A DNA stretch of 64,000 nt, from positions 2,545,001-2,609,000 of the forward strand of contig NZ_CP005083.1 in the NCBI RefSeq assembly GCF_001563265.1, in the 5' to 3' direction. The first letter of the stretch is position 1. Every line of letters begins with the position of its first letter. The stretch is from Sphingobium sp. TKS (GTDB lineage: Bacteria > Pseudomonadota > Alphaproteobacteria > Sphingomonadales > Sphingomonadaceae). The position numbers and the translations under genes were made by a program. The notes under the pieces were generated by a model, which made no database searches, had not been told where the DNA came from, and worked only from the letters and a program-made list of their open reading frames with translations. This document shows, in pieces, positions 1 through 64,000 of this stretch.

Positions 1-65
1 GGGGCGGCAGATACGGTGCCGAGGGCGGAAGCGGCTTTCCGCTACATCATGATCGGCCGTGCAAT
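1..65. other. Short unassigned stretch at window edge
   Basis: In related elements trbB follows the CopG-type gene on the minus strand. A minus-strand reading frame is open here from about base 44 leftwards, but I see no convincing start codon, so no gene is called. Confidence 0.3.
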
Positions 66-494
66 TCAGTCCGACTCGGACGATATCGAGCGCGGCCAGA
101 CATCTTCGGGAATCTCGTCCATTAAGGTCTTGCCGCTGGCGAAGCGCCGGCCGAGCGTTTCGATGAAGCCCTCGTAGCGCTTGCGGCCTTTGACCTGCGC
201 CGCCGCCTGATCTTCGTCGGGCAGCGGCGGCGTCACCGCCAGCCAGAACCGGACGAACAGGGACAGCGCCTCGGTGGAAAGGCCGGTGTTGCGCTCCAGC
301 CGCTGCACCTGTCGCGACAGCCGATCGAGCCGGCGCGCGAAAGCCGCCTCCATCCGGTCGGCGCCGTCCGGGGACAGGTAAGACGCAACCGCCGCCTCCA
401 CGATCGCGGATCGCGAGATGCGTCGGCGGATCGCCAGCTCATCGACCTGCTTGGCGAGTGCGGGCGGAAAATAGACGTTGAGCCGGGTTCGCAT
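66..494 (-). CDS. CopG-family ribbon-helix-helix regulator of the transfer region
   Basis: A 142-residue protein. The N-terminal 45 residues (RLNVYFPPALAKQVDELA and following) have the beta-strand plus two-helix pattern of CopG/Arc DNA-binding proteins. The rest is helical, with a charged region, then a hydrophobic stretch near residues 80-90. It lies 9 bp downstream of the coupling-protein gene on the same strand. In trb-type elements a CopG-like gene usually sits between traG and trbB, so it may autoregulate the transfer operon. The regulatory target is inferred. Confidence 0.8.
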   Translation of the reverse strand: MRTRLNVYFPPALAKQVDELAIRRRISRSAIVEAAVASYLSPDGADRMEAAFARRLDRLSRQVQRLERNTGLSTEALSLFVRFWLAVTPPLPDEDQAAAQVKGRKRYEGFIETLGRRFASGKTLMDEIPEDVWPRSISSESD

Positions 495-503
495 GTCGGC
501 CTC

Positions 504-2477
504 CTACAAGTCGATCCCGTCGCCAGGATCGAGCGACGCCTGCCGCGCCATCCCCTGCATCCGGCGGCGCACAGCCGCCTGCCGCGCCGCGTCGTCCTGC
601 TCGTCCTCCACGATCGCAAACTCTTGGCTCGGTGTGGCCGGCGTCTCCGGCGCAATCGCGACGTGCTCGGGCAGCTCGGGCTCGCGGCGCAGACCGCCAT
701 TGGCGGCGTCTTCCGCATCGCGGACGATGCGCGCGACCTGCTTCGGGTCAGCGGCCGCCTGCCGCCCGGTCCAGTCGTCCGCTCGCGCCTTGACCGCCTC
801 CGGGTTCGGCGCCTGGGTGATGCGTTCGGACAGCCGGCGGTCCTGAAAGTAGCGCGCCTTCTTCGCGCGGATCGGGTGGACGCCCGCCACCATGACGATC
901 TCGTCGTCGGGCGGTAGCTGCATCACCTCGCCGGGCGTGAGGAGCTGGCGGGCGGTCTCCGACCGCGACACCATCAAATGCCCGAGCCACGGCGACAGGC
1001 GATGCCCGGCGTAGTTCTTCATCGCCCGCATCTCGGTTGCCGTGCCGAGCGCGTCCGACACGCGCTTGGCAGTCCGCTCGTCGTTGGTGGCGAAGCTCAC
1101 GCGGACATGGCAATTGTCGAGGATCGCGTTATTCGGGCCGTAAGCCTTCTCGATCTGATTGAGGGACTGCGCGATCAGGAACGCCTTGAGCCCGTAGCCC
1201 GCCATGAACGCCAGGGCGGACTCGAAGAAGTCCAGCCGGCCGAGCGCGGGAAACTCGTCGAGCATCAACAGCACGCGATGACGGTTGCCTTTGGGCGTCA
1301 GCTCCTCGGTCAGCCGGCGTCCGATCTGGTTGAGGATCAGGCGGATCAGCGGCTTGGTGCGCGCTATGTCGCTGGGCGGCACGACTAGGTAGAGCGTGGC
1401 CGGTCGCTCGCCCTCGACCAGATCCGATATGCGCCACTGGCACGCCCGCGTGACCTGCGCGACGACGGGATCGCGATAGAGCCCGAGGAACGACATGGCG
1501 GTGCTGAGCACGCCCGATCGTTCGTTGTCCGACTTGTTCAGCAACTCGCGCGCCGCGCTGGCGACGACCGGATGGACGCCGGCTTCGCCGAGGTGTGGCG
1601 TCGCCATCATCGCCGCCAGCGTCTGTTCGATTGTGCGGGAGGGGTCCGACAGGAAGCCCGCGACGCCGGCCAAGGTCTTGTCGGGCTCGGCATAGAGAAC
1701 ATGAAGGATCGCGCCGACCAGCAGCGAGTGCGAGGTTTTCTCCCAGTGGTTTCGGCGCTCCAGGCTGCCTTCGGGATCGACCAGCACGTCGGCGACGTTC
1801 TGCACGTCGCGCACCTCCCACTGGCCGCGCCGCACCTCTAGTAGCGGATTGTAGGCCGCCGATTCCGCATTGGTCGGGTCGAAGAGAAGCACGCGGCCGT
1901 GCCGTGCGCGGAAGCCGGCGGTCAGCGTCCAGTTCTCGCCCTTTATGTCGTGAACGATCGCCGAGGCCGGCCAGGTCAGCAGCGAGGGCACGACCAAGCC
2001 GACGCCTTTGCCCGAACGGGTCGGCGCAAAGCACAGCACATGCTCGGGGCCGTCGTGGCGCAGATAGTCGCGCGCGAGCCTGCCGAGCACGACGCCGTTC
2101 GGCCCCAGCAACCCGGCAGCATGAACCTCGCGATCGGTCGCCCAGCGCGCCGAGCCGTAGGTCTCGGCGTTTCTCAGTTCACGCGCGCGCCACACCGACA
2201 TCCCGATCGCCACGGCGATCGACGCGAACCCGCCCGATGCGGCGATGAACGCGCCGGTCTTGAAGATGTCCGGGGCATAGGCGTCGAAGCTGAACCACCA
2301 CCAGAAGAAAGCCGGCGGCGGATAGACGCGCAACCCGAACGCCTCGAACCAAGGCGGCCCAAGCTCGGGCTGGTAGGCGAGCGCGGCGGCGGTCCACTGC
2401 GTCGCGCCCCACACCCCGGCGAGCACGATCAGAAACACGATGATGATCTGGCCCCAGAGGATTTTGGTCGCGGACAT
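504..2477 (-). CDS. traG: Type IV secretion coupling protein TraG/VirD4
   Basis: A 657-residue inner-membrane ATPase that brings the relaxase-DNA complex to the conjugative secretion channel. Two N-terminal membrane segments are visible (about residues 7-32 and 75-95). The Walker A motif APTRSGKGVG is at about 151-160, followed by conserved VirD4 core motifs, and a Walker B-like LLMLDEFPALG lies past residue 400. Length is normal for the family. It sits 15 bp downstream of the relaxase gene and just upstream of the CopG-like regulator, the usual order in Tn4371-like elements. Confidence 0.95.
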   Translation of the reverse strand: MSATKILWGQIIIVFLIVLAGVWGATQWTAAALAYQPELGPPWFEAFGLRVYPPPAFFWWWFSFDAYAPDIFKTGAFIAASGGFASIAVAIGMSVWRARELRNAETYGSARWATDREVHAAGLLGPNGVVLGRLARDYLRHDGPEHVLCFAPTRSGKGVGLVVPSLLTWPASAIVHDIKGENWTLTAGFRARHGRVLLFDPTNAESAAYNPLLEVRRGQWEVRDVQNVADVLVDPEGSLERRNHWEKTSHSLLVGAILHVLYAEPDKTLAGVAGFLSDPSRTIEQTLAAMMATPHLGEAGVHPVVASAARELLNKSDNERSGVLSTAMSFLGLYRDPVVAQVTRACQWRISDLVEGERPATLYLVVPPSDIARTKPLIRLILNQIGRRLTEELTPKGNRHRVLLMLDEFPALGRLDFFESALAFMAGYGLKAFLIAQSLNQIEKAYGPNNAILDNCHVRVSFATNDERTAKRVSDALGTATEMRAMKNYAGHRLSPWLGHLMVSRSETARQLLTPGEVMQLPPDDEIVMVAGVHPIRAKKARYFQDRRLSERITQAPNPEAVKARADDWTGRQAAADPKQVARIVRDAEDAANGGLRREPELPEHVAIAPETPATPSQEFAIVEDEQDDAARQAAVRRRMQGMARQASLDPGDGIDL

Positions 2478-2492
2478 GAAAGGTCTCCTGAG

Positions 2493-4253
2493 TCAGATGC
2501 CGAGGCCGCGCTTGCGGCCGAGCGTCCAGTCGATGCCGCCGCCGGCGCGGACGACGCCGGACACCTGACGGCCGAGTTGCTGTTCGAGGGTGCTGGCCCA
2601 CGGCACGAGCCTGAAGCCGAGGCCGTCGTCGATCATGGCGAAGCGGCCGGAGGCGAGCGCGAGACGCTGGCGCACGATGCCGGCGATCTTCTCGCCGGAC
2701 GCGGCGGGGCGATAAGCAAGGCCGGTCTCGCCCGCGATCTTCGCGCCAACCGCGTCCAACTCGCGCTTTCGCAGCGTGTCGAGCATCCCGCGCTCGAACA
2801 CCGTCCGCTCGCCGAACCGGCGCGCGAGCCCTTCCTTGACGAGATGGTCGGTTCGCGCGTCCATCGCGCGTCGCACCTCCGCGCCAAACCCGCCATCCGC
2901 GACACTCGCGCCGCGCTCGATCAGCCGGTGGTCGAGCCAGGTCGCGCCGGGCGCCTTTACCTGCGCGGCGAGGTCGAGGTCCGACCGCGTGGCGAGCATC
3001 AGCGTCAGCTTCTCCTCGCCCGGCCGCCCGATCGCACGCAGCTCGACGATGCCGCCGAGCTTCGGTGTGTGCTCCAGCGCCTCGACGCCGGGCAGCCGGA
3101 CATGGTGGGTGCGGCCATCGGTGCCGTCGATCACGGCATAGGCCGTGCCGATCAGTTCGTCGTGCAAGCCCTTGTCGATCAGCCTGCCCGCGATCGGCTT
3201 CTCGGGCGCGCTGGTGACGACGGCATAGCTATCGAGCGGCCGGTCCTGACCATGCTCGCGGAGCGCCGCGCCGATCGTGCGGATAATGTCGCCGCGCGTG
3301 CCCAGCTCGCGCAGCTTGGCCGCCGCGCCTTCGGCAACCGCCCACTCGCCCGGCTCGCCCTGCGCGGCGAGCCCCATCGACTCCAGATGCTGCAACCGCC
3401 CGACCATCAAGCGGCGGAGGCGCGGATCGTCCGGGCCGGGGCGCTCGGGCCGCAGGTCGATCACGCCCAGCTCGTCGGCCGAGCGTTTGATCTCGGTATC
3501 GAGCCGGGTCCAGCGCTCGGCCGCCACGTCGCGTTCGAGCGTGCGCTGAACCTCATGCTCGGGCTTCGGGCCAAGTTCGGCCTGCGCTAGTTCCTCGGCG
3601 TTGGAGCGCAGGTTGTGGCTGATGTAGTCGCGCGCCATGACGAGATCGGCGCCGGTGTCGGTCACGCCGCGCACGAGCAGATGGACATGCGGGTTGTCGG
3701 TGTTCCAGTGATCGACCGCGACCCAATCGAGCCGCGTCCCCAGGTCCGCCTCCATCTGGCGCACGAGGTCGCGGGTATATTCGCGCAGGTCCGTCAGCTC
3801 GGCCGCATCCTCGGGCGAGACGATGATGCGAAAATGATGCCGGTCGTCATTGCAGCGATCGGCGAAGCCGCGATCGTCGGCGTCGTCGCCGGCCGCATCG
3901 AACATGCGCGTCGGCGAGCCGTCGCGGGTGACGCCCTCTCGCTTCAAGTAGGCGACATGCGCGGACAGCGGCGCCATGCGGTATCCGCCCCGGCCGCGGT
4001 GATTAACGGGCAGCGCCTTCACCAGCACCCGCCGGCCCGATCCGAACAGTCGGCTGCGCGCGAATGCGGTGCGGCCCCGGCCGAAGTTGGACTGGCCGCG
4101 GCGGGACGGCCCGCTCCAGGCGCGGCGAGGGTTGCCGCCGCTCATGGCGGCGGCGCGCAGCACCTCGGCGACTAGGCCGCGGGCGTTGCGGCCCTGCGCC
4201 TTGCTGCGCTTGGCCTTACCCGGCCGGACGCGGAAGTCGCTGTCCTCGCTCAT
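2493..4253 (-). CDS. VirD2-like relaxase (DUF3363-containing)
   Basis: A 586-residue relaxase expected to nick oriT and pilot the strand through the TraG-coupled channel. The relaxase core occupies about residues 70-200. It includes the conserved HHFRIIVSPEDA stretch near 139-150 and the metal-binding DNPHVHLLVRG motif (HVH at about 189-191). Tyr91 and Tyr102 are candidate nucleophiles. The C-terminal half matches the DUF3363 arrangement of alphaproteobacterial relaxases. The N-terminus is very basic. A candidate oriT lies immediately upstream of its start. Confidence 0.92.
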   Translation of the reverse strand: MSEDSDFRVRPGKAKRSKAQGRNARGLVAEVLRAAAMSGGNPRRAWSGPSRRGQSNFGRGRTAFARSRLFGSGRRVLVKALPVNHRGRGGYRMAPLSAHVAYLKREGVTRDGSPTRMFDAAGDDADDRGFADRCNDDRHHFRIIVSPEDAAELTDLREYTRDLVRQMEADLGTRLDWVAVDHWNTDNPHVHLLVRGVTDTGADLVMARDYISHNLRSNAEELAQAELGPKPEHEVQRTLERDVAAERWTRLDTEIKRSADELGVIDLRPERPGPDDPRLRRLMVGRLQHLESMGLAAQGEPGEWAVAEGAAAKLRELGTRGDIIRTIGAALREHGQDRPLDSYAVVTSAPEKPIAGRLIDKGLHDELIGTAYAVIDGTDGRTHHVRLPGVEALEHTPKLGGIVELRAIGRPGEEKLTLMLATRSDLDLAAQVKAPGATWLDHRLIERGASVADGGFGAEVRRAMDARTDHLVKEGLARRFGERTVFERGMLDTLRKRELDAVGAKIAGETGLAYRPAASGEKIAGIVRQRLALASGRFAMIDDGLGFRLVPWASTLEQQLGRQVSGVVRAGGGIDWTLGRKRGLGI

Positions 4254-4368
4254 GGCCGGGCCGCTTTCGGCCGAAAATGGCCTGTGGTGCCATTCGAGGC
4301 GTTGTTTTTGCTGGCTTTTCTCTTCCGCGCGGCACGCGCGCCGACCGATGCCCCCGCGTGAAGCCTCG

Positions 4369-4417
4369 GAAAAGCCTCGGCTTTTCGGCGAAACGGGGCG
4401 GGCCTTGTATCTTGCCC
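4369..4417. other. Candidate origin of transfer (oriT)
   Basis: The 238-bp gap between the relaxase and transglycosylase genes contains a perfect inverted repeat, GAAAAGCC-TC-GGCTTTTC (4369-4386). About 22 bp later comes ATCTTGCCC (4409-4417). This resembles the IncP-type nick consensus ATCCTG/CCC cut by RP4-family relaxases, so cleavage would be predicted after the TTG (4414/4415). The position beside the relaxase gene is typical. Nicking is inferred from similarity to the known consensus. Confidence 0.55.
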
Positions 4418-4491
4418 TCGTCTGTCCCTACCGTTTTCCTCCTCCCCAGCCACTTTGCTGCTTCGGATGGATGAAGGGAGCGACAGGCCGA

Positions 4492-5403
4492 TCATTGCGG
4501 TCGGCCCGCGCGGGCGCGGGACACGAACAGCGTCTCGCGAGCCACATTCGGCGACGGATCTGTCGTGCGACCGCCGTCAGATTCTACGCTGCCCGAGGGC
4601 GTTTCCGGCGCGGTTTCGCCGTTGCCGGACTGCACGCCAACTGCATCTGATGCGGCGCTTCCCGTGCGGACAAACAACGCGGCGCGACGCCAGGCGAACG
4701 GATCAGGCGGCACGCTTACCGCCACATCCACAGCGCCCGATCCTCCAGTGATCGGCGCGAGCTGGGCGAGATAGCCGACCGTCTCAGCGGGCAGCGGACG
4801 GCCGCGCGACAGGAAGTCGTCGTAGCGGCCTGGTCCCGCATTATAAGCCGCCAACATCGCGCTGGCGTTGCCGTAGCGGTCGTGCATCTCGCGCAGGTAG
4901 GCCGCGCCCGCCATGATGTTGTCGCGCACATCGAACGGATCGGGGCCGAGGCCATAGCGGGTGCGCAGCGCGCCCCAAGTCGCGGGCATGATCTGCATCA
5001 AGCCGATCGCCCCGGCGCGCGAGACTGCGCGTGAATTGCCGCCGCTCTCGACGCGCATCACCGCCCATATCCACGCCTCGGGGATGCCGAACCGCCGCGC
5101 GGCCTCGGCGACATGGACGGCGTAAGGATGGACGACCGCCGACCGCGCGGCCGGCATATCCTGCGCCATCGCCGGGGCAGACGCGACGCCGCCGGACAGC
5201 AGGACGACGGCAAGGGCTACCGCCGATCCGACTCCGCTCCGCCGCCAGCCTGCCAGTGTGCTCGCTGCGGTAAAGGGTGCGCGCGGAGCGCCGGCCTTCG
5301 GCCGCCCTTGACCGTCGCTGCGCGCCCCGGCTGGCCTGCGCCCGAGCGGGACGAAGGGATGAGACGGCTCTCCCGCGAACAAAGGGATGATGATCGGCCG
5401 CAC
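4492..5403 (-). CDS. Conjugation-associated lytic transglycosylase (SLT domain)
   Basis: A muramidase-like protein that opens peptidoglycan locally for the conjugation machine. The open frame continues upstream, but the upstream part overlaps the DUF736 gene and has shadow-like composition. GTG at 5403, four bases after the DUF736 stop, is chosen as start and gives 303 residues. A hydrophobic export segment precedes AMAQDMP. The SLT core has VMRVESGGNSRA (catalytic Glu), GLMQIMPATW and LAAYNAGPGRYDDF. The C-terminal tail is low complexity. Confidence 0.88.
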   Translation of the reverse strand: MRPIIIPLFAGEPSHPFVPLGRRPAGARSDGQGRPKAGAPRAPFTAASTLAGWRRSGVGSAVALAVVLLSGGVASAPAMAQDMPAARSAVVHPYAVHVAEAARRFGIPEAWIWAVMRVESGGNSRAVSRAGAIGLMQIMPATWGALRTRYGLGPDPFDVRDNIMAGAAYLREMHDRYGNASAMLAAYNAGPGRYDDFLSRGRPLPAETVGYLAQLAPITGGSGAVDVAVSVPPDPFAWRRAALFVRTGSAASDAVGVQSGNGETAPETPSGSVESDGGRTTDPSPNVARETLFVSRARAGRPQ

Positions 5404-5407
5404 GGGA

Positions 5408-5743
5408 TCAGTCCTGCTCGCGCGACTTTGGCTGGCGGTTCCAGCGCAGCGACCAAGCCGACTTGTCGGCGGTGTTCTGGAACAGCGCGGCGCGGATTGG
5501 CTGCGCGAAGGCGGGATCGTCGATGCGCAGCGAGACGTAGTCCCCGGCGCGTTCGCCGGACTCGTTCCAGCCGGCGCCGATCTCCGGGCCTTCGCCGCCG
5601 TCGCCCCGGTGGACGCGCCAGTCGGGTGCCTTGTCGGCGTCGATCTGCTCGGCCGGAACGATCGAGATACGGATGTCGAGCGTCGCCGTCTCGATGATGC
5701 CTTCGTAGCCGTTGGCGGTGCGGAAGAAGCTGCCGATCTGCAT
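5408..5743 (-). CDS. DUF736 family protein (copy 1)
   Basis: A 111-residue protein of the DUF736 family, small beta-rich proteins of unknown biochemical function that are near-universal in trb-type alphaproteobacterial elements and plasmids. Diagnostic segments are the N-terminal MQIGSFFRTANGYEGIIETATL, shortened in paralogues to IGTFT...GxI, and YVSLRIDDPAFAQPIRAALF near the C-terminus. A second, shorter copy is at 10462-10761. It lies between the TraF-like peptidase and transglycosylase genes in the same transcription direction, suggesting a role tied to transfer. Confidence 0.9.
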   Translation of the reverse strand: MQIGSFFRTANGYEGIIETATLDIRISIVPAEQIDADKAPDWRVHRGDGGEGPEIGAGWNESGERAGDYVSLRIDDPAFAQPIRAALFQNTADKSAWSLRWNRQPKSREQD

Positions 5744-5779
5744 GGGAATCTCCTTTGGGTTGGCAGGCGAGGAAGCGGA

Positions 5780-6325
5780 TCAGCGCCAGACAAGCGGCGC
5801 GTCGGGCGTGTCGCGGGTGAGGATCGGGATGGCATGGCCGAGCACGGTCGAGGCCAGCAGCGGACCGAAATAGCGACCGTCCATGCTGTCGGCGTGGTCG
5901 GGGTTGAGCATCAGCAGCTCGCCGGCGCGCAGCGTGCGGCAGCCTTGCCAGACCGGCAGTGGGCGGCCCCGGCCGTCACGCTGCCGGGCGACGACGACGG
6001 GCCGCCCATCCACGCTCACCACCGCGTTGATGCGGCACACGATCTGCCCCGGCCGCGCCGCGACATGCTTCAACAGCGGCACGCGCTCGCCGAGATAGCC
6101 GCGCTCCGCCAGCCACCGCGCCAGCGCCGGTGGCGGCGTCACGGCGACCAGTGTGTCAAGCGGCGGATCGCGCACCGGCTCGATACGATAAAGCCCGATC
6201 GGCGCGCTCGCGCTGGCGTTCCAGACGACGCGCGGCAGCGGATCGAACACCGCGACGCCGGCGAACGATGTGGCGAACAGCGAGGCGGCGGCGGCCGTCG
6301 CAACGGCCCATCCACGGCGCGTCAT
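5780..6325 (-). CDS. traF: S26-family signal peptidase, TraF type
   Basis: A 181-residue protein with an N-terminal membrane anchor (ATAAAASLFATSFAGVAVF). The serine of the NASASAPIGLY box and the lysine in PLLKHVAARPGQ form the Ser/Lys dyad of S26 peptidases. Plasmid TraF enzymes mature and cyclise pilin of IncP-type systems in the periplasm. NPDHADSMDGRYFGPL matches the conserved C-terminal box. Its start overlaps the stop of the DUF2840 gene by four bases, so translation is probably coupled. Confidence 0.92.
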   Translation of the reverse strand: MTRRGWAVATAAAASLFATSFAGVAVFDPLPRVVWNASASAPIGLYRIEPVRDPPLDTLVAVTPPPALARWLAERGYLGERVPLLKHVAARPGQIVCRINAVVSVDGRPVVVARQRDGRGRPLPVWQGCRTLRAGELLMLNPDHADSMDGRYFGPLLASTVLGHAIPILTRDTPDAPLVWR

Positions 6326-6828
6326 CCCTCAATCTCCCGGCGCTTGAGCCAGGCGCGATGACGCTCCAGCGTGTAGGGGCGCGGGGCCTGTCCGGCGGCG
6401 ATGCGGTTGTGGACATGCCGCCAATGGTCGGGTGCGGCATCGCAGGGATCGACGCCGGCCGCCTCGGTCGCGTCGATCGCGGCGAGAACTTGCTGGACCT
6501 TGGGCCAGCCTTCGATCTTGAGCAGGATGTCGCCGCCCGGCCGCACGAACGGCAGCGTCGTGAACGGTTCGCCTGCGCCGACCGCGCGCAGGATGTCGAT
6601 GCGCGAGCTGACCGTGCCGTAGTCGTTCGCCGCCCAGCGGACGAACGCGAAGATCGCACCGGGACGGAAGCGGACGATGCGGCGGCGGCGATCCACGATC
6701 TCGTCCACCGCGACCCGGCCGAACCTGATCCAGTGCTCGATCCGCTTCTCGATCCATGTCAGTTCGACGCGCGTCATGCCGTCGTCGGAGGGCTGGCGGT
6801 GGCGCATGGGTGACGGCGGGACGCTCAT
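6322..6828 (-). CDS. DUF2840 family protein
   Basis: A 168-residue soluble protein of the DUF2840 family, found almost only in conjugative elements between the AlpA-like regulator and traF. The family features RVELTWIEKRIEHWIRFGR, YGTVSSRIDILRA and GGDILLKIEGWPKVQQVLAAID are visible. The function is not known. Four-base overlaps on both sides place it in a tightly coupled operon with the upstream regulator and the downstream peptidase. A shorter start at the internal Met18 (MTRVELTW) is possible. Confidence 0.88.
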   Translation of the reverse strand: MSVPPSPMRHRQPSDDGMTRVELTWIEKRIEHWIRFGRVAVDEIVDRRRRIVRFRPGAIFAFVRWAANDYGTVSSRIDILRAVGAGEPFTTLPFVRPGGDILLKIEGWPKVQQVLAAIDATEAAGVDPCDAAPDHWRHVHNRIAAGQAPRPYTLERHRAWLKRREIEG

Positions 6829-7091
6829 CGCCGGCTCCGGGCGATGGCCGAATCCGCGCGCGGCATGAGATCGTCCTGTCCCGGATCGGAGGTCGAATGC
6901 TTGATGCCGATGTCAGCCCAGGCACGCAGGTCATCGACCGAATAGACGACGCGGCCGCCGATCCGGCGGTAAGCCGGGCCGGTGCCAAAATAGCGGTGCT
7001 TCTCAAGGGTGCGTCCCGAGAGGCCGAGGAAGCGTGCTGCTTCCGGCGTGCGCAGGAAGCGGGGCGGCAGGTTGGTGGGCGTATCGGACAA
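6825..7091 (-). CDS. AlpA-like helix-turn-helix regulator
   Basis: An 88-residue MerR/AlpA-type DNA-binding protein with the motif RFLRTPEAARFLGLSGRTLE followed by the beta-wing YRRIGGRVVYSVDDLRAW. A longer frame reaches 7190, but the sequence before LSDTP is low quality. The TTG at 7091 is preceded by GGAG at a suitable distance and aligns with the usual length. Such proteins act as excisionases or as activators of element genes. This one heads the operon with DUF2840 and traF. Its exact targets are not evident. Confidence 0.85.
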   Translation of the reverse strand: MSDTPTNLPPRFLRTPEAARFLGLSGRTLEKHRYFGTGPAYRRIGGRVVYSVDDLRAWADIGIKHSTSDPGQDDLMPRADSAIARSRR

Positions 7092-7218
7092 GTGACGGCT
7101 CCTGCGGGCGGTGGCGGCAGGAGGCGAAAATGGCAAAGCAAGGCGGGCCGGGTGGAGTACGAAGATCTGCGGTTGCACGGATGCGACCACCCAAGCGGGT
7201 ATTGAAGCCGAAGCTTGG

Positions 7219-8002
7219 TCAGCGGATGCGGAGCAGCTTTCGGTAGTCGCCCTTCATGAGCGCCGTAGCGTCGCGAACCAGGCGCACTACGAAGGAGCGC
7301 GCGGCCGAGATTTTCCACTCGGTCGCGGGAAGTCGAGCCGCATCCTCGCGCCCCAGCTCGGCCGCGATCTGGCGATAGGTCGCGCCTGCATGGCGCAGGT
7401 CCAGCGCGCGGAGCATCAGGTCAAGGCGCGCCAACCGATAGGCGGTAAGTGGCCAGCCACGAGGCAGCGGCCCCGCCGCCCGGCCGAGAAGGCGGCGGTG
7501 GAAGCGCAGTAGGCTGGCGATGCGGGTGATGAAATCCTTGTCCAGCGGAATGACTGCGGCAAGTGGCCGACCGGGCGTCGCCTCGCGTAGCCACAGTCGA
7601 TGTTCGCCTGCCGCATCGGCGACGATGACGTGGCGTCCGTCGATGCCAGCCAGGTCGGCGAGCAGCGCGCCGAGCGCGCGCGGATCGACCGGAGCGGCGC
7701 TCTCATACTCACCCGGCGCTGCGTCCAGAATGACCGTGACGGCGGTCAGCTCTGGGCGCCAGACGACCGGCTCTGAAAGGTCATCCGGCGCTGTGGCGAA
7801 AGGATAACCCCCAGCGCCGCGCGAACGCCGCCTCTGCGGTGTTCTTCGCGACGGCGCCGTCCGCGATGCGTAGCTGCATCTGCTCATGTTCGGCGCGGTA
7901 TGTGCGGTTCCGTCGAAGAAACTCGGCGGCTAAATCGGCGCGCCCGAGCACGTCGGACAGATTGCCGGCGCGCCGTTGGCGCCGGTTCGGCGGCGTCGGC
8001 AT
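7219..8002 (-). pseudogene. DUF6499-DUF2285 regulator split by a frameshift
   Basis: Two overlapping minus-strand frames encode what is normally a single protein. The upstream frame (8002 to 7781) gives a DUF6499-like N-terminus (LAAEFLRRNRTYRAEH, FARRWG) and ends at a TGA. The downstream frame supplies a DUF2285-like C-terminus with PLTAYRLARLDLMLRALD and SAARSFVVRLVRDA, reaching 7219. The frames join at a five-G run (TGGGGGTT, about 7809-7813). Removing one G yields a continuous RRWGYPFATAPDDL. Either the gene is broken, a sequencing error is present, or frameshifting restores the product. Confidence 0.75.
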
Positions 8003-8148
8003 AGCATCCTCCCAACCGCGCCACGCGCGGATTTCGGAGGGGCGAAGGTCGTTGGTGCAACCAACAGGCGAAAGCGCGAAGAATGCACTTAGACATGCCG
8101 CTGACGCGGCTGCGCTGACAAAGAATTACCGCCAAATTGGATGAAGTA

Positions 8149-8421
8149 TTAAGTCTGCCGCGGTCGCTCGCAGCCGAGTAGATGCGCATAGCCGATCTCT
8201 GTCATCCATCGTGCGCGCGCAAGATGACTTTCGTGCATTGTCTTCGCTCGACCGGGTTCGATGGTGACGTCGATGCCGAAAATTGTGGCGGCGACCTCGC
8301 GCCAGTCGGCACCCTCGGCATCGGCATCAAGCAAACGAATATAGTCCTGAAAATGACTTTCGTCGTAGGCTGTGAGTTGCGCCGACTCTGGTACGCGGTC
8401 CTCAAATTGGCACATGGTCAT
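8149..8421 (-). CDS. Short DUF2285 family protein
   Basis: A 90-residue protein with the pattern LTAYDESHFQDYIRLLDADAEG...WREVA and SHLARARWMTEIGYAHLL, typical of the short DUF2285 proteins encoded upstream of larger DUF2285/DUF6499 regulators in integrative elements. It is probably a small helical DNA-binding or accessory regulator; the biochemical role is unknown. It is transcribed divergently from the XRE regulator at 8590, and the 168-bp interval carries an inverted-repeat operator candidate. Confidence 0.8.
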   Translation of the reverse strand: MTMCQFEDRVPESAQLTAYDESHFQDYIRLLDADAEGADWREVAATIFGIDVTIEPGRAKTMHESHLARARWMTEIGYAHLLGCERPRQT

Positions 8422-8534
8422 GACGCCCCCGCCGTGTCCCAGTTAACCAACCTAGACCAAATACACCGCTCGGCTACGAGCGAATCCTGCATCGTTCATT
8501 GCACCTTTCGCAGCGAGGCTGAGCGCCGATCAGG

Positions 8535-8574
8535 CGATACACCTTATATGGGATAAACCGCATAGGGTGTATCG
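8535..8574. promoter_or_regulatory. Inverted-repeat operator between divergent regulators
   Basis: CGATACACC at 8535-8543 and GGTGTATCG at 8566-8574 are perfect nine-base arms separated by 22 bases. The spacer contains an inner TTAT...ATAA dyad and an AT-rich TATATGGGATAAA patch that could include a -10 element. It lies 16 bases upstream of the XRE gene start. Autoregulation by that protein is inferred. Confidence 0.55.
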
Positions 8575-8589
8575 TCCAGTTTGCCGCGC

Positions 8590-8820
8590 ATGGACATGCG
8601 GCGTCTCGTGGGATTGAACTTTGCGAAGCTGAGAAAGGAAAGGGGCTTTACCCAAGAGCGCTTTGCCGAGACGTCAGGCTTTACTCAACAATATGTCAGC
8701 GATCTGGAACGTGGGCGACGCAATCCAACCGTCGTCACCTTGTTCCACTTGGCCTCCGCGCTTGGTGTCACGCCCAGCGATCTTGTCGCCGAACTCGATC
8801 CGTCCGAGACTGAAAGTTGA
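8590..8820 (+). CDS. XRE/Cro-type helix-turn-helix regulator
   Basis: A 76-residue single-domain repressor. RRLVGLNFAKLRKERGFTQE, FAETSGFTQQYVSDLERGRR and NPTVVTLFHLASALGV give the five-helix XRE fold almost end to end. ATG at 8590 is preferred over the TTG at 8581; ATG at 8596 is also possible. The gene is divergent from the DUF2285 gene and sits beside a nine-base inverted repeat. Similar small repressors control excision and transfer genes in integrative elements, which is the likely role here. Confidence 0.9.
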   Translation: MDMRRLVGLNFAKLRKERGFTQERFAETSGFTQQYVSDLERGRRNPTVVTLFHLASALGVTPSDLVAELDPSETES

Positions 8821-8966
8821 ACCCGAGCCGGGCGTGAGCCCGACGAGCGCGATTGCGACCGCGCGGACCTTGGGACGCGCGGTCGCTGCCGATCCGGTGC
8901 AGCGGATCGGCGCGAAAACGGCAAAGCCGCAGGGCCGGAAACTCCGGCCCTGCGGTAGTTATGGGG

Positions 8967-9809
8967 TCAGGCCGCTTTGAGGCGCTGCATCCCTTCGGCC
9001 AGCGTCCATAGCGCGCGGTTGAGCGTGACATTCTGGTCGATGCCATTGATCGCGCGCATCTGGGCACGGCGAATGCGGCCCTCTGCATTGCGCTTGCGGC
9101 CCTGCAATCCGCCCCGAACGACATTCTCCTGAATGACGTTGAACGTGGTCCACAGGCTGCGGTCCACATCCTCACGGCGGCGCGGCTCGATGATCTGCTC
9201 GGGCCGAACCGGGCTTTCGTCGTCGCCATAGCGCGCAACAAGGCTAACCTCGCCAAGCAAGCGCTGCTCATCCGGCGAAAGCTGCATCGCCTTCATCGAC
9301 TCGCTGGCGTCGATCAGCCGGGGGAAGTCCTCGGCGACGGTAAACACGCCCTCGATGATGTCATGCTCGATATTCCCTTTGTGCGGCACGCGGACCTCCT
9401 CGAACCGCTCACCCGCGATCATGCTGTTGGTGCAGACGAAGCGCAGCATCCCGGCAAACATCTGATAGGCGCTGGTCCCATCATGGCTGTTCACGATGAT
9501 GACTTCGGCGGCCTCCGGCTTGCCGATACCGTCGTCCCGGCGCAGGCGTAGCATATGCTTGGCGTGGCCGTGGCGGCTGCCGTCGCGCGGAACCGACTGG
9601 ACCGCGAAGAACGGCGACCAACCTTCCCGGCGCAACCCCTCCACGATGTCGATGGTCGGGACATAGACGTAGCGATCCGAACGGCTGTCGTGCGCCTCGC
9701 GGGCGAAGATGGACGGGACGTGGCGATACAGAGCCTCGTTGTCGAGCGGCTCCCGGCCGCTGATCTGATGGGCGTTGCGACCGAAACGGGTGGCAAGCTG
9801 GTAGTGCAT
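8967..9809 (-). CDS. DUF932 family protein
   Basis: A 280-residue protein with a strong ribosome site (AAAGGAGG) eight bases before ATG at 9809; the longer frame upstream lies in the leader. The family markers are RYVYVPTIDIVEGLRREGW, SVPRDGSRHGHAKHMLRL, VIIVNSHDGTSAYQMFAGMLRFVCTNSMI and HDIIEGVFTVAEDF. DUF932 proteins resemble phage and plasmid-encoded proteins common in trb-type elements. Their function is unproven, and roles in plasmid maintenance or anti-defence have been suggested by context only. It is divergent from the small gene at 10074. Confidence 0.88.
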   Translation of the reverse strand: MHYQLATRFGRNAHQISGREPLDNEALYRHVPSIFAREAHDSRSDRYVYVPTIDIVEGLRREGWSPFFAVQSVPRDGSRHGHAKHMLRLRRDDGIGKPEAAEVIIVNSHDGTSAYQMFAGMLRFVCTNSMIAGERFEEVRVPHKGNIEHDIIEGVFTVAEDFPRLIDASESMKAMQLSPDEQRLLGEVSLVARYGDDESPVRPEQIIEPRRREDVDRSLWTTFNVIQENVVRGGLQGRKRNAEGRIRRAQMRAINGIDQNVTLNRALWTLAEGMQRLKAA

Positions 9810-10073
9810 TTTGGCCTCCTTTGGGCTTGGGTTTCCGCGCAGCGGAGCGCCGCGCTGAAACCCTGCCCGTCGGCGAGACCGGGGGTGCAAACGGAAGGCG
9901 GCTTCGCGGGGAACCGGCTGCACGGAACGCGCGCAGCGCGAGGAGGAAGCTGGGCGGAAGCCGCTTGGAGTGCGCCAGGGGCAGAGCCCCAAGCACGCGC
10001 CGTCCTGCGGTGCCGGCAAACAGCTCTTGCCATTTGTTCCTGTTTTGATCCAAACCGGCTGCAAGGAGTCGGT
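9810..10073. promoter_or_regulatory. Divergent promoter region and structured leader of the DUF932 gene
   Basis: This is 264 bp with no gene. GGGTTTC (9829-9835) and GAAACCC (9857-9863) can pair around a GC-rich inner stem just upstream of the DUF932 ribosome site. A GGGGC-AGA-GCCCC hairpin lies near 9978-9990. The pairing suggests a structured 5' leader on the minus strand. Promoter positions are not resolved. Confidence 0.4.
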
Positions 10074-10403
10074 ATGAGCATTACGATCACGGGACAGCCG
10101 GGCCAGCGCATCGCGGTCGCCGGCGACATCACCAAAACGCTGCGCGTCCCCTATGACGAGGTTGAGGAGCGTTTCCTGCTGGCAGCGAGCGACGGTTCGT
10201 TGATCGAAGGCCGCCTAGAAGCCGAGGAAGATCGCTTCGACTTCCGGGTCGTGGTGGACGGCGCCGGGATTTCGCGGATCGGCCCCGGCGAGCTGACGTT
10301 GGATTGGGCGGTCGAATGGGTGACGATCGCACCCTACGATGCTGGCGCACTGACTGAGCGCGGCCCGATGCCGCTTCCCCTATTCGATTCGCTGTCCGGC
10401 TAG
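10074..10403 (+). CDS. Small conserved-looking hypothetical protein
   Basis: A 109-residue protein with an AAGGAGT ribosome site seven bases before ATG. I do not recognise the family. The sequence is mostly beta-type (MSITITGQPGQRIAVAGDI; FDFRVVVDGAGISRIGPGEL) with alternating charges and a conserved-looking ELTLDWAVEWVTIAP segment, and looks like a small soluble beta-sandwich. It is divergent from the DUF932 gene and convergent with the second DUF736 gene, from which a strong bidirectional terminator separates it. Confidence 0.65.
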   Translation: MSITITGQPGQRIAVAGDITKTLRVPYDEVEERFLLAASDGSLIEGRLEAEEDRFDFRVVVDGAGISRIGPGELTLDWAVEWVTIAPYDAGALTERGPMPLPLFDSLSG

Positions 10404-10418
10404 TTCTGCTGTCCCATC

Positions 10419-10458
10419 GCGAAGGCGCCCCCGCTCGGTGGAGCGGGGGCGCCTTCGC
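10419..10458. terminator. Bidirectional terminator hairpin
   Basis: GCGAAGGCGCCCCCGCTC (10419-10436) and its perfect 18-base reverse complement (10441-10458) flank a GGTG loop. The hairpin sits between two convergent genes that end at 10403 and 10462. No long T-run follows, so it may act as a Rho-independent-like barrier in both directions. Confidence 0.75.
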
Positions 10459-10461
10459 CGG

Positions 10462-10761
10462 TCAGCGGGACCAAATCAGCGCATATTCGCCGGTGGTGTC
10501 GGTTTCGGACAGCGTGGCGTAGATCGGCGCCGGGAAGCTCGGATCGTCCAGCTTGACCGAGATGTAATCGCGGCCTTCGCGGCTGGTTTTCTTCCAGGCG
10601 GCGCCGATATCCATGTCGCCGGACTGGATGCGGAAGTCGGGGGACTTGTCGCCTTCCTTCTCGACCGGGCGAAGGGTCGCTTTGGCGTTGAGGGTGAGCG
10701 TCTTGATAACGCCGGTGAACTCGCCCTTGCTGTTGGCGGTGAAGGTGCCGATCGTAGCCAT
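10462..10761 (-). CDS. DUF736 family protein (copy 2)
   Basis: A 99-residue protein starting [19 protein letters not shown], the hallmark of DUF736. [19 protein letters not shown] matches the C-terminal core of copy 1 at 5408-5743, but the two are clearly diverged. ATG at 10761 has AGGAG upstream (10771 side); the longer frame is not supported. The function is unknown. In related elements one DUF736 gene is strongly expressed near the ParB/DUF932 genes, and a long structured leader precedes it here too. Confidence 0.92.
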
Positions 10762-11140
10762 GTCGCAATCTCCTACTTGCTCGGGCCACACCATCGCGGC
10801 CTCGATGGCTCGGCGTCGGCCGGGGCGCGATCGACCCCGCACCGCTTGCGGCTGCAACGCAGTGGAGGTTGGGCGGCGGCGGCTTTTTTGCTTCGCGATG
10901 CAAAGCCGTAGGCGGCGGAAAAAAGCTGGACGACGCCTTTGCGGGAGGGCGATCGGCTTCGGCCAGACAAGCCATTGGGGAGGCCGCTGGATGTCCGGCT
11001 CGGAAGTCAGGGAGTTTTGTATGACCGGCGACTATGTCGGCAACTCTGCCAACAGTCTTGCGCGATGTTCATCCTACGTTCCAAGGTGATTTAGCGATTC
11101 GACCGAAGGAGACCACGGAGGTTCGCAAAGGGAGGAGGAA
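10762..11140. other. 379-bp gene-free interval (divergent leaders)
   Basis: No credible gene is present. On the minus strand it would form a GC-rich 5' leader for DUF736, with T/A-rich patches (TTTTTT near 10887, AAAAAA near 10918) on either side of a CGCGATG-centred segment. The right part holds the ribosome site GGAGGAGGAA for the next gene. Promoters are not identified. Confidence 0.4.
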
Positions 11141-11143
11141 TTG

Positions 11144-11944
11144 GTGGCGCAACTGTTTTCGCAGGATCAGCTCGAAGCCATCGCTGGCGCGCTCGGCGAC
11201 ACTGAAACGGGACTCAAGGGGACTGAGATCGCGATGCTGATAGCGACATGTCAGATGACCGATCCGGGCGAGATTACCAAGCGGCACCGCATCTACAACG
11301 CCTTCGTCGCCAGCCAGAACGCCCGGCAGGACCGCACCCGCATCCTCGGCTTCATCCGCCATGCGATGAGGCCCGCCCGCTATAGCCGGGAGCCACACCG
11401 TTACGAGCCTATGCGCGCCAGTCTCAACCAGGCCCTAGCATTTGCCGGCCTCGTGGTTAGCGAAGCGGGAAAGATCGAAACCGTCGAGCAAGCGACCACC
11501 CCGCCGGAAGCGCAGCGCCGCGCGAAGGAATTGCGCACCGATCTGGAGACGCGCGGCGTTCACCCGGACGTGCTGCGCTTCTGCCGCGCTGAGCTGCTGG
11601 CCGATGACTATTTCCATGCGGTCCAGGAGGCGGTGAAAAGTGTCGCCGACAAGATGCGGGTCAGGACGGGTCTGTCAGATGACGGGGGAACGCTGGTGGA
11701 CCGCGTGCTGGGCGGCGATCCGCCGATGCTGGCGATCAATCCGCGCGGAACGGTGAGCGAGCGTAGCGAGCAAAGCGGCTTTTCCAATCTCGTCAAAGGC
11801 GTCTTCGGCATGTTCCGCAACACGACTGCCCACGAAGCGCGCATCCACTGGCCGATGGCCAAGACTGACGCCGAGGATCTTCTGACGCTCGTGTCACTTA
11901 TCCATCGTCGGCTCGACGCGACCTATATGCCGCCGCGTTCCTGA
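11144..11944 (+). CDS. TIGR02391-family protein, possible defence-linked gene
   Basis: A 266-residue protein (GTG start after GGAGGAGGAA; TTG at 11141 is an alternative). The C-terminal half has HPDVLRFCRAELLADDYFHAV, SVADKMR and the signature GVFGMFRNTTAHEARIHW followed by a helical end, typical of the TIGR02391 (Ymh) family. That family occurs in phages and defence-like islands, often as an abortive-infection-type helical domain. The biochemical function is unknown. It converges with the retron reverse transcriptase, leaving only five bases between stops, and belongs to the cargo block rather than the transfer module. Confidence 0.75.
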   Translation: MAQLFSQDQLEAIAGALGDTETGLKGTEIAMLIATCQMTDPGEITKRHRIYNAFVASQNARQDRTRILGFIRHAMRPARYSREPHRYEPMRASLNQALAFAGLVVSEAGKIETVEQATTPPEAQRRAKELRTDLETRGVHPDVLRFCRAELLADDYFHAVQEAVKSVADKMRVRTGLSDDGGTLVDRVLGGDPPMLAINPRGTVSERSEQSGFSNLVKGVFGMFRNTTAHEARIHWPMAKTDAEDLLTLVSLIHRRLDATYMPPRS

Positions 11945-11949
11945 TTGTG

Positions 11950-13686
11950 TCAGGGCGGCGGCGGATTGGCGGCGTAATCGTCTAGGACCGCAACGATGCG
12001 GTCGAGCAGGCCCGCGAATTTTGAGAAGTCGATCGTGTCTTTTTGCGGCTGCACGACCTTCTCGGCGAACCTAGCTTTCCCGTATTTTCCGGGTTCGTCG
12101 TGCTTCTTGTTGGGGTCGAACACTTTGCCGTCGATAACGGTCTTCAAAAGTGCAGGACCGAACGAGTCCTCAATGCAGCTCGTGCCTTTCGCGCCGATCT
12201 CCGGCGTTTTAATGAGATAGAGATTGGCGGCGAGACGGTAGAACGGGTCTGTAGAGGTTCTCGAAATATTGGGAGCGCCGAGATTTTTGGCGACGCTGAA
12301 GATATCCTTGGCACCATCGTCATTGTCGATCAGCCCGATGACGGGGTTGGGCAAAGGCCGGTGCCGGTAATGCTTGAGCGCGTCGGGATATTTCCGAATG
12401 AAGTGCAGGAGATCGCCCGCGCCATTGCCGATCTGTAGGACGTCATGGACCGTGCTCGAAAAATTCATGAACTTGAGCGCGGATTTGAACTTCCCTTTAT
12501 CCATTGCGCCAAGCTGCGGATGGTAGGCGGTAAGCTTCTCTATCGCAGCGCGCAGATAGATAGAGTCGGTCTTGCCCTCGGGAATGATAAGCGGTTTAGG
12601 CGCAACGACGAAATTTCGGTAAAATAGAAAGCGGATGTATAGCTTCCGCGTTGCCGTCGCCTCTTTCTTCTTGTCGATAGAGGACCGCGCATCGACCTGA
12701 TCGCGCACTTGATAGACGTAGCCCAGCATCCCTTGCAGCGGCGCAAGAGAGGTGGCGGGTTCCTGCATATCGGGATCGCCCGGCTTTCCGCCCGCCAGCG
12801 CGGCCGGGACAATGCGGTAATAAGTTCCACTGCCGAACAGTGACCAGCACATCGCGCGCACCGTGCGGTAGTATTCGGGTCGGATGTTTGGTTTCTCGTT
12901 GACGAGCAGCCCGGTCGCGACCTGCCGTGACCCACGATACTGCATCCGCGTCTTGGCCGGGTTCACATCAAAGCCAGCCTTGTCGATCTCCTTCAACAAG
13001 GCGGCGCCCAGCGCCCAATTATGCTCCGATCCCGGTATTGGGGCAGCGACATCGGCTGGGAACGCCTTGGCATTCGTGGAGAAAGTGATGTCGTCGGCAT
13101 AGCGCGAATAGGTGCATTTCTGCGCCTTGGCGAAGCGAACGAGCCGAATGTCCAGGAGATGCCCGACGACATTGGAAATGACCGGCGAACAGGGGCTGCC
13201 TTGGGGAAGAACGTGATCGTGACAGGCGATCTGCGCGATGAGGGTCGCCACCTTGGGATCGAGACCGAAGCGCTTGTCCTTGATGAACATACCGCGCACG
13301 CGACCGAAATTGATCGACGGGAAGAAATCCTTGAGATCGAGATTCAACACGTAACGCCGCCGCTTGTGGACCGCGGCGTTCGTCACGATGGATAGATGCT
13401 TGGCAAAACCATGCGAGAGCTGTCGGCGTGGCGCACCCGCCTTGTCGATGTCGGCCAGCGCCAGATAGAGGACATTGGCGAGCCGCCGTTGCAGGAGCTT
13501 CAGTTTAGGCGTGGGGGCGAGAATCTGCCTCGGCGTCCCGTCGCGTTTGGGAATAGTGAACGTGGTGTATTTCTGAGCGCTGGGAAGGTGATAAAGTAGA
13601 TAGGCGAGCGCTGCGGGCTTGTAGCCCAAGATCGCCGCTAGATCATCGAGCGACTTCGCCGCTTGCAGTTTCGCCAGACTTGACAC
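11950..13686 (-). CDS. Retron reverse transcriptase fused to a Toprim domain (Ec67-like)
   Basis: A 578-residue protein from a GTG start. Residues 1-340 form a retron reverse transcriptase. They show the retron-specific NAAVH motif (103-107), LDLKDFFPSI with catalytic Asp, QGSPCSP (162-168), YADD (196-199) and VATG (256-259) in the region that recognises the msr. Residues 360-480 match a Toprim nuclease/primase fold: IIPEGKTD with Glu370, and LIDNDDG with Asp454 and Asp456. This fusion is the Ec67-type retron layout, in which the effector is carried on the RT. Retrons act as anti-phage systems. An msr-msd locus lies directly upstream on the same strand. Confidence 0.92.
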   Translation of the reverse strand: MSSLAKLQAAKSLDDLAAILGYKPAALAYLLYHLPSAQKYTTFTIPKRDGTPRQILAPTPKLKLLQRRLANVLYLALADIDKAGAPRRQLSHGFAKHLSIVTNAAVHKRRRYVLNLDLKDFFPSINFGRVRGMFIKDKRFGLDPKVATLIAQIACHDHVLPQGSPCSPVISNVVGHLLDIRLVRFAKAQKCTYSRYADDITFSTNAKAFPADVAAPIPGSEHNWALGAALLKEIDKAGFDVNPAKTRMQYRGSRQVATGLLVNEKPNIRPEYYRTVRAMCWSLFGSGTYYRIVPAALAGGKPGDPDMQEPATSLAPLQGMLGYVYQVRDQVDARSSIDKKKEATATRKLYIRFLFYRNFVVAPKPLIIPEGKTDSIYLRAAIEKLTAYHPQLGAMDKGKFKSALKFMNFSSTVHDVLQIGNGAGDLLHFIRKYPDALKHYRHRPLPNPVIGLIDNDDGAKDIFSVAKNLGAPNISRTSTDPFYRLAANLYLIKTPEIGAKGTSCIEDSFGPALLKTVIDGKVFDPNKKHDEPGKYGKARFAEKVVQPQKDTIDFSKFAGLLDRIVAVLDDYAANPPPP

Positions 13687-13704
13687 CCCACCCCCCTAAT
13701 AGGT

Positions 13705-13840
13705 GGCTTACAGGCACTCCTATGTGTTCGATCGGATCGTCCGCTCAGCCGTAAAGCTGCAATAAGGGTAGATGGAAGCATCACTGCCTAACATCGGTGT
13801 CTTATATCGCGATGCGCGATAACAACTCTGCCTGTAAGCC
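13705..13840 (-). ncRNA. Retron msr-msd non-coding RNA
   Basis: On the minus strand the RNA opens with GGCTTACAGGCA (13840-13829) and closes with TGCCTGTAAGCC (13716-13705). These are perfect 12-base a1/a2 arms directly ahead of the RT gene (18 bases to its GTG). The base after a1 is G (13828) in the context GGCAG, matching the branching guanosine of Ec67 as I recall it. The next element, TATCGCG-CAT-CGCGATA, is a perfect msr hairpin. The segments GGCAGAGTTGTT and GGAGTGCCTG also resemble Ec67. The exact RT-DNA ends are not determinable. Confidence 0.85.
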
Positions 13841-13927
13841 TGCGGCGGTTCTTGTCCAAACTACCCGAAACTTCAAGGGTTGATCCGCGAGCCGGGCGGT
13901 GCCCGGCGAGCGGCGAGATCAAGCAAA

Positions 13928-13956
13928 GCGGCCGCGCCCGGAAAGGGCGCGGCCGC
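13928..13956 (-). terminator. Terminator hairpin after the ParB-like gene
   Basis: GCGGCCGCGCCC (13928-13939) and GGGCGCGGCCGC (13945-13956) form a perfect 12-base stem with a five-base loop, 63 bases past the ParB-like stop and before the retron RNA. A TTTTTT tract flanks the stem on the plus-strand side, so it may act in both directions. It isolates the retron from read-through. Confidence 0.7.
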
Positions 13957-14018
13957 GATTTTTTGGCCGACGATGAAAGGGAAGCCGGGACCGTTGGCGC
14001 GGCCCCGGCCTAATGCCG

Positions 14019-16088
14019 CTATTCGGCGGCAACGGCGTAGGAGACTTCGCCGTCCTCCGCTTCGGTATCGGGAGCCTCCGCTTCGGACGGCTGCCCCACG
14101 GCCCCGGCATCCTCGGCCTCGGCGGGCGCGGGCTGCTCCGGCTTCGGCGTCCGCAGCACGGCGGGAAGCCAGCCGGTTCCGGCCAGAAGCTGCTCGGCGG
14201 CTTGCGCCATGTCCGGCTTCTTCATGTCCGCGATACGGCGCGCGGCGTCCTCCGACACGCCTTCGGTCACGGCCTCGACGATATGCGCCTTGGTGACGCG
14301 GCCAAGGTAGCTGTCCATAGTGGGCGTCCAGTCCTTCGCCACGTCCAACGCCAGCGCAGTCGCCAGTCTGTCCGCCGTTTGCAGCGTCCGGGGCTTGCGA
14401 TCCCACGGCAGGCGCAGCGCATTGACGGTGCGGGACGCGCAATGCGCCAGCAGCGCCACCCGCTTCTCGTCGTCCAGCCCGACGATGAAGCCCCACAGGT
14501 CCGCCACGTCACGCGGCATCCGCTCGGCCCAAGCCTCGCGCGCCTCGTTCGCCTTTGCGGCCAGCGGGGTGTCCTCGATCCCATCCGCATGACTGCCAAG
14601 CGGCGTCACGGTCGGACGAACCTCAAGGCAACCGGCCTCTGCGTAGCTGTAGAACAGTTGTGCCGTGAGCGTGTGGGTCAAGGCGATCAGCGCCAGATCG
14701 GCCCGCTCGCCAAGCGCCACGCGCAAGGCAAGGGTCCGGTGGGCGGACAGGTCGCGGGTAAGGCTGTCAGAAATCGGCTTGCCCAGTTCCTCGTCCTCTT
14801 CCTCGATCTCCTGCATGTCCTCGTCGTCGCCCTCGGCCTGCTCGTCCTCGACCGTCTCCCGGTCGATGGCTTCCGCTTCGTCCTCGGGCTGCGGATCGGC
14901 CAGCACCTCGTCCTCGGGGCGGACGAAACCGCGCTCAATCCTGACCGTGCCGTCATGGTGAAGCACCACGAACGCCCCGCCATGTGCGACCACGTTGGGA
15001 TCGTAAGCATGGCGCTTGGCGGAAATGGCGTCGATCTCGTCGGACACCTCCTCCAGCTTCGTCGCCACGCCCTCGGGCATCTCGTCATAGGACGAATAGC
15101 CTTCGGCAAGCCCGTCATGCTCGGTGGACAGCGTCTCCAGCCGCGCCTCGTCTTCGTCGGTCAGGGCGATGGTTTGCGGATAGAAGCGGCGCATCCCGTG
15201 GGCGTGGGGATAGTCGATATGCGCCTCGGCCCATTTCCAGCCCTCGGCCTGCACCTGCTCGGCAACCTCCCGCAGCTTCTCGGCGGCGAGCAAATCGAGC
15301 AAGCCGGCATCCTCGAAGAACCCGCCCCGGTCCTCGCTGAACAGGTCACGGATGATGTTGCCGCCCGCCTCGATATAGGCGTCGGCCCCGACGAACACCG
15401 CGCGGCGATCATCGGCGGGCACGTTGGCGGCGGTCATATCGCGCCGGATAATCCACGGCTCGCGATTGTGATGCAGCCCCTCGAACACCTGCTCCTGACG
15501 GGCATGGTCCTCGGTGATCGCGAAGGCCATCAACTGGTCCAGCGTAAGACCGTCCTCCCGATAGACCTGCAACAGCTTCGGGCTGACCGCACCCAAGCGA
15601 AGCCGCTGCTTCACCACGCCAGCCGACACGCCGAACCGCGCGCCGATCTCCTGCGCACCCCAACCCTTGTCGTTGGAAAGCTCCGCAAACCGCTCGAACT
15701 GGTCGGCGGGGTGCATCGGCGTGCGGGTCACGTTCTCGTCCAGACTGATCTCGGCGGGGTCGTTCGCCGTGTCCAGCCAGCAGCGGACAGGCTCGGACTT
15801 CTTGATCTGCTTACGCTTGGCGCGCAGCAGCATCGCCAGCCTGCGGCCTTCGCCAGCGGTGACGAGGTAATAGCCGGTCGGCGTCCCGTCCTCCTTGGCC
15901 TCTGGCTCGATAACAAGGTTCTGGATCAGCCCCTTGTGCTGGATCGACGCGGCCAGCGCTTCGATAGCGGCTTCCCCATGCGGCACCTTGCGGGCATTGC
16001 GCGGGGACTTCTTGAGCTTGGCGAGTGGCACGAAAATCTCAATGCCCGACACAGGCTCGGCGGCTGCGGTTTCGGTAACAGCGTTCAT
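14019..16088 (-). CDS. Large ParB/Spo0J-like nuclease-fold protein of the element
   Basis: A 689-residue ParB-type protein (ATG at 16088 with AAGGAGAA upstream). Residues 15-125 have the ParB N-terminal fold (VPLAKLKKSPRNARK, GLIQNLVIEP, YLVTAGEGRRLAML). Residues about 145-200 hold the helix-turn-helix region (QFERFAELSNDKGWGAQEIGARFGVS). A long extension follows, with a very acidic stretch around residues 390-440 and an Ala/Glu-rich tail. Proteins of this type and length are standard in Tn4371-like and alphaproteobacterial elements, where they probably aid maintenance or transcription. No parA is adjacent. Confidence 0.9.
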   Translation of the reverse strand: MNAVTETAAAEPVSGIEIFVPLAKLKKSPRNARKVPHGEAAIEALAASIQHKGLIQNLVIEPEAKEDGTPTGYYLVTAGEGRRLAMLLRAKRKQIKKSEPVRCWLDTANDPAEISLDENVTRTPMHPADQFERFAELSNDKGWGAQEIGARFGVSAGVVKQRLRLGAVSPKLLQVYREDGLTLDQLMAFAITEDHARQEQVFEGLHHNREPWIIRRDMTAANVPADDRRAVFVGADAYIEAGGNIIRDLFSEDRGGFFEDAGLLDLLAAEKLREVAEQVQAEGWKWAEAHIDYPHAHGMRRFYPQTIALTDEDEARLETLSTEHDGLAEGYSSYDEMPEGVATKLEEVSDEIDAISAKRHAYDPNVVAHGGAFVVLHHDGTVRIERGFVRPEDEVLADPQPEDEAEAIDRETVEDEQAEGDDEDMQEIEEEDEELGKPISDSLTRDLSAHRTLALRVALGERADLALIALTHTLTAQLFYSYAEAGCLEVRPTVTPLGSHADGIEDTPLAAKANEAREAWAERMPRDVADLWGFIVGLDDEKRVALLAHCASRTVNALRLPWDRKPRTLQTADRLATALALDVAKDWTPTMDSYLGRVTKAHIVEAVTEGVSEDAARRIADMKKPDMAQAAEQLLAGTGWLPAVLRTPKPEQPAPAEAEDAGAVGQPSEAEAPDTEAEDGEVSYAVAAE

Positions 16089-16473
16089 CACACTTCTCCT
16101 TCAAAACCACACACACCCCGGAATGGGGTGGGCGGCGAAAGCGACCGGCAGGCCCGCCGGCGGAGCCGGGCAGCATCCGCAGGACCGGAACGCAGAGGAG
16201 GTAAGCGCGCCTCGCGCGCGTTGCGGCCCGGCGCGGCGGGCCTAAAGGGAAGCGACGCCCACCCCATCTCGGGGAGTGCAACGACCAACAATACGATCGG
16301 GCCGGCGTAGCCCTGGCCCGATCTCCGCAGCATTGGAAAAGCTGAAATCCGCAGCGGCGGATTTATCAATCGGCGCGAATGCGCCTGCGGGGAGTTGCGG
16401 GGTGTCCCCGCAGAGGGGGTAGCGGGAGACACTCGGCTCCCGCTCAGGGGGAGACTTCCCCCTCCTCAAGATC
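16089..16473. promoter_or_regulatory. Structured leader upstream of the ParB-like gene
   Basis: This is 385 bp without a gene. ATGGGGTGGGCG (16123-16134) and CGCCCACCCCAT (16256-16267) are perfect 12-base arms enclosing about 120 bases of GC-rich sequence, immediately 5' of the ParB ribosome site. Three further hairpins lie at 16396-16463. This suggests a folded 5' leader or attenuator; promoters are not resolved. Confidence 0.45.
16396..16463. repeat. Cluster of three consecutive hairpins
   Basis: Three perfect stem-loops follow one another. TGCGGGG/CCCCGCA spans 16396-16412 with a TGT loop. AGCGGGAG/CTCCCGCT is at 16421-16428 and 16437-16444. AGGGGG/CCCCCT is at 16446-16451 and 16458-16463. 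They sit between the ends of the ParB leader and the phosphoesterase gene. They may terminate the phosphoesterase transcript or form part of the leader. Confidence 0.6.
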
Positions 16474-16941
16474 TCAGCCTAAGATTTCAGGCCCGAACAT
16501 CAGCATCCCATCGAAAGGGCGAACATCTCGCAGATTCCGTCCATCATCAGGCGTGAAGCTCACATGCGGTCTGTATGCGCGGAAATCCCACGCACCCCCA
16601 GATTGCCGATGAACAAGGTGGCGAGCTACTAGAACGGGCGACGGAAAACATAGCGTAATCAGTCCTCCCATGCGTTCAACCCGCCGGGATAAACCGGGTT
16701 CGATCTGGAGAGCGTCCGGGTCTAGCGTCAACATGCTATGCGAAGAGAATATAACCGTCACATGCCAAAAAGACGGGCGTAGATCGCGAAACCCTTCTTC
16801 GCGCGCCCAGGCTGCCAGCGCAGGCGCATTGTCCAGCGCCCGGATAACCGCTCTGCCCGGCGATCCTGATGATGCAGTCAGCAGTGTTCCCATCAGCGTC
16901 AAACTCACAGGCTGGAGATAGTAGCCTCGCCATCGCGGCAT
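16474..16941 (-). CDS. Small 2H phosphoesterase, possible Acb1-like anti-CBASS protein
   Basis: A 155-residue protein with two histidine triads of the 2H phosphoesterase superfamily: FWHVTVIF (His60, Thr62) and YRPHVSFT (His126, Ser128), 66 residues apart. The GGAWDFRAYRPHVSF context resembles that of phage Acb1 proteins, which cleave cyclic nucleotide signals of CBASS immunity, and the length is also right. Other 2H enzymes, such as RNA 2',3'-cyclic phosphodiesterases, remain possible. It lies alone, divergent from the FitAB operon, within the element's cargo. No strong ribosome site is seen. Confidence 0.6.
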   Translation of the reverse strand: MPRWRGYYLQPVSLTLMGTLLTASSGSPGRAVIRALDNAPALAAWAREEGFRDLRPSFWHVTVIFSSHSMLTLDPDALQIEPGLSRRVERMGGLITLCFPSPVLVARHLVHRQSGGAWDFRAYRPHVSFTPDDGRNLRDVRPFDGMLMFGPEILG

Positions 16942-16996
16942 TGCAATTTTTCATGTCAATCGACTAATATGCAGTCATTGACTTATGGAGGTTATC

Positions 16997-17245
16997 ATGG
17001 CGGTAATGACGATCCGAAACATCGACGACGCGATCAAAAATCGCCTTCGTCTGCGCGCGGCAATGCACGGCCGGTCGATGGAAGACGAAGCGCGCGACAT
17101 TCTCCGATCGGCGCTTTCGACAGAAATCCCGCGCCCTCGCAATTTAGGCCAGGCCATCAACGAACGCTTCGGCGAGCTGGGCGGAGTCGATCTGCCTGAC
17201 ATTCGGCGTGAGCCGATTCGGCAGCCGGTGGACTTCGGCGAATGA
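16997..17245 (+). CDS. FitA-type ribbon-helix-helix antitoxin
   Basis: An 82-residue antitoxin. MTIRNIDDAIKNRLRLRAAM then GRSMEDEARDILRSAL is the FitA/Arc-type DNA-binding segment, and the C-terminal tail (PDIRREPIRQPVDF) is the part that would occupy the toxin active site. ATG at 16997 is preferred because GGAGG lies eight bases upstream; an upstream ATG at 16985 overlaps that site. The stop overlaps the toxin start (ATGA), the usual coupled arrangement. The complex is expected to repress its own promoter. Confidence 0.93.
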   Translation: MAVMTIRNIDDAIKNRLRLRAAMHGRSMEDEARDILRSALSTEIPRPRNLGQAINERFGELGGVDLPDIRREPIRQPVDFGE

Positions 17246-17664
17246 TCGTTCTCGACACCAACGTCATCTCTGAGCTGATGCGGCGCGAGCCTGACCCGAG
17301 GGTCATGGCGTGGATTGCTGAGCAGCCAATGGCGGGCGTGTTCACGACGACGCTGACGCAGGCGGAAATCTTCTACGGGCTGGCGCTACTTCCCGAGGGA
17401 CGCCGGCGCGACGATCTGCTCGCCGCAGCACGGCCGATGTTCGACGTCGATCTGGCAGGGCGCGTCCTGCCGTTCGACACTGAGGCGGCGCTTGCCTTTC
17501 CTGAGATCGCTGCCGGGCGGAAACAGAGCGGCAAACCGATCAGCCAGATCGACGCGCAGATCGCCGCCATCGTCCGGTCGCGCGGAGCGCGGCTGGCGAC
17601 TCGCAACGTCGCCGACTTCGCGGACTGCGGCATCACGGTGGTCAACCCGTGGGGCGAGCCATGA
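17242..17664 (+). CDS. FitB/VapC-type PIN-domain toxin
   Basis: A 140-residue PIN-domain ribonuclease. MIVLDTNVISELMR supplies the first catalytic Asp, TLTQAEIFYG the acidic Glu, ISQIDAQIAAI and TRNVADFADCGITVVNPW the later acidic residues. Length and sequence match FitB-like VapC toxins. Translation is coupled to the antitoxin through ATGA. On an integrative element such a pair typically stabilises inheritance. Confidence 0.94.
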   Translation: MIVLDTNVISELMRREPDPRVMAWIAEQPMAGVFTTTLTQAEIFYGLALLPEGRRRDDLLAAARPMFDVDLAGRVLPFDTEAALAFPEIAAGRKQSGKPISQIDAQIAAIVRSRGARLATRNVADFADCGITVVNPWGEP

Positions 17665-17746
17665 ACTGCATCGCCGTCCGCCCCTATCTGCGCTATGCTG
17701 CGTCGAAGCCTTTGCGAGAGAGGAAGGCGAGCGGCACGCTGTTCGC

Positions 17747-18001
17747 ATGGCCACGTCTCGCAAGCCTCGTCGTCGGACGCCGCGCCGTCCTGCATACTGC
17801 CCGGACGACTTGCTCGATTATGTCCGATTGCCGGTCGGCTCGGCTCGGCCGTACGTGGGTCGGCCGCCAAAAGACGATCTTTCTGCATGGACCGTCACTG
17901 ACGACTGGCCCGAGCGCGTTCCGGTCACGAGCGTCGAAGTGGACGTGTTCGAGGCATGGTTCGGCGATGTCTTCGACGAGTTGTTCGGGCCGTGCCAATG
18001 A
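17747..18001 (+). CDS. Small hypothetical protein upstream of the recombinase
   Basis: An 84-residue protein with a strongly basic start (RKPRRRTPRRP) and an acidic, aromatic end (VEVDVFEAWFGDVFDELFG). I do not recognise a domain family. It ends 15 bases before the serine recombinase gene on the same strand and is probably co-transcribed. Small genes next to large serine recombinases sometimes encode directionality factors; that role is only a guess. The start is uncertain because no good ribosome site precedes this ATG. Confidence 0.55.
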   Translation: MATSRKPRRRTPRRPAYCPDDLLDYVRLPVGSARPYVGRPPKDDLSAWTVTDDWPERVPVTSVEVDVFEAWFGDVFDELFGPCQ

Positions 18002-18016
18002 CGTGAGGAAACTGCC

Positions 18017-19642
18017 ATGACCGTGCCGCTACGCGCCGCCCTCTATCTGCGCGTCTCGACGGCGCGGCAGGCCGAGCACGACGTCTCCATTCCCGATCAG
18101 CGCAAACAGGGCGAAGCCTATTGTCTCTCGCGCGGACTGGAACTGGTCGATACGTTCGTGGAGGCAGGCGCATCCGCCACCAACGACCGCCGGCCCGAGT
18201 TCCAGCGCATGATTGAGGCCGGAACGAGCAAGCCCGCGACATTCGACGTGGTTGTCGTCCACAGCTTCTCGCGATTCTTCCGCGACCATTTCGAGCTGGA
18301 GTTCTACGTCCGCAAGCTCGCCAAGAACGGCGTGAAGCTGCTCTCCATCACGCAGGAGATGGGCGACGATCCGATGCACGTCATGATGCGCCAGATCATG
18401 GCGCTGTTTGACGAGTATCAGTCGAAGGAGAACGCCAAGCACGTCCTGCGCGCGCTCAAGGAGAATGCGCGTCAGGGCTTCTGGAATGGCTCGCTGCCGC
18501 CGATCGGCTACCGCGTCGTCGCTGCCGAACAGCGCGGCGCGAAGACCAAGAAGAAGCTGGAGATCGACCCGCTTCACGCCGACACGGTGCGGCTGGCGTT
18601 CAAGCTGGCGCTGGAAGGCGACGGCACGTCCGGCCCGATGGGTGTCAAAACGATCACCAAGCATCTCAACGAGAGCCGCATCTTCACCCGCGACGGCGGG
18701 CGCTGGGGCATCGGCACGGTGCATCGGATGCTGACGCGCGCTACCTATGCGGGGCGGCACGAGTTTAACAAGCGCGGCAAAAGCAAAGAATTGAAGCCTG
18801 CCGCCGAGGTTATCGCTGTCGAGGTTCCAGCGATCATCGACCAGGCGATGTTCGATGCGGTGCAGGCGCATCTGAAGGCGCGCAGCCCGAAGGTCGCGCA
18901 TCCGCAAGTCGTCGGAGGCCCGACGCTGCTAACGGGGCTGATCCACTGCGGCAAGTGTGGCGGGGCGATGACGATCCGCACCGGCAAGAGCGGTCGCTAT
19001 CGCTATTACACCTGCTCGATGAAGGCGCGACAGGGAGCGACCGCGTGCGAGGGCATGACCGTGGCAATGGAGCGGCTGGACGATCTCGTCGCCAATCATC
19101 TGGCGGAACGGCTGCTTGATCCCGATCGACTTGAGGACGTGCTGTCGGAAGTTCTGGACCGCCGACAGGACCGATCCGACCGGCGCCGCGAGCATATCGC
19201 CGAGCTTAACAAGCGCGCTGCGGAGACGGAGCTGCGCTTGAAGCGGCTTTATGACGCAATCGAAAGTGGAGTCGCCGATCTCGATGATCCGGCGCTCAAG
19301 GATCGCATCGACGGATTGAAGGCGACCCGCGATCAGGCGCGAGCGGACGCCGAGCGCGCCTCAGCGTTGCTAGTAAGCTCGGCGCAGCAAGCGATCACAC
19401 CGACGATGTTGCGCGACTTCGCCTCGACCGCGCGGCAACGTATCCGACTGGAGGGCGGTGGCTACCGGCGCGATCATCTGCGTGCGCTCGCGCAGCGGGT
19501 GGAAGTCGATCGCGAGGAAGTCCGCATCATGGGCTCGAAGAGCAACCTATTGCGGGTGCTCGCCGCTAACGGCGTAGCCTCGGCGGCGGGCGGAGTGCCC
19601 ACCGTTGTTCCGAAGTGGCGGACAGGGTGTCCCCGAAACTAG
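18017..19642 (+). CDS. Large serine recombinase (integrase/excisionase of the element)
   Basis: A 541-residue recombinase. The resolvase domain has YLRVSTARQ with catalytic Ser14, VVVHSFSRFFRD and a conserved MRQIMALFDEYQS. The recombinase domain follows (IGYRVV..., HRMLTRATYAGRHEFN). A zinc-ribbon (CGKCGG...C...C, about residues 315-345) and a coiled coil (about 390-450) complete the layout. It probably mediates element integration. The last codons (KWRTGCPRN) coincide with a 14-base sequence repeated at the tRNA-Ser end, so the native C-terminus may have been altered by integration. Confidence 0.93.
   Translation: MTVPLRAALYLRVSTARQAEHDVSIPDQRKQGEAYCLSRGLELVDTFVEAGASATNDRRPEFQRMIEAGTSKPATFDVVVVHSFSRFFRDHFELEFYVRKLAKNGVKLLSITQEMGDDPMHVMMRQIMALFDEYQSKENAKHVLRALKENARQGFWNGSLPPIGYRVVAAEQRGAKTKKKLEIDPLHADTVRLAFKLALEGDGTSGPMGVKTITKHLNESRIFTRDGGRWGIGTVHRMLTRATYAGRHEFNKRGKSKELKPAAEVIAVEVPAIIDQAMFDAVQAHLKARSPKVAHPQVVGGPTLLTGLIHCGKCGGAMTIRTGKSGRYRYYTCSMKARQGATACEGMTVAMERLDDLVANHLAERLLDPDRLEDVLSEVLDRRQDRSDRRREHIAELNKRAAETELRLKRLYDAIESGVADLDDPALKDRIDGLKATRDQARADAERASALLVSSAQQAITPTMLRDFASTARQRIRLEGGGYRRDHLRALAQRVEVDREEVRIMGSKSNLLRVLAANGVASAAGGVPTVVPKWRTGCPRN
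19616..19629. repeat. Attachment-site repeat, left copy
   Basis: TGGCGGACAGGGTG is identical to 25376-25389, where it forms the encoded CCA end, discriminator and acceptor strand of tRNA-Ser. It overlaps the 3' end of the serine recombinase gene. It is interpreted as the att duplication flanking the second element. Confidence 0.65.
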
Positions 19643-19709
19643 CGTCCCGATGCATCCGTCAGCATTAAAATAAGCGCGAAAAATAGGCGATAATCGGCTC
19701 TATCCCACT

Positions 19710-19783
19710 CCGTTCCTGTCCCGTTCTATCCGGTTGCGTTCCCATAAAACCGGCGTATTATTGGGGAACGGATTTGGGAACGG
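19710..19783. promoter_or_regulatory. Iterated CCGTTCC-type sites before the integrase
   Basis: CCGTTCC (19710-19716), CCCGTTC (19720-19726), CGTTCCC (19737-19743), GGGGAACGG (19763-19771) and GGGAACGG (19776-19783) form a run of direct and inverted copies of one short motif within 75 bases upstream of the integrase start. They may be integrase arm-type or excisionase/repressor sites. Confidence 0.5.
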
Positions 19784-19794
19784 AGACGCCAGCC

Positions 19795-21039
19795 ATGCCG
19801 CGCAAGCTCAGCAACGCCCTTACGCCTTTGGCGGTCAAGAATGCGAAACCCGGACGCCATGCGGACGGGGGCGGGCTGCACTTGCTGGTGAAGGAAACCG
19901 GCGCGCGGTCATGGGTCTATCGCTTCATGCTCAAGGGCAAGTCGCGCGACATTGGCTTGGGCGCGGCTGGACAAGGCGGCATTTCCCTTGCCGATGCCCG
20001 CACGGCGCGCGATGCCCTGCGGCTCAAGGTGAAAGCCGGAATTGATCCTCTGGAGGAACGCCAGCGAGAGGCCACAGAGGCGCTTGCAGCGGCTCAGGCG
20101 GCAGCGATAGCCGGAATGACGTTCAAGGCCGTGGCAGAGGCTTATATCGGCGCGAATGAGACAAGCTGGCGCAATGACAAGCACCGGCAGCAATGGCGCA
20201 ACACGCTGGCCAGCTACGTCTATCCCGTCATGGGAGAATTGCCTGTTGCCGAAATTGGCACGGCGCATGTGCTGAAAATCCTTGAGCCGATCTGGCAGGA
20301 CAAGCCGGAAACTGCCAGCCGCATCCGGGGGCGGATTGAAACCGTGCTCGATGCCGCCAAGGCGCGCGGATACCGGGAGGGCGAAAACCCTGCCCGCTGG
20401 CGCGGCCATATCGCGCAAATCCTGCCGCCCCGTTCGCGGCTTACGCGCGGCCATCACAAGGCTATGCCATATGAGGCAATCCCGGCGTTCATGGGGCAAC
20501 TGCGGGAGCGGGAGGCAATGGCGGCGCTGGCGCTGGAGTTTGTCATTCTCACGGCCACGCGCACAAGCGAAGTGCTAGGGGCAACGTGGGACGAAGTCGA
20601 TTTGGACAAGGCAATCTGGACCGTGCCAGCGTCCCGCATGAAGGCGGGCAAGGAACATCGCATTCCCCTGTCCTCGCGCGCTGTCGAGATTCTGGAGGCC
20701 GTGAAACCGCTGGGCAAGGCCAGCCTGTTTCCAGCCGACAAGGGCGGCAAGCTGTCCACTATGGCAATGTCGATGCTACTTCGCCGCATGAAGCTGGAAT
20801 GCACCGTTCACGGCTTCCGTTCCGGCTTCCGCGATTGGGCTGCCGAATGCACCGGCTATGCCCATGAAGTCTGCGAAATGGCGCTGGCCCATGTGATCGG
20901 CAACAAGTCCGAAGCGGCTTACCGGCGCGGCGATCTATTCGACAAACGGCGGCGGCTTATGGCCGATTGGGCAACCTATTGCGCCAGCGACGGCGCGGCT
21001 GGTGCCAAGGTTTCGCCAATCCGGGGGGCAGCGGCATGA
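19795..21039 (+). CDS. int: P4-type tyrosine integrase (DUF4102/phage integrase)
   Basis: A 414-residue integrase. The N-terminal arm-binding domain (LTPLAVKNAKPGRHADGGGLHL) is of the DUF4102 type. The catalytic residues are visible: Arg in TATRTSEVLGATW, HRIPLSSRAVEIL, HGFRSGFRDWA (His-x-x-Arg), and the LAHVIGNKSEAAYRRGDL block with His and nucleophilic Tyr. ATG at 19795 with GGAG upstream is chosen over TTG at 19774. P4-type integrases commonly target tRNA 3' ends, consistent with the tRNA-Ser repeat. Its stop overlaps the next start. Confidence 0.95.
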   Translation: MPRKLSNALTPLAVKNAKPGRHADGGGLHLLVKETGARSWVYRFMLKGKSRDIGLGAAGQGGISLADARTARDALRLKVKAGIDPLEERQREATEALAAAQAAAIAGMTFKAVAEAYIGANETSWRNDKHRQQWRNTLASYVYPVMGELPVAEIGTAHVLKILEPIWQDKPETASRIRGRIETVLDAAKARGYREGENPARWRGHIAQILPPRSRLTRGHHKAMPYEAIPAFMGQLREREAMAALALEFVILTATRTSEVLGATWDEVDLDKAIWTVPASRMKAGKEHRIPLSSRAVEILEAVKPLGKASLFPADKGGKLSTMAMSMLLRRMKLECTVHGFRSGFRDWAAECTGYAHEVCEMALAHVIGNKSEAAYRRGDLFDKRRRLMADWATYCASDGAAGAKVSPIRGAAA

Positions 21040-21377
21040 GCTACTATGACACATGGGAGCGGCGCGCACATGAGGCCGCTAGGCCGCACATGGCGAGAGT
21101 CGCCAAGGCGCGGCGATCACTGGCCCGGCTTGATAAGGTGGCGCTGGAGGCCGTGGCAGAGGCAGCTATCGCCATGCTGGACGAAATGACGGACCCGGAC
21201 GCAGATTGCTGCCTTGCCGGGGATGATGGCTGCGGCGCATTTTGGGCAGGCGAGCATTTCGGGATGCAATGGGGCAGCCAATGGGAGGGCGAAGCCGATA
21301 TTGCCCATGCGCCTGAATACGGGGCCGACCAACGCGAGATAATGGGCCGTTTCGGAGTCGCGTTCCGTGTGGACTGA
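21036..21377 (+). CDS. Hypothetical protein after the integrase
   Basis: A 113-residue protein starting in the integrase stop (ATGA). The family is not recognised. The N-terminal half is helical and basic (ARPHMARVAKARRSLARLDKVA); the C-terminal half is acidic with Cys and Trp (DADCCLAGDDGCGAFWAGEHFG). No membrane segment or signal peptide is seen. Tight coupling to the integrase suggests expression with it, but no function can be assigned. Confidence 0.65.
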   Translation: MSYYDTWERRAHEAARPHMARVAKARRSLARLDKVALEAVAEAAIAMLDEMTDPDADCCLAGDDGCGAFWAGEHFGMQWGSQWEGEADIAHAPEYGADQREIMGRFGVAFRVD

Positions 21378-21693
21378 CAGCGCCAACGAAGCCGCTGCCG
21401 TGTTGCCGTTCGCGCTCAAGGATCGCTGGATTGTCACGGTGGAAAGCGAGCGGCATTTCGTAAAGGTGCGCCATCGCACCCGCTGGTATGCCGTTGCGCG
21501 GCGCATAGGGCACGAGGAACGCCGCCATTGGTGCGCCAGCCGCGCGGACGCTCTGGGGATCGCAGAATACATGCGGGAGGCACATAGGGCGATGGCCGAA
21601 TACGAGCATTTCAAGACGCTCTATGACGCTGCGCCGGAGTGGAAGCGCGCGGAGGTGGACGCCTATTTGGATAGTCTACGGGGGCATGAATGA
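21367..21693 (+). CDS. Hypothetical protein of the small element
   Basis: A 108-residue protein from GTG at 21367, overlapping the preceding stop by 11 bases and the next start by four. Basic patches and alternating beta/helix character (DRWIVTVESERHFVKVRHRTRWYAVARRIG) are followed by a helical C-terminus (ADALGIAEYMREAHRAMAEYE). No family is recognised. Operon position is the main support. Confidence 0.6.
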   Translation: MWTDSANEAAAVLPFALKDRWIVTVESERHFVKVRHRTRWYAVARRIGHEERRHWCASRADALGIAEYMREAHRAMAEYEHFKTLYDAAPEWKRAEVDAYLDSLRGHE

Positions 21694-22451
21694 GCTTTGC
21701 CGATGATGCCGAATTTGCCGCATTCATCGGCAGGGATCACATGCTACCGGCAGTCACGCCAGAAGCCGTTGCCAGCGCCTTGGCAGGCTTCGCCCTTCCG
21801 CTGTCGCCGGGGAGGGATATGGACTGGCTGGCGATGGCCGTTAGGCGCTCGCTCGCCATTTCCTTGCCGAACATTACCGATGGCCCGGAACGGACTTCAA
21901 ATGCCGATATTCGCGGGGAACTGGAGCGGCTGGCAGCATTGACCGGGCAAACATGGCTGGAGCTATTCCAGTGCGATCATGCTGCCGACTCCCGGCTATG
22001 GGATCACGCTTGGCACCATTGGGACGGCGAAGGCGGGACCGATATTGGCGACGGCATGGTTATGGGCGAACCTTCCGATTATCGCCGTTTCAAGGCTGCC
22101 GTTGCCGAACTGGATTGGCTGGCCAGTTTCATGCGGGAAGCTGCGAAGGCAACCGAAAGCCAGCGAGGGCCGTGGCGGCAATCGGAGGAAAAGCGGCTCA
22201 GAGTGCAGCGCGGGCAATACCTGGCCCCGATCTATGAAGCCGCATTTGGCCAGCCCGTATCTGCAAACAACTTTCCAACAGATGCCCGGATTAAGGCACA
22301 AACGCCCTTCATGGACTTCTATGGCCGCATGGTGACGCTGGCGTTCGGCGCGCGTGAAACCGCCAATCTGACAGAGGTTGTGAAAGCGGCTTGCCAACTG
22401 CACCGGCAGCACCCGGCGGAATTTGCAGACGGCATAATTCCCGGCCTTTAG
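21690..22451 (+). CDS. Hypothetical protein, largest unknown of the small element
   Basis: A 253-residue protein beginning at an ATGA overlap. It is soluble, predominantly helical and Trp-rich (DMDWLAMAVRRSLAISL; DHAWHHWDGEGGTDIGDG; LDWLASFMREAAK). The C-terminal part, AQTPFMDFYGRMVTLAFGARE, is reminiscent of proteins carried next to integrases in alphaproteobacterial islands, but I cannot name a family. No catalytic signature is evident. Confidence 0.65.
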   Translation: MSFADDAEFAAFIGRDHMLPAVTPEAVASALAGFALPLSPGRDMDWLAMAVRRSLAISLPNITDGPERTSNADIRGELERLAALTGQTWLELFQCDHAADSRLWDHAWHHWDGEGGTDIGDGMVMGEPSDYRRFKAAVAELDWLASFMREAAKATESQRGPWRQSEEKRLRVQRGQYLAPIYEAAFGQPVSANNFPTDARIKAQTPFMDFYGRMVTLAFGARETANLTEVVKAACQLHRQHPAEFADGIIPGL

Positions 22452-22570
22452 TTGTGGGGGCGTAACTCTCCCCGATTGGGGCGGGAAAGAACCCCCATTT
22501 TGGCCAGCCGGTTAGCGGCATGTCCCTGCTTGGCCGCACTTGTCGCGGCGGACAGCAAGGGACAATTCCC

Positions 22571-22756
22571 ATGACAAAAGCATACGGCACCTTGCCCGAA
22601 GCCGTGCAGTTTTCGGGCATGTCGCGCACCTCGATCTATGAGGCCTTGAAGCGCGGCGATCTCAAGGCTCGCAAGGCCGGGCGGCGCACGTTGATCTCGT
22701 TTGCCGATCTCGAAGCCTATCTGGCGAACCTCCCGACCTATCAGGCGGGGGCATGA
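22571..22756 (+). CDS. AlpA/excisionase-type helix-turn-helix protein
   Basis: A 61-residue protein. LPEAVQFSGMSRTSIYEALKRGDLKARKAGRR followed by TLISFADLEAYLANL is the MerR/AlpA-like fold used by excisionases and by transcriptional activators of integrase genes. It follows a 119-bp gap, so it may start a second operon, with the next gene overlapping its stop region. It probably controls excision or the downstream replication genes. Confidence 0.88.
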   Translation: MTKAYGTLPEAVQFSGMSRTSIYEALKRGDLKARKAGRRTLISFADLEAYLANLPTYQAGA

Positions 22757-22759
22757 GCA

Positions 22760-22951
22760 ATGGCGGCATATATGCAAAACCCCGGCGGGCAGGCCGGGGC
22801 TTCGCGCAATCAACTTGGCGGCTGGTTGCATTCCTCCTCTACCGCATCGGACTGGCGGGCGCAAATGCTTGCGGCCCGTTTCTGCCTGTCGCCTTGGATG
22901 GCGCGGGATATGGCGCGGCTCTGCTTTGGGGAGGGCCGTTGCAATGACTGA
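22760..22951 (+). CDS. Small hypothetical protein
   Basis: A 63-residue protein. The C-terminal half (WRAQMLAARFCLSPWMARDMARLCFGEGRC) looks like a conserved helical module found in small element-encoded proteins. An alternative frame from 22753 (64 residues) covers the same interval but has shadow-like composition, so this frame is chosen. It overlaps the next start by eight bases. Confidence 0.5.
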   Translation: MAAYMQNPGGQAGASRNQLGGWLHSSSTASDWRAQMLAARFCLSPWMARDMARLCFGEGRCND

Positions 22952-23147
22952 GCGACCCTTTCCCGATCACCGGGCAGCGGCGCTTGCCCTGCTAAACGGC
23001 ACCAGCCGCCTGAGCCGGAAGGCCGGGCAATTCCTTGGCCAGCTTGCCGTCGATTCCACGCCCATGAGCGAAGCGCAGGCCGATTGGCTTGCGAAGCTGC
23101 TGGACCGTGCGGGCTTGCCGCCGATGGCAGAGGGAGGCGCGGAATGA
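22944..23147 (+). CDS. Small hypothetical protein
   Basis: A 67-residue helical protein starting MTERPFPDHRAAALALL, with a C-terminal MSEAQADWLAKLLDRAGLPP segment. Its stop overlaps the next ATG (ATGA). Short proteins with this final pattern often precede winged-helix genes in alphaproteobacterial prophage-like elements. The function is unknown. Confidence 0.6.
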   Translation: MTERPFPDHRAAALALLNGTSRLSRKAGQFLGQLAVDSTPMSEAQADWLAKLLDRAGLPPMAEGGAE

Positions 23148-23434
23148 GCACCTATCCCGATGCACCGGGGCACCGGAACGTGGAAACCTCGATTGCCGCT
23201 GCCAACGACATAGCGCCCAAGCTGGGGCGGCTCCAGCGCATGGCAGAGGGCGCAATCCGCGATGCTGGCGCGCACGGCCTTACCGCCGATGAACTGGCGG
23301 CACGGCTCGATATGGACCGTTGGTCTATCCAGCCGCGCACCAGCGAATTGAGGCGCAAGGGGCTTATCCGTGACAGCGGGCAGCGCAGACCGAATAGCAC
23401 CGGCAAGCTGGCCATTGTCTGGATTGCCGCATGA
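23144..23434 (+). CDS. Winged-helix DNA-binding protein
   Basis: A 96-residue protein. GRLQRMAEGAIRDAGAHGLTADELAARLDMDRWSIQPRTSEL and RRKGLIRDSGQRRPNSTGKLAIVWI form a complete winged helix with the beta-hairpin wing. Proteins starting SxYPDAPGHRNVxTS are frequent in prophages and small islands. It is coupled by ATGA overlaps on both sides, directly before the putative replication protein, so it may regulate or load that protein. Confidence 0.82.
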   Translation: MSTYPDAPGHRNVETSIAAANDIAPKLGRLQRMAEGAIRDAGAHGLTADELAARLDMDRWSIQPRTSELRRKGLIRDSGQRRPNSTGKLAIVWIAA

Positions 23435-24258
23435 TCTCTGCCGCCATGCCCAAGCCGCACAATAGCGCCCGGCATGGCGGCGCTTTGAAACTCCACCGGG
23501 AAAGCGGTTTCGGTGGAGTTTCAATTGCACCGCTCCAGCCGCAATCGCCCGCAAATCCGCCGATTACTGGAAATGGCACGGCGCTTGCGATTAATAACCT
23601 TACCTCTGGTGTGGCAGCCCTTTCCGCTGGAGGCACTGGCAGGGGCGGCGCGCGTAACCGTGCTGACCGGCAAAGCCATGCCCTGACAGCCGCTCAAATT
23701 GGCAATCTAAGGGCCGCTGAGCGCCATGCCGAAAAAATCGGGCTGCCAGTCACGCGCATGATCTCGATTCACTGGCAGGCGGCTGGAGTGCCATTGGCGG
23801 GCATGGCGAAGGCGACCTATCGCTTTACCGATCTGTTGAAAAAGGCACTGGCCCGGCATGGCAGCGGCACGGCATGGCTCTGGACGCATGAGAATGTGCC
23901 CGGCAACGGCCATGACAAAGGCGGGCACTGTCACTTGCTCGCCCATGTGCCTTCCGATTTGGTGCCCGTTGTTACGGCGCTGCAACGGGGCTGGCTTCGC
24001 CGGATCACCGGGCAGCCTTACCGGGCGCGCGTGATCCACAGCAAACCGATAGGCGGGCGGCTGGGGCTGGAGGCGGGTAATCCCGATCTCCACGCAGTCA
24101 ATCTGGAGGCGGCGCTTGCCTATGTCCTGAAAGGCGCAAGCCCTGAGGCAGCGTCACAATTCGGCCTGGAGCGGCTGGAGCCGGGCGGGCGCGTGATCGG
24201 CAAGCGTTGCGGAACCTCTCAAAACATCGGCGCAAAGGCGCGCAAGGCAAAGGACTGA
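23431..24258 (+). CDS. Putative HUH-type replication or mobilisation protein
   Basis: A 275-residue protein. The region 118-182 carries HWQAAGVPLAGMAKATYRF, TAWLWTHEN and GGHCHLLAHVP; His166-Cys-His168 is the expected metal-binding HUH motif. Tyrosines downstream, including one in LAYVLKGAS (near 235), could be the nucleophile. HUH enzymes start rolling-circle replication or strand transfer. The N-terminal 80 residues look disordered. It would give this small element self-replication or mobilisation ability. Assignment is from motif only; no relaxase accessory gene is near. Confidence 0.6.
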   Translation: MISAAMPKPHNSARHGGALKLHRESGFGGVSIAPLQPQSPANPPITGNGTALAINNLTSGVAALSAGGTGRGGARNRADRQSHALTAAQIGNLRAAERHAEKIGLPVTRMISIHWQAAGVPLAGMAKATYRFTDLLKKALARHGSGTAWLWTHENVPGNGHDKGGHCHLLAHVPSDLVPVVTALQRGWLRRITGQPYRARVIHSKPIGGRLGLEAGNPDLHAVNLEAALAYVLKGASPEAASQFGLERLEPGGRVIGKRCGTSQNIGAKARKAKD

Positions 24259-24260
24259 CA

Positions 24261-24956
24261 ATGGCGAAAAAGGCGAAGGCCAATCCCGGCGATGGACTGG
24301 TGGCACCGGGCGAAACCGGCAAGCTCGAAGTCGAAAAGCGGGCGGACGAAAAAATCGGGCGAACGCTGGCGCGGATCACGATGGACCCGCAAACCCGCAA
24401 CGCCAATCTGGCAATGTCGTTCGGCTCGCAAATGTTTGGCGACCAACTCAAGCCAGATATTGCCGAAAGCAGCGCCGTGCTGGCGGAGGAAATTCAGCGG
24501 GCCATGAAAGGCGACCTATCACTGGCCAGCCGCATTTTCACCTCGCAAGCGATCTCGCTGGACGCGCTCTTTACCGACATGGCCCGGCGCTCAGGCAACA
24601 ACATGGGGCACTATCCCGACGCGGCGGATAGATACATGCGGCTGGCGCTCAAGGCCCAAGCTGCCTGCCGCTCCACGCTGGAGGCGCTGGCAAGGCTGCA
24701 CCAGCCGCGCGAACAAACCGTCAAGCATGTGCATGTGAACGAAGGCGGGCAGGCCGTGGTTGCCGATCATTTCCACCAGCATGCGGGGGACCGGGAAAAT
24801 GGAAAATCAGTCAAACAATCCAATGCAACCGGCACGGCTGGCAAAATCACCGCGCTGCCTAGCCCGGACCCGCTCGGGAACGGCTTGCCAATCCCCGGCA
24901 GTGAAGGGGAAGCGGCGTTGCAGGATGCACGGCGGCACGAATCCCGGCGCACCTAG
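24261..24956 (+). CDS. Hypothetical protein with KHVHVNEGGQAVV motif
   Basis: A 231-residue protein starting two bases after the HUH-protein stop. A lysine-rich start leads into a helical core (AVLAEEIQRAMKGDLSLASR; AADRYMRLALKAQAACRSTLEALARL). Then comes TVKHVHVNEGGQAVVADHFH, a motif seen in proteins of alphaproteobacterial phages and plasmids. The biochemical role is unknown; the helical core would suit a small-terminase-like or DNA-binding function, but this is speculative. The tail overlaps the next gene by 158 bases in another frame. Confidence 0.6.
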   Translation: MAKKAKANPGDGLVAPGETGKLEVEKRADEKIGRTLARITMDPQTRNANLAMSFGSQMFGDQLKPDIAESSAVLAEEIQRAMKGDLSLASRIFTSQAISLDALFTDMARRSGNNMGHYPDAADRYMRLALKAQAACRSTLEALARLHQPREQTVKHVHVNEGGQAVVADHFHQHAGDRENGKSVKQSNATGTAGKITALPSPDPLGNGLPIPGSEGEAALQDARRHESRRT

Positions 24957-25059
24957 AGGCAACCATAACGCCCGCAAGCATGGCGGCTATTCTGCAAAGG
25001 CTAAGGCAGCGGCCCGATACGTGAAGGAAATTGCGCGGCTGGTGCGCGAAACGCCATGA
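24799..25059 (+). CDS. HGG-motif small protein
   Basis: An 86-residue protein with CLARTRSGTACQSPAVKGKRRCRMHGG followed at once by NPGAPRGNHNARKHG. This Cys-Cys-Cys-His module plus GAPxGNxNAxKHG is common in small proteins of phages, plasmids and islands; its function is unknown, with metal and nucleic-acid binding likely. ATG at 24799 is chosen. The long overlap with the preceding frame is unusual; the motif makes this frame convincing. Confidence 0.75.
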   Translation: MENQSNNPMQPARLAKSPRCLARTRSGTACQSPAVKGKRRCRMHGGTNPGAPRGNHNARKHGGYSAKAKAAARYVKEIARLVRETP

Positions 25060-25375
25060 CTTGAGTTTGGCTGGCGCGCATCCCCCGCTTTTCGGCCCTT
25101 TCGGTCAATCGCCCGTCACCAGTCATTTTCGACGGGGAAGCTGCCATTGCTGGGAATGCGCAGTTCCCTGCCATTTCCAGCCGCGATTTGTCGCGTAGGG
25201 TGTGTATCGAACTGCACCCGCACCAGCCGGAAAAGTTGCCCGATCTGGCCTGCGCAATCTGCAATCGCGTTCCGGCGGCATAGTGAGGCTAAGCGCCTAG
25301 CGCCCGATCTATCGGGGAGCGTTTATGGTAACATTGCCCCTCGGTTAAAAAACTATCAATTAAATCAATGGCAAT
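25060..25375. other. 316-bp gene-free right end of the small element
   Basis: No gene is visible. The final 60 bases before the tRNA become AT-rich (AAAAAACTATCAATTAAATCAATGG), unlike the rest of the element, and would be the right attachment arm. No RNA structure was recognised. Confidence 0.5.
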
Positions 25376-25389
25376 TGGCGGACAGGGTG
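25376..25389. repeat. Attachment-site repeat, right copy in tRNA-Ser
   Basis: TGGCGGACAGGGTG, identical to 19616-19629. It is the 3' end of the tRNA gene read on the plus strand, so insertion of the element left the tRNA intact. Confidence 0.65.
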
Positions 25390-25465
25390 GGATTCGAACC
25401 CACGGTGAGCGTAAACCCACGGCGGTTTTCAAGACCGCTGCCTTAAACCACTCGGCCACCTGTCC
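25376..25465 (-). tRNA. tRNA-Ser (anticodon UGA)
   Basis: The minus strand starts GGACAGGTGGCCGAGTGG and ends CCTGTCCGCCA, with CCA encoded. The seven-base acceptor pairs perfectly (GGACAGG/CCTGTCC). The anticodon arm is GCGGT-CTTGAAA-ACCGC, giving UGA for serine, followed by a long variable arm (CGTGGG...CTCACG) and GGGTTCGAATCCC. The 3' 14 bases are repeated at 19616-19629, marking it as an integration site. Confidence 0.97.
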
Positions 25466-25613
25466 GTTGCCACGCTTCCTAGCGAACCCGGCGGCCATGC
25501 CAAGAGCAAAATCGCAGGAAGGCGCTTTCGGCGCTGGAATGGCGTCATGCGCCAATAAGGGGATTCACGCCACGGCATCCCTGTGCAACAAAAGGGGATA
25601 AGGAGATTCTTCA

Positions 25614-26651
25614 ATGCGTTCGTCGATCATGTCGCTGTTGCTGGGACTGGCTGCCGTCATGGCGGGCAGCCTGACGGCCGACAGCGTCATGGCGCAGGAG
25701 GATGTCGCCTTTCGCGCATATCTCGAATCCCTTCGTCCCAGGGCTCGCGCTCTGGGCATACGGGACGCGACCCTGGACAGCGTGTTTCCGGGCCTGACGC
25801 CCAATCCGCGCGTGGTTCAACTCGATCAAACCCAGCCCGGCGGCAGCATTTATGCGCCGATCCCCAATTTCGAGCCCTATCGCCAGCAACATGTCGATGC
25901 GGCGCGCATCAGCCGGGGTCGCACCGCCTATCTCGCCAATCGCGCCCGGCTGGCCAGGATCGAGGCGGAAACCGGCGTGCCGGAGGAGGTCATGGTCGCC
26001 ATTTACGGCCATGAAACCAATTACGGTTCCTACACCGGCGATTTCGACCTGATCCGTTCCCTCGCGACCCTCTCTTATGAAGGGCGCCGGCGGACGCTGT
26101 TCGAGCCGGAATTGCTCGCGACGCTCAAGATGCTGGACAATGGCGTCCCGCGCAGCCGACTGGTGGGCAGTTGGGCAGGGGCGACGGGCTATCCCCAATT
26201 CCTACCCAGCGTCTATCTGCGGCTGGGCAAGGATGGCGATGGCGACGGTCGGGTCGACATCTGGAATAGCGAAGCCGACGCGCTCGCATCCATCGCCAAT
26301 TATTTCGTCCATGCCGGATGGCGGCGGGGTCAGCCCTGGGGCGTCGCCGTGTCCGTGCCCGTCAACCTCGATCGCGCAAGCATCGCCGCGCGCACCAATC
26401 CGGCCCGTTGCGAGCGCGTGTTCAACCGGCACAGCCGCTGGCTCAACATGGCCGAATGGCGGCGCATGGGGGTTGTGCCGACTGGCGGAAGCTGGCCCGG
26501 CGACGGAGTGATGGCGACGCTGCTGGAACCCGATGGTCCGGGCAAGACCGCTTATCTGCTCACCAGCAATTACCGGGCGATCCTCGATTATAATTGCTCG
26601 AACTTCTACGCCCTGTCGGTCGGCCTGCTGGCCGATGCGGTGAAGCAATAG
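25614..26651 (+). CDS. Lytic murein transglycosylase, MltB/SLT_2 family
   Basis: A 345-residue periplasmic enzyme that cleaves the MurNAc-GlcNAc bond of peptidoglycan, forming 1,6-anhydro ends. A signal peptide (SLLLGLAAVMAGSLTADSVMAQ) is clear. The catalytic Glu lies in VAIYGHETNYG, with family motifs LIRSLATLSYEGRR, GSWAGATGYPQFLPS and KDGDGDGRVDIWNSEADALASIANY. AAGGAGA precedes the ATG. It stands beside a D,D-carboxypeptidase gene in the same direction, so both probably serve cell-wall remodelling. Confidence 0.93.
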   Translation: MRSSIMSLLLGLAAVMAGSLTADSVMAQEDVAFRAYLESLRPRARALGIRDATLDSVFPGLTPNPRVVQLDQTQPGGSIYAPIPNFEPYRQQHVDAARISRGRTAYLANRARLARIEAETGVPEEVMVAIYGHETNYGSYTGDFDLIRSLATLSYEGRRRTLFEPELLATLKMLDNGVPRSRLVGSWAGATGYPQFLPSVYLRLGKDGDGDGRVDIWNSEADALASIANYFVHAGWRRGQPWGVAVSVPVNLDRASIAARTNPARCERVFNRHSRWLNMAEWRRMGVVPTGGSWPGDGVMATLLEPDGPGKTAYLLTSNYRAILDYNCSNFYALSVGLLADAVKQ

Positions 26652-26731
26652 AGCGCTTTGAGATCGGCCCTCTCATGGCTAATGAAAGCGCAAGGCACTC
26701 GAAGAATCCACCAGTCCGAAGGCAGTCCCGC

Positions 26732-27895
26732 ATGAAGAAGTCCATCGCCGCCCTCCTTTTCGTCGGGTTGCTGTCCCAGCCGCTGACCGCCGCCGCACCG
26801 CCCTATACCGGCGAAGCGCCGATCGCCTATCTGAAGGACCTTTCCTCGGGCGCCGTCCTCTATGACAAGGGCGGCGAGACGCGAATGCCGCCCGCTTCCA
26901 TGGCGAAGATGATGACGGTCCACGTCGCCTTCCGTCTGATCCAGAAGGGCGACCTGAAGCTCGACCAGAAATTCACGGTCCGCCCGGAAACCTGGCAGCA
27001 ATGGCACGGCCCCCAGGCCGGTTCGACCATGTTCCTTTCCCCCGGCGAGCAGGTGTCGGTGGAAAATCTGCTGCATGGCATCGTCACCCTCTCGGGCAAT
27101 GACGCCTGCGTCGTGCTGGCGGAGGGCATTGCCGGAACCGAGCAGGCCTTCGTCGCGCTGATGAATCAGGAGGCGAAGCGCCTAGGCCTCAAGAACAGCA
27201 ATTTCGGCACCAGCAACGGCTGGCCGGACGAAGGCGTGACCTATGTGACCGCCGCCGACCTCGCGAGCCTGGCCGAAGCGACGATCGAGGAAACGCCCGG
27301 GCTCTACAAGAAATTCTACGCCACGCGCGCCTTCACCTGGGGCAAGACGATGGGCGGCGCGGATATCGAGCAGGGCAACCGCAATCCCATTCTTGGCAAG
27401 GTGGCGGGCGCCGACGGGCTCAAGACCGGCCATACCGAGGAAGCGGGCTATGGCTTCACCGGATCGGCCGAACAGGAAGGCCGCCGTCTGGTAATGGTCG
27501 TCGCCGGCCTTACCAGCGCCAATCAGCGCATTGCCGAATCCGTGCGCTTCATGGATTGGGGCTTCCGCGCATGGAAGGCGCAACCGCTGTTCAAGAAAGG
27601 ACAGACGGTGGAAACCGCCGAAGTCCAGCTCGGCAGCGCCACCAAGGTCGCGCTTGTCGCGCCGCAGGACATGGCCGTGACCCTGCCCCGTGCGGCGTCG
27701 TCCAACATCTCGGTCAAGGTTGCCTATACCGGCCCGATCAAGGCGCCCATCGCCAAGGGGCAGAAGATTGCCCAGTTGATCATCTCCACGCCCGATACCC
27801 CGCCGCAGATCCTGCCGCTGGTAGCGGGCGAGGAAGTCTCCGAAGCGGGCATATTCGGCCGTCTGTGGAACGGGCTGAAGTCGTTCTTCGGGTGA
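26732..27895 (+). CDS. D-alanyl-D-alanine carboxypeptidase (PBP5/6 family)
   Basis: A 387-residue low-molecular-weight penicillin-binding protein that trims the terminal D-Ala of peptidoglycan stems. The signal peptide is IAALLFVGLLSQPLTAAA. The active-site motifs are SMAK (Ser nucleophile), SGN and KTGHTEEAGYG. A C-terminal beta-rich domain and a final amphipathic helix (FGRLWNGLKSFFG) would anchor it to the inner membrane. The start codon at 26732 gives the right signal peptide. The next gene starts within its stop codon. Confidence 0.94.
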   Translation: MKKSIAALLFVGLLSQPLTAAAPPYTGEAPIAYLKDLSSGAVLYDKGGETRMPPASMAKMMTVHVAFRLIQKGDLKLDQKFTVRPETWQQWHGPQAGSTMFLSPGEQVSVENLLHGIVTLSGNDACVVLAEGIAGTEQAFVALMNQEAKRLGLKNSNFGTSNGWPDEGVTYVTAADLASLAEATIEETPGLYKKFYATRAFTWGKTMGGADIEQGNRNPILGKVAGADGLKTGHTEEAGYGFTGSAEQEGRRLVMVVAGLTSANQRIAESVRFMDWGFRAWKAQPLFKKGQTVETAEVQLGSATKVALVAPQDMAVTLPRAASSNISVKVAYTGPIKAPIAKGQKIAQLIISTPDTPPQILPLVAGEEVSEAGIFGRLWNGLKSFFG

Positions 27896-28533
27896 CGGCC
27901 ACTCGAACGACAAGGGGCCGCTTCATCTCTCTGGAAGGCGGGGAGGGGGCCGGCAAGTCGACCCAGCTCCGGGCGCTTGCCGCGGCACTGCGCGCCCGCG
28001 GGCTGGAAGTGGTCGAAACCCGCGAACCGGGCGGCAGCGAAGGTGCGGAAGCCATTCGCGCATTGCTGCTGACCGGCGGTGCCGATCGCTGGAGTCCCCG
28101 CGCCGAAGCGCTGCTGTTCGCCGCTGCCCGTGCGGACCATGTCGAAAAGTCGATCCGGCCTGCGCTGGATCGCGGCGCATGGGTGTTGTCCGACCGCTTT
28201 CTCGACAGCAGCCGCGCCTATCAGGGCATGGGCGAACTGACCGATGCGGACATATTGACGCTCCACCGGATCGGCAGCGAGGGCTTCCTGCCCGATCGCA
28301 CCCTCTTCCTCACCTTACCCGAGGCGGAAGCGACGGCGCGGGCCCGCTCCCGGGATGGAGATGCCTCCGACCGGATCGGCGGGCGCGATCGCAGTTTTCA
28401 TCAGTCCGTTGCCAGGGCTTTCACGCGCTTTGCCGAGCAGGAGCCGACGCGCTTCCTCACGGTAGATGCGTCGGGCGACAGCGAGGCGGTGACGGAGCGC
28501 TTGCTGCATGCGCTGCAGGATTTGCTGCCATGA
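27892..28533 (+). CDS. tmk: Thymidylate kinase
   Basis: A 213-residue kinase converting dTMP to dTDP with ATP, essential for DNA synthesis. FISLEGGEGAGKSTQLRAL is the P-loop. VETREPGGSEGAEAIR holds the substrate-binding DR(E)PGG motif, and SDRFLDSSRAYQGMG is the family signature. A lid-like Arg region follows (ARSRDGDASDRIGGRD). GTG at 27892 overlaps the upstream stop by four bases. tmk-holB order is standard in alphaproteobacteria. Confidence 0.96.
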   Translation: MTATRTTRGRFISLEGGEGAGKSTQLRALAAALRARGLEVVETREPGGSEGAEAIRALLLTGGADRWSPRAEALLFAAARADHVEKSIRPALDRGAWVLSDRFLDSSRAYQGMGELTDADILTLHRIGSEGFLPDRTLFLTLPEAEATARARSRDGDASDRIGGRDRSFHQSVARAFTRFAEQEPTRFLTVDASGDSEAVTERLLHALQDLLP

Positions 28534-29492
28534 CGTCACTGCTCGGCCATGACGAACAGGCGCGCACATTGCTGAGCGCGGCGCGGAGCGGGCGTCTGCA
28601 CCATGGCTGGATTCTGGCTGGCCCGCGCGGCATCGGCAAGGCGAGCTTCGCTCGCGCCATGGCGCTGCGCCTGTTGGCGGAGGCAGCCGGGCCACCGGTT
28701 TCGGCCGAAGGGCTGGACGTGCCGCAGGATCATCCGATCCGCCGCCTGTTCGAAGCCGATTCCCATCCCGACTATGCCGAGCTTTACTGCCTGGAAAAGG
28801 AGAGCGGCACGGCGCGCAACATCACGGTCGATCAGGTCCGTGGCCTCCAGCGCCTGATCCAGTCGGCTCCGTCCATGTCCTCGCGCCGCATCGTGGTGAT
28901 CGACAGCGCGGACGATCTGGAGCGCGGCGCCGCCAACGCCCTGCTCAAAAATCTCGAAGAGCCGCCGGCCGACATGCTGTTCCTGCTGGTCAGTCACGCG
29001 CCTGGCCGCCTGCTTCCGACCATCCGTTCCCGCTGCCGCACGCTGCGCTTCGATACGCTTGGCGAGGACGCCATGCGCACCATATTGCGCGCTGCGGATG
29101 AAGCGCTGTCCGCAAAGGAATTGAACGCCCTGATCCACGCGGGAGAGGGTTCGCCCGGCAAGGCATTGCGTTATGCTGGCCTGAATATCGCGGACATCGA
29201 ACAGTCGCTCCTGGCGATTGCCGCAGATGGCGATCCGGGCAACCGCCAGCGCCTGCTCCTCGCCAAGACGCTTGCGTCGAAAGCGGCGCGGCCCCGCTAC
29301 GAAGCCTTTCTGGAACGCGCGCCTGCCTTCATCGCGGATGCGGCTCGCCAGCGGCAGGGGAGCGACCTCGGCAAGGCGCTCGACCATTGGGAAGCCGCCC
29401 GCCAGCTTGCCAGCGGCGCCATCATCCTGTCGCTGGAACCAAGCGCGGTGGTGTTCGAACTGGCCGGGCATGTCGCGGCGCTCGCGCACTGA
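28530..29492 (+). CDS. holB: DNA polymerase III subunit delta prime
   Basis: A 320-residue clamp-loader subunit that helps place the beta sliding clamp on DNA. HHGWILAGPRGIGKASFARAMALRLL is the ATPase-like P-loop region. Later RRIVVIDSADDLERGAANALLKNLEEPPADMLFLLVSHAPGRLLPTIRSRC is the classic delta-prime/gamma family block. A few conserved Cys of the zinc module seem absent, as in many alphaproteobacterial HolB. It starts in the tmk stop and precedes metG. Confidence 0.95.
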   Translation: MTSLLGHDEQARTLLSAARSGRLHHGWILAGPRGIGKASFARAMALRLLAEAAGPPVSAEGLDVPQDHPIRRLFEADSHPDYAELYCLEKESGTARNITVDQVRGLQRLIQSAPSMSSRRIVVIDSADDLERGAANALLKNLEEPPADMLFLLVSHAPGRLLPTIRSRCRTLRFDTLGEDAMRTILRAADEALSAKELNALIHAGEGSPGKALRYAGLNIADIEQSLLAIAADGDPGNRQRLLLAKTLASKAARPRYEAFLERAPAFIADAARQRQGSDLGKALDHWEAARQLASGAIILSLEPSAVVFELAGHVAALAH

Positions 29493-29535
29493 AAAGCGGC
29501 TTTGCGCAAGGGCTAACTATCGCTAGGGAAGGCCC

Positions 29536-31098
29536 ATGTCGAAGCCCTACACCATCACCACCGCCATCAGCTATCCCAATGGCCGCCCGCATATCGGCCA
29601 TGCCTATGAGGTGATCGCCACCGACGCGATTGCCCGTTTCCAGCGGATGATGGGCCGCGATGTCTTCTTCCAGACCGGCACGGACGAACATGGGCTGAAA
29701 ATGGCCCAGACAGCCCGCAACCGGAATATGGAGCCGCGCGAGTTGGCGGACGAAATGGCAAGCTATTTCAAGGCTATGAACGATGGTCTGAATATCAGCT
29801 ATGATCGTTTCATCCGCACCAGCGAGCCGGATCATCACAGCGCCAGCCAGGCCATCTGGCAGGCGATGGAGGCCAATGGCGATCTCTATCTCGGCCGCTA
29901 TGAGGGTTGGTATTCGGTCCGTGACGAAGCCTTTTACGACGAGAAGGAACTGACCGAAGGGGAGGGTGGGCAGAAACTCTCGCCCCAGGGCACGCCGGTG
30001 GAATGGACGGTCGAGGAAAGCTGGTTCTTCCGCCTGTCCGCCTATCAGCAGAAACTGCTGGACCTATACGCCAGCCAACCGGATTTCATCCAGCCGGACA
30101 GCCGACGCAATGAGATCATGCGCTTCGTTGAGGGCGGCCTTTCCGACCTCAGCGTCTCGCGCACCAGCTTCGACTGGGGCGTGAAGGTACCCGGCAGCGA
30201 CGGACATGTGATGTATGTGTGGGTCGATGCGCTCACCAATTATCTGACCGGCTGCGGCTATCCGGACGACGCCGAACGCATGGCCCGCTATTGGTCGGAA
30301 GGTGGCGATATCACGCACATCATCGGCAAAGATATCGTGCGTTTTCATACGGTTTATTGGCCAGCTTTTCTCATGAGTGCGAAGCTGCCTTTGCCGAAAC
30401 AGGTGTTTGGCCACGGCTTTCTCCTCAATCGAGGTGAGAAAATGTCCAAGTCGCTGGGCAATGTGGCCGATCCGATGGAACTGGCCGAGCGTTTCGGTGT
30501 GGACCAGCTCCGCTATTTCCTGCTGTCCGAAGTCACTTTCGGCAATGACGGCAGCTACAGCGCGGAGGCAATCGTCGCCCGCTCCAACAGCGACCTTGCC
30601 AACAGCTTCGGCAATCTGGCCCAGCGGACCTTGAGCTTCATCGCCAAGAATCTTGAAGGCCGCCTGCCCGAACCGGCCGCTCAGGATGTCGACAGCGACC
30701 TCCTCAAGACCATCGCTGAGGCCGCGCAGACCTTCCAGGCCGCCATGGCCGATCTCGCGCCGTCTGTTGCCATCGAAGCATGGATGCGGGCGGTCTTCGC
30801 CTGCAACGCCTATATCGACGCGCAGGCGCCTTGGACGCTCCGCAAGACCGACCCCGCCCGGATGGAGGCAGTGCTCGCCACTCTGTACGAAGCCATCGCC
30901 CATCTCGCCATCACGATCCAGCCGGTCATCCCGGCCAGCGCCTCGGCCCTGCTCGACCAGATGGGCGTGGCAGGGGAAAGGCGGAATTATGCCGCCATCG
31001 GCAGCGACTGGTACGCGCAGCTTCGCACCGTGGGTTTCATCCTCGGCGCGCCCAAGCCACTTTTCCCGCGCCTCGAATTGCCCGCCGAAGAGGCGTGA
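29536..31098 (+). CDS. metG: Methionyl-tRNA synthetase
   Basis: A 520-residue class I synthetase. The HIGH box is GRPHIGHAYEVIATD, and the KMSKS loop is RGEKMSKSLGNVADP. FQTGTDEHGLKMAQ and MYVWVDALTNYLTG are family landmarks. It is the short form lacking the C-terminal tRNA-binding EMAP-like domain. It is followed by tatD four bases later, and the metG-tatD-MBL cluster is conserved in alphaproteobacteria. Confidence 0.97.
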   Translation: MSKPYTITTAISYPNGRPHIGHAYEVIATDAIARFQRMMGRDVFFQTGTDEHGLKMAQTARNRNMEPRELADEMASYFKAMNDGLNISYDRFIRTSEPDHHSASQAIWQAMEANGDLYLGRYEGWYSVRDEAFYDEKELTEGEGGQKLSPQGTPVEWTVEESWFFRLSAYQQKLLDLYASQPDFIQPDSRRNEIMRFVEGGLSDLSVSRTSFDWGVKVPGSDGHVMYVWVDALTNYLTGCGYPDDAERMARYWSEGGDITHIIGKDIVRFHTVYWPAFLMSAKLPLPKQVFGHGFLLNRGEKMSKSLGNVADPMELAERFGVDQLRYFLLSEVTFGNDGSYSAEAIVARSNSDLANSFGNLAQRTLSFIAKNLEGRLPEPAAQDVDSDLLKTIAEAAQTFQAAMADLAPSVAIEAWMRAVFACNAYIDAQAPWTLRKTDPARMEAVLATLYEAIAHLAITIQPVIPASASALLDQMGVAGERRNYAAIGSDWYAQLRTVGFILGAPKPLFPRLELPAEEA

Positions 31099-31102
31099 AA
31101 CC

Positions 31103-31891
31103 ATGCTGATCGACAGTCACTGCCATTTGAATTACAAAGGGTTGATCGAGGATCAGCAGAACGTGCTCGAACGGGCGCGCGGCGCCGGTGTTGGCCTGAT
31201 GCTCAACATTGCCACGCGTGAAAGCGAATGGGACGATGTGTTGGGCACGGCACTGCGCGAACCCGATGTCTGGGCGACCGTCGGCATCCATCCGCATGAG
31301 GCAGACGAACATCCGCATGTCGACACGGCCAAGCTGGTCGAACGCGCAGCCCACCCGCGTATCGTGGGCATAGGCGAAACCGGCCTGGACTATTATTACG
31401 ACCATAGCGATCGCGAACGGCAACAGCGCAGCTTCCGCTCCCATATCGCGGCGTCCCGCGAAATGGGACTGCCGTTGATCGTCCACACGCGCGATGCGGA
31501 GGATGACACGCTCGCCATCATGCGCGATGAAATGGGGAAGGGGGCTTATGGCGGCCTCATCCACTGCTTCACCGCCAGCGGCGCCTTTGCCGATGCTGCG
31601 ATGGAACTGGGTTTCTATATCAGCATTTCCGGCATCGTGACCTTCAAGAACGCCAGGGATTTGCAGGAAACGGCCGCGCGACTGCCGATCGACAGGCTGC
31701 TTATCGAAACCGACTCTCCGTTCCTCGCGCCAGTCCCCCATCGCGGCAAGTCCTGCGAACCCGCCTTTGTAGCCGACACCGCCCGCTTTCTCGCCAATCT
31801 GCGGGGAGAGAGCGTCGAACAACTGGCCGAAGCGACGTCAGCGAATTTCCGCAAGCTTTTCAGCAAGGTCGGAGCCACATCCGCAGCATGA
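31103..31891 (+). CDS. tatD: TatD-family metal-dependent DNase
   Basis: A 262-residue TIM-barrel hydrolase of the TatD family, which acts as a 3'-5' exonuclease or deoxyribonuclease. MLIDSHCHL provides the first metal ligands, VGIGETGLDYYY the conserved Glu, IVHTRDAEDDT and LIHCFTAS further ligands, and LLIETDSPFLAPVPHRGK the final Asp. It starts five bases after metG and overlaps the next gene by four bases, indicating one operon. Confidence 0.95.
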   Translation: MLIDSHCHLNYKGLIEDQQNVLERARGAGVGLMLNIATRESEWDDVLGTALREPDVWATVGIHPHEADEHPHVDTAKLVERAAHPRIVGIGETGLDYYYDHSDRERQQRSFRSHIAASREMGLPLIVHTRDAEDDTLAIMRDEMGKGAYGGLIHCFTASGAFADAAMELGFYISISGIVTFKNARDLQETAARLPIDRLLIETDSPFLAPVPHRGKSCEPAFVADTARFLANLRGESVEQLAEATSANFRKLFSKVGATSAA

Positions 31892-32667
31892 GCCTCAAGC
31901 TCACCATCCTGGGCAGCGGCACCTCCTCGGGCGTTCCCCGGATCGGCAATGACTGGGGCGCCTGCGATCCCGATGAACCGAAAAACCGACGCACCCGCGC
32001 CTCGATCCTGATCGAAAGTCCAACCACGCGGCTTCTGATCGACACCTCGCCCGATATGCGCGCGCAATTGCTGGCGGCGGAGGTGGTTCATATCGATGCC
32101 ATCCTGTGGACGCATGACCATGCCGACCACAGCCACGGCCTGGACGATGTCCGCCAGCTCTATCATCATCGCGGTACTCCCGTGCCCGGCTATGCCCGGC
32201 CGCAGACGCTCAGATTGCTCCGGGAACGCTTCGGCTATGCTTTCGAGGGACGCCACGGCTATCATCCCACGATCGAAGCCCATGCGCTGCCCGACGGCCT
32301 GCGCATCGGGGATATCAGCATCGCCTGCACCGATCAGCCCCATGGCGAAATCTTCTCCACCGGGTTTCGCTTTACATATGATGGCCATTCTATTGGCTAT
32401 GCCACTGACTTTCATGACATGACGGTCGATATGCTGGCCCTTTACGACAGGCTGGACATCTGGGTGGTCGATGCCTTGCGGGAAAAGCCGCATCCGACCC
32501 ATGCGCATCTGGCGCTTACAATGGATGCCGTGCAGGCCGTGCGGCCCCGACGTGCCATATTGATCCATATGGACCAGAGCATGGACTATGCCACCTTGCG
32601 CCGGACACTCCCGGAAGGGGTGGAACCGGGCTATGACGGTCTGGTAGCCGAACTGGGCGGGACGTAG
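31888..32667 (+). CDS. MBL-fold metallo-hydrolase (PhnP-like)
   Basis: A 259-residue metallo-beta-lactamase-fold phosphodiesterase-like protein. LGSGTSSGVPRIG is the typical start of PhnP-like enzymes. ILWTHDHADHSHGLDD carries the HxHxDH metal motif, and CTDQPHGE and LIDTSPDMR supply further ligands. The substrate is unknown; related enzymes hydrolyse cyclic phosphodiesters. The fixed position behind tatD is conserved in alphaproteobacteria. Confidence 0.92.
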   Translation: MSLKLTILGSGTSSGVPRIGNDWGACDPDEPKNRRTRASILIESPTTRLLIDTSPDMRAQLLAAEVVHIDAILWTHDHADHSHGLDDVRQLYHHRGTPVPGYARPQTLRLLRERFGYAFEGRHGYHPTIEAHALPDGLRIGDISIACTDQPHGEIFSTGFRFTYDGHSIGYATDFHDMTVDMLALYDRLDIWVVDALREKPHPTHAHLALTMDAVQAVRPRRAILIHMDQSMDYATLRRTLPEGVEPGYDGLVAELGGT

Positions 32668-32683
32668 AAGGCGGGGTGGAAGC

Positions 32684-33319
32684 ATGGATGGCGATCAGGC
32701 AATGTCCAGTCTCTGGTATGTGCTGGCGCTTGTCCTGGTCGGATCGGCCCTCTTGGCCCGACGCGCGCCGTCGGGCGGTCTCATGCGCATGGCGATACTT
32801 TGGATCGTCATCTTTGCCGCGCTGCTCGGCCTGTTCAAGACCGGTGAGAAATTCGGCCTGTTTTCCGGCCGCATGAGCGGGGAAGGGGGCGAGTCCTCAT
32901 CATTGTCGAGCAGTGACGCGCCCGCACCATTGCCCCCTGCGCGAGCGGAGGGGCAGGCGTTGCGCATTCCCATCGCGGCGGATGGACATTATTGGGTGGA
33001 AGGCATGGTCAACGGCACGCCGACCCGTTTCCTGATCGATAGCGGCGCAAGCGTCACGGCCTTGTCCGTAACCTCGGCTCGGGCATCCGGGCTCAATTTT
33101 GACCTCAATGCTCCCGGCGTCAGCATGATGACCGCGAACGGCAAGATCGACGCAAAACGCTCCACCATAGCGACCCTGGCCATCGGTCCGATCCGTGCCA
33201 GCGATATCGACATCGTCATTTCTCCTGCCTTCGGGGATGTCAATGTGATCGGCATGAACATGCTTTCGCGCCTGAAAAGCTGGGCAGTGCAGGACGGTGA
33301 AATGGTGCTGACCCCATGA
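32684..33319 (+). CDS. Retropepsin-like aspartic protease, TIGR02281 family
   Basis: A 211-residue membrane-anchored protein. Two hydrophobic stretches in the first 55 residues anchor it (SLWYVLALVLVGSALLARR; MAILWIVIFAALLGLF). The periplasmic part has FLIDSGASVTALSVTSA, the DSGA aspartate box of clan AA, and VNVIGMNMLSRLKSW as the second half-motif. The start is at 32684 or the internal ATG at 32702. The family is widespread in alphaproteobacteria without a known substrate. The next gene starts in its stop. Confidence 0.9.
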   Translation: MDGDQAMSSLWYVLALVLVGSALLARRAPSGGLMRMAILWIVIFAALLGLFKTGEKFGLFSGRMSGEGGESSSLSSSDAPAPLPPARAEGQALRIPIAADGHYWVEGMVNGTPTRFLIDSGASVTALSVTSARASGLNFDLNAPGVSMMTANGKIDAKRSTIATLAIGPIRASDIDIVISPAFGDVNVIGMNMLSRLKSWAVQDGEMVLTP

Positions 33320-34611
33320 CGTCACCGCTTGCGGCGCCCAATCAGCGGGAGCGCCTGAAGGCCATTATCGGCGGCTCCACCGGCAATCTGGTCGAATGGT
33401 ATGACTGGTACGCCTATTCGGCCTTCACCCTCTATTTCGCACAGCATTTCTTCCCCAACGAAGATCGCACGGCCCAACTGCTGAGCGCAGCGGGAATCTT
33501 TGCGGTCGGCTTTCTGATGCGACCGATCGGCGCGTGGTTGATGGGAATCTATGCCGATCGTCATGGCCGCAAAAGCGGTCTGACCCTCTCGGTCGCGTTG
33601 ATGTGCGCGGGCTCGCTGCTGATCGCGGTGACGCCATCCTATGCGACTATCGGTGTGGGCGCGCCTTTGCTGCTGGTCCTTGCCCGGCTGATGCAGGGGC
33701 TGTCCATCGGCGGAGAATATGGCGCCAGCGCAACCTATCTGTCCGAAATGGCCGGACGCAGCCGGCGCGGTTTTTATTCCAGTTTCCAATATGTCACGCT
33801 GATCGCGGGACAACTTGTCGCCATCTGCGTCCTGCTGCTGCTCCAGGCCATGCTAAGCGAAGCCGAACTGGACGCCTGGGGATGGCGCATTCCGTTCCTG
33901 ATCGGCGGAGCGCTGGCCATTGTCGTCTTCTGGCTGCGGCGCGGCCTTTCTGAAACCCAAAGCTTTGCCGTCGCTAAAGCTGAAGGCGCGCCCAAATCCG
34001 GCTTTGTCGAACTCATTACGCGGCATCCTCGCGAAACGCTGACGGTGATGATGCTGACGGCGGGGGGGACAATCGCTTTCTATGCCTATTCCATCTACAT
34101 GCAGAAATTCCTGGTCAACACCAGCGGTCTCAGTCGAGAAATAGCGTCTCAGATCAATGGGATAACGCTTTTTCTTTTCATGCTGATTCAACCGCTTGCA
34201 GGCGCGCTCTCCGATCGCATCGGCCGTAAGCCTTTGATGATCGGCTTCGGCATATTGGGCGTGATCGGCACTTATCCGATCTTCGCGACGCTGGCCGTCA
34301 CCAAGAACCCGTTTATTGCGGGCCTGCTCGTGATGGTCGGTTTGATCATCGTCACCGGCTACACCTCGATCAACGCGGTCGTGAAGGCGGAGCTTTTTCC
34401 GGCGCATATCCGGGCATTGGGGGTTGCGCTGCCTTATGCGCTGGCCAATACCTTGTTCGGCGGCACGGCGGAATTCGTCGCGCTGTGGTTCAAGCAGATC
34501 GGGATGGAGCAGGCATTCTATATCTATGTCACGGTGATGATCGGCATCTCGTTGGTCGTCTATATTCGAATGCGGGATACCCAGCGGCACAGCCAGATAT
34601 TGGAGGATTGA
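33316..34611 (+). CDS. MFS transporter, metabolite:H+ symporter family
   Basis: A 431-residue permease with twelve predicted membrane segments. GSTGNLVEWYDWYAYSAFTLYF, GAWLMGIYADRHGRKSGL and LMQGLSIGGEYGASATYLSEMA are the hallmarks of the MHS branch, which includes alpha-ketoglutarate, proline/betaine and citrate importers. The substrate is not determinable here. It overlaps the protease-gene stop by four bases. An insertion sequence now lies 65 bp behind it, so any original downstream partner is displaced. Confidence 0.92.
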   Translation: MTSPLAAPNQRERLKAIIGGSTGNLVEWYDWYAYSAFTLYFAQHFFPNEDRTAQLLSAAGIFAVGFLMRPIGAWLMGIYADRHGRKSGLTLSVALMCAGSLLIAVTPSYATIGVGAPLLLVLARLMQGLSIGGEYGASATYLSEMAGRSRRGFYSSFQYVTLIAGQLVAICVLLLLQAMLSEAELDAWGWRIPFLIGGALAIVVFWLRRGLSETQSFAVAKAEGAPKSGFVELITRHPRETLTVMMLTAGGTIAFYAYSIYMQKFLVNTSGLSREIASQINGITLFLFMLIQPLAGALSDRIGRKPLMIGFGILGVIGTYPIFATLAVTKNPFIAGLLVMVGLIIVTGYTSINAVVKAELFPAHIRALGVALPYALANTLFGGTAEFVALWFKQIGMEQAFYIYVTVMIGISLVVYIRMRDTQRHSQILED

Positions 34612-34677
34612 ACCTGGGCGGATTGTTATGGATTTAACATAATATATATTATCGAACTATGCGATTGTAAGCGCCGG

Positions 34678-34716
34678 ATAGAAATGACACCCCTCTGCTG
34701 AATAGAAATGACACCC
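34678..34716. repeat. Paired transposase-binding repeats at the IS left end
   Basis: ATAGAAATGACACCC at 34678-34692 recurs exactly at 34702-34716, a period of 24 bases. The right end has one clear copy and a weaker ACAGAAAGTGTC outside it. Confidence 0.7.
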
Positions 34717-34777
34717 TTGGGCGTCCTTAGCAGAGCTCGGTGGCATGGTCCTCCTGGCAGTTCGGGAGGACGCGCTT

Positions 34778-36193
34778 ATGACGGTGGTGGCGATGAGCCA
34801 TGGCGAGCTTTTGCGGTTTGACACATTGATGCGCGTGGAGCGCGGCGCGCTTCGGGTTGAGGATGCGGCCACGCTGCTGGGCTTGAAGCGCCGGCAGATT
34901 TTCCGATTGTTGGAACGTCTGCGCGCCGAAGGCGCTTCAGGCCTGGTGTCGCGCAAGCGTGGTCGGCCGAGCAACCGGCGTCACAGCGATGCCTTTCGCG
35001 AGCGCGTCCTTACGATCGTCCGCACGCATTATGCGGATTTCGGACCGACCCTGGCCCGAGAATATCTGGCGGAACGTCACGACATTTCGGTGGGCTGTGA
35101 GACGCTGCGGCAGATGATGATCGAGGCGGGAATCTGGCAGGATCGCGCCGCGCGTCGTTCTCGCCCCTATCAACCGCGCCATCGCCGGGAGTGCCGTGGC
35201 GAGCTGGTCCAGATTGACGGTTCGAAGCATGACTGGTTCGAGGATCGCGGTCCGAAATGCACGCTGCTCGTCTACATTGACGACGCGACCAGCGAGCTGC
35301 TGCATCTCCAGATGGTCGAGAGCGAAAGCACCTTTTGCTACATGGTAGCGACGCGCGAATATATCGAGCGGCACGGCAAGCCGGTGGCCTTCTATTCCGA
35401 CAAGCACTCGGTCTTCCGCAATGCCAAGGCGACGGCGAAGGGCGATGGCATGACGCATTTCGGCCGCGCGCTTGATGCGCTGAACATCGAGATCATCTGC
35501 GCCAACTCGCCACAGGCCAAAGGCCGGGTCGAACGAGCCAACGGCACATTGCAGGACCGGCTGGTCAAGGCGATGCGGCTGGAAGGTATCTCGTCGATCG
35601 AAGAAGCGAACGCCTTTCTGCCAAGCTATATGGTTCGGCACAATCGGCGCTTTGCTCGCCCAGCGGCAGACAGTCGTGATCTGCATCGCCCTCTGGCACC
35701 GCAGGACGATCTACGCGCGATCATGGTCTGGCGCGAAAAGCGGAAGATTTCAAAGGCACTGACGCTGCATTACAACAAGGTTCTGTTCATTCTGGAGCCT
35801 ACTGCGATCAGCAAGGCTCTGGTAGGTAAGCGTGTCCACATCTGCGAATATCCTGACGGCAAGATCGAGATCCGTCATGAGGGGCAGGTCCTTCCCTATC
35901 GCCTGTTCGACAAGATGCCCCGGATCAATCAACCGGCCATTGTCGACAACAAGCATCTGGACGCGGCACTGATGCTGGCGAAGCAGATCCAGGCGATTGC
36001 GCCGCATCACCGGCAGCGCAACAACAATGCCCCTGCCCGCCGTGATCAGCCCGCCCATCTCTTTCCCGAGCCCGAAGCGCCGGTAAAGGTTGATCGCCGT
36101 CGCCTGGGCGGCCCAAAACTCAAGCGCGGTCCACGGCTCAGCCGGGCCGAGCTGCAAGCGCGCGGCACGCTGGAGTTTGTGAAGGCCCGCTGA
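34778..36193 (+). CDS. ISNCY-family transposase
   Basis: A 471-residue DDE transposase. An N-terminal helix-turn-helix (EDAATLLGLKRRQIFRLLERLRAEG) is followed by a second DNA-binding region and the rve integrase core. The core residues are the Asp in LVQIDGSKHDWF, the Asp in FYSDKHSVF and the Glu in KGRVERANGTLQDRL. The C-terminus is basic. The ATG at 34778 has GGGAGGA seven bases upstream, which favours it over the ATG at 34745. The gene appears intact. Confidence 0.92.
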   Translation: MTVVAMSHGELLRFDTLMRVERGALRVEDAATLLGLKRRQIFRLLERLRAEGASGLVSRKRGRPSNRRHSDAFRERVLTIVRTHYADFGPTLAREYLAERHDISVGCETLRQMMIEAGIWQDRAARRSRPYQPRHRRECRGELVQIDGSKHDWFEDRGPKCTLLVYIDDATSELLHLQMVESESTFCYMVATREYIERHGKPVAFYSDKHSVFRNAKATAKGDGMTHFGRALDALNIEIICANSPQAKGRVERANGTLQDRLVKAMRLEGISSIEEANAFLPSYMVRHNRRFARPAADSRDLHRPLAPQDDLRAIMVWREKRKISKALTLHYNKVLFILEPTAISKALVGKRVHICEYPDGKIEIRHEGQVLPYRLFDKMPRINQPAIVDNKHLDAALMLAKQIQAIAPHHRQRNNNAPARRDQPAHLFPEPEAPVKVDRRRLGGPKLKRGPRLSRAELQARGTLEFVKAR

Positions 36194-36456
36194 GACTGTT
36201 CGACCGGTTCTGACCGAGCCCGCTGCTTGCGCAGCGGGTCCGCGTCCCTCCCCTCCATGTTACGCTCTCAGCAGGGTCTGCGCTGCGCTAGGCCGATGGC
36301 TCCGCGCAGCCCCTGCTGTCCTCAAGAGTGTCATTTCTATCGGGGACAGAAAGTGTCTTCTCTAACCGGCAGGAACAGCGATGCCTTTGCGTGAGGCTGG
36401 CCTTTGCTCCCCCGAAGCCCTATCTCTTTCTCCATCTCATCAATCCAAGGCTCCGC

Positions 36457-37245
36457 ATGTCTTCTTCCAGCAAGGCCAGTCCAGCCGACATCATGCCGCT
36501 TGCCAATGTCATGGCTCGGCTCCGCGATCCCGAAACCGGGTGCCCTTGGGACATCGAACAGAATTTCGCGAGCATCGCACCCTATACGATCGAGGAAGCC
36601 TATGAGGTTGCCGACGCCATAGAGCGCGACGATATGGCGGCCTTGCGCGACGAGCTGGGCGATCTGCTGCTGCAGGTCGCCTTTCACAGCCGCATGGCCG
36701 AACAAAGCGGCCATTTCGCGCTGCAGGATGTGATCGACGGCATCACGGAAAAGATGATCCGCCGCCACCCGCATGTCTTCGGTGACGGCACCGCCCGCGA
36801 AGACGGCCATTCCCAATGGGAAGCGATCAAAGCAGCCGAACGTGCAGACAAGGAGCCTGATCCCAGCGCGCTTGCCGGAGTGGCTGTCGCCTTGCCCGCT
36901 CTGCTCCGCGCCGAGAAGCTCCAGAAACGCGCTGCTCGCACGGGTTTCGACTGGCCCGATATCGGCGGAGTCATCGAGAAGATCGAGGAAGAACTGGGCG
37001 AAGTGCAGGCGGCAACCTCTCAGATGGATCGGGAGGAGGAAGTGGGCGACCTCCTGTTTGCCGCGGTCAACCTCGCCCGCCATTTGAAGGTCGACCCCGA
37101 GGTCGCCCTACGCGCCGCCAACGCCAAGTTCGACAAGCGTTTCCGCGTCATGGAAAAGCTTGCGGGAGATGATTTTCCTGGTCTTACCCTCGATCAGAAA
37201 GAAGCTCTATGGCAGCAGGCGAAGCGGTTGTTGAAGCAGCCCTGA
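36457..37245 (+). CDS. mazG: Nucleoside triphosphate pyrophosphohydrolase MazG
   Basis: A 262-residue MazG that hydrolyses (d)NTPs to monophosphates and pyrophosphate, acting in nucleotide housecleaning. Two MazG domains are seen. The first has PETGCPWDIEQNFASIAPYTIEEAYEVADAI and ELGDLLLQVAFHSRMA, with the EExxE/ExxD metal pattern. The second has EELGEVQAA and EEVGDLLFAAVNLARHL. The upstream extension of the frame runs into the IS end, so ATG at 36457 is chosen. It is convergent with hflX. Confidence 0.95.
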   Translation: MSSSSKASPADIMPLANVMARLRDPETGCPWDIEQNFASIAPYTIEEAYEVADAIERDDMAALRDELGDLLLQVAFHSRMAEQSGHFALQDVIDGITEKMIRRHPHVFGDGTAREDGHSQWEAIKAAERADKEPDPSALAGVAVALPALLRAEKLQKRAARTGFDWPDIGGVIEKIEEELGEVQAATSQMDREEEVGDLLFAAVNLARHLKVDPEVALRAANAKFDKRFRVMEKLAGDDFPGLTLDQKEALWQQAKRLLKQP

Positions 37246-37257
37246 TCCCGCCGCCGC

Positions 37258-38589
37258 TCAATTTCCCCGGCGTTTGACGAACCGCGCCAGTGCCGAGTCC
37301 GACAGTCTGACGTCGACCAGCATATCATCGCCCTGGGACTGGCTGCCGATGACTTCGCCATGCTCGTGCAACCAGGCCATCGCCGCGCCATCCGCCAGCG
37401 ATACACGCAACTGATGAACCTGCGCGCCTGACGTCAGCCGTGCGCTGATCGTCCGTTGAAGACCATCGACGCCCTCCCCGGTCAAGGCCGACAGGATCAC
37501 GACGTCATCGCGCCTCGCCGCCGCCTCACGCGCCAGCGCCACCGCATCATCATCCAGCAAGTCCAGCTTATTCCAGGCCTCGATGATCGGCGGCGGCTCA
37601 TTGCCCTCGCCCGCTTCGAGCGCGCCCTCCCCGGCCACGCCCAGTTCGCTCAGCACGTCGATAACGTCATCGCGCTGCGCATCGCTGTCGGGATGGGCTA
37701 TGTCGCGCACATGGACGATCAGATCGGCCGACAGCACTTCTTCCAGCGTTGCGCGGAATGCGGCGATCAATTGCGTCGGCAGATCCGAAACGAAGCCCAC
37801 CGTGTCCGACAGAATGGCCTTGTCCAGTCCCGGCAAGGCAATCTGCCGCATGGTCGGATCGAGCGTCGCGAACAGCAGATCCTCTGCCATGACGTCAGCG
37901 CCGGTCATCCGGTTGAACAGCGTGGACTTACCCGCATTGGTATAGCCGACCAGCGCGATCACCGGCCAGGGCGCCCGTTGCCGCCTGGCTCGATGCAGCC
38001 CGCGCGTCTTCGTTACCTGATCCAGCTCGCGGCGGATTTTTGCCATCCGGTCGCGGATCATCCGGCGGTCGGCCTCGATCTGCGTTTCACCGGGACCGCC
38101 CAGGAAACCAAAGCCGCCCCGCTGCCGCTCAAGGTGAGTCCAGCTACGCACCAGCCGCCCCGCCTGATAGTCGAGATGCGCCAGTTCGACCTGAAGCCGC
38201 CCTTCGTTGGTCGCCGCTCGCTCACCGAAAATTTCCAGGATCAGGCCGGTCCGGTCGATGACCTTGGTTTCGGTCGCCTTTTCCAGATTGCTCTGCTGCA
38301 CGGGACTCAGCGCATTGTCGACAATGACCAGCTCAGCCTCTTCGGACCTCGCCAGCGTCGCGATCTGATCCACCTGCCCGCTGCCGAACAAGGTTGCAGG
38401 CTTGCGGTCGCGCACGCGAAAGGCCTGCGCCGCCCGCACGTCGATGCCAATGGCGAGGGCAAGCCCCCTCGCCTCCTCCAGCCGCGCATCGCTGTCGCGA
38501 CGCTCCGGACCATGGACATCGGCGCGCACGACAATGGCACGCGCGCCACGCGACACTTCGTCAGCGGAATCTCGGTTGAAAACGGCCAT
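37258..38589 (-). CDS. hflX: GTPase HflX
   Basis: A 443-residue ribosome-associated GTPase that splits stalled or heat-stressed ribosomes. The N-terminal HflX domain has FGSGQVDQIATL and ELVIVDNALSPVQQSNLEKATETKVIDRTGLIL; the GTPase domain has GYTNAGKSTLFNRMT, DTVGFVSDLP and NKLDLL. It is encoded 65 bp downstream of hfq in the same direction, an association also known from enterobacteria, and converges with mazG, leaving 12 bases between stops. Confidence 0.97.
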   Translation of the reverse strand: MAVFNRDSADEVSRGARAIVVRADVHGPERRDSDARLEEARGLALAIGIDVRAAQAFRVRDRKPATLFGSGQVDQIATLARSEEAELVIVDNALSPVQQSNLEKATETKVIDRTGLILEIFGERAATNEGRLQVELAHLDYQAGRLVRSWTHLERQRGGFGFLGGPGETQIEADRRMIRDRMAKIRRELDQVTKTRGLHRARRQRAPWPVIALVGYTNAGKSTLFNRMTGADVMAEDLLFATLDPTMRQIALPGLDKAILSDTVGFVSDLPTQLIAAFRATLEEVLSADLIVHVRDIAHPDSDAQRDDVIDVLSELGVAGEGALEAGEGNEPPPIIEAWNKLDLLDDDAVALAREAAARRDDVVILSALTGEGVDGLQRTISARLTSGAQVHQLRVSLADGAAMAWLHEHGEVIGSQSQGDDMLVDVRLSDSALARFVKRRGN

Positions 38590-38654
38590 GGAGGCTTAAC
38601 GCTTCCGGCCCCGGCCGGCTTCATCGGAAACCGAGCGACGCCAAGAAAAAGCGT

Positions 38655-39137
38655 TCAATCCTCGCCCTCACCTTCGCCAGTGAGGTCGATCGCGTGCAAT
38701 GGCTGCACCGTCGAGATCGCATGTTTGTAGACGAGCTGGACCATGCCGTCCCGCTCCAGCAACATGCAGAACAGGTCGAAGGCCGCGATTTCGCCCTGCA
38801 ACATGACGCCGTTCACCAGGAACATGGTGACGGGGCTGCCGGACTTGCGCACCGCGCTCAGGAAGATTTCCTGGAGCAGCTTCGACTTGCCATTGCCGTC
38901 GCTGGCCTTGCGCAATTCGGTCAGATCCATGGGTTGCGCCGGCATGACGGTCGAAATCGCATGCTTGTACACCAGTTGCGACTGGCCATCCCGCCGCAGC
39001 AGCACGGAGAAATTGTCGAACCAGGTGATGATGCCCTGCAACTTCACGCCCTTGACCAGGAACATGGTCACCGGGGTCTTGCTCTTGCGCAGGCTGTTCA
39101 GGAAGATGTCTTGAAGGTTGTTCACTTTGTCGGCCAT
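38655..39137 (-). CDS. hfq: RNA chaperone Hfq with two tandem Sm domains
   Basis: A 160-residue protein (ATG at 39137; upstream Met also possible) made of two Hfq Sm modules. The first runs [22 protein letters not shown] to [13 protein letters not shown] (about residues 6-65). The second runs [24 protein letters not shown] to [13 protein letters not shown] (about 85-145). Both keep the Sm1 core, the Gln-rich distal-face start and the YKHA Sm2 motif. It probably assembles as a trimer of tandem subunits. Normal Hfq is about 80 residues. It sits upstream of hflX and downstream of ntrX. Confidence 0.95.
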
Positions 39138-39281
39138 GGTCTTCACCATTCCTTTATTGGCGGGACGTTACCCGCTCTCGCACCCCTGGGCAGAGTGTCT
39201 TGCCTGCTCCCGCCTGTCGGAAGCAGGGCAAACCTACCGCAATTGCGAAGAGCCGTCCATGCCCTGATTGGGTGAAAGCGA

Positions 39282-40655
39282 TCAACCGTCCTTGCCGTCC
39301 GTAATACCCAACAATTTCAATTTCCTGTGGAGCGCGGACCGCTCCATACCGATGAAGGTGGCGGTGCGGGAGATGTTGCCGGAAAAGCGCCGGATCTGGA
39401 TGCGCAGATATTCGCGTTCGAAGCTCTCCCGCGCCTCACGCAGCGGCGCGCCCATGATCGCGGACTGCCCCATGCCCTCCGAATTGCCGTTGCTGGTGAG
39501 TTCGGCGGGCAGCATGTCCAGCTCGATCCGTCCGATCCGCTCGCCGGGCGCCAGGATCATCGTGCGTTCGATGACGTTGCGGAGCTGGCGAACATTGCCC
39601 GGCCATTCATTGGCCTGCAGCGCGGCCATGGCGTCGCTGGCGATTTCAGGCGGCGGAACCCGGCGCTCCGCAGCGAAGCGCGCCAGATAATGTTCGACCA
39701 GCGGCGGAATATCGTCGCGCCGTTCGGCCAGCGGCGGGATCACGAGCGGCACGACGTTCAGCCGATAGAACAGGTCCTCGCGGAAGCGGCGTTCCTCGAT
39801 CTCGCTCGCCAGATTGAGGGCGGTCGAGGAAATGACGCGCACATCCACCTTCACCTGCCGCTGCCCGCTGACGCGGGTAAAGCTCTGATCGGTCAGCACG
39901 CGCAGGATCTTCGCCTGGGTGGTGAGCGGCATGTCGGCAATTTCATCGAGATAGAGCGTGCCGCCATGCGCCTGCTCCAGATAGCCGGGACGCACCAGTC
40001 CGCTCGGATCCTCGACGCCGAACAGTTCCTCTTCCACCCGATCCGGGTCCATGCGCGCAGCGGCGACGATGATGAAGGGGGCATCGGCCCGCCCACTCCA
40101 GCTATGGAGCATGCGCGCCGCGACTTCCTTGCCCACACCGGCGGGGCCCGAGATCAGCACGCGGCTGCCGGTGCCCGCTACCTTCTTGATGGTTGCCCGC
40201 ACAGAATTGATCGCCGCCGAAGTGCCGGTCAGCTCATCATCCTGCCCGAAACGAGCGCGCAACACCTGGTTCTCGCGCCGCAGCCTTTCGGTTTCCGTCG
40301 CCCGCGATACCAGATGCAGCAGCCGGTCCGCCTCGAACGGCTTTTCGATGAAGTCCGCGGCCCCCTTGCGAATGGCGGCGACGGCGGTGTCGATATTGCC
40401 ATGGCCGGAGATCATCAGCACCGGAATGCTCGCATCACGGCGCTTGATCTCGTCCAGCAATTCCAGACCATCGAGCTTCGAACCCTGAAGCCACACGTCC
40501 AGCAGCACCAGCGAAGGCCGCCGTGCATCCAGCGCTTCGATCGCACTGTCACTGTTGGCGGCGGTGCGGGTGGCGAAACCCTCATCCTCCAGCACACCCG
40601 CCACCAGATCGCGAATGTCCTCTTCGTCATCGACTATCAGAATATCAAGCGCCAT
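39282..40655 (-). CDS. ntrX: Response regulator NtrX
   Basis: A 457-residue regulator with an N-terminal receiver (DILIVDDEEDIRD; LLDVWLQGSKLDGLELL, the phospho-Asp), an AAA+ central domain (LISGPAGVGKEVAARML; GGTLYLDEIADMP) and a Fis-type helix-turn-helix (NISRTATFIGMERSALHRKL). The GAFTGA sigma-54 loop is replaced by EDPSGLVRPG, as expected for NtrX, so it probably does not activate sigma-54 promoters. Its start overlaps the ntrY stop by 11 bases. Confidence 0.96.
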   Translation of the reverse strand: MALDILIVDDEEDIRDLVAGVLEDEGFATRTAANSDSAIEALDARRPSLVLLDVWLQGSKLDGLELLDEIKRRDASIPVLMISGHGNIDTAVAAIRKGAADFIEKPFEADRLLHLVSRATETERLRRENQVLRARFGQDDELTGTSAAINSVRATIKKVAGTGSRVLISGPAGVGKEVAARMLHSWSGRADAPFIIVAAARMDPDRVEEELFGVEDPSGLVRPGYLEQAHGGTLYLDEIADMPLTTQAKILRVLTDQSFTRVSGQRQVKVDVRVISSTALNLASEIEERRFREDLFYRLNVVPLVIPPLAERRDDIPPLVEHYLARFAAERRVPPPEIASDAMAALQANEWPGNVRQLRNVIERTMILAPGERIGRIELDMLPAELTSNGNSEGMGQSAIMGAPLREARESFEREYLRIQIRRFSGNISRTATFIGMERSALHRKLKLLGITDGKDG

Positions 40656-42897
40656 TGGCTGTCACTTTTCCTTTGGGCAAGGCGATCACCTGCCCCTCTT
40701 CCAGTTTTTCAAGCGCCACGACCGGGAAACGCAGCGTCACGCGCGCCCCACCGCCTTCGGCATCTTCGAAGCGGATTTCACCCATATGTTCCTCGACAAT
40801 CTTCTTGACGATGGCGAGGCCCAGGCCAGTGCCCTTGCTCCGGGTGGTCATATAGGGTTCCAAAATGCGCTCCCGCTCAGGGGGCAAGCCGATGCCATTA
40901 TCCTGCACCGCGATCAGCAGATTCCCCTCGTCATGCTCCACCGTCATGCGCACATGGCCGCGCCACTGGCCGTCATCGGCGGCCGGCTTTGGCTCGATCG
41001 CCTCCACCGCATTCTTGACGATGTTGGTGAGCGCCTGTCCCAATTGCCGCCGATCGCAGACCAATTCCACATCGGCGTCGACGGAACGATATTCGAAACG
41101 GATATCCGGATGCGCGACTTCGTGCAGGAACAGCGCGTGCCGGGCGATATCGTCCACCCGCTCCCGCCGGAACACCGGCTTGGGCATGCGCGCGAAGGAG
41201 GAGAATTCATCCACGATCCGCCGCAAATCGCCCACTTGCCGGACGATGGTGCCGGTCAGGCGGGTGAAGGTGGCCTTGTCGCTCGTGACTTCCTCGGCAT
41301 AGCGGCGCTGCAGCCGCTCGGCGGCGAGCTGGATCGGGGTCAGCGGATTCTTGATTTCATGCGCGATCCGCCGCGCCACGTCGGACCAGGCTGCCCGCCG
41401 CTGGTCCGAAAGTTGCTGGGTGATATCGTCGAACGTCAGGATGTGGCGGGAGGCGTCCTCCGACACCTTGACGGCCAGCGTGCGCACATCGCCATGCGCG
41501 CGGATCTGCACGATCCCGGCATCTTCCTCTGATGCTATCAACCCCGCCAGTTCCTGCGACACATCGGTCAGCGGACGCCCCACCGGATCATCGCCTTCCC
41601 GCACCAATATGTCCGCCGCCGAACTGTTGAGCAGCAGGATGATCCCGTCTCTATCCACCGAGAGCACGCCAGCCGATACGCCCGACAGAATCGCCTCGAT
41701 AAAGGCGCGGCGTTCATCGAGCTGGCTGTTCGCCGCCACCAGAGCGCCCGTCTGCGCCTCCAGCCGCTGGGTCATCCGGTTGAAGGCGGACGCCAGCGTG
41801 CCGATCTCGTCCCGGCTCTGCGGGCTGGTCACACGCGCCGACAGATCGCCGGCCGTGATCCGCCGCGCCGCCATCACCAGTTCGTTGACCGGCCGCACCA
41901 TCCAGTCAGCGACCTTCAGCGCGATATAGACCGCCACGCCCACCAGCAGCAGCGATCCCACGAACAGCATGATGTTGAAGCGCAACTGCAAGGCACGGGA
42001 TTGCGCAGCAAAAATGTCGTAATCCGACAACACCTTTTGCGCCCGCTCGACATTGCTGAACGCCGTCGAACCGGAATCGCGCGTGGCGTAGAGATAGATT
42101 TTCGCATTCGGATAGAGCAGCGTCACCGCCTCGATCTGGTTGGGCTTGGCGGCGACCACGACATCCTCTCCCGCCTCCAACCGCTTCACCACATCGGGGG
42201 TGAGCATTTCGGAAACCGGGCGGCTTTCCGGATCGACCGTTGCCGCCGTGCGCGCCACGCCATCCTTGCCGATCTCGATAATTGCGGACCGGTTCAACTT
42301 CCGCGTCACGACCTGGTAGATATAGCCCTCTGCAAAGCGAGGGCTGGAAACCTTCGACTGGCTCAGATAATCGCGCAGATCGCTAGCCATAGTGACGGTT
42401 TCGTCGCGCACGTCGCGCAAATTCTGTTCATAATAGCCGCGTGCCAGATCGCTCGCATTTTGCAGCATGCCGCGCGCGCTGTCGGAAAACCAGAACTGGA
42501 CGCCATATTGGAACAGCAGCGACGCGAAGATCACCACCAACAGCATCGGCACGCTGGCAACGATGGAGAAGATCGCCACCAGCCGGACGTGCAACTGTCC
42601 GTCGCTGCCGATGGCGGACTGCGCCGCGCGCCGTTTCGCCACGCGTCGTCCGAGCAGCACTAGCAAAGCGATAGCGGGCACCAGATTGGCGACCAGCAGC
42701 AACGCCACGATCGGCGGCGTCAGCAGCGTATAGGACTGCCCCTGCCCCGCCAGCAGGAAATAGGTGATGCCCGCCATCCCGAGAAACAGGATGAGCGTCA
42801 CCGCCTCCACCACCACGGCCAGACGACGGCGCAGGAAGGGGGGGAAATGCCTTTTCCATGCCCGGCCCCGCACGGGGAGAGTCACTGCGCCTTCCAT
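40645..42897 (-). CDS. ntrY: Sensor histidine kinase NtrY
   Basis: A 750-residue membrane kinase that phosphorylates NtrX. Several N-terminal membrane segments (LAVVVEAVTLILFLGMAGITYFLLAG; LLVANLVPAIALLVLL; FSIVASVPMLLVVIF) precede a periplasmic loop, another segment near residue 300, a HAMP domain, a PAS domain (RRAFIEAILSGVSAGVLSVD) and the kinase core (RRIAHEIKNPLTPIQLAAERL with phospho-His; NIVKNAVEAI; DNGIGLPPE; GTGLGLAIVKKIVEEH). The NtrYX pair is typical of alphaproteobacterial envelope, nitrogen and redox control. Confidence 0.96.
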   Translation of the reverse strand: MEGAVTLPVRGRAWKRHFPPFLRRRLAVVVEAVTLILFLGMAGITYFLLAGQGQSYTLLTPPIVALLLVANLVPAIALLVLLGRRVAKRRAAQSAIGSDGQLHVRLVAIFSIVASVPMLLVVIFASLLFQYGVQFWFSDSARGMLQNASDLARGYYEQNLRDVRDETVTMASDLRDYLSQSKVSSPRFAEGYIYQVVTRKLNRSAIIEIGKDGVARTAATVDPESRPVSEMLTPDVVKRLEAGEDVVVAAKPNQIEAVTLLYPNAKIYLYATRDSGSTAFSNVERAQKVLSDYDIFAAQSRALQLRFNIMLFVGSLLLVGVAVYIALKVADWMVRPVNELVMAARRITAGDLSARVTSPQSRDEIGTLASAFNRMTQRLEAQTGALVAANSQLDERRAFIEAILSGVSAGVLSVDRDGIILLLNSSAADILVREGDDPVGRPLTDVSQELAGLIASEEDAGIVQIRAHGDVRTLAVKVSEDASRHILTFDDITQQLSDQRRAAWSDVARRIAHEIKNPLTPIQLAAERLQRRYAEEVTSDKATFTRLTGTIVRQVGDLRRIVDEFSSFARMPKPVFRRERVDDIARHALFLHEVAHPDIRFEYRSVDADVELVCDRRQLGQALTNIVKNAVEAIEPKPAADDGQWRGHVRMTVEHDEGNLLIAVQDNGIGLPPERERILEPYMTTRSKGTGLGLAIVKKIVEEHMGEIRFEDAEGGGARVTLRFPVVALEKLEEGQVIALPKGKVTANGA

Positions 42898-42996
42898 AGT
42901 GGCTTGGTTACAACATTAATGTGCCCGATCAAACACAGTAATTGGCAGATGCATGGCTTCCGGTCGAAAAGAGTGGGCGGTTCGTCCTGCCGCCGC

Positions 42997-44445
42997 TCAA
43001 TCGCCTATCCGAAGCTGCAAGGGGTCGAGGCCATAGTCGGTCAGCTTCTTGCGCAGCGTGTTCCGATTGATGCCCAGCAGCCCCGCGGCGCGGATCTGAT
43101 TCCCGTCCACGCTCGCCAACGTCTCCTGGAACAATATCGGCTCGACCACCGCCAGCAGATCATCATGCAAATTGCGGTTGGGCTGGGTGAGGCCGATGCC
43201 CAATTGCCGCTTCGCCCATTCCCGCACCGCCTGGCCCAACAGGTCGGCGGGGGCCGCATAATCGGCGGGCACCGCGTCCAGCGGCAGGCTGTTGCGCAGC
43301 ATGTCGGCGGTTATCACATTTTCGCGGCTCAGCACCGCCAGCCGCTGCATTAAATTTTGCAGTTCGCGGACATTGCCGGGCCAATGATAGGCCATCAGCA
43401 ACTGGGCCGCATCCTCGGACAGCGATTTGCGCGGCAGCCCGTCCTGCGCCGCCCGGTCGAGAAAATGGCGGGCAAGCAGGATCACGTCCTCCCGCCTCTC
43501 GCGCAGCGCCGGCAGGGCGATGGGTACCACGTTCAGCCGGTAGTACAGATCCTGCCGAAAGCGGTTTTCCTCGATCAGCCTGGGCAGTTCCTTGTTGGTG
43601 GCCGCGATGATGCGGACATTGACCTTGACCGATTTCGAGCCGCCGACGGTCGTAACCTCGCCCGATTGCAGAACCCGGAGCAGCCGTGTCTGCGCCTCCA
43701 TCGGCATATCGCCTATCTCGTCCAGGAACAAAGTGCCGCCCTGCGCCTGCTCGAACTTGCCGGCGGTCCGGGCATGGGCGCCGGTAAAGGCGCCCTTTTC
43801 GTAACCGAACAGCTCCGCCTCGATCAGCTCGCGCGGGATGGCGGCCATGTTGATCGGCACGAAGGGCTTGGTTCGCCGCTGACCCAGGCTGTGGATCGCC
43901 TCAGCCACCAGTTCCTTGCCGGTTCCGGATTCGCCCAGCACCAATATGCTGAGATCGTTGGACAACACGCGCGCGATCGTCCGATAGACTTCCTGCATTG
44001 CCGGAGAGCGTCCAACCAGCGGTAGGCCGTCATGCGGCAGGCCAGCGTCGGAAGCCTCCTCATCGCCGCCCTTCTCCGAGCCGAGCGCATCGGACACGGC
44101 CCGCGTCAGTTCATTGAGGTCGAAGGGCTTGGGCAGATATTCGAAGGCGCCCTTTTCCGTCGCGCGTATCGCCGTATTCAGCGTGTTCTGCGCCGACAGG
44201 ATGATGATGTTGAGAGCCGGCCGGCGCTCCAATATCTCGGATATGCCGTCCAGACCGTCGCCATCCGGCAGCATGACGTCAGTGATCAGCACGTCCGGCG
44301 AGAAGCTGTCCAACAGCGCGCTGCGCTCCCGGATCGATGCCGCCGTCTTGACCCTGTACCCCTGCCGCCGCAGCGCTTCCCCAACAACCACGCAGATTGC
44401 CGGATCGTCATCCACCACCAAAATCGCGCCTGTCGCCGCCATCAT
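42997..44445 (-). CDS. ntrC: Nitrogen regulator NtrC
   Basis: A 482-residue sigma-54 activator. Receiver domain: ILVVDDDPAICVVV and DVLITDVMLPDGDG (phospho-Asp). AAA+ domain: LVLGESGTGKELVAEAIH; FGYEKGAFTGAHARTAGKFEQA with the intact GAFTGA loop; GGTLFLDEIGDMP. The C-terminal Fis helix-turn-helix is AAGLLGINRNTLRKKLTDYGL. It would turn on nitrogen-scavenging genes when phosphorylated by NtrB, whose gene it overlaps by four bases. Confidence 0.97.
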   Translation of the reverse strand: MMAATGAILVVDDDPAICVVVGEALRRQGYRVKTAASIRERSALLDSFSPDVLITDVMLPDGDGLDGISEILERRPALNIIILSAQNTLNTAIRATEKGAFEYLPKPFDLNELTRAVSDALGSEKGGDEEASDAGLPHDGLPLVGRSPAMQEVYRTIARVLSNDLSILVLGESGTGKELVAEAIHSLGQRRTKPFVPINMAAIPRELIEAELFGYEKGAFTGAHARTAGKFEQAQGGTLFLDEIGDMPMEAQTRLLRVLQSGEVTTVGGSKSVKVNVRIIAATNKELPRLIEENRFRQDLYYRLNVVPIALPALRERREDVILLARHFLDRAAQDGLPRKSLSEDAAQLLMAYHWPGNVRELQNLMQRLAVLSRENVITADMLRNSLPLDAVPADYAAPADLLGQAVREWAKRQLGIGLTQPNRNLHDDLLAVVEPILFQETLASVDGNQIRAAGLLGINRNTLRKKLTDYGLDPLQLRIGD

Positions 44446-45539
44446 CCCATTCCCATCGGCAGCAGGATGCGGAAGGTCGATTCCCCTGCCTCATGATCCC
44501 GCGAATATTGCACGAAGCCGCTCATGTCGCGCACCAGCTTATCCACCAGCGCAAGCCCCAACCCCGTTCCGTCCCGCCTTCCGGTGATGAAGGGATTGAA
44601 CAGATGGTCCAATATATGTTCCGGCACGCCCGGCCCGTTGTCGACGACCAATATCTCGATCGGCAGGACCGCGCTCCCCTTCCCCTTGCCGACGACGACG
44701 GACACGCCATGACGGAACGCCGTCTCAACACGGATACGCGGCTTTTCCTTATGCTCCAGCGCTTCGGCGGCATTTTTGAGCAGGTTGATCATCACCTGCA
44801 CCAGCGCATCGTCGTTGATATTAGCAAATGGCAGGGATGGATCATAACTTTTTGTAATACGGATATTTCTTGCAAAACCTGCGGCGGCAATATTCGCCGC
44901 CCGATCGATCAGCGGATAGATGTTCCCGCTCCGGCACTCTAGCGTCCGATCGGTGGTGAAATCCTGCATGCGGTCGATCAGCGCTGCGATCCGGTCCACT
45001 TCATTGCAGATGAGTTGCGTCAGCGCAGCATCGCGTCCTTCATTGCCCGACTCCAGCAATTGCGCCGCGCCCCTTATGCCCGACAGCGGGTTCTTGATCT
45101 CATGCGCCAGGATCGCGGCTGCGCCCATGGCTGAGCGGGCGCCTCCCGCCGTGCCCCGATGGCCGATCTTGCGCGCTTGGCTCTGCGTGTGAATCGACAC
45201 CACGCGCCAGCCCTCATGATCGACGATGGGCGCGATCATCAGATCGACCTCCATCTCCGCCGTTCGCCCGGCATGGACGCGGATATCATAGGCCGCGATC
45301 GGCTTGTTGCTGTGCCAGATGTCGAAGCGCGCGCCCATTTCGGCCATGCGGATGGTCCGCGATATGTCGCTGCCGACGATGGCCGACCGCGCCATGTTGA
45401 GCAGCGTCTCCGCCCGAACATTGGCGTCGGCTATGCTGTTGTCCGGCCGCACCACCAGCGTCGCCACGGGGAGCGCCGTCATCAGTTCGGAAAGCGAAGG
45501 CCCATCCTGTTGCAGTCGAAGCGATGGGATGGTTGTCAC
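44442..45539 (-). CDS. ntrB: Nitrogen sensor kinase NtrB
   Basis: A 365-residue cytosolic kinase with a PAS domain (LMTALPVATLVVRPDNSIADANVRAETLLNM) and the catalytic core: AAILAHEIKNPLSGIRGAAQLLES with phospho-His, INLLKNAAEALEHK, DNGPGVPEHILDHLFNPF, GTGLGLALVDKLV. GTG at 45539, just after the dusB stop, is preferred over the longer frame that extends into dusB. The dusB-ntrB-ntrC order is conserved across alphaproteobacteria; in enterobacteria it responds to PII/glutamine status. Confidence 0.95.
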   Translation of the reverse strand: MTTIPSLRLQQDGPSLSELMTALPVATLVVRPDNSIADANVRAETLLNMARSAIVGSDISRTIRMAEMGARFDIWHSNKPIAAYDIRVHAGRTAEMEVDLMIAPIVDHEGWRVVSIHTQSQARKIGHRGTAGGARSAMGAAAILAHEIKNPLSGIRGAAQLLESGNEGRDAALTQLICNEVDRIAALIDRMQDFTTDRTLECRSGNIYPLIDRAANIAAAGFARNIRITKSYDPSLPFANINDDALVQVMINLLKNAAEALEHKEKPRIRVETAFRHGVSVVVGKGKGSAVLPIEILVVDNGPGVPEHILDHLFNPFITGRRDGTGLGLALVDKLVRDMSGFVQYSRDHEAGESTFRILLPMGMG

Positions 45540-45540
45540 C

Positions 45541-46560
45541 TTAGGCCGCCTTGCGCGTCTCGACCGACCCATCGTCCGTGATCAGCGGTTCGTAGAAACG
45601 CGCCAGCATGTCCAACACGACATCGCCGTCCGGCTCCTGATTCACCGCATTGCGGAACTCGGCCGAGCCGGGCAGTCCCTTGGTATACCAGCCGATATGC
45701 TTGCGAGCCATGTTGACACCGGTATGATTGTCATAATGCGCAAGCATGGCGCGATAATGCTCTGTAATAACGCGATATTGCTCTTCCAGCGAAGGATCGG
45801 CCAGTCGCTCCCCCGTGCGGAACCAGTGCATCACCTGCCCGATCAGCCAGGGCCGCCCATAGGCGCCGCGCCCGATCATCACGCCGTCCGCACCGCTTTG
45901 CTCCAGCGCCGTTTCCGCGTCGTCGATGGAGCAGATGTCGCCATTGACGATCACCGGCAATGACACCGCTTCCTTGACGCTCCGCACAAAGGCCCAATCC
46001 GCCGACCCCTTGTACATCTGACAGCGGGTCCGGCCATGAACGGTAATCAGCTTCGCGCCCAGATCCTGCGCGATGCGCGCCAGTTCGGGCGCGTTGAGGC
46101 TGGGATGGTCCCAGCCCATGCGCATCTTGACCGTGACGGGCACGTCGACGGCCTTGACTGTCGCCTCGATCAAAGACGCCGCCAGCGGCAGGTCGCGCAT
46201 CAACGCGCTGCCCGCATCGCCGTTCACGACCTTCTTCACCGGACAGCCCATATTGATGTCGATGATCGCGGCGCCGCGATCGGCATTGAGCTTCGCCGCC
46301 TCCGCCATTTCCGTGGGCGAGCAACCGGCCAACTGCATCGAAACCGGCTCCTCCAGCGGATGCCAGGCGGCCTTTTGCAGCGACTGGCGCGTCTCGCGAA
46401 TCATCGCCGCCGTCGCGATCATCTCCGTCACGTTCAGGCCCGAACCATAGCGCCGCACCAGCGTGCGGAACGGCATGTCCGTCACGCCCGTCATCGGCGC
46501 CAGCACGACCGGCATGTCAATCGTCACCGGACCAATGGAAATCGGGGAAAGCGTCTGCAT
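45541..46560 (-). CDS. dusB: tRNA-dihydrouridine synthase DusB
   Basis: A 339-residue flavoenzyme that reduces uridine to dihydrouridine in tRNA (the NifR3 family). [38 protein letters not shown] with catalytic Cys, [29 protein letters not shown] and VIVNGDI are family motifs. The start is set at ATG 46560 because the upstream frame overlaps the ispDF promoter region and is not conserved in character. It leads the ntrBC operon. Confidence 0.96.
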
Positions 46561-46666
46561 TATATAATCACTGCCTAAAAAACAGGCAGCCCTTAGCCGA
46601 AATCGTCCCCAACGGCAAGCAAGGCAGCTCTGGCGATCCGCCGCGCGCTGCGATACAGGCCGCGCC

Positions 46667-47833
46667 ATGACAAAAAAAACCGTCGCATTGCTGGTCGCAG
46701 CAGGACAGGGCAGCCGTGCGGGCGGCGACATTCCCAAGCAATTCCGGCTGATCGGCGGCAAGCCTGTCCTGACTCATGCCTTCGACGCCCTGGCAAGGCA
46801 TCCTGCTGTCGACTCCATCATCCTGGTCGTCGGCGCGGGTCAGGAAGCCGATGCGCGGGCTGCACTCGGGGAGCGTCCGGTCGCAGCGATCATCCAGGGC
46901 GCCGACAGCCGTCGCGGATCGGTTCGTGCGGGACTGGAACATATTGCGTCCTCCGGCGGCGCGGCCCGCCTTCTTATCCATGACGCCGCCCGCCCTTTCC
47001 TCCCCCGCGCGGTGATCGACCGGCTCCTCGCCGCCCTGGCAGAGGCGCCCGGCGCGATCCCCACCCTGCCTGTCACCGACACGCTCGTCAGAAATGAAGC
47101 GGGTCGCGCCGGGGAAATCGTGGACCGCAACGGCCTGGCTCGCGTCCAGACCCCGCAAGCTTTCCATTTCGACGCGATATTGGCCGCCCATCGGACCTGG
47201 GACAGCGAGCGGGAAGCAACCGACGATGCTCAAATGGTGCGGGATGCAGGTCATGACGTCATTCTGGTGGCTGGCGATGAAAGGCTCGAAAAATTGACCT
47301 ATGCCGATGATTTCCCCCGCGCCGAAGCCCGTTTGGCCGCCGCGCGCAGTATCCGCACCGGCATGGGCTATGATGTCCACCGGCTTGCCTCCGATCAGGA
47401 GCTTTGGCTCTGCGGCATCCGCATTCCCCATGATCGCGGCCTAGCAGGCCATAGCGATGCCGATGTGGCGATCCACGCGCTGGTCGACGCCCTGCTCGGC
47501 GCGCTGGCGGAGGGTGATATCGGCAGCCATTTTCCGCCCTCCGATCCGCAGTGGCGCGGCTTCGCCTCCTCCCGCTTCCTGGAATATGCGGCGGAGCGCG
47601 TCGCAAAACGGGACGGCATCATCGAACATGTCGACCTGACGCTGATCTGCGAAGCGCCCAAAATCGGTCCGCATCGGGAAGCAATGCGAGCTCGCATCGC
47701 GGAAATCCTGGGCTTGCCCCTCGACCGGGTCAGCGTGAAAGCAACGACCACGGAGCGACTGGGCTTTACCGGCCGTCGCGAAGGCATCGCCGCACAGGCT
47801 GTTGCCACCCTCTCCCTCCCCGCGCTATTCTGA
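46667..47833 (+). CDS. ispDF: Bifunctional IspD/IspF isoprenoid enzyme
   Basis: A 388-residue fusion of two MEP-pathway enzymes. IspD (about 1-225) transfers CMP to 2-C-methyl-D-erythritol 4-phosphate: [35 protein letters not shown]. IspF (about 232-388) forms the cyclic diphosphate: [14 protein letters not shown] with metal ligands, [49 protein letters not shown]. Fused IspDF is normal in alphaproteobacteria. It is divergent from dusB. Confidence 0.97.
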
Positions 47834-47838
47834 TCGCC

Positions 47839-48357
47839 ATGCCCGATAGCATCCTTCCCGCTTCGCTGGTCGAATTGGCCGAGCGCGTCATCATCGCCAA
47901 CCGCCGCGCCGGCCGCACCATCGCGGTGGCGGAAAGCTGCACCGGCGGTCTGGTCTCCGCCGCACTGACTGAAATTGCCGGCTCATCGGAAGTGTTTGAG
48001 GCCGGATTTATCACTTATTCCAATGATATGAAAAGCGAACTTCTCAAAGTTTCGCAGGATGTCATCGAAACCTTCGGCGCTGTTTCCATCGCCACCGCCT
48101 GGGCCATGGCGCAGGGCGCGCTCAACAAGAGCCACGCCAATGTCGCCGTCGCCATCACCGGCATCGCCGGTCCCGGCGGCGGATCGGAGCAAAAGCCCGT
48201 GGGGACGGTCGTCTTCGCCCGTGCGGAACGTGGCGCCAGCCCCGACAAGATCGTGGCCGACATGCATCATTTCGGGGATACGGGCCGTGGTGGCGTCCGC
48301 CTTCAGGCGGCGCTCTGCGCGCTCGAACTGCTGCTGCCCGACTCGCCCGCGCCGTAA
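47839..48357 (+). CDS. CinA C-terminal family, nicotinamide-nucleotide amidase
   Basis: A 172-residue stand-alone CinA/PncC domain expected to deamidate nicotinamide mononucleotide in NAD salvage. TIAVAESCTGGLVSAALTEIAGSSEVFEAGFITYSNDMK is the catalytic region, VAVAITGIAGPGGGSEQKPVGTVVFA the second conserved block. It starts six bases after ispDF. Its last 55 bases overlap the convergent ubiquinone-binding-like gene. Confidence 0.94.
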   Translation: MPDSILPASLVELAERVIIANRRAGRTIAVAESCTGGLVSAALTEIAGSSEVFEAGFITYSNDMKSELLKVSQDVIETFGAVSIATAWAMAQGALNKSHANVAVAITGIAGPGGGSEQKPVGTVVFARAERGASPDKIVADMHHFGDTGRGGVRLQAALCALELLLPDSPAP

Positions 48358-48779
48358 AGTTCCGCCGCGCGGGTTTCGAAAGCGCCGATCATCTTGCGCA
48401 GCGCCTTGTCGAACACCTGACCTGCAATCATCTCGAACAGCTTGCTCTTGAATTCGAACTCCACCTCGAAGTCCACCAGCACCCCGCCCTTGCCGTCGTC
48501 GCGGAAGCTCCATTCATTGTGCAGATGCTTCAACGGCCCGTCGAGATAATCGACCCGCACATGGTCGGGCCGATGCTTGTGGACGCGGGAGGTGAAGCTC
48601 TCCTTGATCCCCTTGAAGCCCACGATCATGTCCGCGACCATGTCCGATTCATTGTCGGAGCGAACGCGGATCGCGCTGACCCAGGGCAGGAATTCAGGAT
48701 AGGCCTCCACATTCGCCACCAGGTCGAACATTTGTTCGGGCGAATAGGGAAGCGGCCTTGTTTCGTTATGCTTGGGCAT
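48303..48779 (-). CDS. RatA/Coq10-like START-domain protein
   Basis: A 158-residue polyketide-cyclase/START-like protein. RPLPYSPEQMFDLVANVEAYPEFLPWVSAIRV and VDFEVEFEFKSKLFEMIAGQVFDKALRKMIGAFETRA are characteristic of the Coq10/RatA family, which binds ubiquinone-like lipids in the respiratory context. A toxin role has been proposed for the E. coli homologue. The Ser-rich tail (SGSSSSSAQS) is in the region overlapping the convergent cinA-like gene. It starts four bases after the lipA stop. Confidence 0.93.
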   Translation of the reverse strand: MPKHNETRPLPYSPEQMFDLVANVEAYPEFLPWVSAIRVRSDNESDMVADMIVGFKGIKESFTSRVHKHRPDHVRVDYLDGPLKHLHNEWSFRDDGKGGVLVDFEVEFEFKSKLFEMIAGQVFDKALRKMIGAFETRAAELYGAGESGSSSSSAQSAA

Positions 48780-48783
48780 CGGC

Positions 48784-49731
48784 TTATTTGGCAGCCTTCG
48801 CCAGTTGCGCCTCACGGGCGGCGCGCATTTCGGCAAAATCCTTGCCCGCGTGATAGCTGGACCGAGTGAGCGGGCTCGACGCCACTTGAAGGAAGCCCTT
48901 GGCCCGGGCAATCGCGGCATAGGCATTGAACGCCGCCGGAGTAACGAACTCCATGACCTTAGCATGTTTCGGCGTGGGCTGGAGATATTGCCCCATGGTC
49001 AGGAAATCGATGTCCGCGGAGCGCATGTCATCCATCACCTGATGGACCTCCAGCCGCTCCTCGCCCAGGCCCAGCATGATGCCGGACTTGGTGAAGATCG
49101 ACGGATCAAGCTTCTTCACCGTCTCCAGCAGCCGCAGCGACGCATAATAGCGCGCACCCGGACGGATGGTCGGGTAGAGCCGCGGCACCGTCTCCAGATT
49201 ATGATTATAGACGTCCGGCCGCGCCGCTACGATCATTTCGACCGCCCGCTCATGCTTGTTGCGGAAGTCGGGCGTCAAAATCTCGATGGTCGTGTCCGGA
49301 GTCGTGCGGCGCAGCGCCTCGATCACCTTCACGAACTGCGTCGCACCGCCATCGGGCAGGTCGTCGCGGTCGACCGAGGTGATGACGATATGCTCCAGAC
49401 CCATTTCAGCGCAGGCATCGGCCAGATTCTGCGGCTCATTGGGATCGACCTTGCGCGGCATGCCGGTCTTGACGTTGCAAAAGGCGCAGGCCCGCGTGCA
49501 GACATCGCCCAAAATCATCACGGTCGCGTGCTTCTTGGTCCAACATTCCCCGATATTCGGGCAAGCCGCTTCCTCGCACACCGTCGCCAGCCCCTTTTCC
49601 CGCATCAGCTTGCGAGTCTCATGATAGCCGGGGCTGGTCGGCGCCTTCACGCGAATCCAGTCGGGCTTGCGGACGCGTTCAGGACGATTGGTGGGCTGGC
49701 CGGGCGCGGGGATCGGGGCAATATCGTTCAT
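48784..49731 (-). CDS. lipA: Lipoyl synthase
   Basis: A 315-residue radical-SAM enzyme that inserts two sulfurs into protein-bound octanoyl groups. [13 protein letters not shown] binds the SAM cluster, [12 protein letters not shown] carries the auxiliary cluster Cys residues, and the C-terminal [11 protein letters not shown] includes the serine ligand. ATG at 49731 is selected over the longer frame. The downstream Coq10-like gene is in the same direction, a conserved alphaproteobacterial pair. Confidence 0.97.
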
Positions 49732-49796
49732 GCGCCCCAGATAGCGATGGAAGCGCACTCTTGCCAGCCCCATCATTGTTCGGCACAGACCGGCGC

Positions 49797-50447
49797 ATGA
49801 CTGATTTCGCTGACATGCTCGCCGGCTATCGCCGCTTCCGAAACACCGGCTGGACGGAGCAGCGCGAGCGATGGGATGAACTGAGCGAAGGGCAAAGCCC
49901 TCGCGTCATGGTCATCGCCTGCTCCGACAGCCGAGTCGATCCGGCGCAGATCTTCGACACCAGCCCCGGCGAGATCTTCGTGGTCCGCAATGTAGCCGCG
50001 CTGGTGCCGCCCTTCGAAACCAATCCCGGCCGTCATGGCGTGTCCGCCGCGCTGGAATTCGCGGTCCAGGTGCTGAAGGTTGGCGAGATCGTCGTCATGG
50101 GTCATGGCAAATGCGGGGGTTGCAAGGCGGCCCTCAGCCACGCCCTGAAAGATGCGCCTCCGGGCGAAGGCGGCTTCATCCACAGCTGGATCGAACTGCT
50201 CGACGACGCGCGAGAGAAGGTCGTGGAACGCTTTGGCGACGATCGCAGCCGCGATGCCGAACGCGCCATGGAGCAGGAAGGGGTCAAGGTCAGCCTGGCC
50301 AATCTGCGCACCTTCCCCTGCGTCCGAACCAAGGAACGCGACGGCGAGATCAAGCTGGTCGGCGCCTTCTTCGCCATTGCCGACGGTCAGCTCCATCTGC
50401 TGGACGAGGCGAGCGGCGAATTCCACCCCGCGCCGCAGGAGGCCTGA
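49797..50447 (+). CDS. Beta-class carbonic anhydrase
   Basis: A 216-residue zinc enzyme interconverting CO2 and bicarbonate. [15 protein letters not shown] supplies the Cys ligand and the Asp/Arg pair, [12 protein letters not shown] the conserved core, and [15 protein letters not shown] the His and Cys ligands. The length is typical. Its stop overlaps the next gene start (TGATG), suggesting joint expression with the NYN gene. Confidence 0.95.
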
Positions 50448-51181
50448 TGACCGCACCGATCCCCAGCGGCAATATTGCCCTGCTGATCGACGCCGACAAT
50501 GTTTCCGCCGACCATTTCGATCCGGTGCTGACGGTTCTGGCGGAGCTGGGAACCGTCAACATCCGGCGCGCCTATGGCAATTGGAGCAAGCCCGCGCTCA
50601 AGGGCTGGGCGCGGCAGGCCGTGACCCAGGCGATCGAAACGCAGCAGCAGTTCGACCTCACCAGGGGCAAGAACGCCACCGACATGAAGATGACGATCGA
50701 CGCCATGGACCTGATGGCGTCGGGGCGCGTCACCGGCTTTGGCCTGATGTCGAGCGACAGCGATTTCACGCCCCTCGTCACCCGCATCCGGCAGGAGGGG
50801 CTGCCCGTCTATGGCTTTGGAACGGACAAGACGCCGCAAGCCTTCCGTAGCGCTTGCACCCGCTTCATCGACGTCGGCGCGCTCACCAGCACGCGGGAAT
50901 CCCCCGTCGAGCAGGAAGCTCCAAACGACAACCCTGATGCCGCTGACGGCACGGAGGTGGAACCCGATCTCGTCAACTTGCTGATCGACGCTTATAACGC
51001 CGTGAAACGCGACGATCAGGGCTTTGCCCGGCTCAGCGAAGTGGGCCAGCTTGCAGGCAACCGTTCCAGCTTCGACACGCGAAATTACGGATTCAAGCGG
51101 CTGTCCGACCTTGTCCGCTCGATCAAGAATTTCAAGGTGGAAAGCCGTGACGGCCAGACCTGGATCAAGCGGGTGCATTGA
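50447..51181 (+). CDS. NYN-domain protein with C-terminal OST-HTH/LOTUS-like domain
   Basis: A 244-residue putative RNA-directed nuclease. The NYN/PIN-like domain (about 8-150) has IALLIDADNVSADHFDPVL, NATDMKMTIDAMDLMASG and GLMSSDSDFTPLVTRIRQ, giving the acidic cluster of LabA/DUF88 proteins. The C-terminal 75 residues (LVNLLIDAYNAV...LSEVGQLAG...YGFKRLSDLVRSIKNFKVE) match an OST-HTH/LOTUS RNA-binding domain. Its stop overlaps the acylphosphatase start. The substrate is unknown. Confidence 0.92.
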   Translation: MTAPIPSGNIALLIDADNVSADHFDPVLTVLAELGTVNIRRAYGNWSKPALKGWARQAVTQAIETQQQFDLTRGKNATDMKMTIDAMDLMASGRVTGFGLMSSDSDFTPLVTRIRQEGLPVYGFGTDKTPQAFRSACTRFIDVGALTSTRESPVEQEAPNDNPDAADGTEVEPDLVNLLIDAYNAVKRDDQGFARLSEVGQLAGNRSSFDTRNYGFKRLSDLVRSIKNFKVESRDGQTWIKRVH

Positions 51182-51462
51182 TGGCTGTCATCGCCCGCCA
51201 TCTGATCATCCTCGGTCGGGTACAGGGCGTGTTCTACCGCAACTGGACCATGGAAACGGCGAGCGGTCTTGGTCTTGCCGGTTGGGTCCGCAACCGCATG
51301 GACGGCAGCGTGGAAGCGTTGGTGGAAGGGCCGGTACAGGCGGTCGAGCAATTCATCCGCCTCGCCCATGAAGGGCCGCCCGCCGCCCATGTGGCCCGCA
51401 TCGATGCGCAGGATGTCGATGTCGAGGGAGTCACATCCTTTCAGAAACGACCGACCTGTTGA
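51181..51462 (+). CDS. Acylphosphatase
   Basis: A 93-residue enzyme hydrolysing acyl phosphates. LGRVQGVFYRNWT has the catalytic Arg/phosphate loop and GLAGWVRNRMDGSVEALVEG the catalytic Asn. The final part is shorter and more variable than usual, ending FQKRPTC. It overlaps the NYN-protein stop by one base. Confidence 0.94.
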   Translation: MAVIARHLIILGRVQGVFYRNWTMETASGLGLAGWVRNRMDGSVEALVEGPVQAVEQFIRLAHEGPPAAHVARIDAQDVDVEGVTSFQKRPTC

Positions 51463-51514
51463 CTTTCTCCACCATGGCGGCGAGCGACAGGAATGGGTGA
51501 GAAGCGGACAGGCC

Positions 51515-52789
51515 TCACCCGGCCGACGGCACGACAACCGGCGTGAACGCCGTCTTCCGGCTCTGCTGATCGACCCAGACCGACCAGAATCCCGCGACAT
51601 TCGCCCAATTGCCTGCCGTCACCTGCCCGAGAGCAACCTTCGCGCCCACCAGATCGCCCGAACGCGCCAGCGCCACACCAAGCCGCGCATTGGCCTTGCC
51701 CGCATCGACCCCGCCCTTGCTCAAGGCGAGGCGATATTGCTCCACTGCCTGGGGAAACTGGCCGAGCGAGAAATAGGTGTCGCCAACCCCCATCGCCGCC
51801 GACCCATCCTTGGCCGCCGCCGCCTTCTTCGCAGCAGCGGGCAGGCCCGCAATCTCCTTGGCCGCCTTGGGTGTCGCGCTCTTCAACAACTGCGCTGTCA
51901 CCGCCTGCGTCGGCGTCAGCTTGCCTACAGAGCGCCCGGCTTCGATAATCGCCTTGGTTTCCGCGCTATACCCCGTCTTGTCGGCCAATTGCGCATAGGC
52001 TTGGTAGTCGCGCTCGCTCGCCATCGCTCCATTGGCCGCTTGCAGGCGATAGAGGTCGAGCTGCACTTGCGCGTCCATGCCCGGCGCCGTCAGATAATTG
52101 GCCAGCGCCGACCGCCATTCGCCCGCCGAATCATAATGGCTCAGCCGCTCGCGATAAAGCGCGCCCACTTCGGTCCAGTCGCCCGCCTGATAGGCCATGG
52201 AGATCGCCCGGTCATACCAGGCCGCCGGGATTGCCTGTCCCGCCGCCCGCTGCCGCGCCAGCGCCTCCTGCACGAAGGCGCGCGCATCCTTCGCTTTGTT
52301 GCGCCGCACGGCGATATCCGCCCGCAACATGGTCGCGTCGATCGGATCGTAACCCAGCGTCTTGGCGTAATCGAGCTGCGCCGTCGCATCGTCATAATTG
52401 CCGACGATGAAAGACAGATAGCCAGCGATATAGCGCAGGCGCGGCATGTCCGTCTTCGGCACCGAGGATGTCTTGAACATGTCGTTCAGCGCCACCCGCT
52501 GCGCCTGCCGGTCGACCTTCAGCACCGCCAGCTCGAATCGCAGCCCGGCGGCCACATAGGCCTCGAAATCGCTGACCGGCATCAGGCTGGAAATCTGCGC
52601 CTGCGCGGTAGAGGCATCGCCCGCCTTGATCGCGCTGTCCGCCGCCTGGGTCGTTGCGCGGAAACCGTCCGACATCACGATCACCGGACCGGCCGCAACC
52701 GGCTTCTTCGCAACGGCTGGCACTGCGACCAGCAAAGCCGCCCCCGCCAGCAGCCCACAGGTCAGAATCGAATGTCGCATCATGGCCAT
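51515..52789 (-). CDS. Exported helical-repeat (TPR-like) protein, paralogue 2
   Basis: A 424-residue periplasmic protein with signal peptide (ILTCGLLAGAALLVAVPAVAKK). Alternating short helices (AYVAAGLRFELAVLK; AALNDMF...; YLSFIVGNYDDATAQLDYAKTLGYDPIDATMLRADIAVRR) suggest degenerate TPR repeats. The C-terminal GVGDTYFSLGQFPQAVEQYRLALSKGGVDAGKANARLGVALA is a typical TPR pair. It is a diverged paralogue of the next gene upstream. Function unknown; scaffold-like roles are usual for such proteins. Confidence 0.88.
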   Translation of the reverse strand: MAMMRHSILTCGLLAGAALLVAVPAVAKKPVAAGPVIVMSDGFRATTQAADSAIKAGDASTAQAQISSLMPVSDFEAYVAAGLRFELAVLKVDRQAQRVALNDMFKTSSVPKTDMPRLRYIAGYLSFIVGNYDDATAQLDYAKTLGYDPIDATMLRADIAVRRNKAKDARAFVQEALARQRAAGQAIPAAWYDRAISMAYQAGDWTEVGALYRERLSHYDSAGEWRSALANYLTAPGMDAQVQLDLYRLQAANGAMASERDYQAYAQLADKTGYSAETKAIIEAGRSVGKLTPTQAVTAQLLKSATPKAAKEIAGLPAAAKKAAAAKDGSAAMGVGDTYFSLGQFPQAVEQYRLALSKGGVDAGKANARLGVALARSGDLVGAKVALGQVTAGNWANVAGFWSVWVDQQSRKTAFTPVVVPSAG

Positions 52790-52890
52790 GTCAGCCGCCC
52801 CTTTGTCGCCTGGCCTGGCCAGATCACATCATGTCCGAAGATGGAAAAGGCGCGCCACCCGCAATGGGCAACGCGCCTCGATCAGGAAAA

Positions 52891-54171
52891 TCAGGCCTTA
52901 GTGGCCAGATAGGCCAGCCACAGGTCGGCAATCTGCTTGCGCGAACCACCCTGCACCGACTGGAAAGCAGCCTTGGCCGACACATTGTCACCGCTCAGCG
53001 CCTTGGCGATGCCCATGCGGGTGCTGATCTCATCCGCGTCGACGCCGCCCTTCTGCTTGGCGAGTTCGAACATCGCCGCTGCCTTGGCATAGTCGCCATA
53101 GCCCAGATAAGCGTCAGCGGTCGCCGCCGCAATCTTGCCGTTGGCCGCCTTCTTCGCGTCCGCTTCGGCCGAACCCAGCGAGCTCTTGTCGCCGGCAATC
53201 TTCGCCACGGCGGGCTGATACAGGTCGCCGCCCTGGCTGGCGTTCAGCACACCCTTGCTGCGGCCCGCATCGATAGCCGACTTCACTTCACCGTAAATGC
53301 CGGTCTTCGACGCCATTTCGGCATATTCCAGATAATCCTGCGCCAGGACCAGACCGCCCGAAGTCGCCATCAGGCGCAGCACGTCCAGATTCTCGCGGTT
53401 GGAGATGTTCGGATTGGCCTGCTGGAACAGGCGAACCAGCGTGCGGAGGTTTTCGCCGTTGGGATTGGCCTGATAGGCCTGTTTCGCCCATTCGGTGACT
53501 TCCGGCAGCTTGGCGGTCGCGGCGCGGCTGACGCCGATCTGATACCATTGCGCCGGCACCTGGCCGCCCGCGGCCTTGGTCGCGTCGGCGGCCGCCTTGA
53601 GCGCCGCCAGACCCTGCTGATTAAGGCTACGCTGCGGTTCGACGGACGGATTGGCCGTGCCCGCCTTGCCGAAATAGGCCTGGGCCAGCGTCACATTCAC
53701 CGCTTCGGCCTTGTAGCCGGCGGCGGCGGCGGCCTTGGCGCGCGTGATCGCCAGATCGTAATTCTTCGCCTGCAGCGCCTGGTCGGCGGCCACCGCGTTG
53801 AATTGGCCAGCCTGTTCCGGCGGGGTCAGCCCGCTGTCCAGCATCTGGGTCAGCGCCTCGCTCTGCATCGCCGCATCCTTGCTGGCGATGGAGGTGTTCA
53901 GCTTGATGGCGCCGATCTGATATTTGTCGTCATTCGACTTCGCCTTGCTGTCGGCATCGGCCAGCGCCGCCTTGGCGCCTGCAAAGTCGTTCTTCTGCGC
54001 CGCGGCCTGGGCGGCCTGCAACGCCTTGACCACGTCAGGCGAGACATTGAGCTTGGGCGCGCCACCCTTTTTCTCTTCCTTCTTGGCCGCAAATGCGGGA
54101 GCCGAAACGGCGCCGCCAGCCAGCGCAAGAGTCAGCGCGAGCGCCACGGGGGTAACAAAACGCATGTTCAT
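52891..54171 (-). CDS. Exported helical-repeat (TPR-like) protein, paralogue 1
   Basis: A 426-residue exported protein with signal peptide (VTPVALALTLALAGGAVSAPAFAA) and a Lys/Glu-rich segment after it. Many Ala-rich helices follow. The end, AYLGYGDYAKAAAMFELAKQKGGVDADEISTRMGIAKALSGD, parallels the C-terminus of paralogue 2, which follows 101 bp downstream, so the pair arose by tandem duplication. GAGGAGAAG sits directly upstream of ATG 54171. It is divergent from gyrA. Confidence 0.88.
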   Translation of the reverse strand: MNMRFVTPVALALTLALAGGAVSAPAFAAKKEEKKGGAPKLNVSPDVVKALQAAQAAAQKNDFAGAKAALADADSKAKSNDDKYQIGAIKLNTSIASKDAAMQSEALTQMLDSGLTPPEQAGQFNAVAADQALQAKNYDLAITRAKAAAAAGYKAEAVNVTLAQAYFGKAGTANPSVEPQRSLNQQGLAALKAAADATKAAGGQVPAQWYQIGVSRAATAKLPEVTEWAKQAYQANPNGENLRTLVRLFQQANPNISNRENLDVLRLMATSGGLVLAQDYLEYAEMASKTGIYGEVKSAIDAGRSKGVLNASQGGDLYQPAVAKIAGDKSSLGSAEADAKKAANGKIAAATADAYLGYGDYAKAAAMFELAKQKGGVDADEISTRMGIAKALSGDNVSAKAAFQSVQGGSRKQIADLWLAYLATKA

Positions 54172-54427
54172 CTTCTCCTCTGCGCCCGAGTGACAGGCGG
54201 CCTTCCTATGACGCCGATTAGGGGTCGGCGCGTGAATAACGTTTGAACGACCTATATGCACCAGTTAACCGCCTGTCAGCCCCCAGGAAACATTCTGGCG
54301 CGCCGTTCATGCGGCTCATGGTTTCATACAGCTTGTTCCTCGCGCGCGTGTGCGCGAGGCGTGACATTATTGTTTCGCTCCGCTAGTGCAGCGACACGAA
54401 CCATATCAATCCAAAAAGAGAATCGCA
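54172..54427. promoter_or_regulatory. Divergent promoter region between the TPR-like gene and gyrA
   Basis: This is a 256-bp intergenic interval with no gene. It must hold promoters for two divergent genes. The sequence is less GC-rich than its surroundings near 54235-54300, but I could not assign specific -35/-10 boxes. Confidence 0.4.
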
Positions 54428-57121
54428 TTGACCGACGAGACTGCCCTCGCCGACCCTTCGGACATCAGCCCCATCTCCATCGTGGAGGAGATGAAGGCGA
54501 GCTATCTCGACTATGCCATGTCGGTCATCGTCGCCCGCGCCCTGCCGGACGTGCGCGACGGTTTGAAGCCGGTGCACCGCCGCATTCTCTTTTCGGCCAA
54601 CGAGTCCGGCTTTCACCATAACAAGCCCTATCGCAAGTCGGCGCGCATCGTCGGTGACGTGATCGGTAAATATCACCCCCACGGCGACAGTTCGATCTAT
54701 GACGCCCTGGCGCGCATGACGCAGGATTGGGCAATGCGCGTGCCGCTGATCGATGGCCAGGGCAATTTCGGTTCGATGGACCCCGATCCGCCGGCCGCCA
54801 TGCGTTACACCGAAGCGCGCCTGGCCAAGGTGACGACCGCCCTGCTCGAAGATCTCGACAAGGACACGGTCGACTTCCAGCCCAACTATGACGCTTCGGA
54901 AAGCGAACCGCAGGTTCTGCCGGCACGCTTCCCGAACCTTCTGGTCAACGGCGCGGGTGGCATCGCGGTTGGCATGGCGACCAACATCCCGCCGCATAAT
55001 CTGGGCGAAGTGATCCGCGCTTGCCTCGCCTATATCGACAATAGCGGCATCACCATCGACGAACTCATCCAGATCGTCCCCGGCCCCGATTTCCCGACCG
55101 CCCCGCTGATCCTTGGCCAGTCGGGCGCCCGCAGCGCCTATCATACCGGGCGCGGTTCGATCATGATGCGCTCGCGCTACAAGATCGAGGAAGGGCGCGG
55201 CGACCGCCAGTCGATCGTGCTGACCGCCATCCCCTATCAAGTCGGCAAGAACGGCCTCGTTGAAAAGATCGCTGAAGCCGCCAAGGACAAGCGGATCGAG
55301 GGCATCAGCGACATTCGCGACGAATCGAACCGCGAAGGCGTCCGCATCGTCATGGACCTGAAGCGCGATGCCACGCCGGAAGTCGTGCTCAACCAGCTCT
55401 GGCGCAACACGCCCGCCCAGTCGAGCTTCCCGGCCAATATGCTCGCCATTCGCGGCGGCCGCCCGGAACTGCTCAATATCCGCGACATCATCGAGGCGTT
55501 CGTCCGCTTCCGCGAAGAGGTCATCACCCGCCGGACGAAATATGAACTCAACAAGGCCCGCGACCGCGCGCATATCTTGCTGGGCCTCGTCATCGCGGTC
55601 ACCAATCTCGATGAAGTCGTCCGCATCATCCGTGGATCGGCAAGTCCCGCCGAAGCGAGGGAAACCCTGCTCGCCCGCGACTGGCCGGTGGCGGAGATCG
55701 CCCCCTATCTGAAGCTGGTCGAAGCCATCGAGGCCGAAGTCAGCGGCGACACCTACCGCCTGTCGGATACGCAGGTCCGCGCCATTCTCGACCTGCGCCT
55801 GCATCGCCTGACCGCGCTGGGCCGCGACGAGATCGGCAATGAACTGGCCGAACTCGCCGCTGCCATCGCGGAATATCTCGCCATCCTCGGTGACCGGGTG
55901 AAACTCTATGCGGTCATGCGCGAGGAGTTCGAGGCGATCGAGCGCGACTTCGCGACCCCGCGCCTTTCGGAAATCACCGCCGCCGCCGATGGCATCGACG
56001 ATGAAGACCTGATCGAGCGCGAGGAGATGGTCGTCACCGTCACCGTGCAGGGCTATATCAAGCGCACGCCCTTGGAGAGCTTCCGCGCCCAGGCGCGCGG
56101 CGGCAAGGGCCGCTCCGGCATGACGACCAAGGATGAGGACGCGATCACCGAACTGTTCGTGACCTCCACGCATACGCCGGTCCTTTTCTTCTCCACCGCT
56201 GGCAAGGTCTATCGCCTCAAGGTCTGGCGCCTGCCGGAAGGCGGCCCGGCGACGCGTGGCCGCCCGATGGTGAACCTGCTGCCGCTCGGCCCCGGCGAGA
56301 CGATCCAGACCGTCCTGCCGCTGCCCGAAGATGAGGAAAGCTGGAAGGATCTGCACGTCATGTTCGCCACCGCGAACGGCACGGTCCGCCGCAACAGCAT
56401 GGACGCCTTCGCCAACATTCCGTCGAACGGCAAGATTGCCATGCGCTTCGATGATGACAGCACCGACCGGCTGATCGGCGTGGCGCTCCTCTCCGAAGAG
56501 GATGACGTCCTGCTCGCCACCCGTCAGGGCAAGGCAATCCGCTTCCAGGCGACCGACGTGCGCGAGTTCCAGAGCCGCACCTCGACCGGCGTGCGCGGCA
56601 TGACGCTCAAGAAGGACGATGAGGTAATCTCGCTTTCCATCCTCACCCGCTCCGGCGCCAATCAGGAGGAGCGCGACGATTATCTCCGCTTCGCCCCATG
56701 GAAGGCGGAGAAGGAAGGCTCGCCGCAGATGAGCGCTGAGCGCTTTGCCGAATTGCAGGCGAAGGAGCAGTTCATCCTCACCGTCTGCGCCAATGGCTAT
56801 GGCAAGCTGTCCTCGGCTTACGACTATCGCCGCACCGGACGCGGCGGTCAGGGGATCACGAACATCGACAATATCGGCCGCAACGGTCCGGTCGTCGCGA
56901 GCTTCCCGGCGCGGCATGGCGACCATCTGATGCTCGTCACCGATCAGGCCAAGCTGATCCGCATGGGCCTTGAAAGCCTGCGCGTCATCGGCCGCAGCTC
57001 GGCGGGCGTGCGCCTCTTCAACGTATCCGACGACGAACATGTCGTCAGCGCCGCGAAGATCGAGGAAAGCGACGAAGCCGAAGAGGCGGTGGAAACCGGT
57101 TCGGAGACGGGCGAGGCGTGA
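54428..57121 (+). CDS. gyrA: DNA gyrase subunit A
   Basis: An 897-residue subunit that cuts and rejoins DNA during negative supercoiling. [39 protein letters not shown] is the N-terminal signature, [12 protein letters not shown] holds the catalytic Tyr, and [18 protein letters not shown] is the quinolone-determining region with Ser and Asp in wild-type-like positions. The GyrA box is QARGGKG. A TTG start ([12 protein letters not shown]) with AAGAGAA upstream fits relatives better than the GTG at 54386. It overlaps the DUF952 gene by four bases. Confidence 0.97.
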
Positions 57122-57465
57122 CCGACCTCTTCGCCTACAAGATTCTGACCAAAGATCAGTATGACCAGCTAAAGACCGACGGCGTGTTCAAGGGCGCGCC
57201 CGTCGATCTTGCGGATGGCTATATCCACATGTCCACCCGCGAACAGGCCGCCGAAACCGCCGCCAGGCATTTCGCGGGCCAGGACCATCTGGTGATGGTG
57301 ATGGTCGATCTCGCTCCTTTCGGTGACGCGATCAAATGGGAAAAGTCACGCGGCGGCGCACTCTTTCCGCACATTTATGGCGATCTCCCGCTGAGCGCGG
57401 TCGCAGGCAAGGTGGTGCTGCGGTTGGACGAGCAGGGCAAGCACCTCTTTCCGGCGGGGTTCTAA
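57118..57465 (+). CDS. DUF952 family protein
   Basis: A 115-residue protein from GTG within the gyrA stop. AYKILTKDQYDQLKTDGVFKGAPVDLADGYIHMSTREQAAETAARHF is the signature of DUF952, and GALFPHIYGDLPLSAV completes it. The function is unproven; structurally it is related to ADP-ribosyl-transfer-like folds. Co-expression with gyrA is likely by overlap. Confidence 0.93.
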   Translation: MTDLFAYKILTKDQYDQLKTDGVFKGAPVDLADGYIHMSTREQAAETAARHFAGQDHLVMVMVDLAPFGDAIKWEKSRGGALFPHIYGDLPLSAVAGKVVLRLDEQGKHLFPAGF

Positions 57466-57505
57466 CAGTCTTGGCTCATTTCGAATTTCACTAACGGGGG
57501 CACGT

Positions 57506-58114
57506 GTGATCCGAAAGACGATTGCAGTAGCTTTGGCTTGGAACTGTGCCGTGTTTCACATTCAAGCAGTAGCTCAACCCGCCTCGCCAGAAGCCGCGCC
57601 AATCGGCAATCCGAGCGATTGGATCGCCGAACCAGATTATCCTTTGCTTGCGAGCCTTAATGGGAAGACTGGCATTACCGCCTTCAAACTTACTGTCGAT
57701 CCCAAGGGCATACCAACTAGCTGTGACATCGCCGCATCAAGCGGCGATGATGAGTTGGACAAAAAAGCTTGTGCGCTCCTACTTCAAAGGGCACGTTTTC
57801 AGCCTCCGATAGGTAAAAATGGGAAACCGATAGCATCGACCTTCGCCAGCAGGGTGCGGTGGACGCTACCCGGTAACCCAACGAATCCAACCGACAATAC
57901 TCGGTCAATGACTTGGGAGGCTGAACTCAATCCGCAGGGTGTGGTAGACCGATGCCAGCTCATTCAAAAGGATGATTTTGTGTTTCGGGATGCCCCTAAC
58001 CCCTGCTCGAACATGCTTGGAAAGACTATTACAAGACCGGGTGTGCCGCTCCCGCGCTTAAGGGCGCGGTTCACGCACACAGTCGTCTTTGACGTCGTTG
58101 ACGAAAAACCATAA
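57506..58114 (+). CDS. TonB C-terminal-like secreted protein
   Basis: A 202-residue protein with a possible signal peptide (TIAVALAWNCAVFHIQAVAQ). Residues 45-100 (YPLLASLNGKTGITAFKLTVDPKGIPTSCDIAASSGDDELDKKACALLLQRARFQPP) match the TonB C-terminal domain as found in energy-transducer-like proteins. The second half is unassigned and Cys-containing. Base composition is clearly more AT-rich than its neighbours, suggesting recent acquisition. Its start has weak ribosome-site support. Confidence 0.75.
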   Translation: MIRKTIAVALAWNCAVFHIQAVAQPASPEAAPIGNPSDWIAEPDYPLLASLNGKTGITAFKLTVDPKGIPTSCDIAASSGDDELDKKACALLLQRARFQPPIGKNGKPIASTFASRVRWTLPGNPTNPTDNTRSMTWEAELNPQGVVDRCQLIQKDDFVFRDAPNPCSNMLGKTITRPGVPLPRLRARFTHTVVFDVVDEKP

Positions 58115-58147
58115 TCATTAGCGGCATGAGGTAGTAAGTGCGAAGCG

Positions 58148-59266
58148 CTACCCTACTCTCTCCATCCGCACGACCTTCCCACCCTTCACCCAATAATCAA
58201 ACCCGCCCCACCTGATCCGGCTCGAACAAGCCGCCGCCAACTGCATCACCCAATGCGCCCAGCACACCGCAAAGGGCGCCAGCACATCCCACCAAAGCGA
58301 CCGCCGCGCCGCCTGCGCCTGCCCCAGCTCCACCACGCCCGCGATGATACGCCGCCGCACCAGCGCCCTCCCCATAGCCGCCACATAGCCCACGGCCACA
58401 GCACTCCAGCCACCCCAACCCAGCGCCCAGACCCAGCCCAAAGCCTGCCCCCCCACCACAGCGCAAGCAATCAGCCACATCCCCGCACTGTTGGTCACAA
58501 TATGCCGATACTGCCGCACCCCGAAGCCAAGCGCCCCGCGCCCCTCCAGCGGACTCGCCACCAGCAAGTCCCGCACCGGCCGCAACCGCAGCTTTGCGCG
58601 CCAGCCCGCCAACCCGATCGCCATATCGTCGGACAAGCGCCCCGCCAGAGCGGCATCCAGATCCAGCCGCTCCGCCACCTCCCGCGTCAGTGCCATGGCG
58701 CCACCCCAGGGCATGGTCGCGCTCGCGGCACGCGGCAGGGTCGCCAACTGCATCTCCACTGCCCCCACCAGCGCGGCTAAAACGCCCACCTCCGGCAACA
58801 ACAGCCGATAGCCGGTCACGATATCCGCCTTCCCCCGCACCAAGGGAAAGAGCAACCGCCCCACCAACCGCGCCGGAGGCAAAATATCCGCGTCCACGAA
58901 AACCAGATAGCGGTCCCCCTCGCGCAAGGCCCGCAAAGCCGCCCGCAGCTTGTGCACCTTCTGCCCCTCATCCACAGCGACACCCGCGCGAACGATCTGC
59001 ACCCAATCCCCTTCGCGCGCCGCCAACGCCTTCGCCGCCGCGCAACCGCCCGAAGTCGCAATCACCAGCCGGAATCGCGCCGTCTGGGCCTTCAACCGCG
59101 CAATCAGTTCCGCCCCACCGTCCCAATCATCCCGAACCGACAGCAGCACGACGACGCCCTCGGGCGCTTCCTCCTGCCGATCCACCGGCAAATGCCGCCA
59201 ATAATTGAGCACCCCGGCCAGGCTCAGCCCCTGCAACAATAGCCACAGCGCAAAAGCGAAACTCAT
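58148..59266 (-). CDS. Ceramide-glucosyltransferase-like glycosyltransferase (GT21 type)
   Basis: A 372-residue membrane glycosyltransferase. FALWLLLQGLSLAGVLNYW anchors it at the N-terminus, and further hydrophobic segments lie at 265-320. Motifs are VVVLLSVRDDWDG, YLVFVDADILPP (D-x-D), GGAMALTR, LSDDMAIGLAG (second Asp pair) and the RQYRHIVTN version of the (Q/R)xxRW box. These define GT21/HpnI-like enzymes. In sphingomonads, which carry glycosphingolipids instead of LPS, addition of the first sugar to ceramide is a plausible role. The neighbour across the divergent promoter is an acyltransferase. Confidence 0.8.
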   Translation of the reverse strand: MSFAFALWLLLQGLSLAGVLNYWRHLPVDRQEEAPEGVVVLLSVRDDWDGGAELIARLKAQTARFRLVIATSGGCAAAKALAAREGDWVQIVRAGVAVDEGQKVHKLRAALRALREGDRYLVFVDADILPPARLVGRLLFPLVRGKADIVTGYRLLLPEVGVLAALVGAVEMQLATLPRAASATMPWGGAMALTREVAERLDLDAALAGRLSDDMAIGLAGWRAKLRLRPVRDLLVASPLEGRGALGFGVRQYRHIVTNSAGMWLIACAVVGGQALGWVWALGWGGWSAVAVGYVAAMGRALVRRRIIAGVVELGQAQAARRSLWWDVLAPFAVCWAHWVMQLAAACSSRIRWGGFDYWVKGGKVVRMERVG

Positions 59267-59304
59267 CGCAAATCCAAACCCTTTACCGCCCCGACCGCTG
59301 CTGT

Positions 59305-60168
59305 ATGACGGCAGGCGCGATGCTCTCCAACCCCTTTCTCTTCACCGTCCTCCGCCTCCTCCCTGCGTCCCTCGCCTCCTGGTTGGGCGGCTGGCTGTCG
59401 GCCCATGTCGCCCGCAAGTCGATGAAATTGCGCGACCAGCGCGCCCGCGCCAATTTGGCGATACTCCGCCCCGGCCTCGACAAAACCGCAAGCGAAGTCC
59501 TGCTCACCCGCCGCTGGTTTAACCTTGGCCGCACGATGGCCGAACTCACCAACATCGACCGGCTGATCGAGAATAACCACATCGCGGTGGAAGACGCCGA
59601 AGGCTATCAATCGGTCCTCGACGGCCCCGGCCCGCTGATCGCGCTGGCGGTCCATCTGGGCAATTGGGATCTGCTCGCCGCCCATATCAAGGCGTCGACC
59701 GACCGTCCCGGCCTCGGCGTCTACGACCCGCCGGAAAATCCCGAACAGGCCGCGCAACTCAAGCGCGCCCGCTCCAGCTATATGGGCGAGGCGATCACCG
59801 GAGAAGGCGCCGCCCGCGCTATCCTGAAACATCTCACGACCAAGGATCGCGCCACCCTCTACATATTGCTGGATGAACGCCGCGACCGCCAGGTCTGGTT
59901 TCCCCGCTTCGGCCGCGACCTGCCGCCATCGGGCAACCTGTCCGTGGCCCTGCGCCTCGCGCGCAAAGTCGGCGCGAAATTCCTGCCCTTCTACATGATC
60001 CGCACCCAAGGCCCGAATTTCCGCGTCCACTGGCATCGACCGCTCGATCCGGCCCCCCTCACCGACGATCAGATCATGGATCAGGTCGACGCTTTCCTCG
60101 GCCAGGCCTGCATCGACCATGCCGACCAATGGCTCGCCCTCCACGATATGGATTTGACGGAACCATAA
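59305..60168 (+). CDS. LpxL/HtrB-like lysophospholipid acyltransferase
   Basis: A 287-residue membrane-associated acyltransferase. VHLGNWD is the HxxxxD catalytic box, GLGVYDPPENPEQAAQLKRAR and ERRDRQVWFPRFGR are further conserved blocks, and an N-terminal hydrophobic segment (FLFTVLRLLPASLASWLGGWL) is present. The family acylates lipid A precursors or ornithine and related lipids. It starts 38 bp from the divergent glycosyltransferase. The start may also be ATG at 59320. Confidence 0.9.
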   Translation: MTAGAMLSNPFLFTVLRLLPASLASWLGGWLSAHVARKSMKLRDQRARANLAILRPGLDKTASEVLLTRRWFNLGRTMAELTNIDRLIENNHIAVEDAEGYQSVLDGPGPLIALAVHLGNWDLLAAHIKASTDRPGLGVYDPPENPEQAAQLKRARSSYMGEAITGEGAARAILKHLTTKDRATLYILLDERRDRQVWFPRFGRDLPPSGNLSVALRLARKVGAKFLPFYMIRTQGPNFRVHWHRPLDPAPLTDDQIMDQVDAFLGQACIDHADQWLALHDMDLTEP

Positions 60169-60231
60169 AGCCGCCCATGCAGGAGCACACTGCATATGGT
60201 TCTTATGCGCCACACCCGCTAAAGCCCGCCC

Positions 60232-60873
60232 ATGTCCCGACTCGCCATCAAGATCTGCGGCCTTTCGACGCCTGAAACGGTGGGCGCTTCCATAAGGGGA
60301 GGAGCCACCCATCTCGGCTTCAACTTCTTCCCCAAAAGCCCCCGCTATGTCGAAGTGGATCAAATGCGGGCACTCGCCGCACTGGTTCCTCCCCAGATCG
60401 ATCGCGTCGCCATCCTGGTGGACCCCACCGACGAAATCCTGACGGATCTCGCCGCCACCGGTGCCCTGACCGCCCTGCAACTCCATGGCAAGGAAAGCCC
60501 TGAACGCGCCGCCGCCATCCGCCGGCGCTTCGACCTCCCCGTCTGGAAAGCCATTTCCGTCAAAACCCGCGCCGATATAGACGCCGCCATGGCCTATAGC
60601 GGCGCCGCCGACTTCCTCCTGTTCGACGCCAAAACCCCGGATGGCGCGGCGCTGCCCGGCGGCATGGGCCTGCGTTTCGACTGGACGCTGCTGCGCGGCG
60701 TGTCCCTTTCCGTTCCCTGGGGTCTGTCGGGCGGCCTTGGCATCGACAATGTGGCCGAAGCCATCCGCATCACGGACGCCCCGCTGGTCGATGTTTCCTC
60801 CGGCGTCGAAAGCGCGCCGGGCATCAAGAGTGTGGACAAGATCATGGCCTTCTGCAATGCGGCGTCCTCATGA
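60232..60873 (+). CDS. trpF: Phosphoribosylanthranilate isomerase
   Basis: A 213-residue TIM-barrel enzyme in tryptophan synthesis. LAIKICGLSTPETV with catalytic Cys, GGATHLGFNFFPKSPRYV, LQLHGKESPERA, FLLFDAKTPDG with catalytic Asp, and GLSGGLGIDNVAEAIR with the phosphate loop are all present. It heads trpF-trpB-trpA-accD-folC, conserved in alphaproteobacteria. A 114-bp gap separates it from trpB. Confidence 0.97.
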   Translation: MSRLAIKICGLSTPETVGASIRGGATHLGFNFFPKSPRYVEVDQMRALAALVPPQIDRVAILVDPTDEILTDLAATGALTALQLHGKESPERAAAIRRRFDLPVWKAISVKTRADIDAAMAYSGAADFLLFDAKTPDGAALPGGMGLRFDWTLLRGVSLSVPWGLSGGLGIDNVAEAIRITDAPLVDVSSGVESAPGIKSVDKIMAFCNAASS

Positions 60874-60987
60874 GGCAGACGCTATTCATAAACGGAATTG
60901 GCCACGCAGGGCGCATCGCAGCCCGATGGCGTTGATCGCTTCCCTTGTTCGCGAAGTGACCCAATATTGCCTGACGAGATACAAGCG

Positions 60988-62229
60988 ATGACCGACACCA
61001 TCACCCTGCCCAACAGCCTGCGTTCGCAGCCCGACGCCTCCGGCCATTTCGGCGCCTTCGGTGGCCGCTATGTCGCTGAGACGCTGATGCCGCTCATATT
61101 GGAGCTGGAAAAGGTCTATAGGGAAGCGAAGCAGGATCCGGCCTTCGACGCCGAGTTCAGCGAATTGCTGCGCTCCTATGTCGGCCGCCCCAATCCGCTT
61201 TATTATGCAGGACGCCTGACAGAAGCGCTGCGCGCGGATGCCGAACCCGGCAAGGGCGCGAAAATCTACCTCAAGCGCGAGGAACTGAACCACACCGGCG
61301 CGCATAAGATCAACAATTGCATCGGCCAGGCGCTGCTCGCCCGCCGCATGGGCAAGAAGAAGGTCATTGCCGAAACCGGCGCCGGCCAGCATGGCGTCGC
61401 CACCGCGACCGTCGCCGCCCTGTTTGGCATGGAATGCAAGATCTTCATGGGCGCCAAGGATGTCGAACGGCAAAAGCCCAACGTCTTCCGCATGAAGCTG
61501 CTGGGCGCTGAGGTCATTCCCGTCGTTTCCGGCTCCCAGACGCTCAAGGATGCTATGAACGATGCCCTGCGCCACTGGGTGTCGAACGTCCACGACACTT
61601 TCTACATCATCGGCACGGCGGCAGGACCACACCCCTATCCCGAACTGGTCCGCGATTTCCAATCCGTGATCGGCCGGGAGGCGCGCGAGCAGATATTGGA
61701 ACTCGAAGGCCGCCTGCCCGACATGCTGATCGCCCCGGTCGGCGGCGGCTCCAACGCCATCGGCCTGTTCCATCCGTTTCTTGACGATGCGGATGTGAAA
61801 ATGATCGGCGTCGAAGCGGCGGGCGAAGGTCTGCAAGGCAAGCATGCCGCCTCCCTCGCGGGCGGCAAGTCGGGCATATTGCACGGCAACCGCACCTATC
61901 TGCTCCAGGACGAGGACGGCCAGATCACCGAAGCGCACAGCATTTCGGCAGGTCTCGACTATCCCGGCATCGGCCCCGAACATAGCTGGCTGCACGAAAT
62001 CGGCCGCGTCCAATATATGCCGATCACCGATGATGAGGCGCTGGCCAGCTTCCAGAAGCTCTCCGCGCTCGAAGGCATCATCCCCGCGCTCGAATCCGCC
62101 CATGCGGTCGCGTCGGCGGAAAAAGTCGCGCCCACGCTGGACGCGGACCAGATCATCATCGTCAATCTCTCCGGCCGTGGTGACAAGGACATCTTCACCG
62201 CCGCCAGCGCCCTGGGTGTCGAAATATGA
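60988..62229 (+). CDS. trpB: Tryptophan synthase beta subunit
   Basis: A 413-residue PLP enzyme joining indole and serine. [33 protein letters not shown] with the PLP lysine, [30 protein letters not shown] and NLSGRGDKD are family marks. ATG at 60988 is preferred to the longer frame. The stop overlaps the trpA start. Confidence 0.98.
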
Positions 62230-63056
62230 CTGCTGACCGCCTTTCCGCCCGCTTCGCCGCCTGCAAGAGCGCAGGCCGCGCCGCCCTCGTCACCTTCGTG
62301 ACGGCGGGCGACCCGACCGTGGCCGACACGCCCGCCATCCTGGACGCACTGGTCGAAGGCGGCGCCGACATCATCGAACTGGGCATGCCCTTCACCGATC
62401 CGATGGCCGACGGCCCGGCAATCGAACTGGCTAACCTGCGCAGCCTCGGCTCGGGCACCAAGACGAAGGATATCTTCGCCCTCGCCACCGCCTTCCGCGC
62501 CAAGCACCCGGAAACGCCGCTGGTCCTGATGGGCTATGCCAATCCGATGCTGGTGCGCGGTTCGCAATGGTTCGCCGACCAGTGCAAGGCCGCTGGCGTT
62601 GACGGCGTTATCTGCGTCGACGTGCCGCCGGAGGAAGATGCCGAAATCGGCCCTGCCCTGCGGTCGGCGGGCATTCACCTCATCCGCCTCGCCACCCCCA
62701 CGACCGACGCAGCCCGCCTGCCCGCCGTGCTGAACGGCGCCAGCGGCTTCCTCTACCATGTCGCCGTCGCGGGCATCACCGGCAAACAGCAGGCCGCCCA
62801 AGCCGCCGTCGAACAAGCCGTCGCCAAGCTCAAGGCCGCCACCGACCTGCCCATCGCGGTGGGCTTCGGCGTGCGTTCTGCTGAGCAAGCAGCAGCTATC
62901 GGCCGCGTCGCTGACGGCGTGGTCGTGGGGTCCGCCATCATCGACATCATCGGCTCGCACGGCGATGCCGCCGCGCCCTTCGTCAAGGATTTCGTCGCGG
63001 CTCTGCGCGGCGCGCTCAACGCCAACAGCCCTCATTTCCGGGAGACCGCCGCATGA
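62226..63056 (+). CDS. trpA: Tryptophan synthase alpha subunit
   Basis: A 276-residue TIM-barrel lyase that releases indole from indole-3-glycerol phosphate. [29 protein letters not shown] with the catalytic Glu and Asp, and [15 protein letters not shown] are present. Four-base overlaps link it to trpB and accD. Confidence 0.98.
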
Positions 63057-63904
63057 GCTGGATCAACCGCGTCCGCAAAGCCATTCCCTTCATGGCGAAG
63101 AAGGAAAGCACGGCCGAAACGCTGTGGCACAAATGCCCGTCCTGCGCCGAGATGATCTTCATCAAGGAATGGGAAGATAATCTCTCCGTCTGCCCGCGCT
63201 GCGACCATCATGGCCGTATCGGTCCGTCGGAGCGTTTCGAGCATGTCCTCGACGCCGGTTTCATCCTGCTGCCGACCCCGCATGTGCAGGAAGACCCGCT
63301 CAAATTCCGCGATTCCAAGCGCTATCCTGAACGCATCAAGGCCGCCCGCACCGCGACCGGCGATCAGGACGCGCTCATCAACGCGCGCGGCGCGATCGAC
63401 GACGTGCCGCTGGTCATGGGCGTGCAGAATTTCGCCTATATGGGCGGCTCCATGGGCATGGGCGTCGGCGCCGCCTTCATCCAGGGCATCAACGAAGCCA
63501 TTGCCCATAAATGCCCCTATGTGATCTTCACCGCAGCGGGCGGCGCGCGCATGCAGGAGGGTATCCTCTCCCTCATGCAGATGCCCCGCTCCACCGTGGC
63601 GATCCAGAAGCTGCACGCGGCGGGCCTGCCCTATATCGTGGTCCTCACTGACCCTACGACCGGCGGCGTCACCGCCAGCTATGCGATGCTGGGCGACGTC
63701 CAGATCGCGGAGCCCAATGCACTCATCGGTTTTGCAGGCCAGCGCGTCATCGAAAGCACGATCCGCGAAAAGCTGCCCGACGGCTTCCAGCGCGCCGAAT
63801 ATCTGCTGGAGCACGGCATGCTCGACATGGTCGTCCACCGCAGCGAACTGCGCGACACGCTCGCCCGCGTGATCGGCTATCTGGCGCCGCGCGCGGCCGC
63901 CTGA
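63053..63904 (+). CDS. accD: Acetyl-CoA carboxylase carboxyltransferase subunit beta
   Basis: A 283-residue subunit that forms malonyl-CoA with AccA. An N-terminal zinc ribbon (CPSCAEMIF...CPRCDHH) is followed by the crotonase-like core: [49 protein letters not shown] and [17 protein letters not shown]. The trpA-accD-folC order is common in alphaproteobacteria. Confidence 0.97.
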
Positions 63905-63925
63905 ACCCGATCAGGAACAGAGCCG

Positions 63926-64000
63926 ATGGCCGACCATGCCGTCTCCGACGATCCGGGCGTCCAGGCCCAGCTTGACCGCCTCGCGACCCTGTCGCCTGGC
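63926..64000 (+). CDS. folC: Folylpolyglutamate/dihydrofolate synthase, N-terminal fragment
   Basis: The first 25 codons only, beginning MADHAVSDDPGVQAQLDRL, with the protein cut by the window end. This opening and the position after accD fit FolC, which adds glutamates to folates. The ATP-binding region lies outside the window. Confidence 0.75.
   Translation, partial: MADHAVSDDPGVQAQLDRLATLSPG

Follow-up and report, generated by a model that had tools for sequence, protein, structure and literature searches.

A sphingomonad ICE that very probably carries a complete type I-C (Ec67/Eco2-type) retron as exchangeable cargo

The RT-Toprim gene and its ncRNA

The window analysed here (a 64,000-nucleotide stretch of the Sphingobium sp. 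TKS chromosome) encodes on its reverse strand a 578-residue protein with a GTG start, in which a reverse transcriptase (RT) is fused to a C-terminal Toprim domain, the single-protein arrangement of type I-C retrons, and a retron ncRNA lies directly upstream (Table 1). The top PADLOC model was RT-Toprim_I-C (715.8 bits, residues 1–574 of 578), NCBIfam retron_Ec67_fus ('retron Ec67 family RNA-directed DNA polymerase/endonuclease') scored 681.9 bits, well over its threshold of 450, and the best phmmer match among solved chains was the Ec67 protein (9i2f/9lm3), aligned over residues 2–571 (E 2.9e-106). The best PADLOC models of other types, RT-TIR_XII (333.6 bits, residues 4–284) and RT-protease XI (324.2 bits, to residue 332), likewise describe fused retron RTs, but their match is limited to the RT part and the effector domain differs. 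The motifs NAAVH, QGSPCSP, YADD and VATG, read by an earlier note on this DNA, are present at residues 103–107, 162–168, 196–199 and 256–259. A Pfam scan of the protein returned the RT only, with no Toprim match, so the Toprim half is assigned by full-length homology and residue correspondence. The core proposed for it, Glu370 and Asp454/Asp456, is invariant together with E506 in all 18 rows of alignment A1, which holds the window protein and 17 homologues (58–90% identical to it).

Table 1 Features of the retron locus and its carrier, in window coordinates
Feature	Position	Strand	Basis
T4SS coupling protein	504..2477	-	domain scan
DUF3363 relaxase	2493..4253	-	DUF3363, 291 bits; Pfam Relaxase match just below cut-off
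S26 peptidase	5780-6325		
DUF736 gene, slot flank opposite the ParB-like gene	10462..10857	-	Pfam scan
Retron cassette, segment absent from related ICE copies	11946..13924	.	backbone alignment breaks
RT-Toprim fusion gene, type I-C (Ec67/Eco2-type) retron	11950..13686	-	PADLOC, NCBIfam, phmmer
Toprim effector domain, ~residues 356-571; E370, D374, D454/D456, E506	11974..12621	-	Eco2 alignment, A1
Reverse transcriptase domain, ~residues 1-290	12817..13686	-	Pfam RVT_1 45-250, E 3.8e-20; A1
Retron ncRNA (msr-msd), 136 nt from a1 to a2	13705..13840	-	hold-out covariance model R2, pair counts
a2 arm	13705..13716	-	perfect over 12 bases with a1
Predicted msd template, 75-nt msDNA	13718..13792	-	conserved G (Eco2 G52) to conserved A before GTGCC
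msr hairpin, 7 bp, 3-nt loop	13805..13821	-	both-sided change in 6/7 pairs
Predicted branching guanosine (2',5' link to msDNA)	13828	-	invariant G after a1 in A2; finder required G
a1 arm	13829..13840	-	12 perfect pairs with a2; both-sided change in 11/12 pairs (31 distinct RNAs including the window's)
12-bp GC hairpin, ICE backbone	13928..13956	.	strong T-run on + strand
ParB-like ICE gene, one slot flank	14019..16091	-	NCBIfam ParB-type models, all below cut-off
PIN-domain gene	17242-17664		
Large serine recombinase, right ICE end	18017..19642	+	

An RT tree agrees with the PADLOC, NCBIfam and PDB matches in placing the protein among retron RTs. The window's RT falls among the 27 RT-Toprim rows of 31, in a tree whose four other rows are all long-branch, which was built without labelled group II or DGR RTs and whose Toprim-fusion labels were assigned from the alignment. 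The RT-Toprim rows need two changes on this tree, not one, and one change suffices in 4% of 200 bootstrap trees (long-branch outgroups). Left out of the RT trees were L007, L008, L009 and L019 (without a usable ORF), together with L023 (interrupted frame), L054 and L055 (second tree). The RT-Toprim protein evolves under purifying selection: dN/dS is 0.099, 0.099, 0.049 and 0.047 against L011, L012, L013 and L014, and against L013 it is 0.042 for the RT and 0.040 for the Toprim part.

The RNA locus proposed upstream of the gene held in each of its parts: perfect 12-base a1/a2 arms, a G directly after a1 and a perfect msr hairpin. Upstream DNA was inspected for 39 RT-Toprim relatives, and all of them have a comparable a1/a2 stem there, located with a finder that demanded the G after a1 and rewarded GAG before a2, so that both features are partly imposed. 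The window's stem score (14.0) was reached by 4 of 1000 dinucleotide shuffles and, over all 40 loci, a locus's own score in 6 of 2000; among the 40 reverse strands five scored at least 13, the lowest observed value, and two reached 14.0. A single stem is thus weak evidence and covariation the stronger. The 40 upstream regions (window included) gave 31 distinct trimmed RNAs, after L017, L018 and L019 (partial or interrupted), L043 and L049 (short upstream DNA) and L004–L010 and L053–L056 (partial matches to the RT part) had been dropped. Over 19 pairs in these RNAs 96.6% of cells are paired, falling to 25–44% when slid by 1–3 columns; both-sided changes number 142 cells against 38.3 in shuffles (reached by 0 of 500), and 17 of the 19 pairs carry one against 13.5 in shuffles (reached by 9 of 500). 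Given no structure, RNAalifold returned 11 of the 12 a1/a2 pairs, all seven pairs of the msr hairpin and two further pairs, with compensatory change in 17 of the 20.

The scan with a retron ncRNA model that the earlier note had proposed was made with a covariance model (R2) of 27 distant relatives including Ec67 (L041), from which the window, L011, L013 and L014 were held out. Its sole hit in the window at E ≤ 10 is exactly the ncRNA of Table 1 (79.5 bits, E 1.7e-17), which marks the RNA as of the Ec67 kind, and genome-wide no second hit appeared among the 150 of 434 first-look candidates that were scored. The likeness to Ec67 pointed out in the earlier note is also borne out, as the L041 RNA holds ..GGCAGATTTGTT.. 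and ..GGAGTGCCTG.., and its bases fit the Eco2 positions G15, A30-A31-U32 and A49-A50-U51-G52 given in PMC12405507. Rfam at gathering scores found only a single tRNA in the whole window, and at E up to 5 its seven matches within 13500–14000 were all below gathering, none from a retron family. Folded as a single sequence, the ncRNA region has a z of −1.57. No sigma-70-like promoter was found for the retron, with a test that is weak in alphaproteobacteria. Ec67-type identity is thus upheld by PADLOC, NCBIfam, the full-length Ec67 match and the ncRNA covariation alike.

The carrier ICE and its cargo slot

The window and the DNA to its left contain a relaxase, a coupling protein, T4SS genes, an integrase and an att-like repeat, which make the carrier a chromosomal ICE with a T4SS, a relaxase and a serine recombinase, in agreement with the earlier note's reading of it as an ICE. 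Immediately left of the window (L107) are genes with matches to TrbI, CagX (TrbG-like), TrbL, a TrbB-like T2SSE ATPase and a TraG/TrbE-type ATPase, the last narrowly missing the cut-off of its TrbE model. A 14-bp repeat, TGGCGGACAGGGTG, occurs in the last codons of the serine recombinase (19616–19629) and again at the 3' end of a tRNA-Ser gene (25376–25389); none of 100 window shuffles gave two matches. For the left end, a 15-mer search allowing ≤2 mismatches gave no match in the 40 kb preceding the window. A PIN-domain gene, of a kind typical of VapBC, is also present on the ICE.

Some further observations concern this neighbourhood. The 14-mer has a third copy in the genome at C1:1026125. 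Between the ICE end and the tRNA-Ser gene, the repeat bounds a stretch (19630–25375) with a tyrosine integrase gene at 19774–21039, so that there are apparently two elements in tandem at one tRNA-Ser gene. A second ICE copy of the same family, at C1:972000–1005000 (L092, L111), is retron-free and ends directly at a different tRNA-Ser gene, tRNA-Ser(gga). Left of the Trb genes lies an HMGL/DmpG-type aldolase gene (L107:5923–6954, + strand), and the ICE or its neighbourhood may have aromatic degradation genes on board.

That the retron is cargo, as the earlier note held, is borne out by related ICE copies that are retron-free, which place its borders near 11945 and 13925. On the right the alignment breaks at 13925 (G490, G466, G034) or 13927 (G475), with exceptions at 13976 in the genome's own second copy and 13883 in G457; on the left G034 resumes at 11945, just past the stop of a HEPN-type gene, and L013, where the HEPN gene is missing, breaks at 11947. 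The left border is therefore sharp and the right one good to some tens of bases. The HEPN-type gene (11141–11944, + strand; TIGR02391, PADLOC PD-Lambda-3_B) stands tail-to-tail with the RT gene, with 5 bp between the stops, and is separable from the retron, since the HEPN gene occurs alone in L089 and the retron alone in L013 and L095.

The retron had further been described as isolated by a terminator at 13928–13956. A 12-bp GC hairpin does stand there, but it belongs to the ICE backbone and its T-run is weak on the retron's strand, so the claim is upheld in part. A like hairpin occurs in 7 of 11 retron-free copies among those listed, and it is probably the terminator of the upstream ParB-like gene. 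Scanning for terminators gave 6 sites, where shuffles averaged 3.9 (sd 2.0), so that only this 12-bp stem stands out. Another hairpin, GCTCGCCGGGC-N-GCCCGGCTCGCG at 13886–13911 (− strand), recurs in the ICE family: exact matches number 31 and come from 21 of the 94 same-genus genomes (a reversed-pattern control had 0), two of them in the own genome, both in ICE copies. With ≤2 mismatches allowed, ten of the 19 slots have it 101–524 bp past the ParB-like gene, nine of these slots being longer than 1.1 kb, and 13 of the 19 copies have it at other places in the fetched DNA, several times about 100 bp past DUF932. This hairpin may be a terminator or a recombination site.

The ParB-like protein was found at E ≤ 1e-100 in 50 of 94 same-genus genomes (own included). 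We fetched the downstream side of 20 such places, 19 of which were long enough for the slot between this gene and DUF736 to be read, with lengths of 564–5114 bp (L102, measured to DUF932, is overstated). One of the 19 holds a relative of the retron (L095) and one the HEPN gene without a retron (L089). A cargo scan covered ten ORFs from five of the 19 copies: the L088 slot encodes an FMN reductase, an SBF transporter, an LMW phosphatase and an ArsR-type regulator, a set we read as a putative arsenic-type operon, and elsewhere there are HEPN and DUF5677 proteins (L091) and an Na/Pi transporter (L093). A defence-only hotspot was considered and rejected, the slot elsewhere holding arsenic-type, transporter and HEPN cargo. 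The related retron of L095 (genome G474) sits in the same slot, and some 1.18 kb of foreign DNA interrupts its RT after residue 30, so retron loss is tolerated there; an IS110-type transposase gene lies farther downstream.

Among related genomes 10 of 61 gave any match to the protein (E ≤ 0.001) and three a near full-length one (own included), and in a class-wide sample 6 of 385 genomes matched at 1e-60 (own included, three partial). Homologues numbered 6138 among 7999 scored candidates, and 'retron Ec67 family' appears among the NCBI names of the 120 that were listed. Of the 169 matched plasmid records 18 cover 80% or more of the query, six of the 18 being fetched as loci, and so does 1 of 51 phage records. 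The Sphingobium yanoikuyae protein P0006 (580 aa, 90% identical) already bears the name 'retron Ec67 family' at NCBI, and Sphingopyxis witflariensis (L011), Sphingomonas turrisvirgatae (L012) and a MAG (L013) have the same retron in the same ICE slot, L013 differing from the window in having no HEPN gene. A retron 87% identical (L014) comes from a contig assigned by binning to Trueperaceae (Deinococcota), whose fetched flanks show hardly any similarity to the ICE; this may be wide transfer or mis-binning, and the bin may be wrong. In open-licence PMC literature (titles and abstract starts, among the matches listed) no retron on a sphingomonad ICE was described.

Comparison with Retron-Eco2 and proposed action

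We regard the locus as very probably a complete type I-C retron that forms exchangeable cargo of a sphingomonad ICE. The copy is apparently intact and clearly represents a further example of an established retron type, not a new type. It shares with Retron-Eco2 (Ec67) the full-length RT-Toprim architecture, the RT and Toprim core residues, the order a1-G-msr hairpin-msd-GAGT-a2 and the conserved positions at which the msd starts and stops; it differs in its carrier, a sphingomonad ICE and not a prophage. Aligned over 557 residues with L041's Ec67 protein, the window protein shares 221 of them, and the Toprim halves are 31% identical. PMC12405507 names F46, R184, Y199/D201/D202, K245, R247 and S253 of Eco2 as important in msDNA synthesis or RNA contact: the first three sets are kept as F43, R181 and Y196/D198/D199, and K245, R247 and S253 are also retained. 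In the Toprim domain E374, D378, D460/D462 and E515 of Eco2 correspond to E370, D374, D454/D456 and E506, giving the type I-C catalytic set (E, DxD, metal B) except for S513 (metal B), which is a Cys in the window protein; the paper's K562 fell on an Asp in the Ec67 sequence used, and the comparison thus covers the metal set without the catalytic lysine. These residues make it a well-supported prediction that the window protein synthesises msDNA and has a metal-dependent Toprim nuclease.

Other positions have changed. The trimer-interface residues D331/R332/Y333 of Eco2, and also Q329, fall in an alignment gap, H281, T249 and R264 are replaced by Trp, Gln and Glu, and the basic Toprim residues K383, H387, K418, R555 and K557 by R, E, T, Q and Q. 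Given the gap at the trimer interface and the replaced basic contacts, the trimer and the mode of Toprim inhibition may differ from those of Eco2, and the resting complex may take another form.

In Eco2 numbering the branch lies at G15, to which G13828 is equivalent, the final template base at G52, and the DNA is 67 nt long (PMC12405507). A G occupies the G52 column in 30 of 31 rows, and all 31 have an A just before GTGCC. The span bounded by these two positions measures 67 nt in Ec67 (L041) and 58–87 nt across all rows, and the same count predicts an msDNA of about 75 nt for the window. The predicted msDNA folds no better than shuffles (z −0.35), as does the Ec67 control (z 0.04), in which the stretch is one base out of register.

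Retron-Eco2 is antiphage, with phage DenB as a trigger, RNase activity and an msDNA-mediated trimer (PMC12405507), and from it we infer for the window retron a like antiphage action, trigger and RNase activity, as well as the branching, msDNA length and complex. By this analogy a single transcript would carry the ncRNA first and then the RT-Toprim mRNA, a1 would pair with a2, and the RT would prime at the 2'-OH of G13828 and copy the msd template into a branched msDNA of about 75 nt, which with the protein would form an inactive complex. Damage to the msDNA by a phage nuclease or similar factor would then release the Toprim as a nuclease, probably acting on RNA, and the freed Toprim would halt the infected cell ahead of phage release. 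The 'functional' status of the unit, as the earlier note worded it, is indicated indirectly, by intact motifs and purifying selection.

Rival readings and conservation of the msd

A different nuclease target is the alternative we take most seriously, unlikely as it is: the effector could be a DNA nuclease or a tRNA-specific nuclease instead of a general RNase, as Toprim effectors vary (Gabija acts on dsDNA, Wadjet on plasmid DNA and PARIS on tRNA-Lys; PMC12405507) and the Toprim half is so diverged from that of Ec67; however, the Eco2 metal-binding residues other than S513 are kept and the Ec67 match spans the full length. We think it improbable that the retron works chiefly for the ICE, warding off competing mobile elements or acting as a stabiliser, instead of against phages. 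Its slot adjoins the ParB-like gene and the PIN-domain gene is on the same element, yet the slot elsewhere holds unrelated exchangeable cargo (the putative arsenic-type operon, HEPN proteins, the Na/Pi transporter), and the antiphage action reported for Retron-Eco2 (PMC12405507) also speaks for defence.

The split sister copy in G474 and the lack of a recognisable sigma-70-like promoter would suit a decayed or silent copy, but the ORF and ncRNA are intact, dN/dS is 0.05–0.10, and msd and msr are nearly unchanged where synonymous sites differ by 0.59–0.66, which makes decay very improbable. A group II intron or DGR RT beside a chance inverted repeat scarcely merits consideration: the NCBIfam model group_II_RT_mat does match weakly (45.3 bits against a cut-off of 300), but retron models score far higher, no DGR model and, at cut-off, no maturase model matched in NCBIfam, and the covariation across 31 distinct RNAs contradicts that reading. 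The antiphage type I-C retron remains our preferred reading, and it adds to a defence type of solved structure a clearly bounded ICE cassette from a distant host, for which close relatives and cassette-free ICE copies are natural controls.

The msd is under purifying selection. Relative to the window it has changed at 1 of 75 positions in L011, 6 of 75 in L013 and 3 of 74 in L014, where synonymous differences per site (pS) are 0.26, 0.59 and 0.66, with the proviso that synonymous sites measure neutral change imperfectly and that regulatory sequence may lie within the msd. This slow change beside strongly diverged synonymous sites makes the question of msDNA sensing directly testable. A tentative idea, which we hold to be possible though rather doubtful, is that selection in type I-C retrons acts on the actual sequence of the msDNA, beyond its presence or length, the msDNA being a sequence-specific sensor or decoy; if so, a bait specific to each ICE-borne lineage could name its phage trigger. 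Over 15 locus pairs the msd differs by 0.01–0.43 per site and synonymous sites of the same RT by 0.14–0.85. Within the window's clade (four pairs) the msd difference is about 7–20 times below the synonymous one, whereas in other clades the ratio goes down to about twofold, with 0.08 against 0.69 (L034–L040), 0.07 against 0.14 (L040–L050), 0.43 against 0.78 (L034–L025) and 0.40 against 0.85 (L003–L015).
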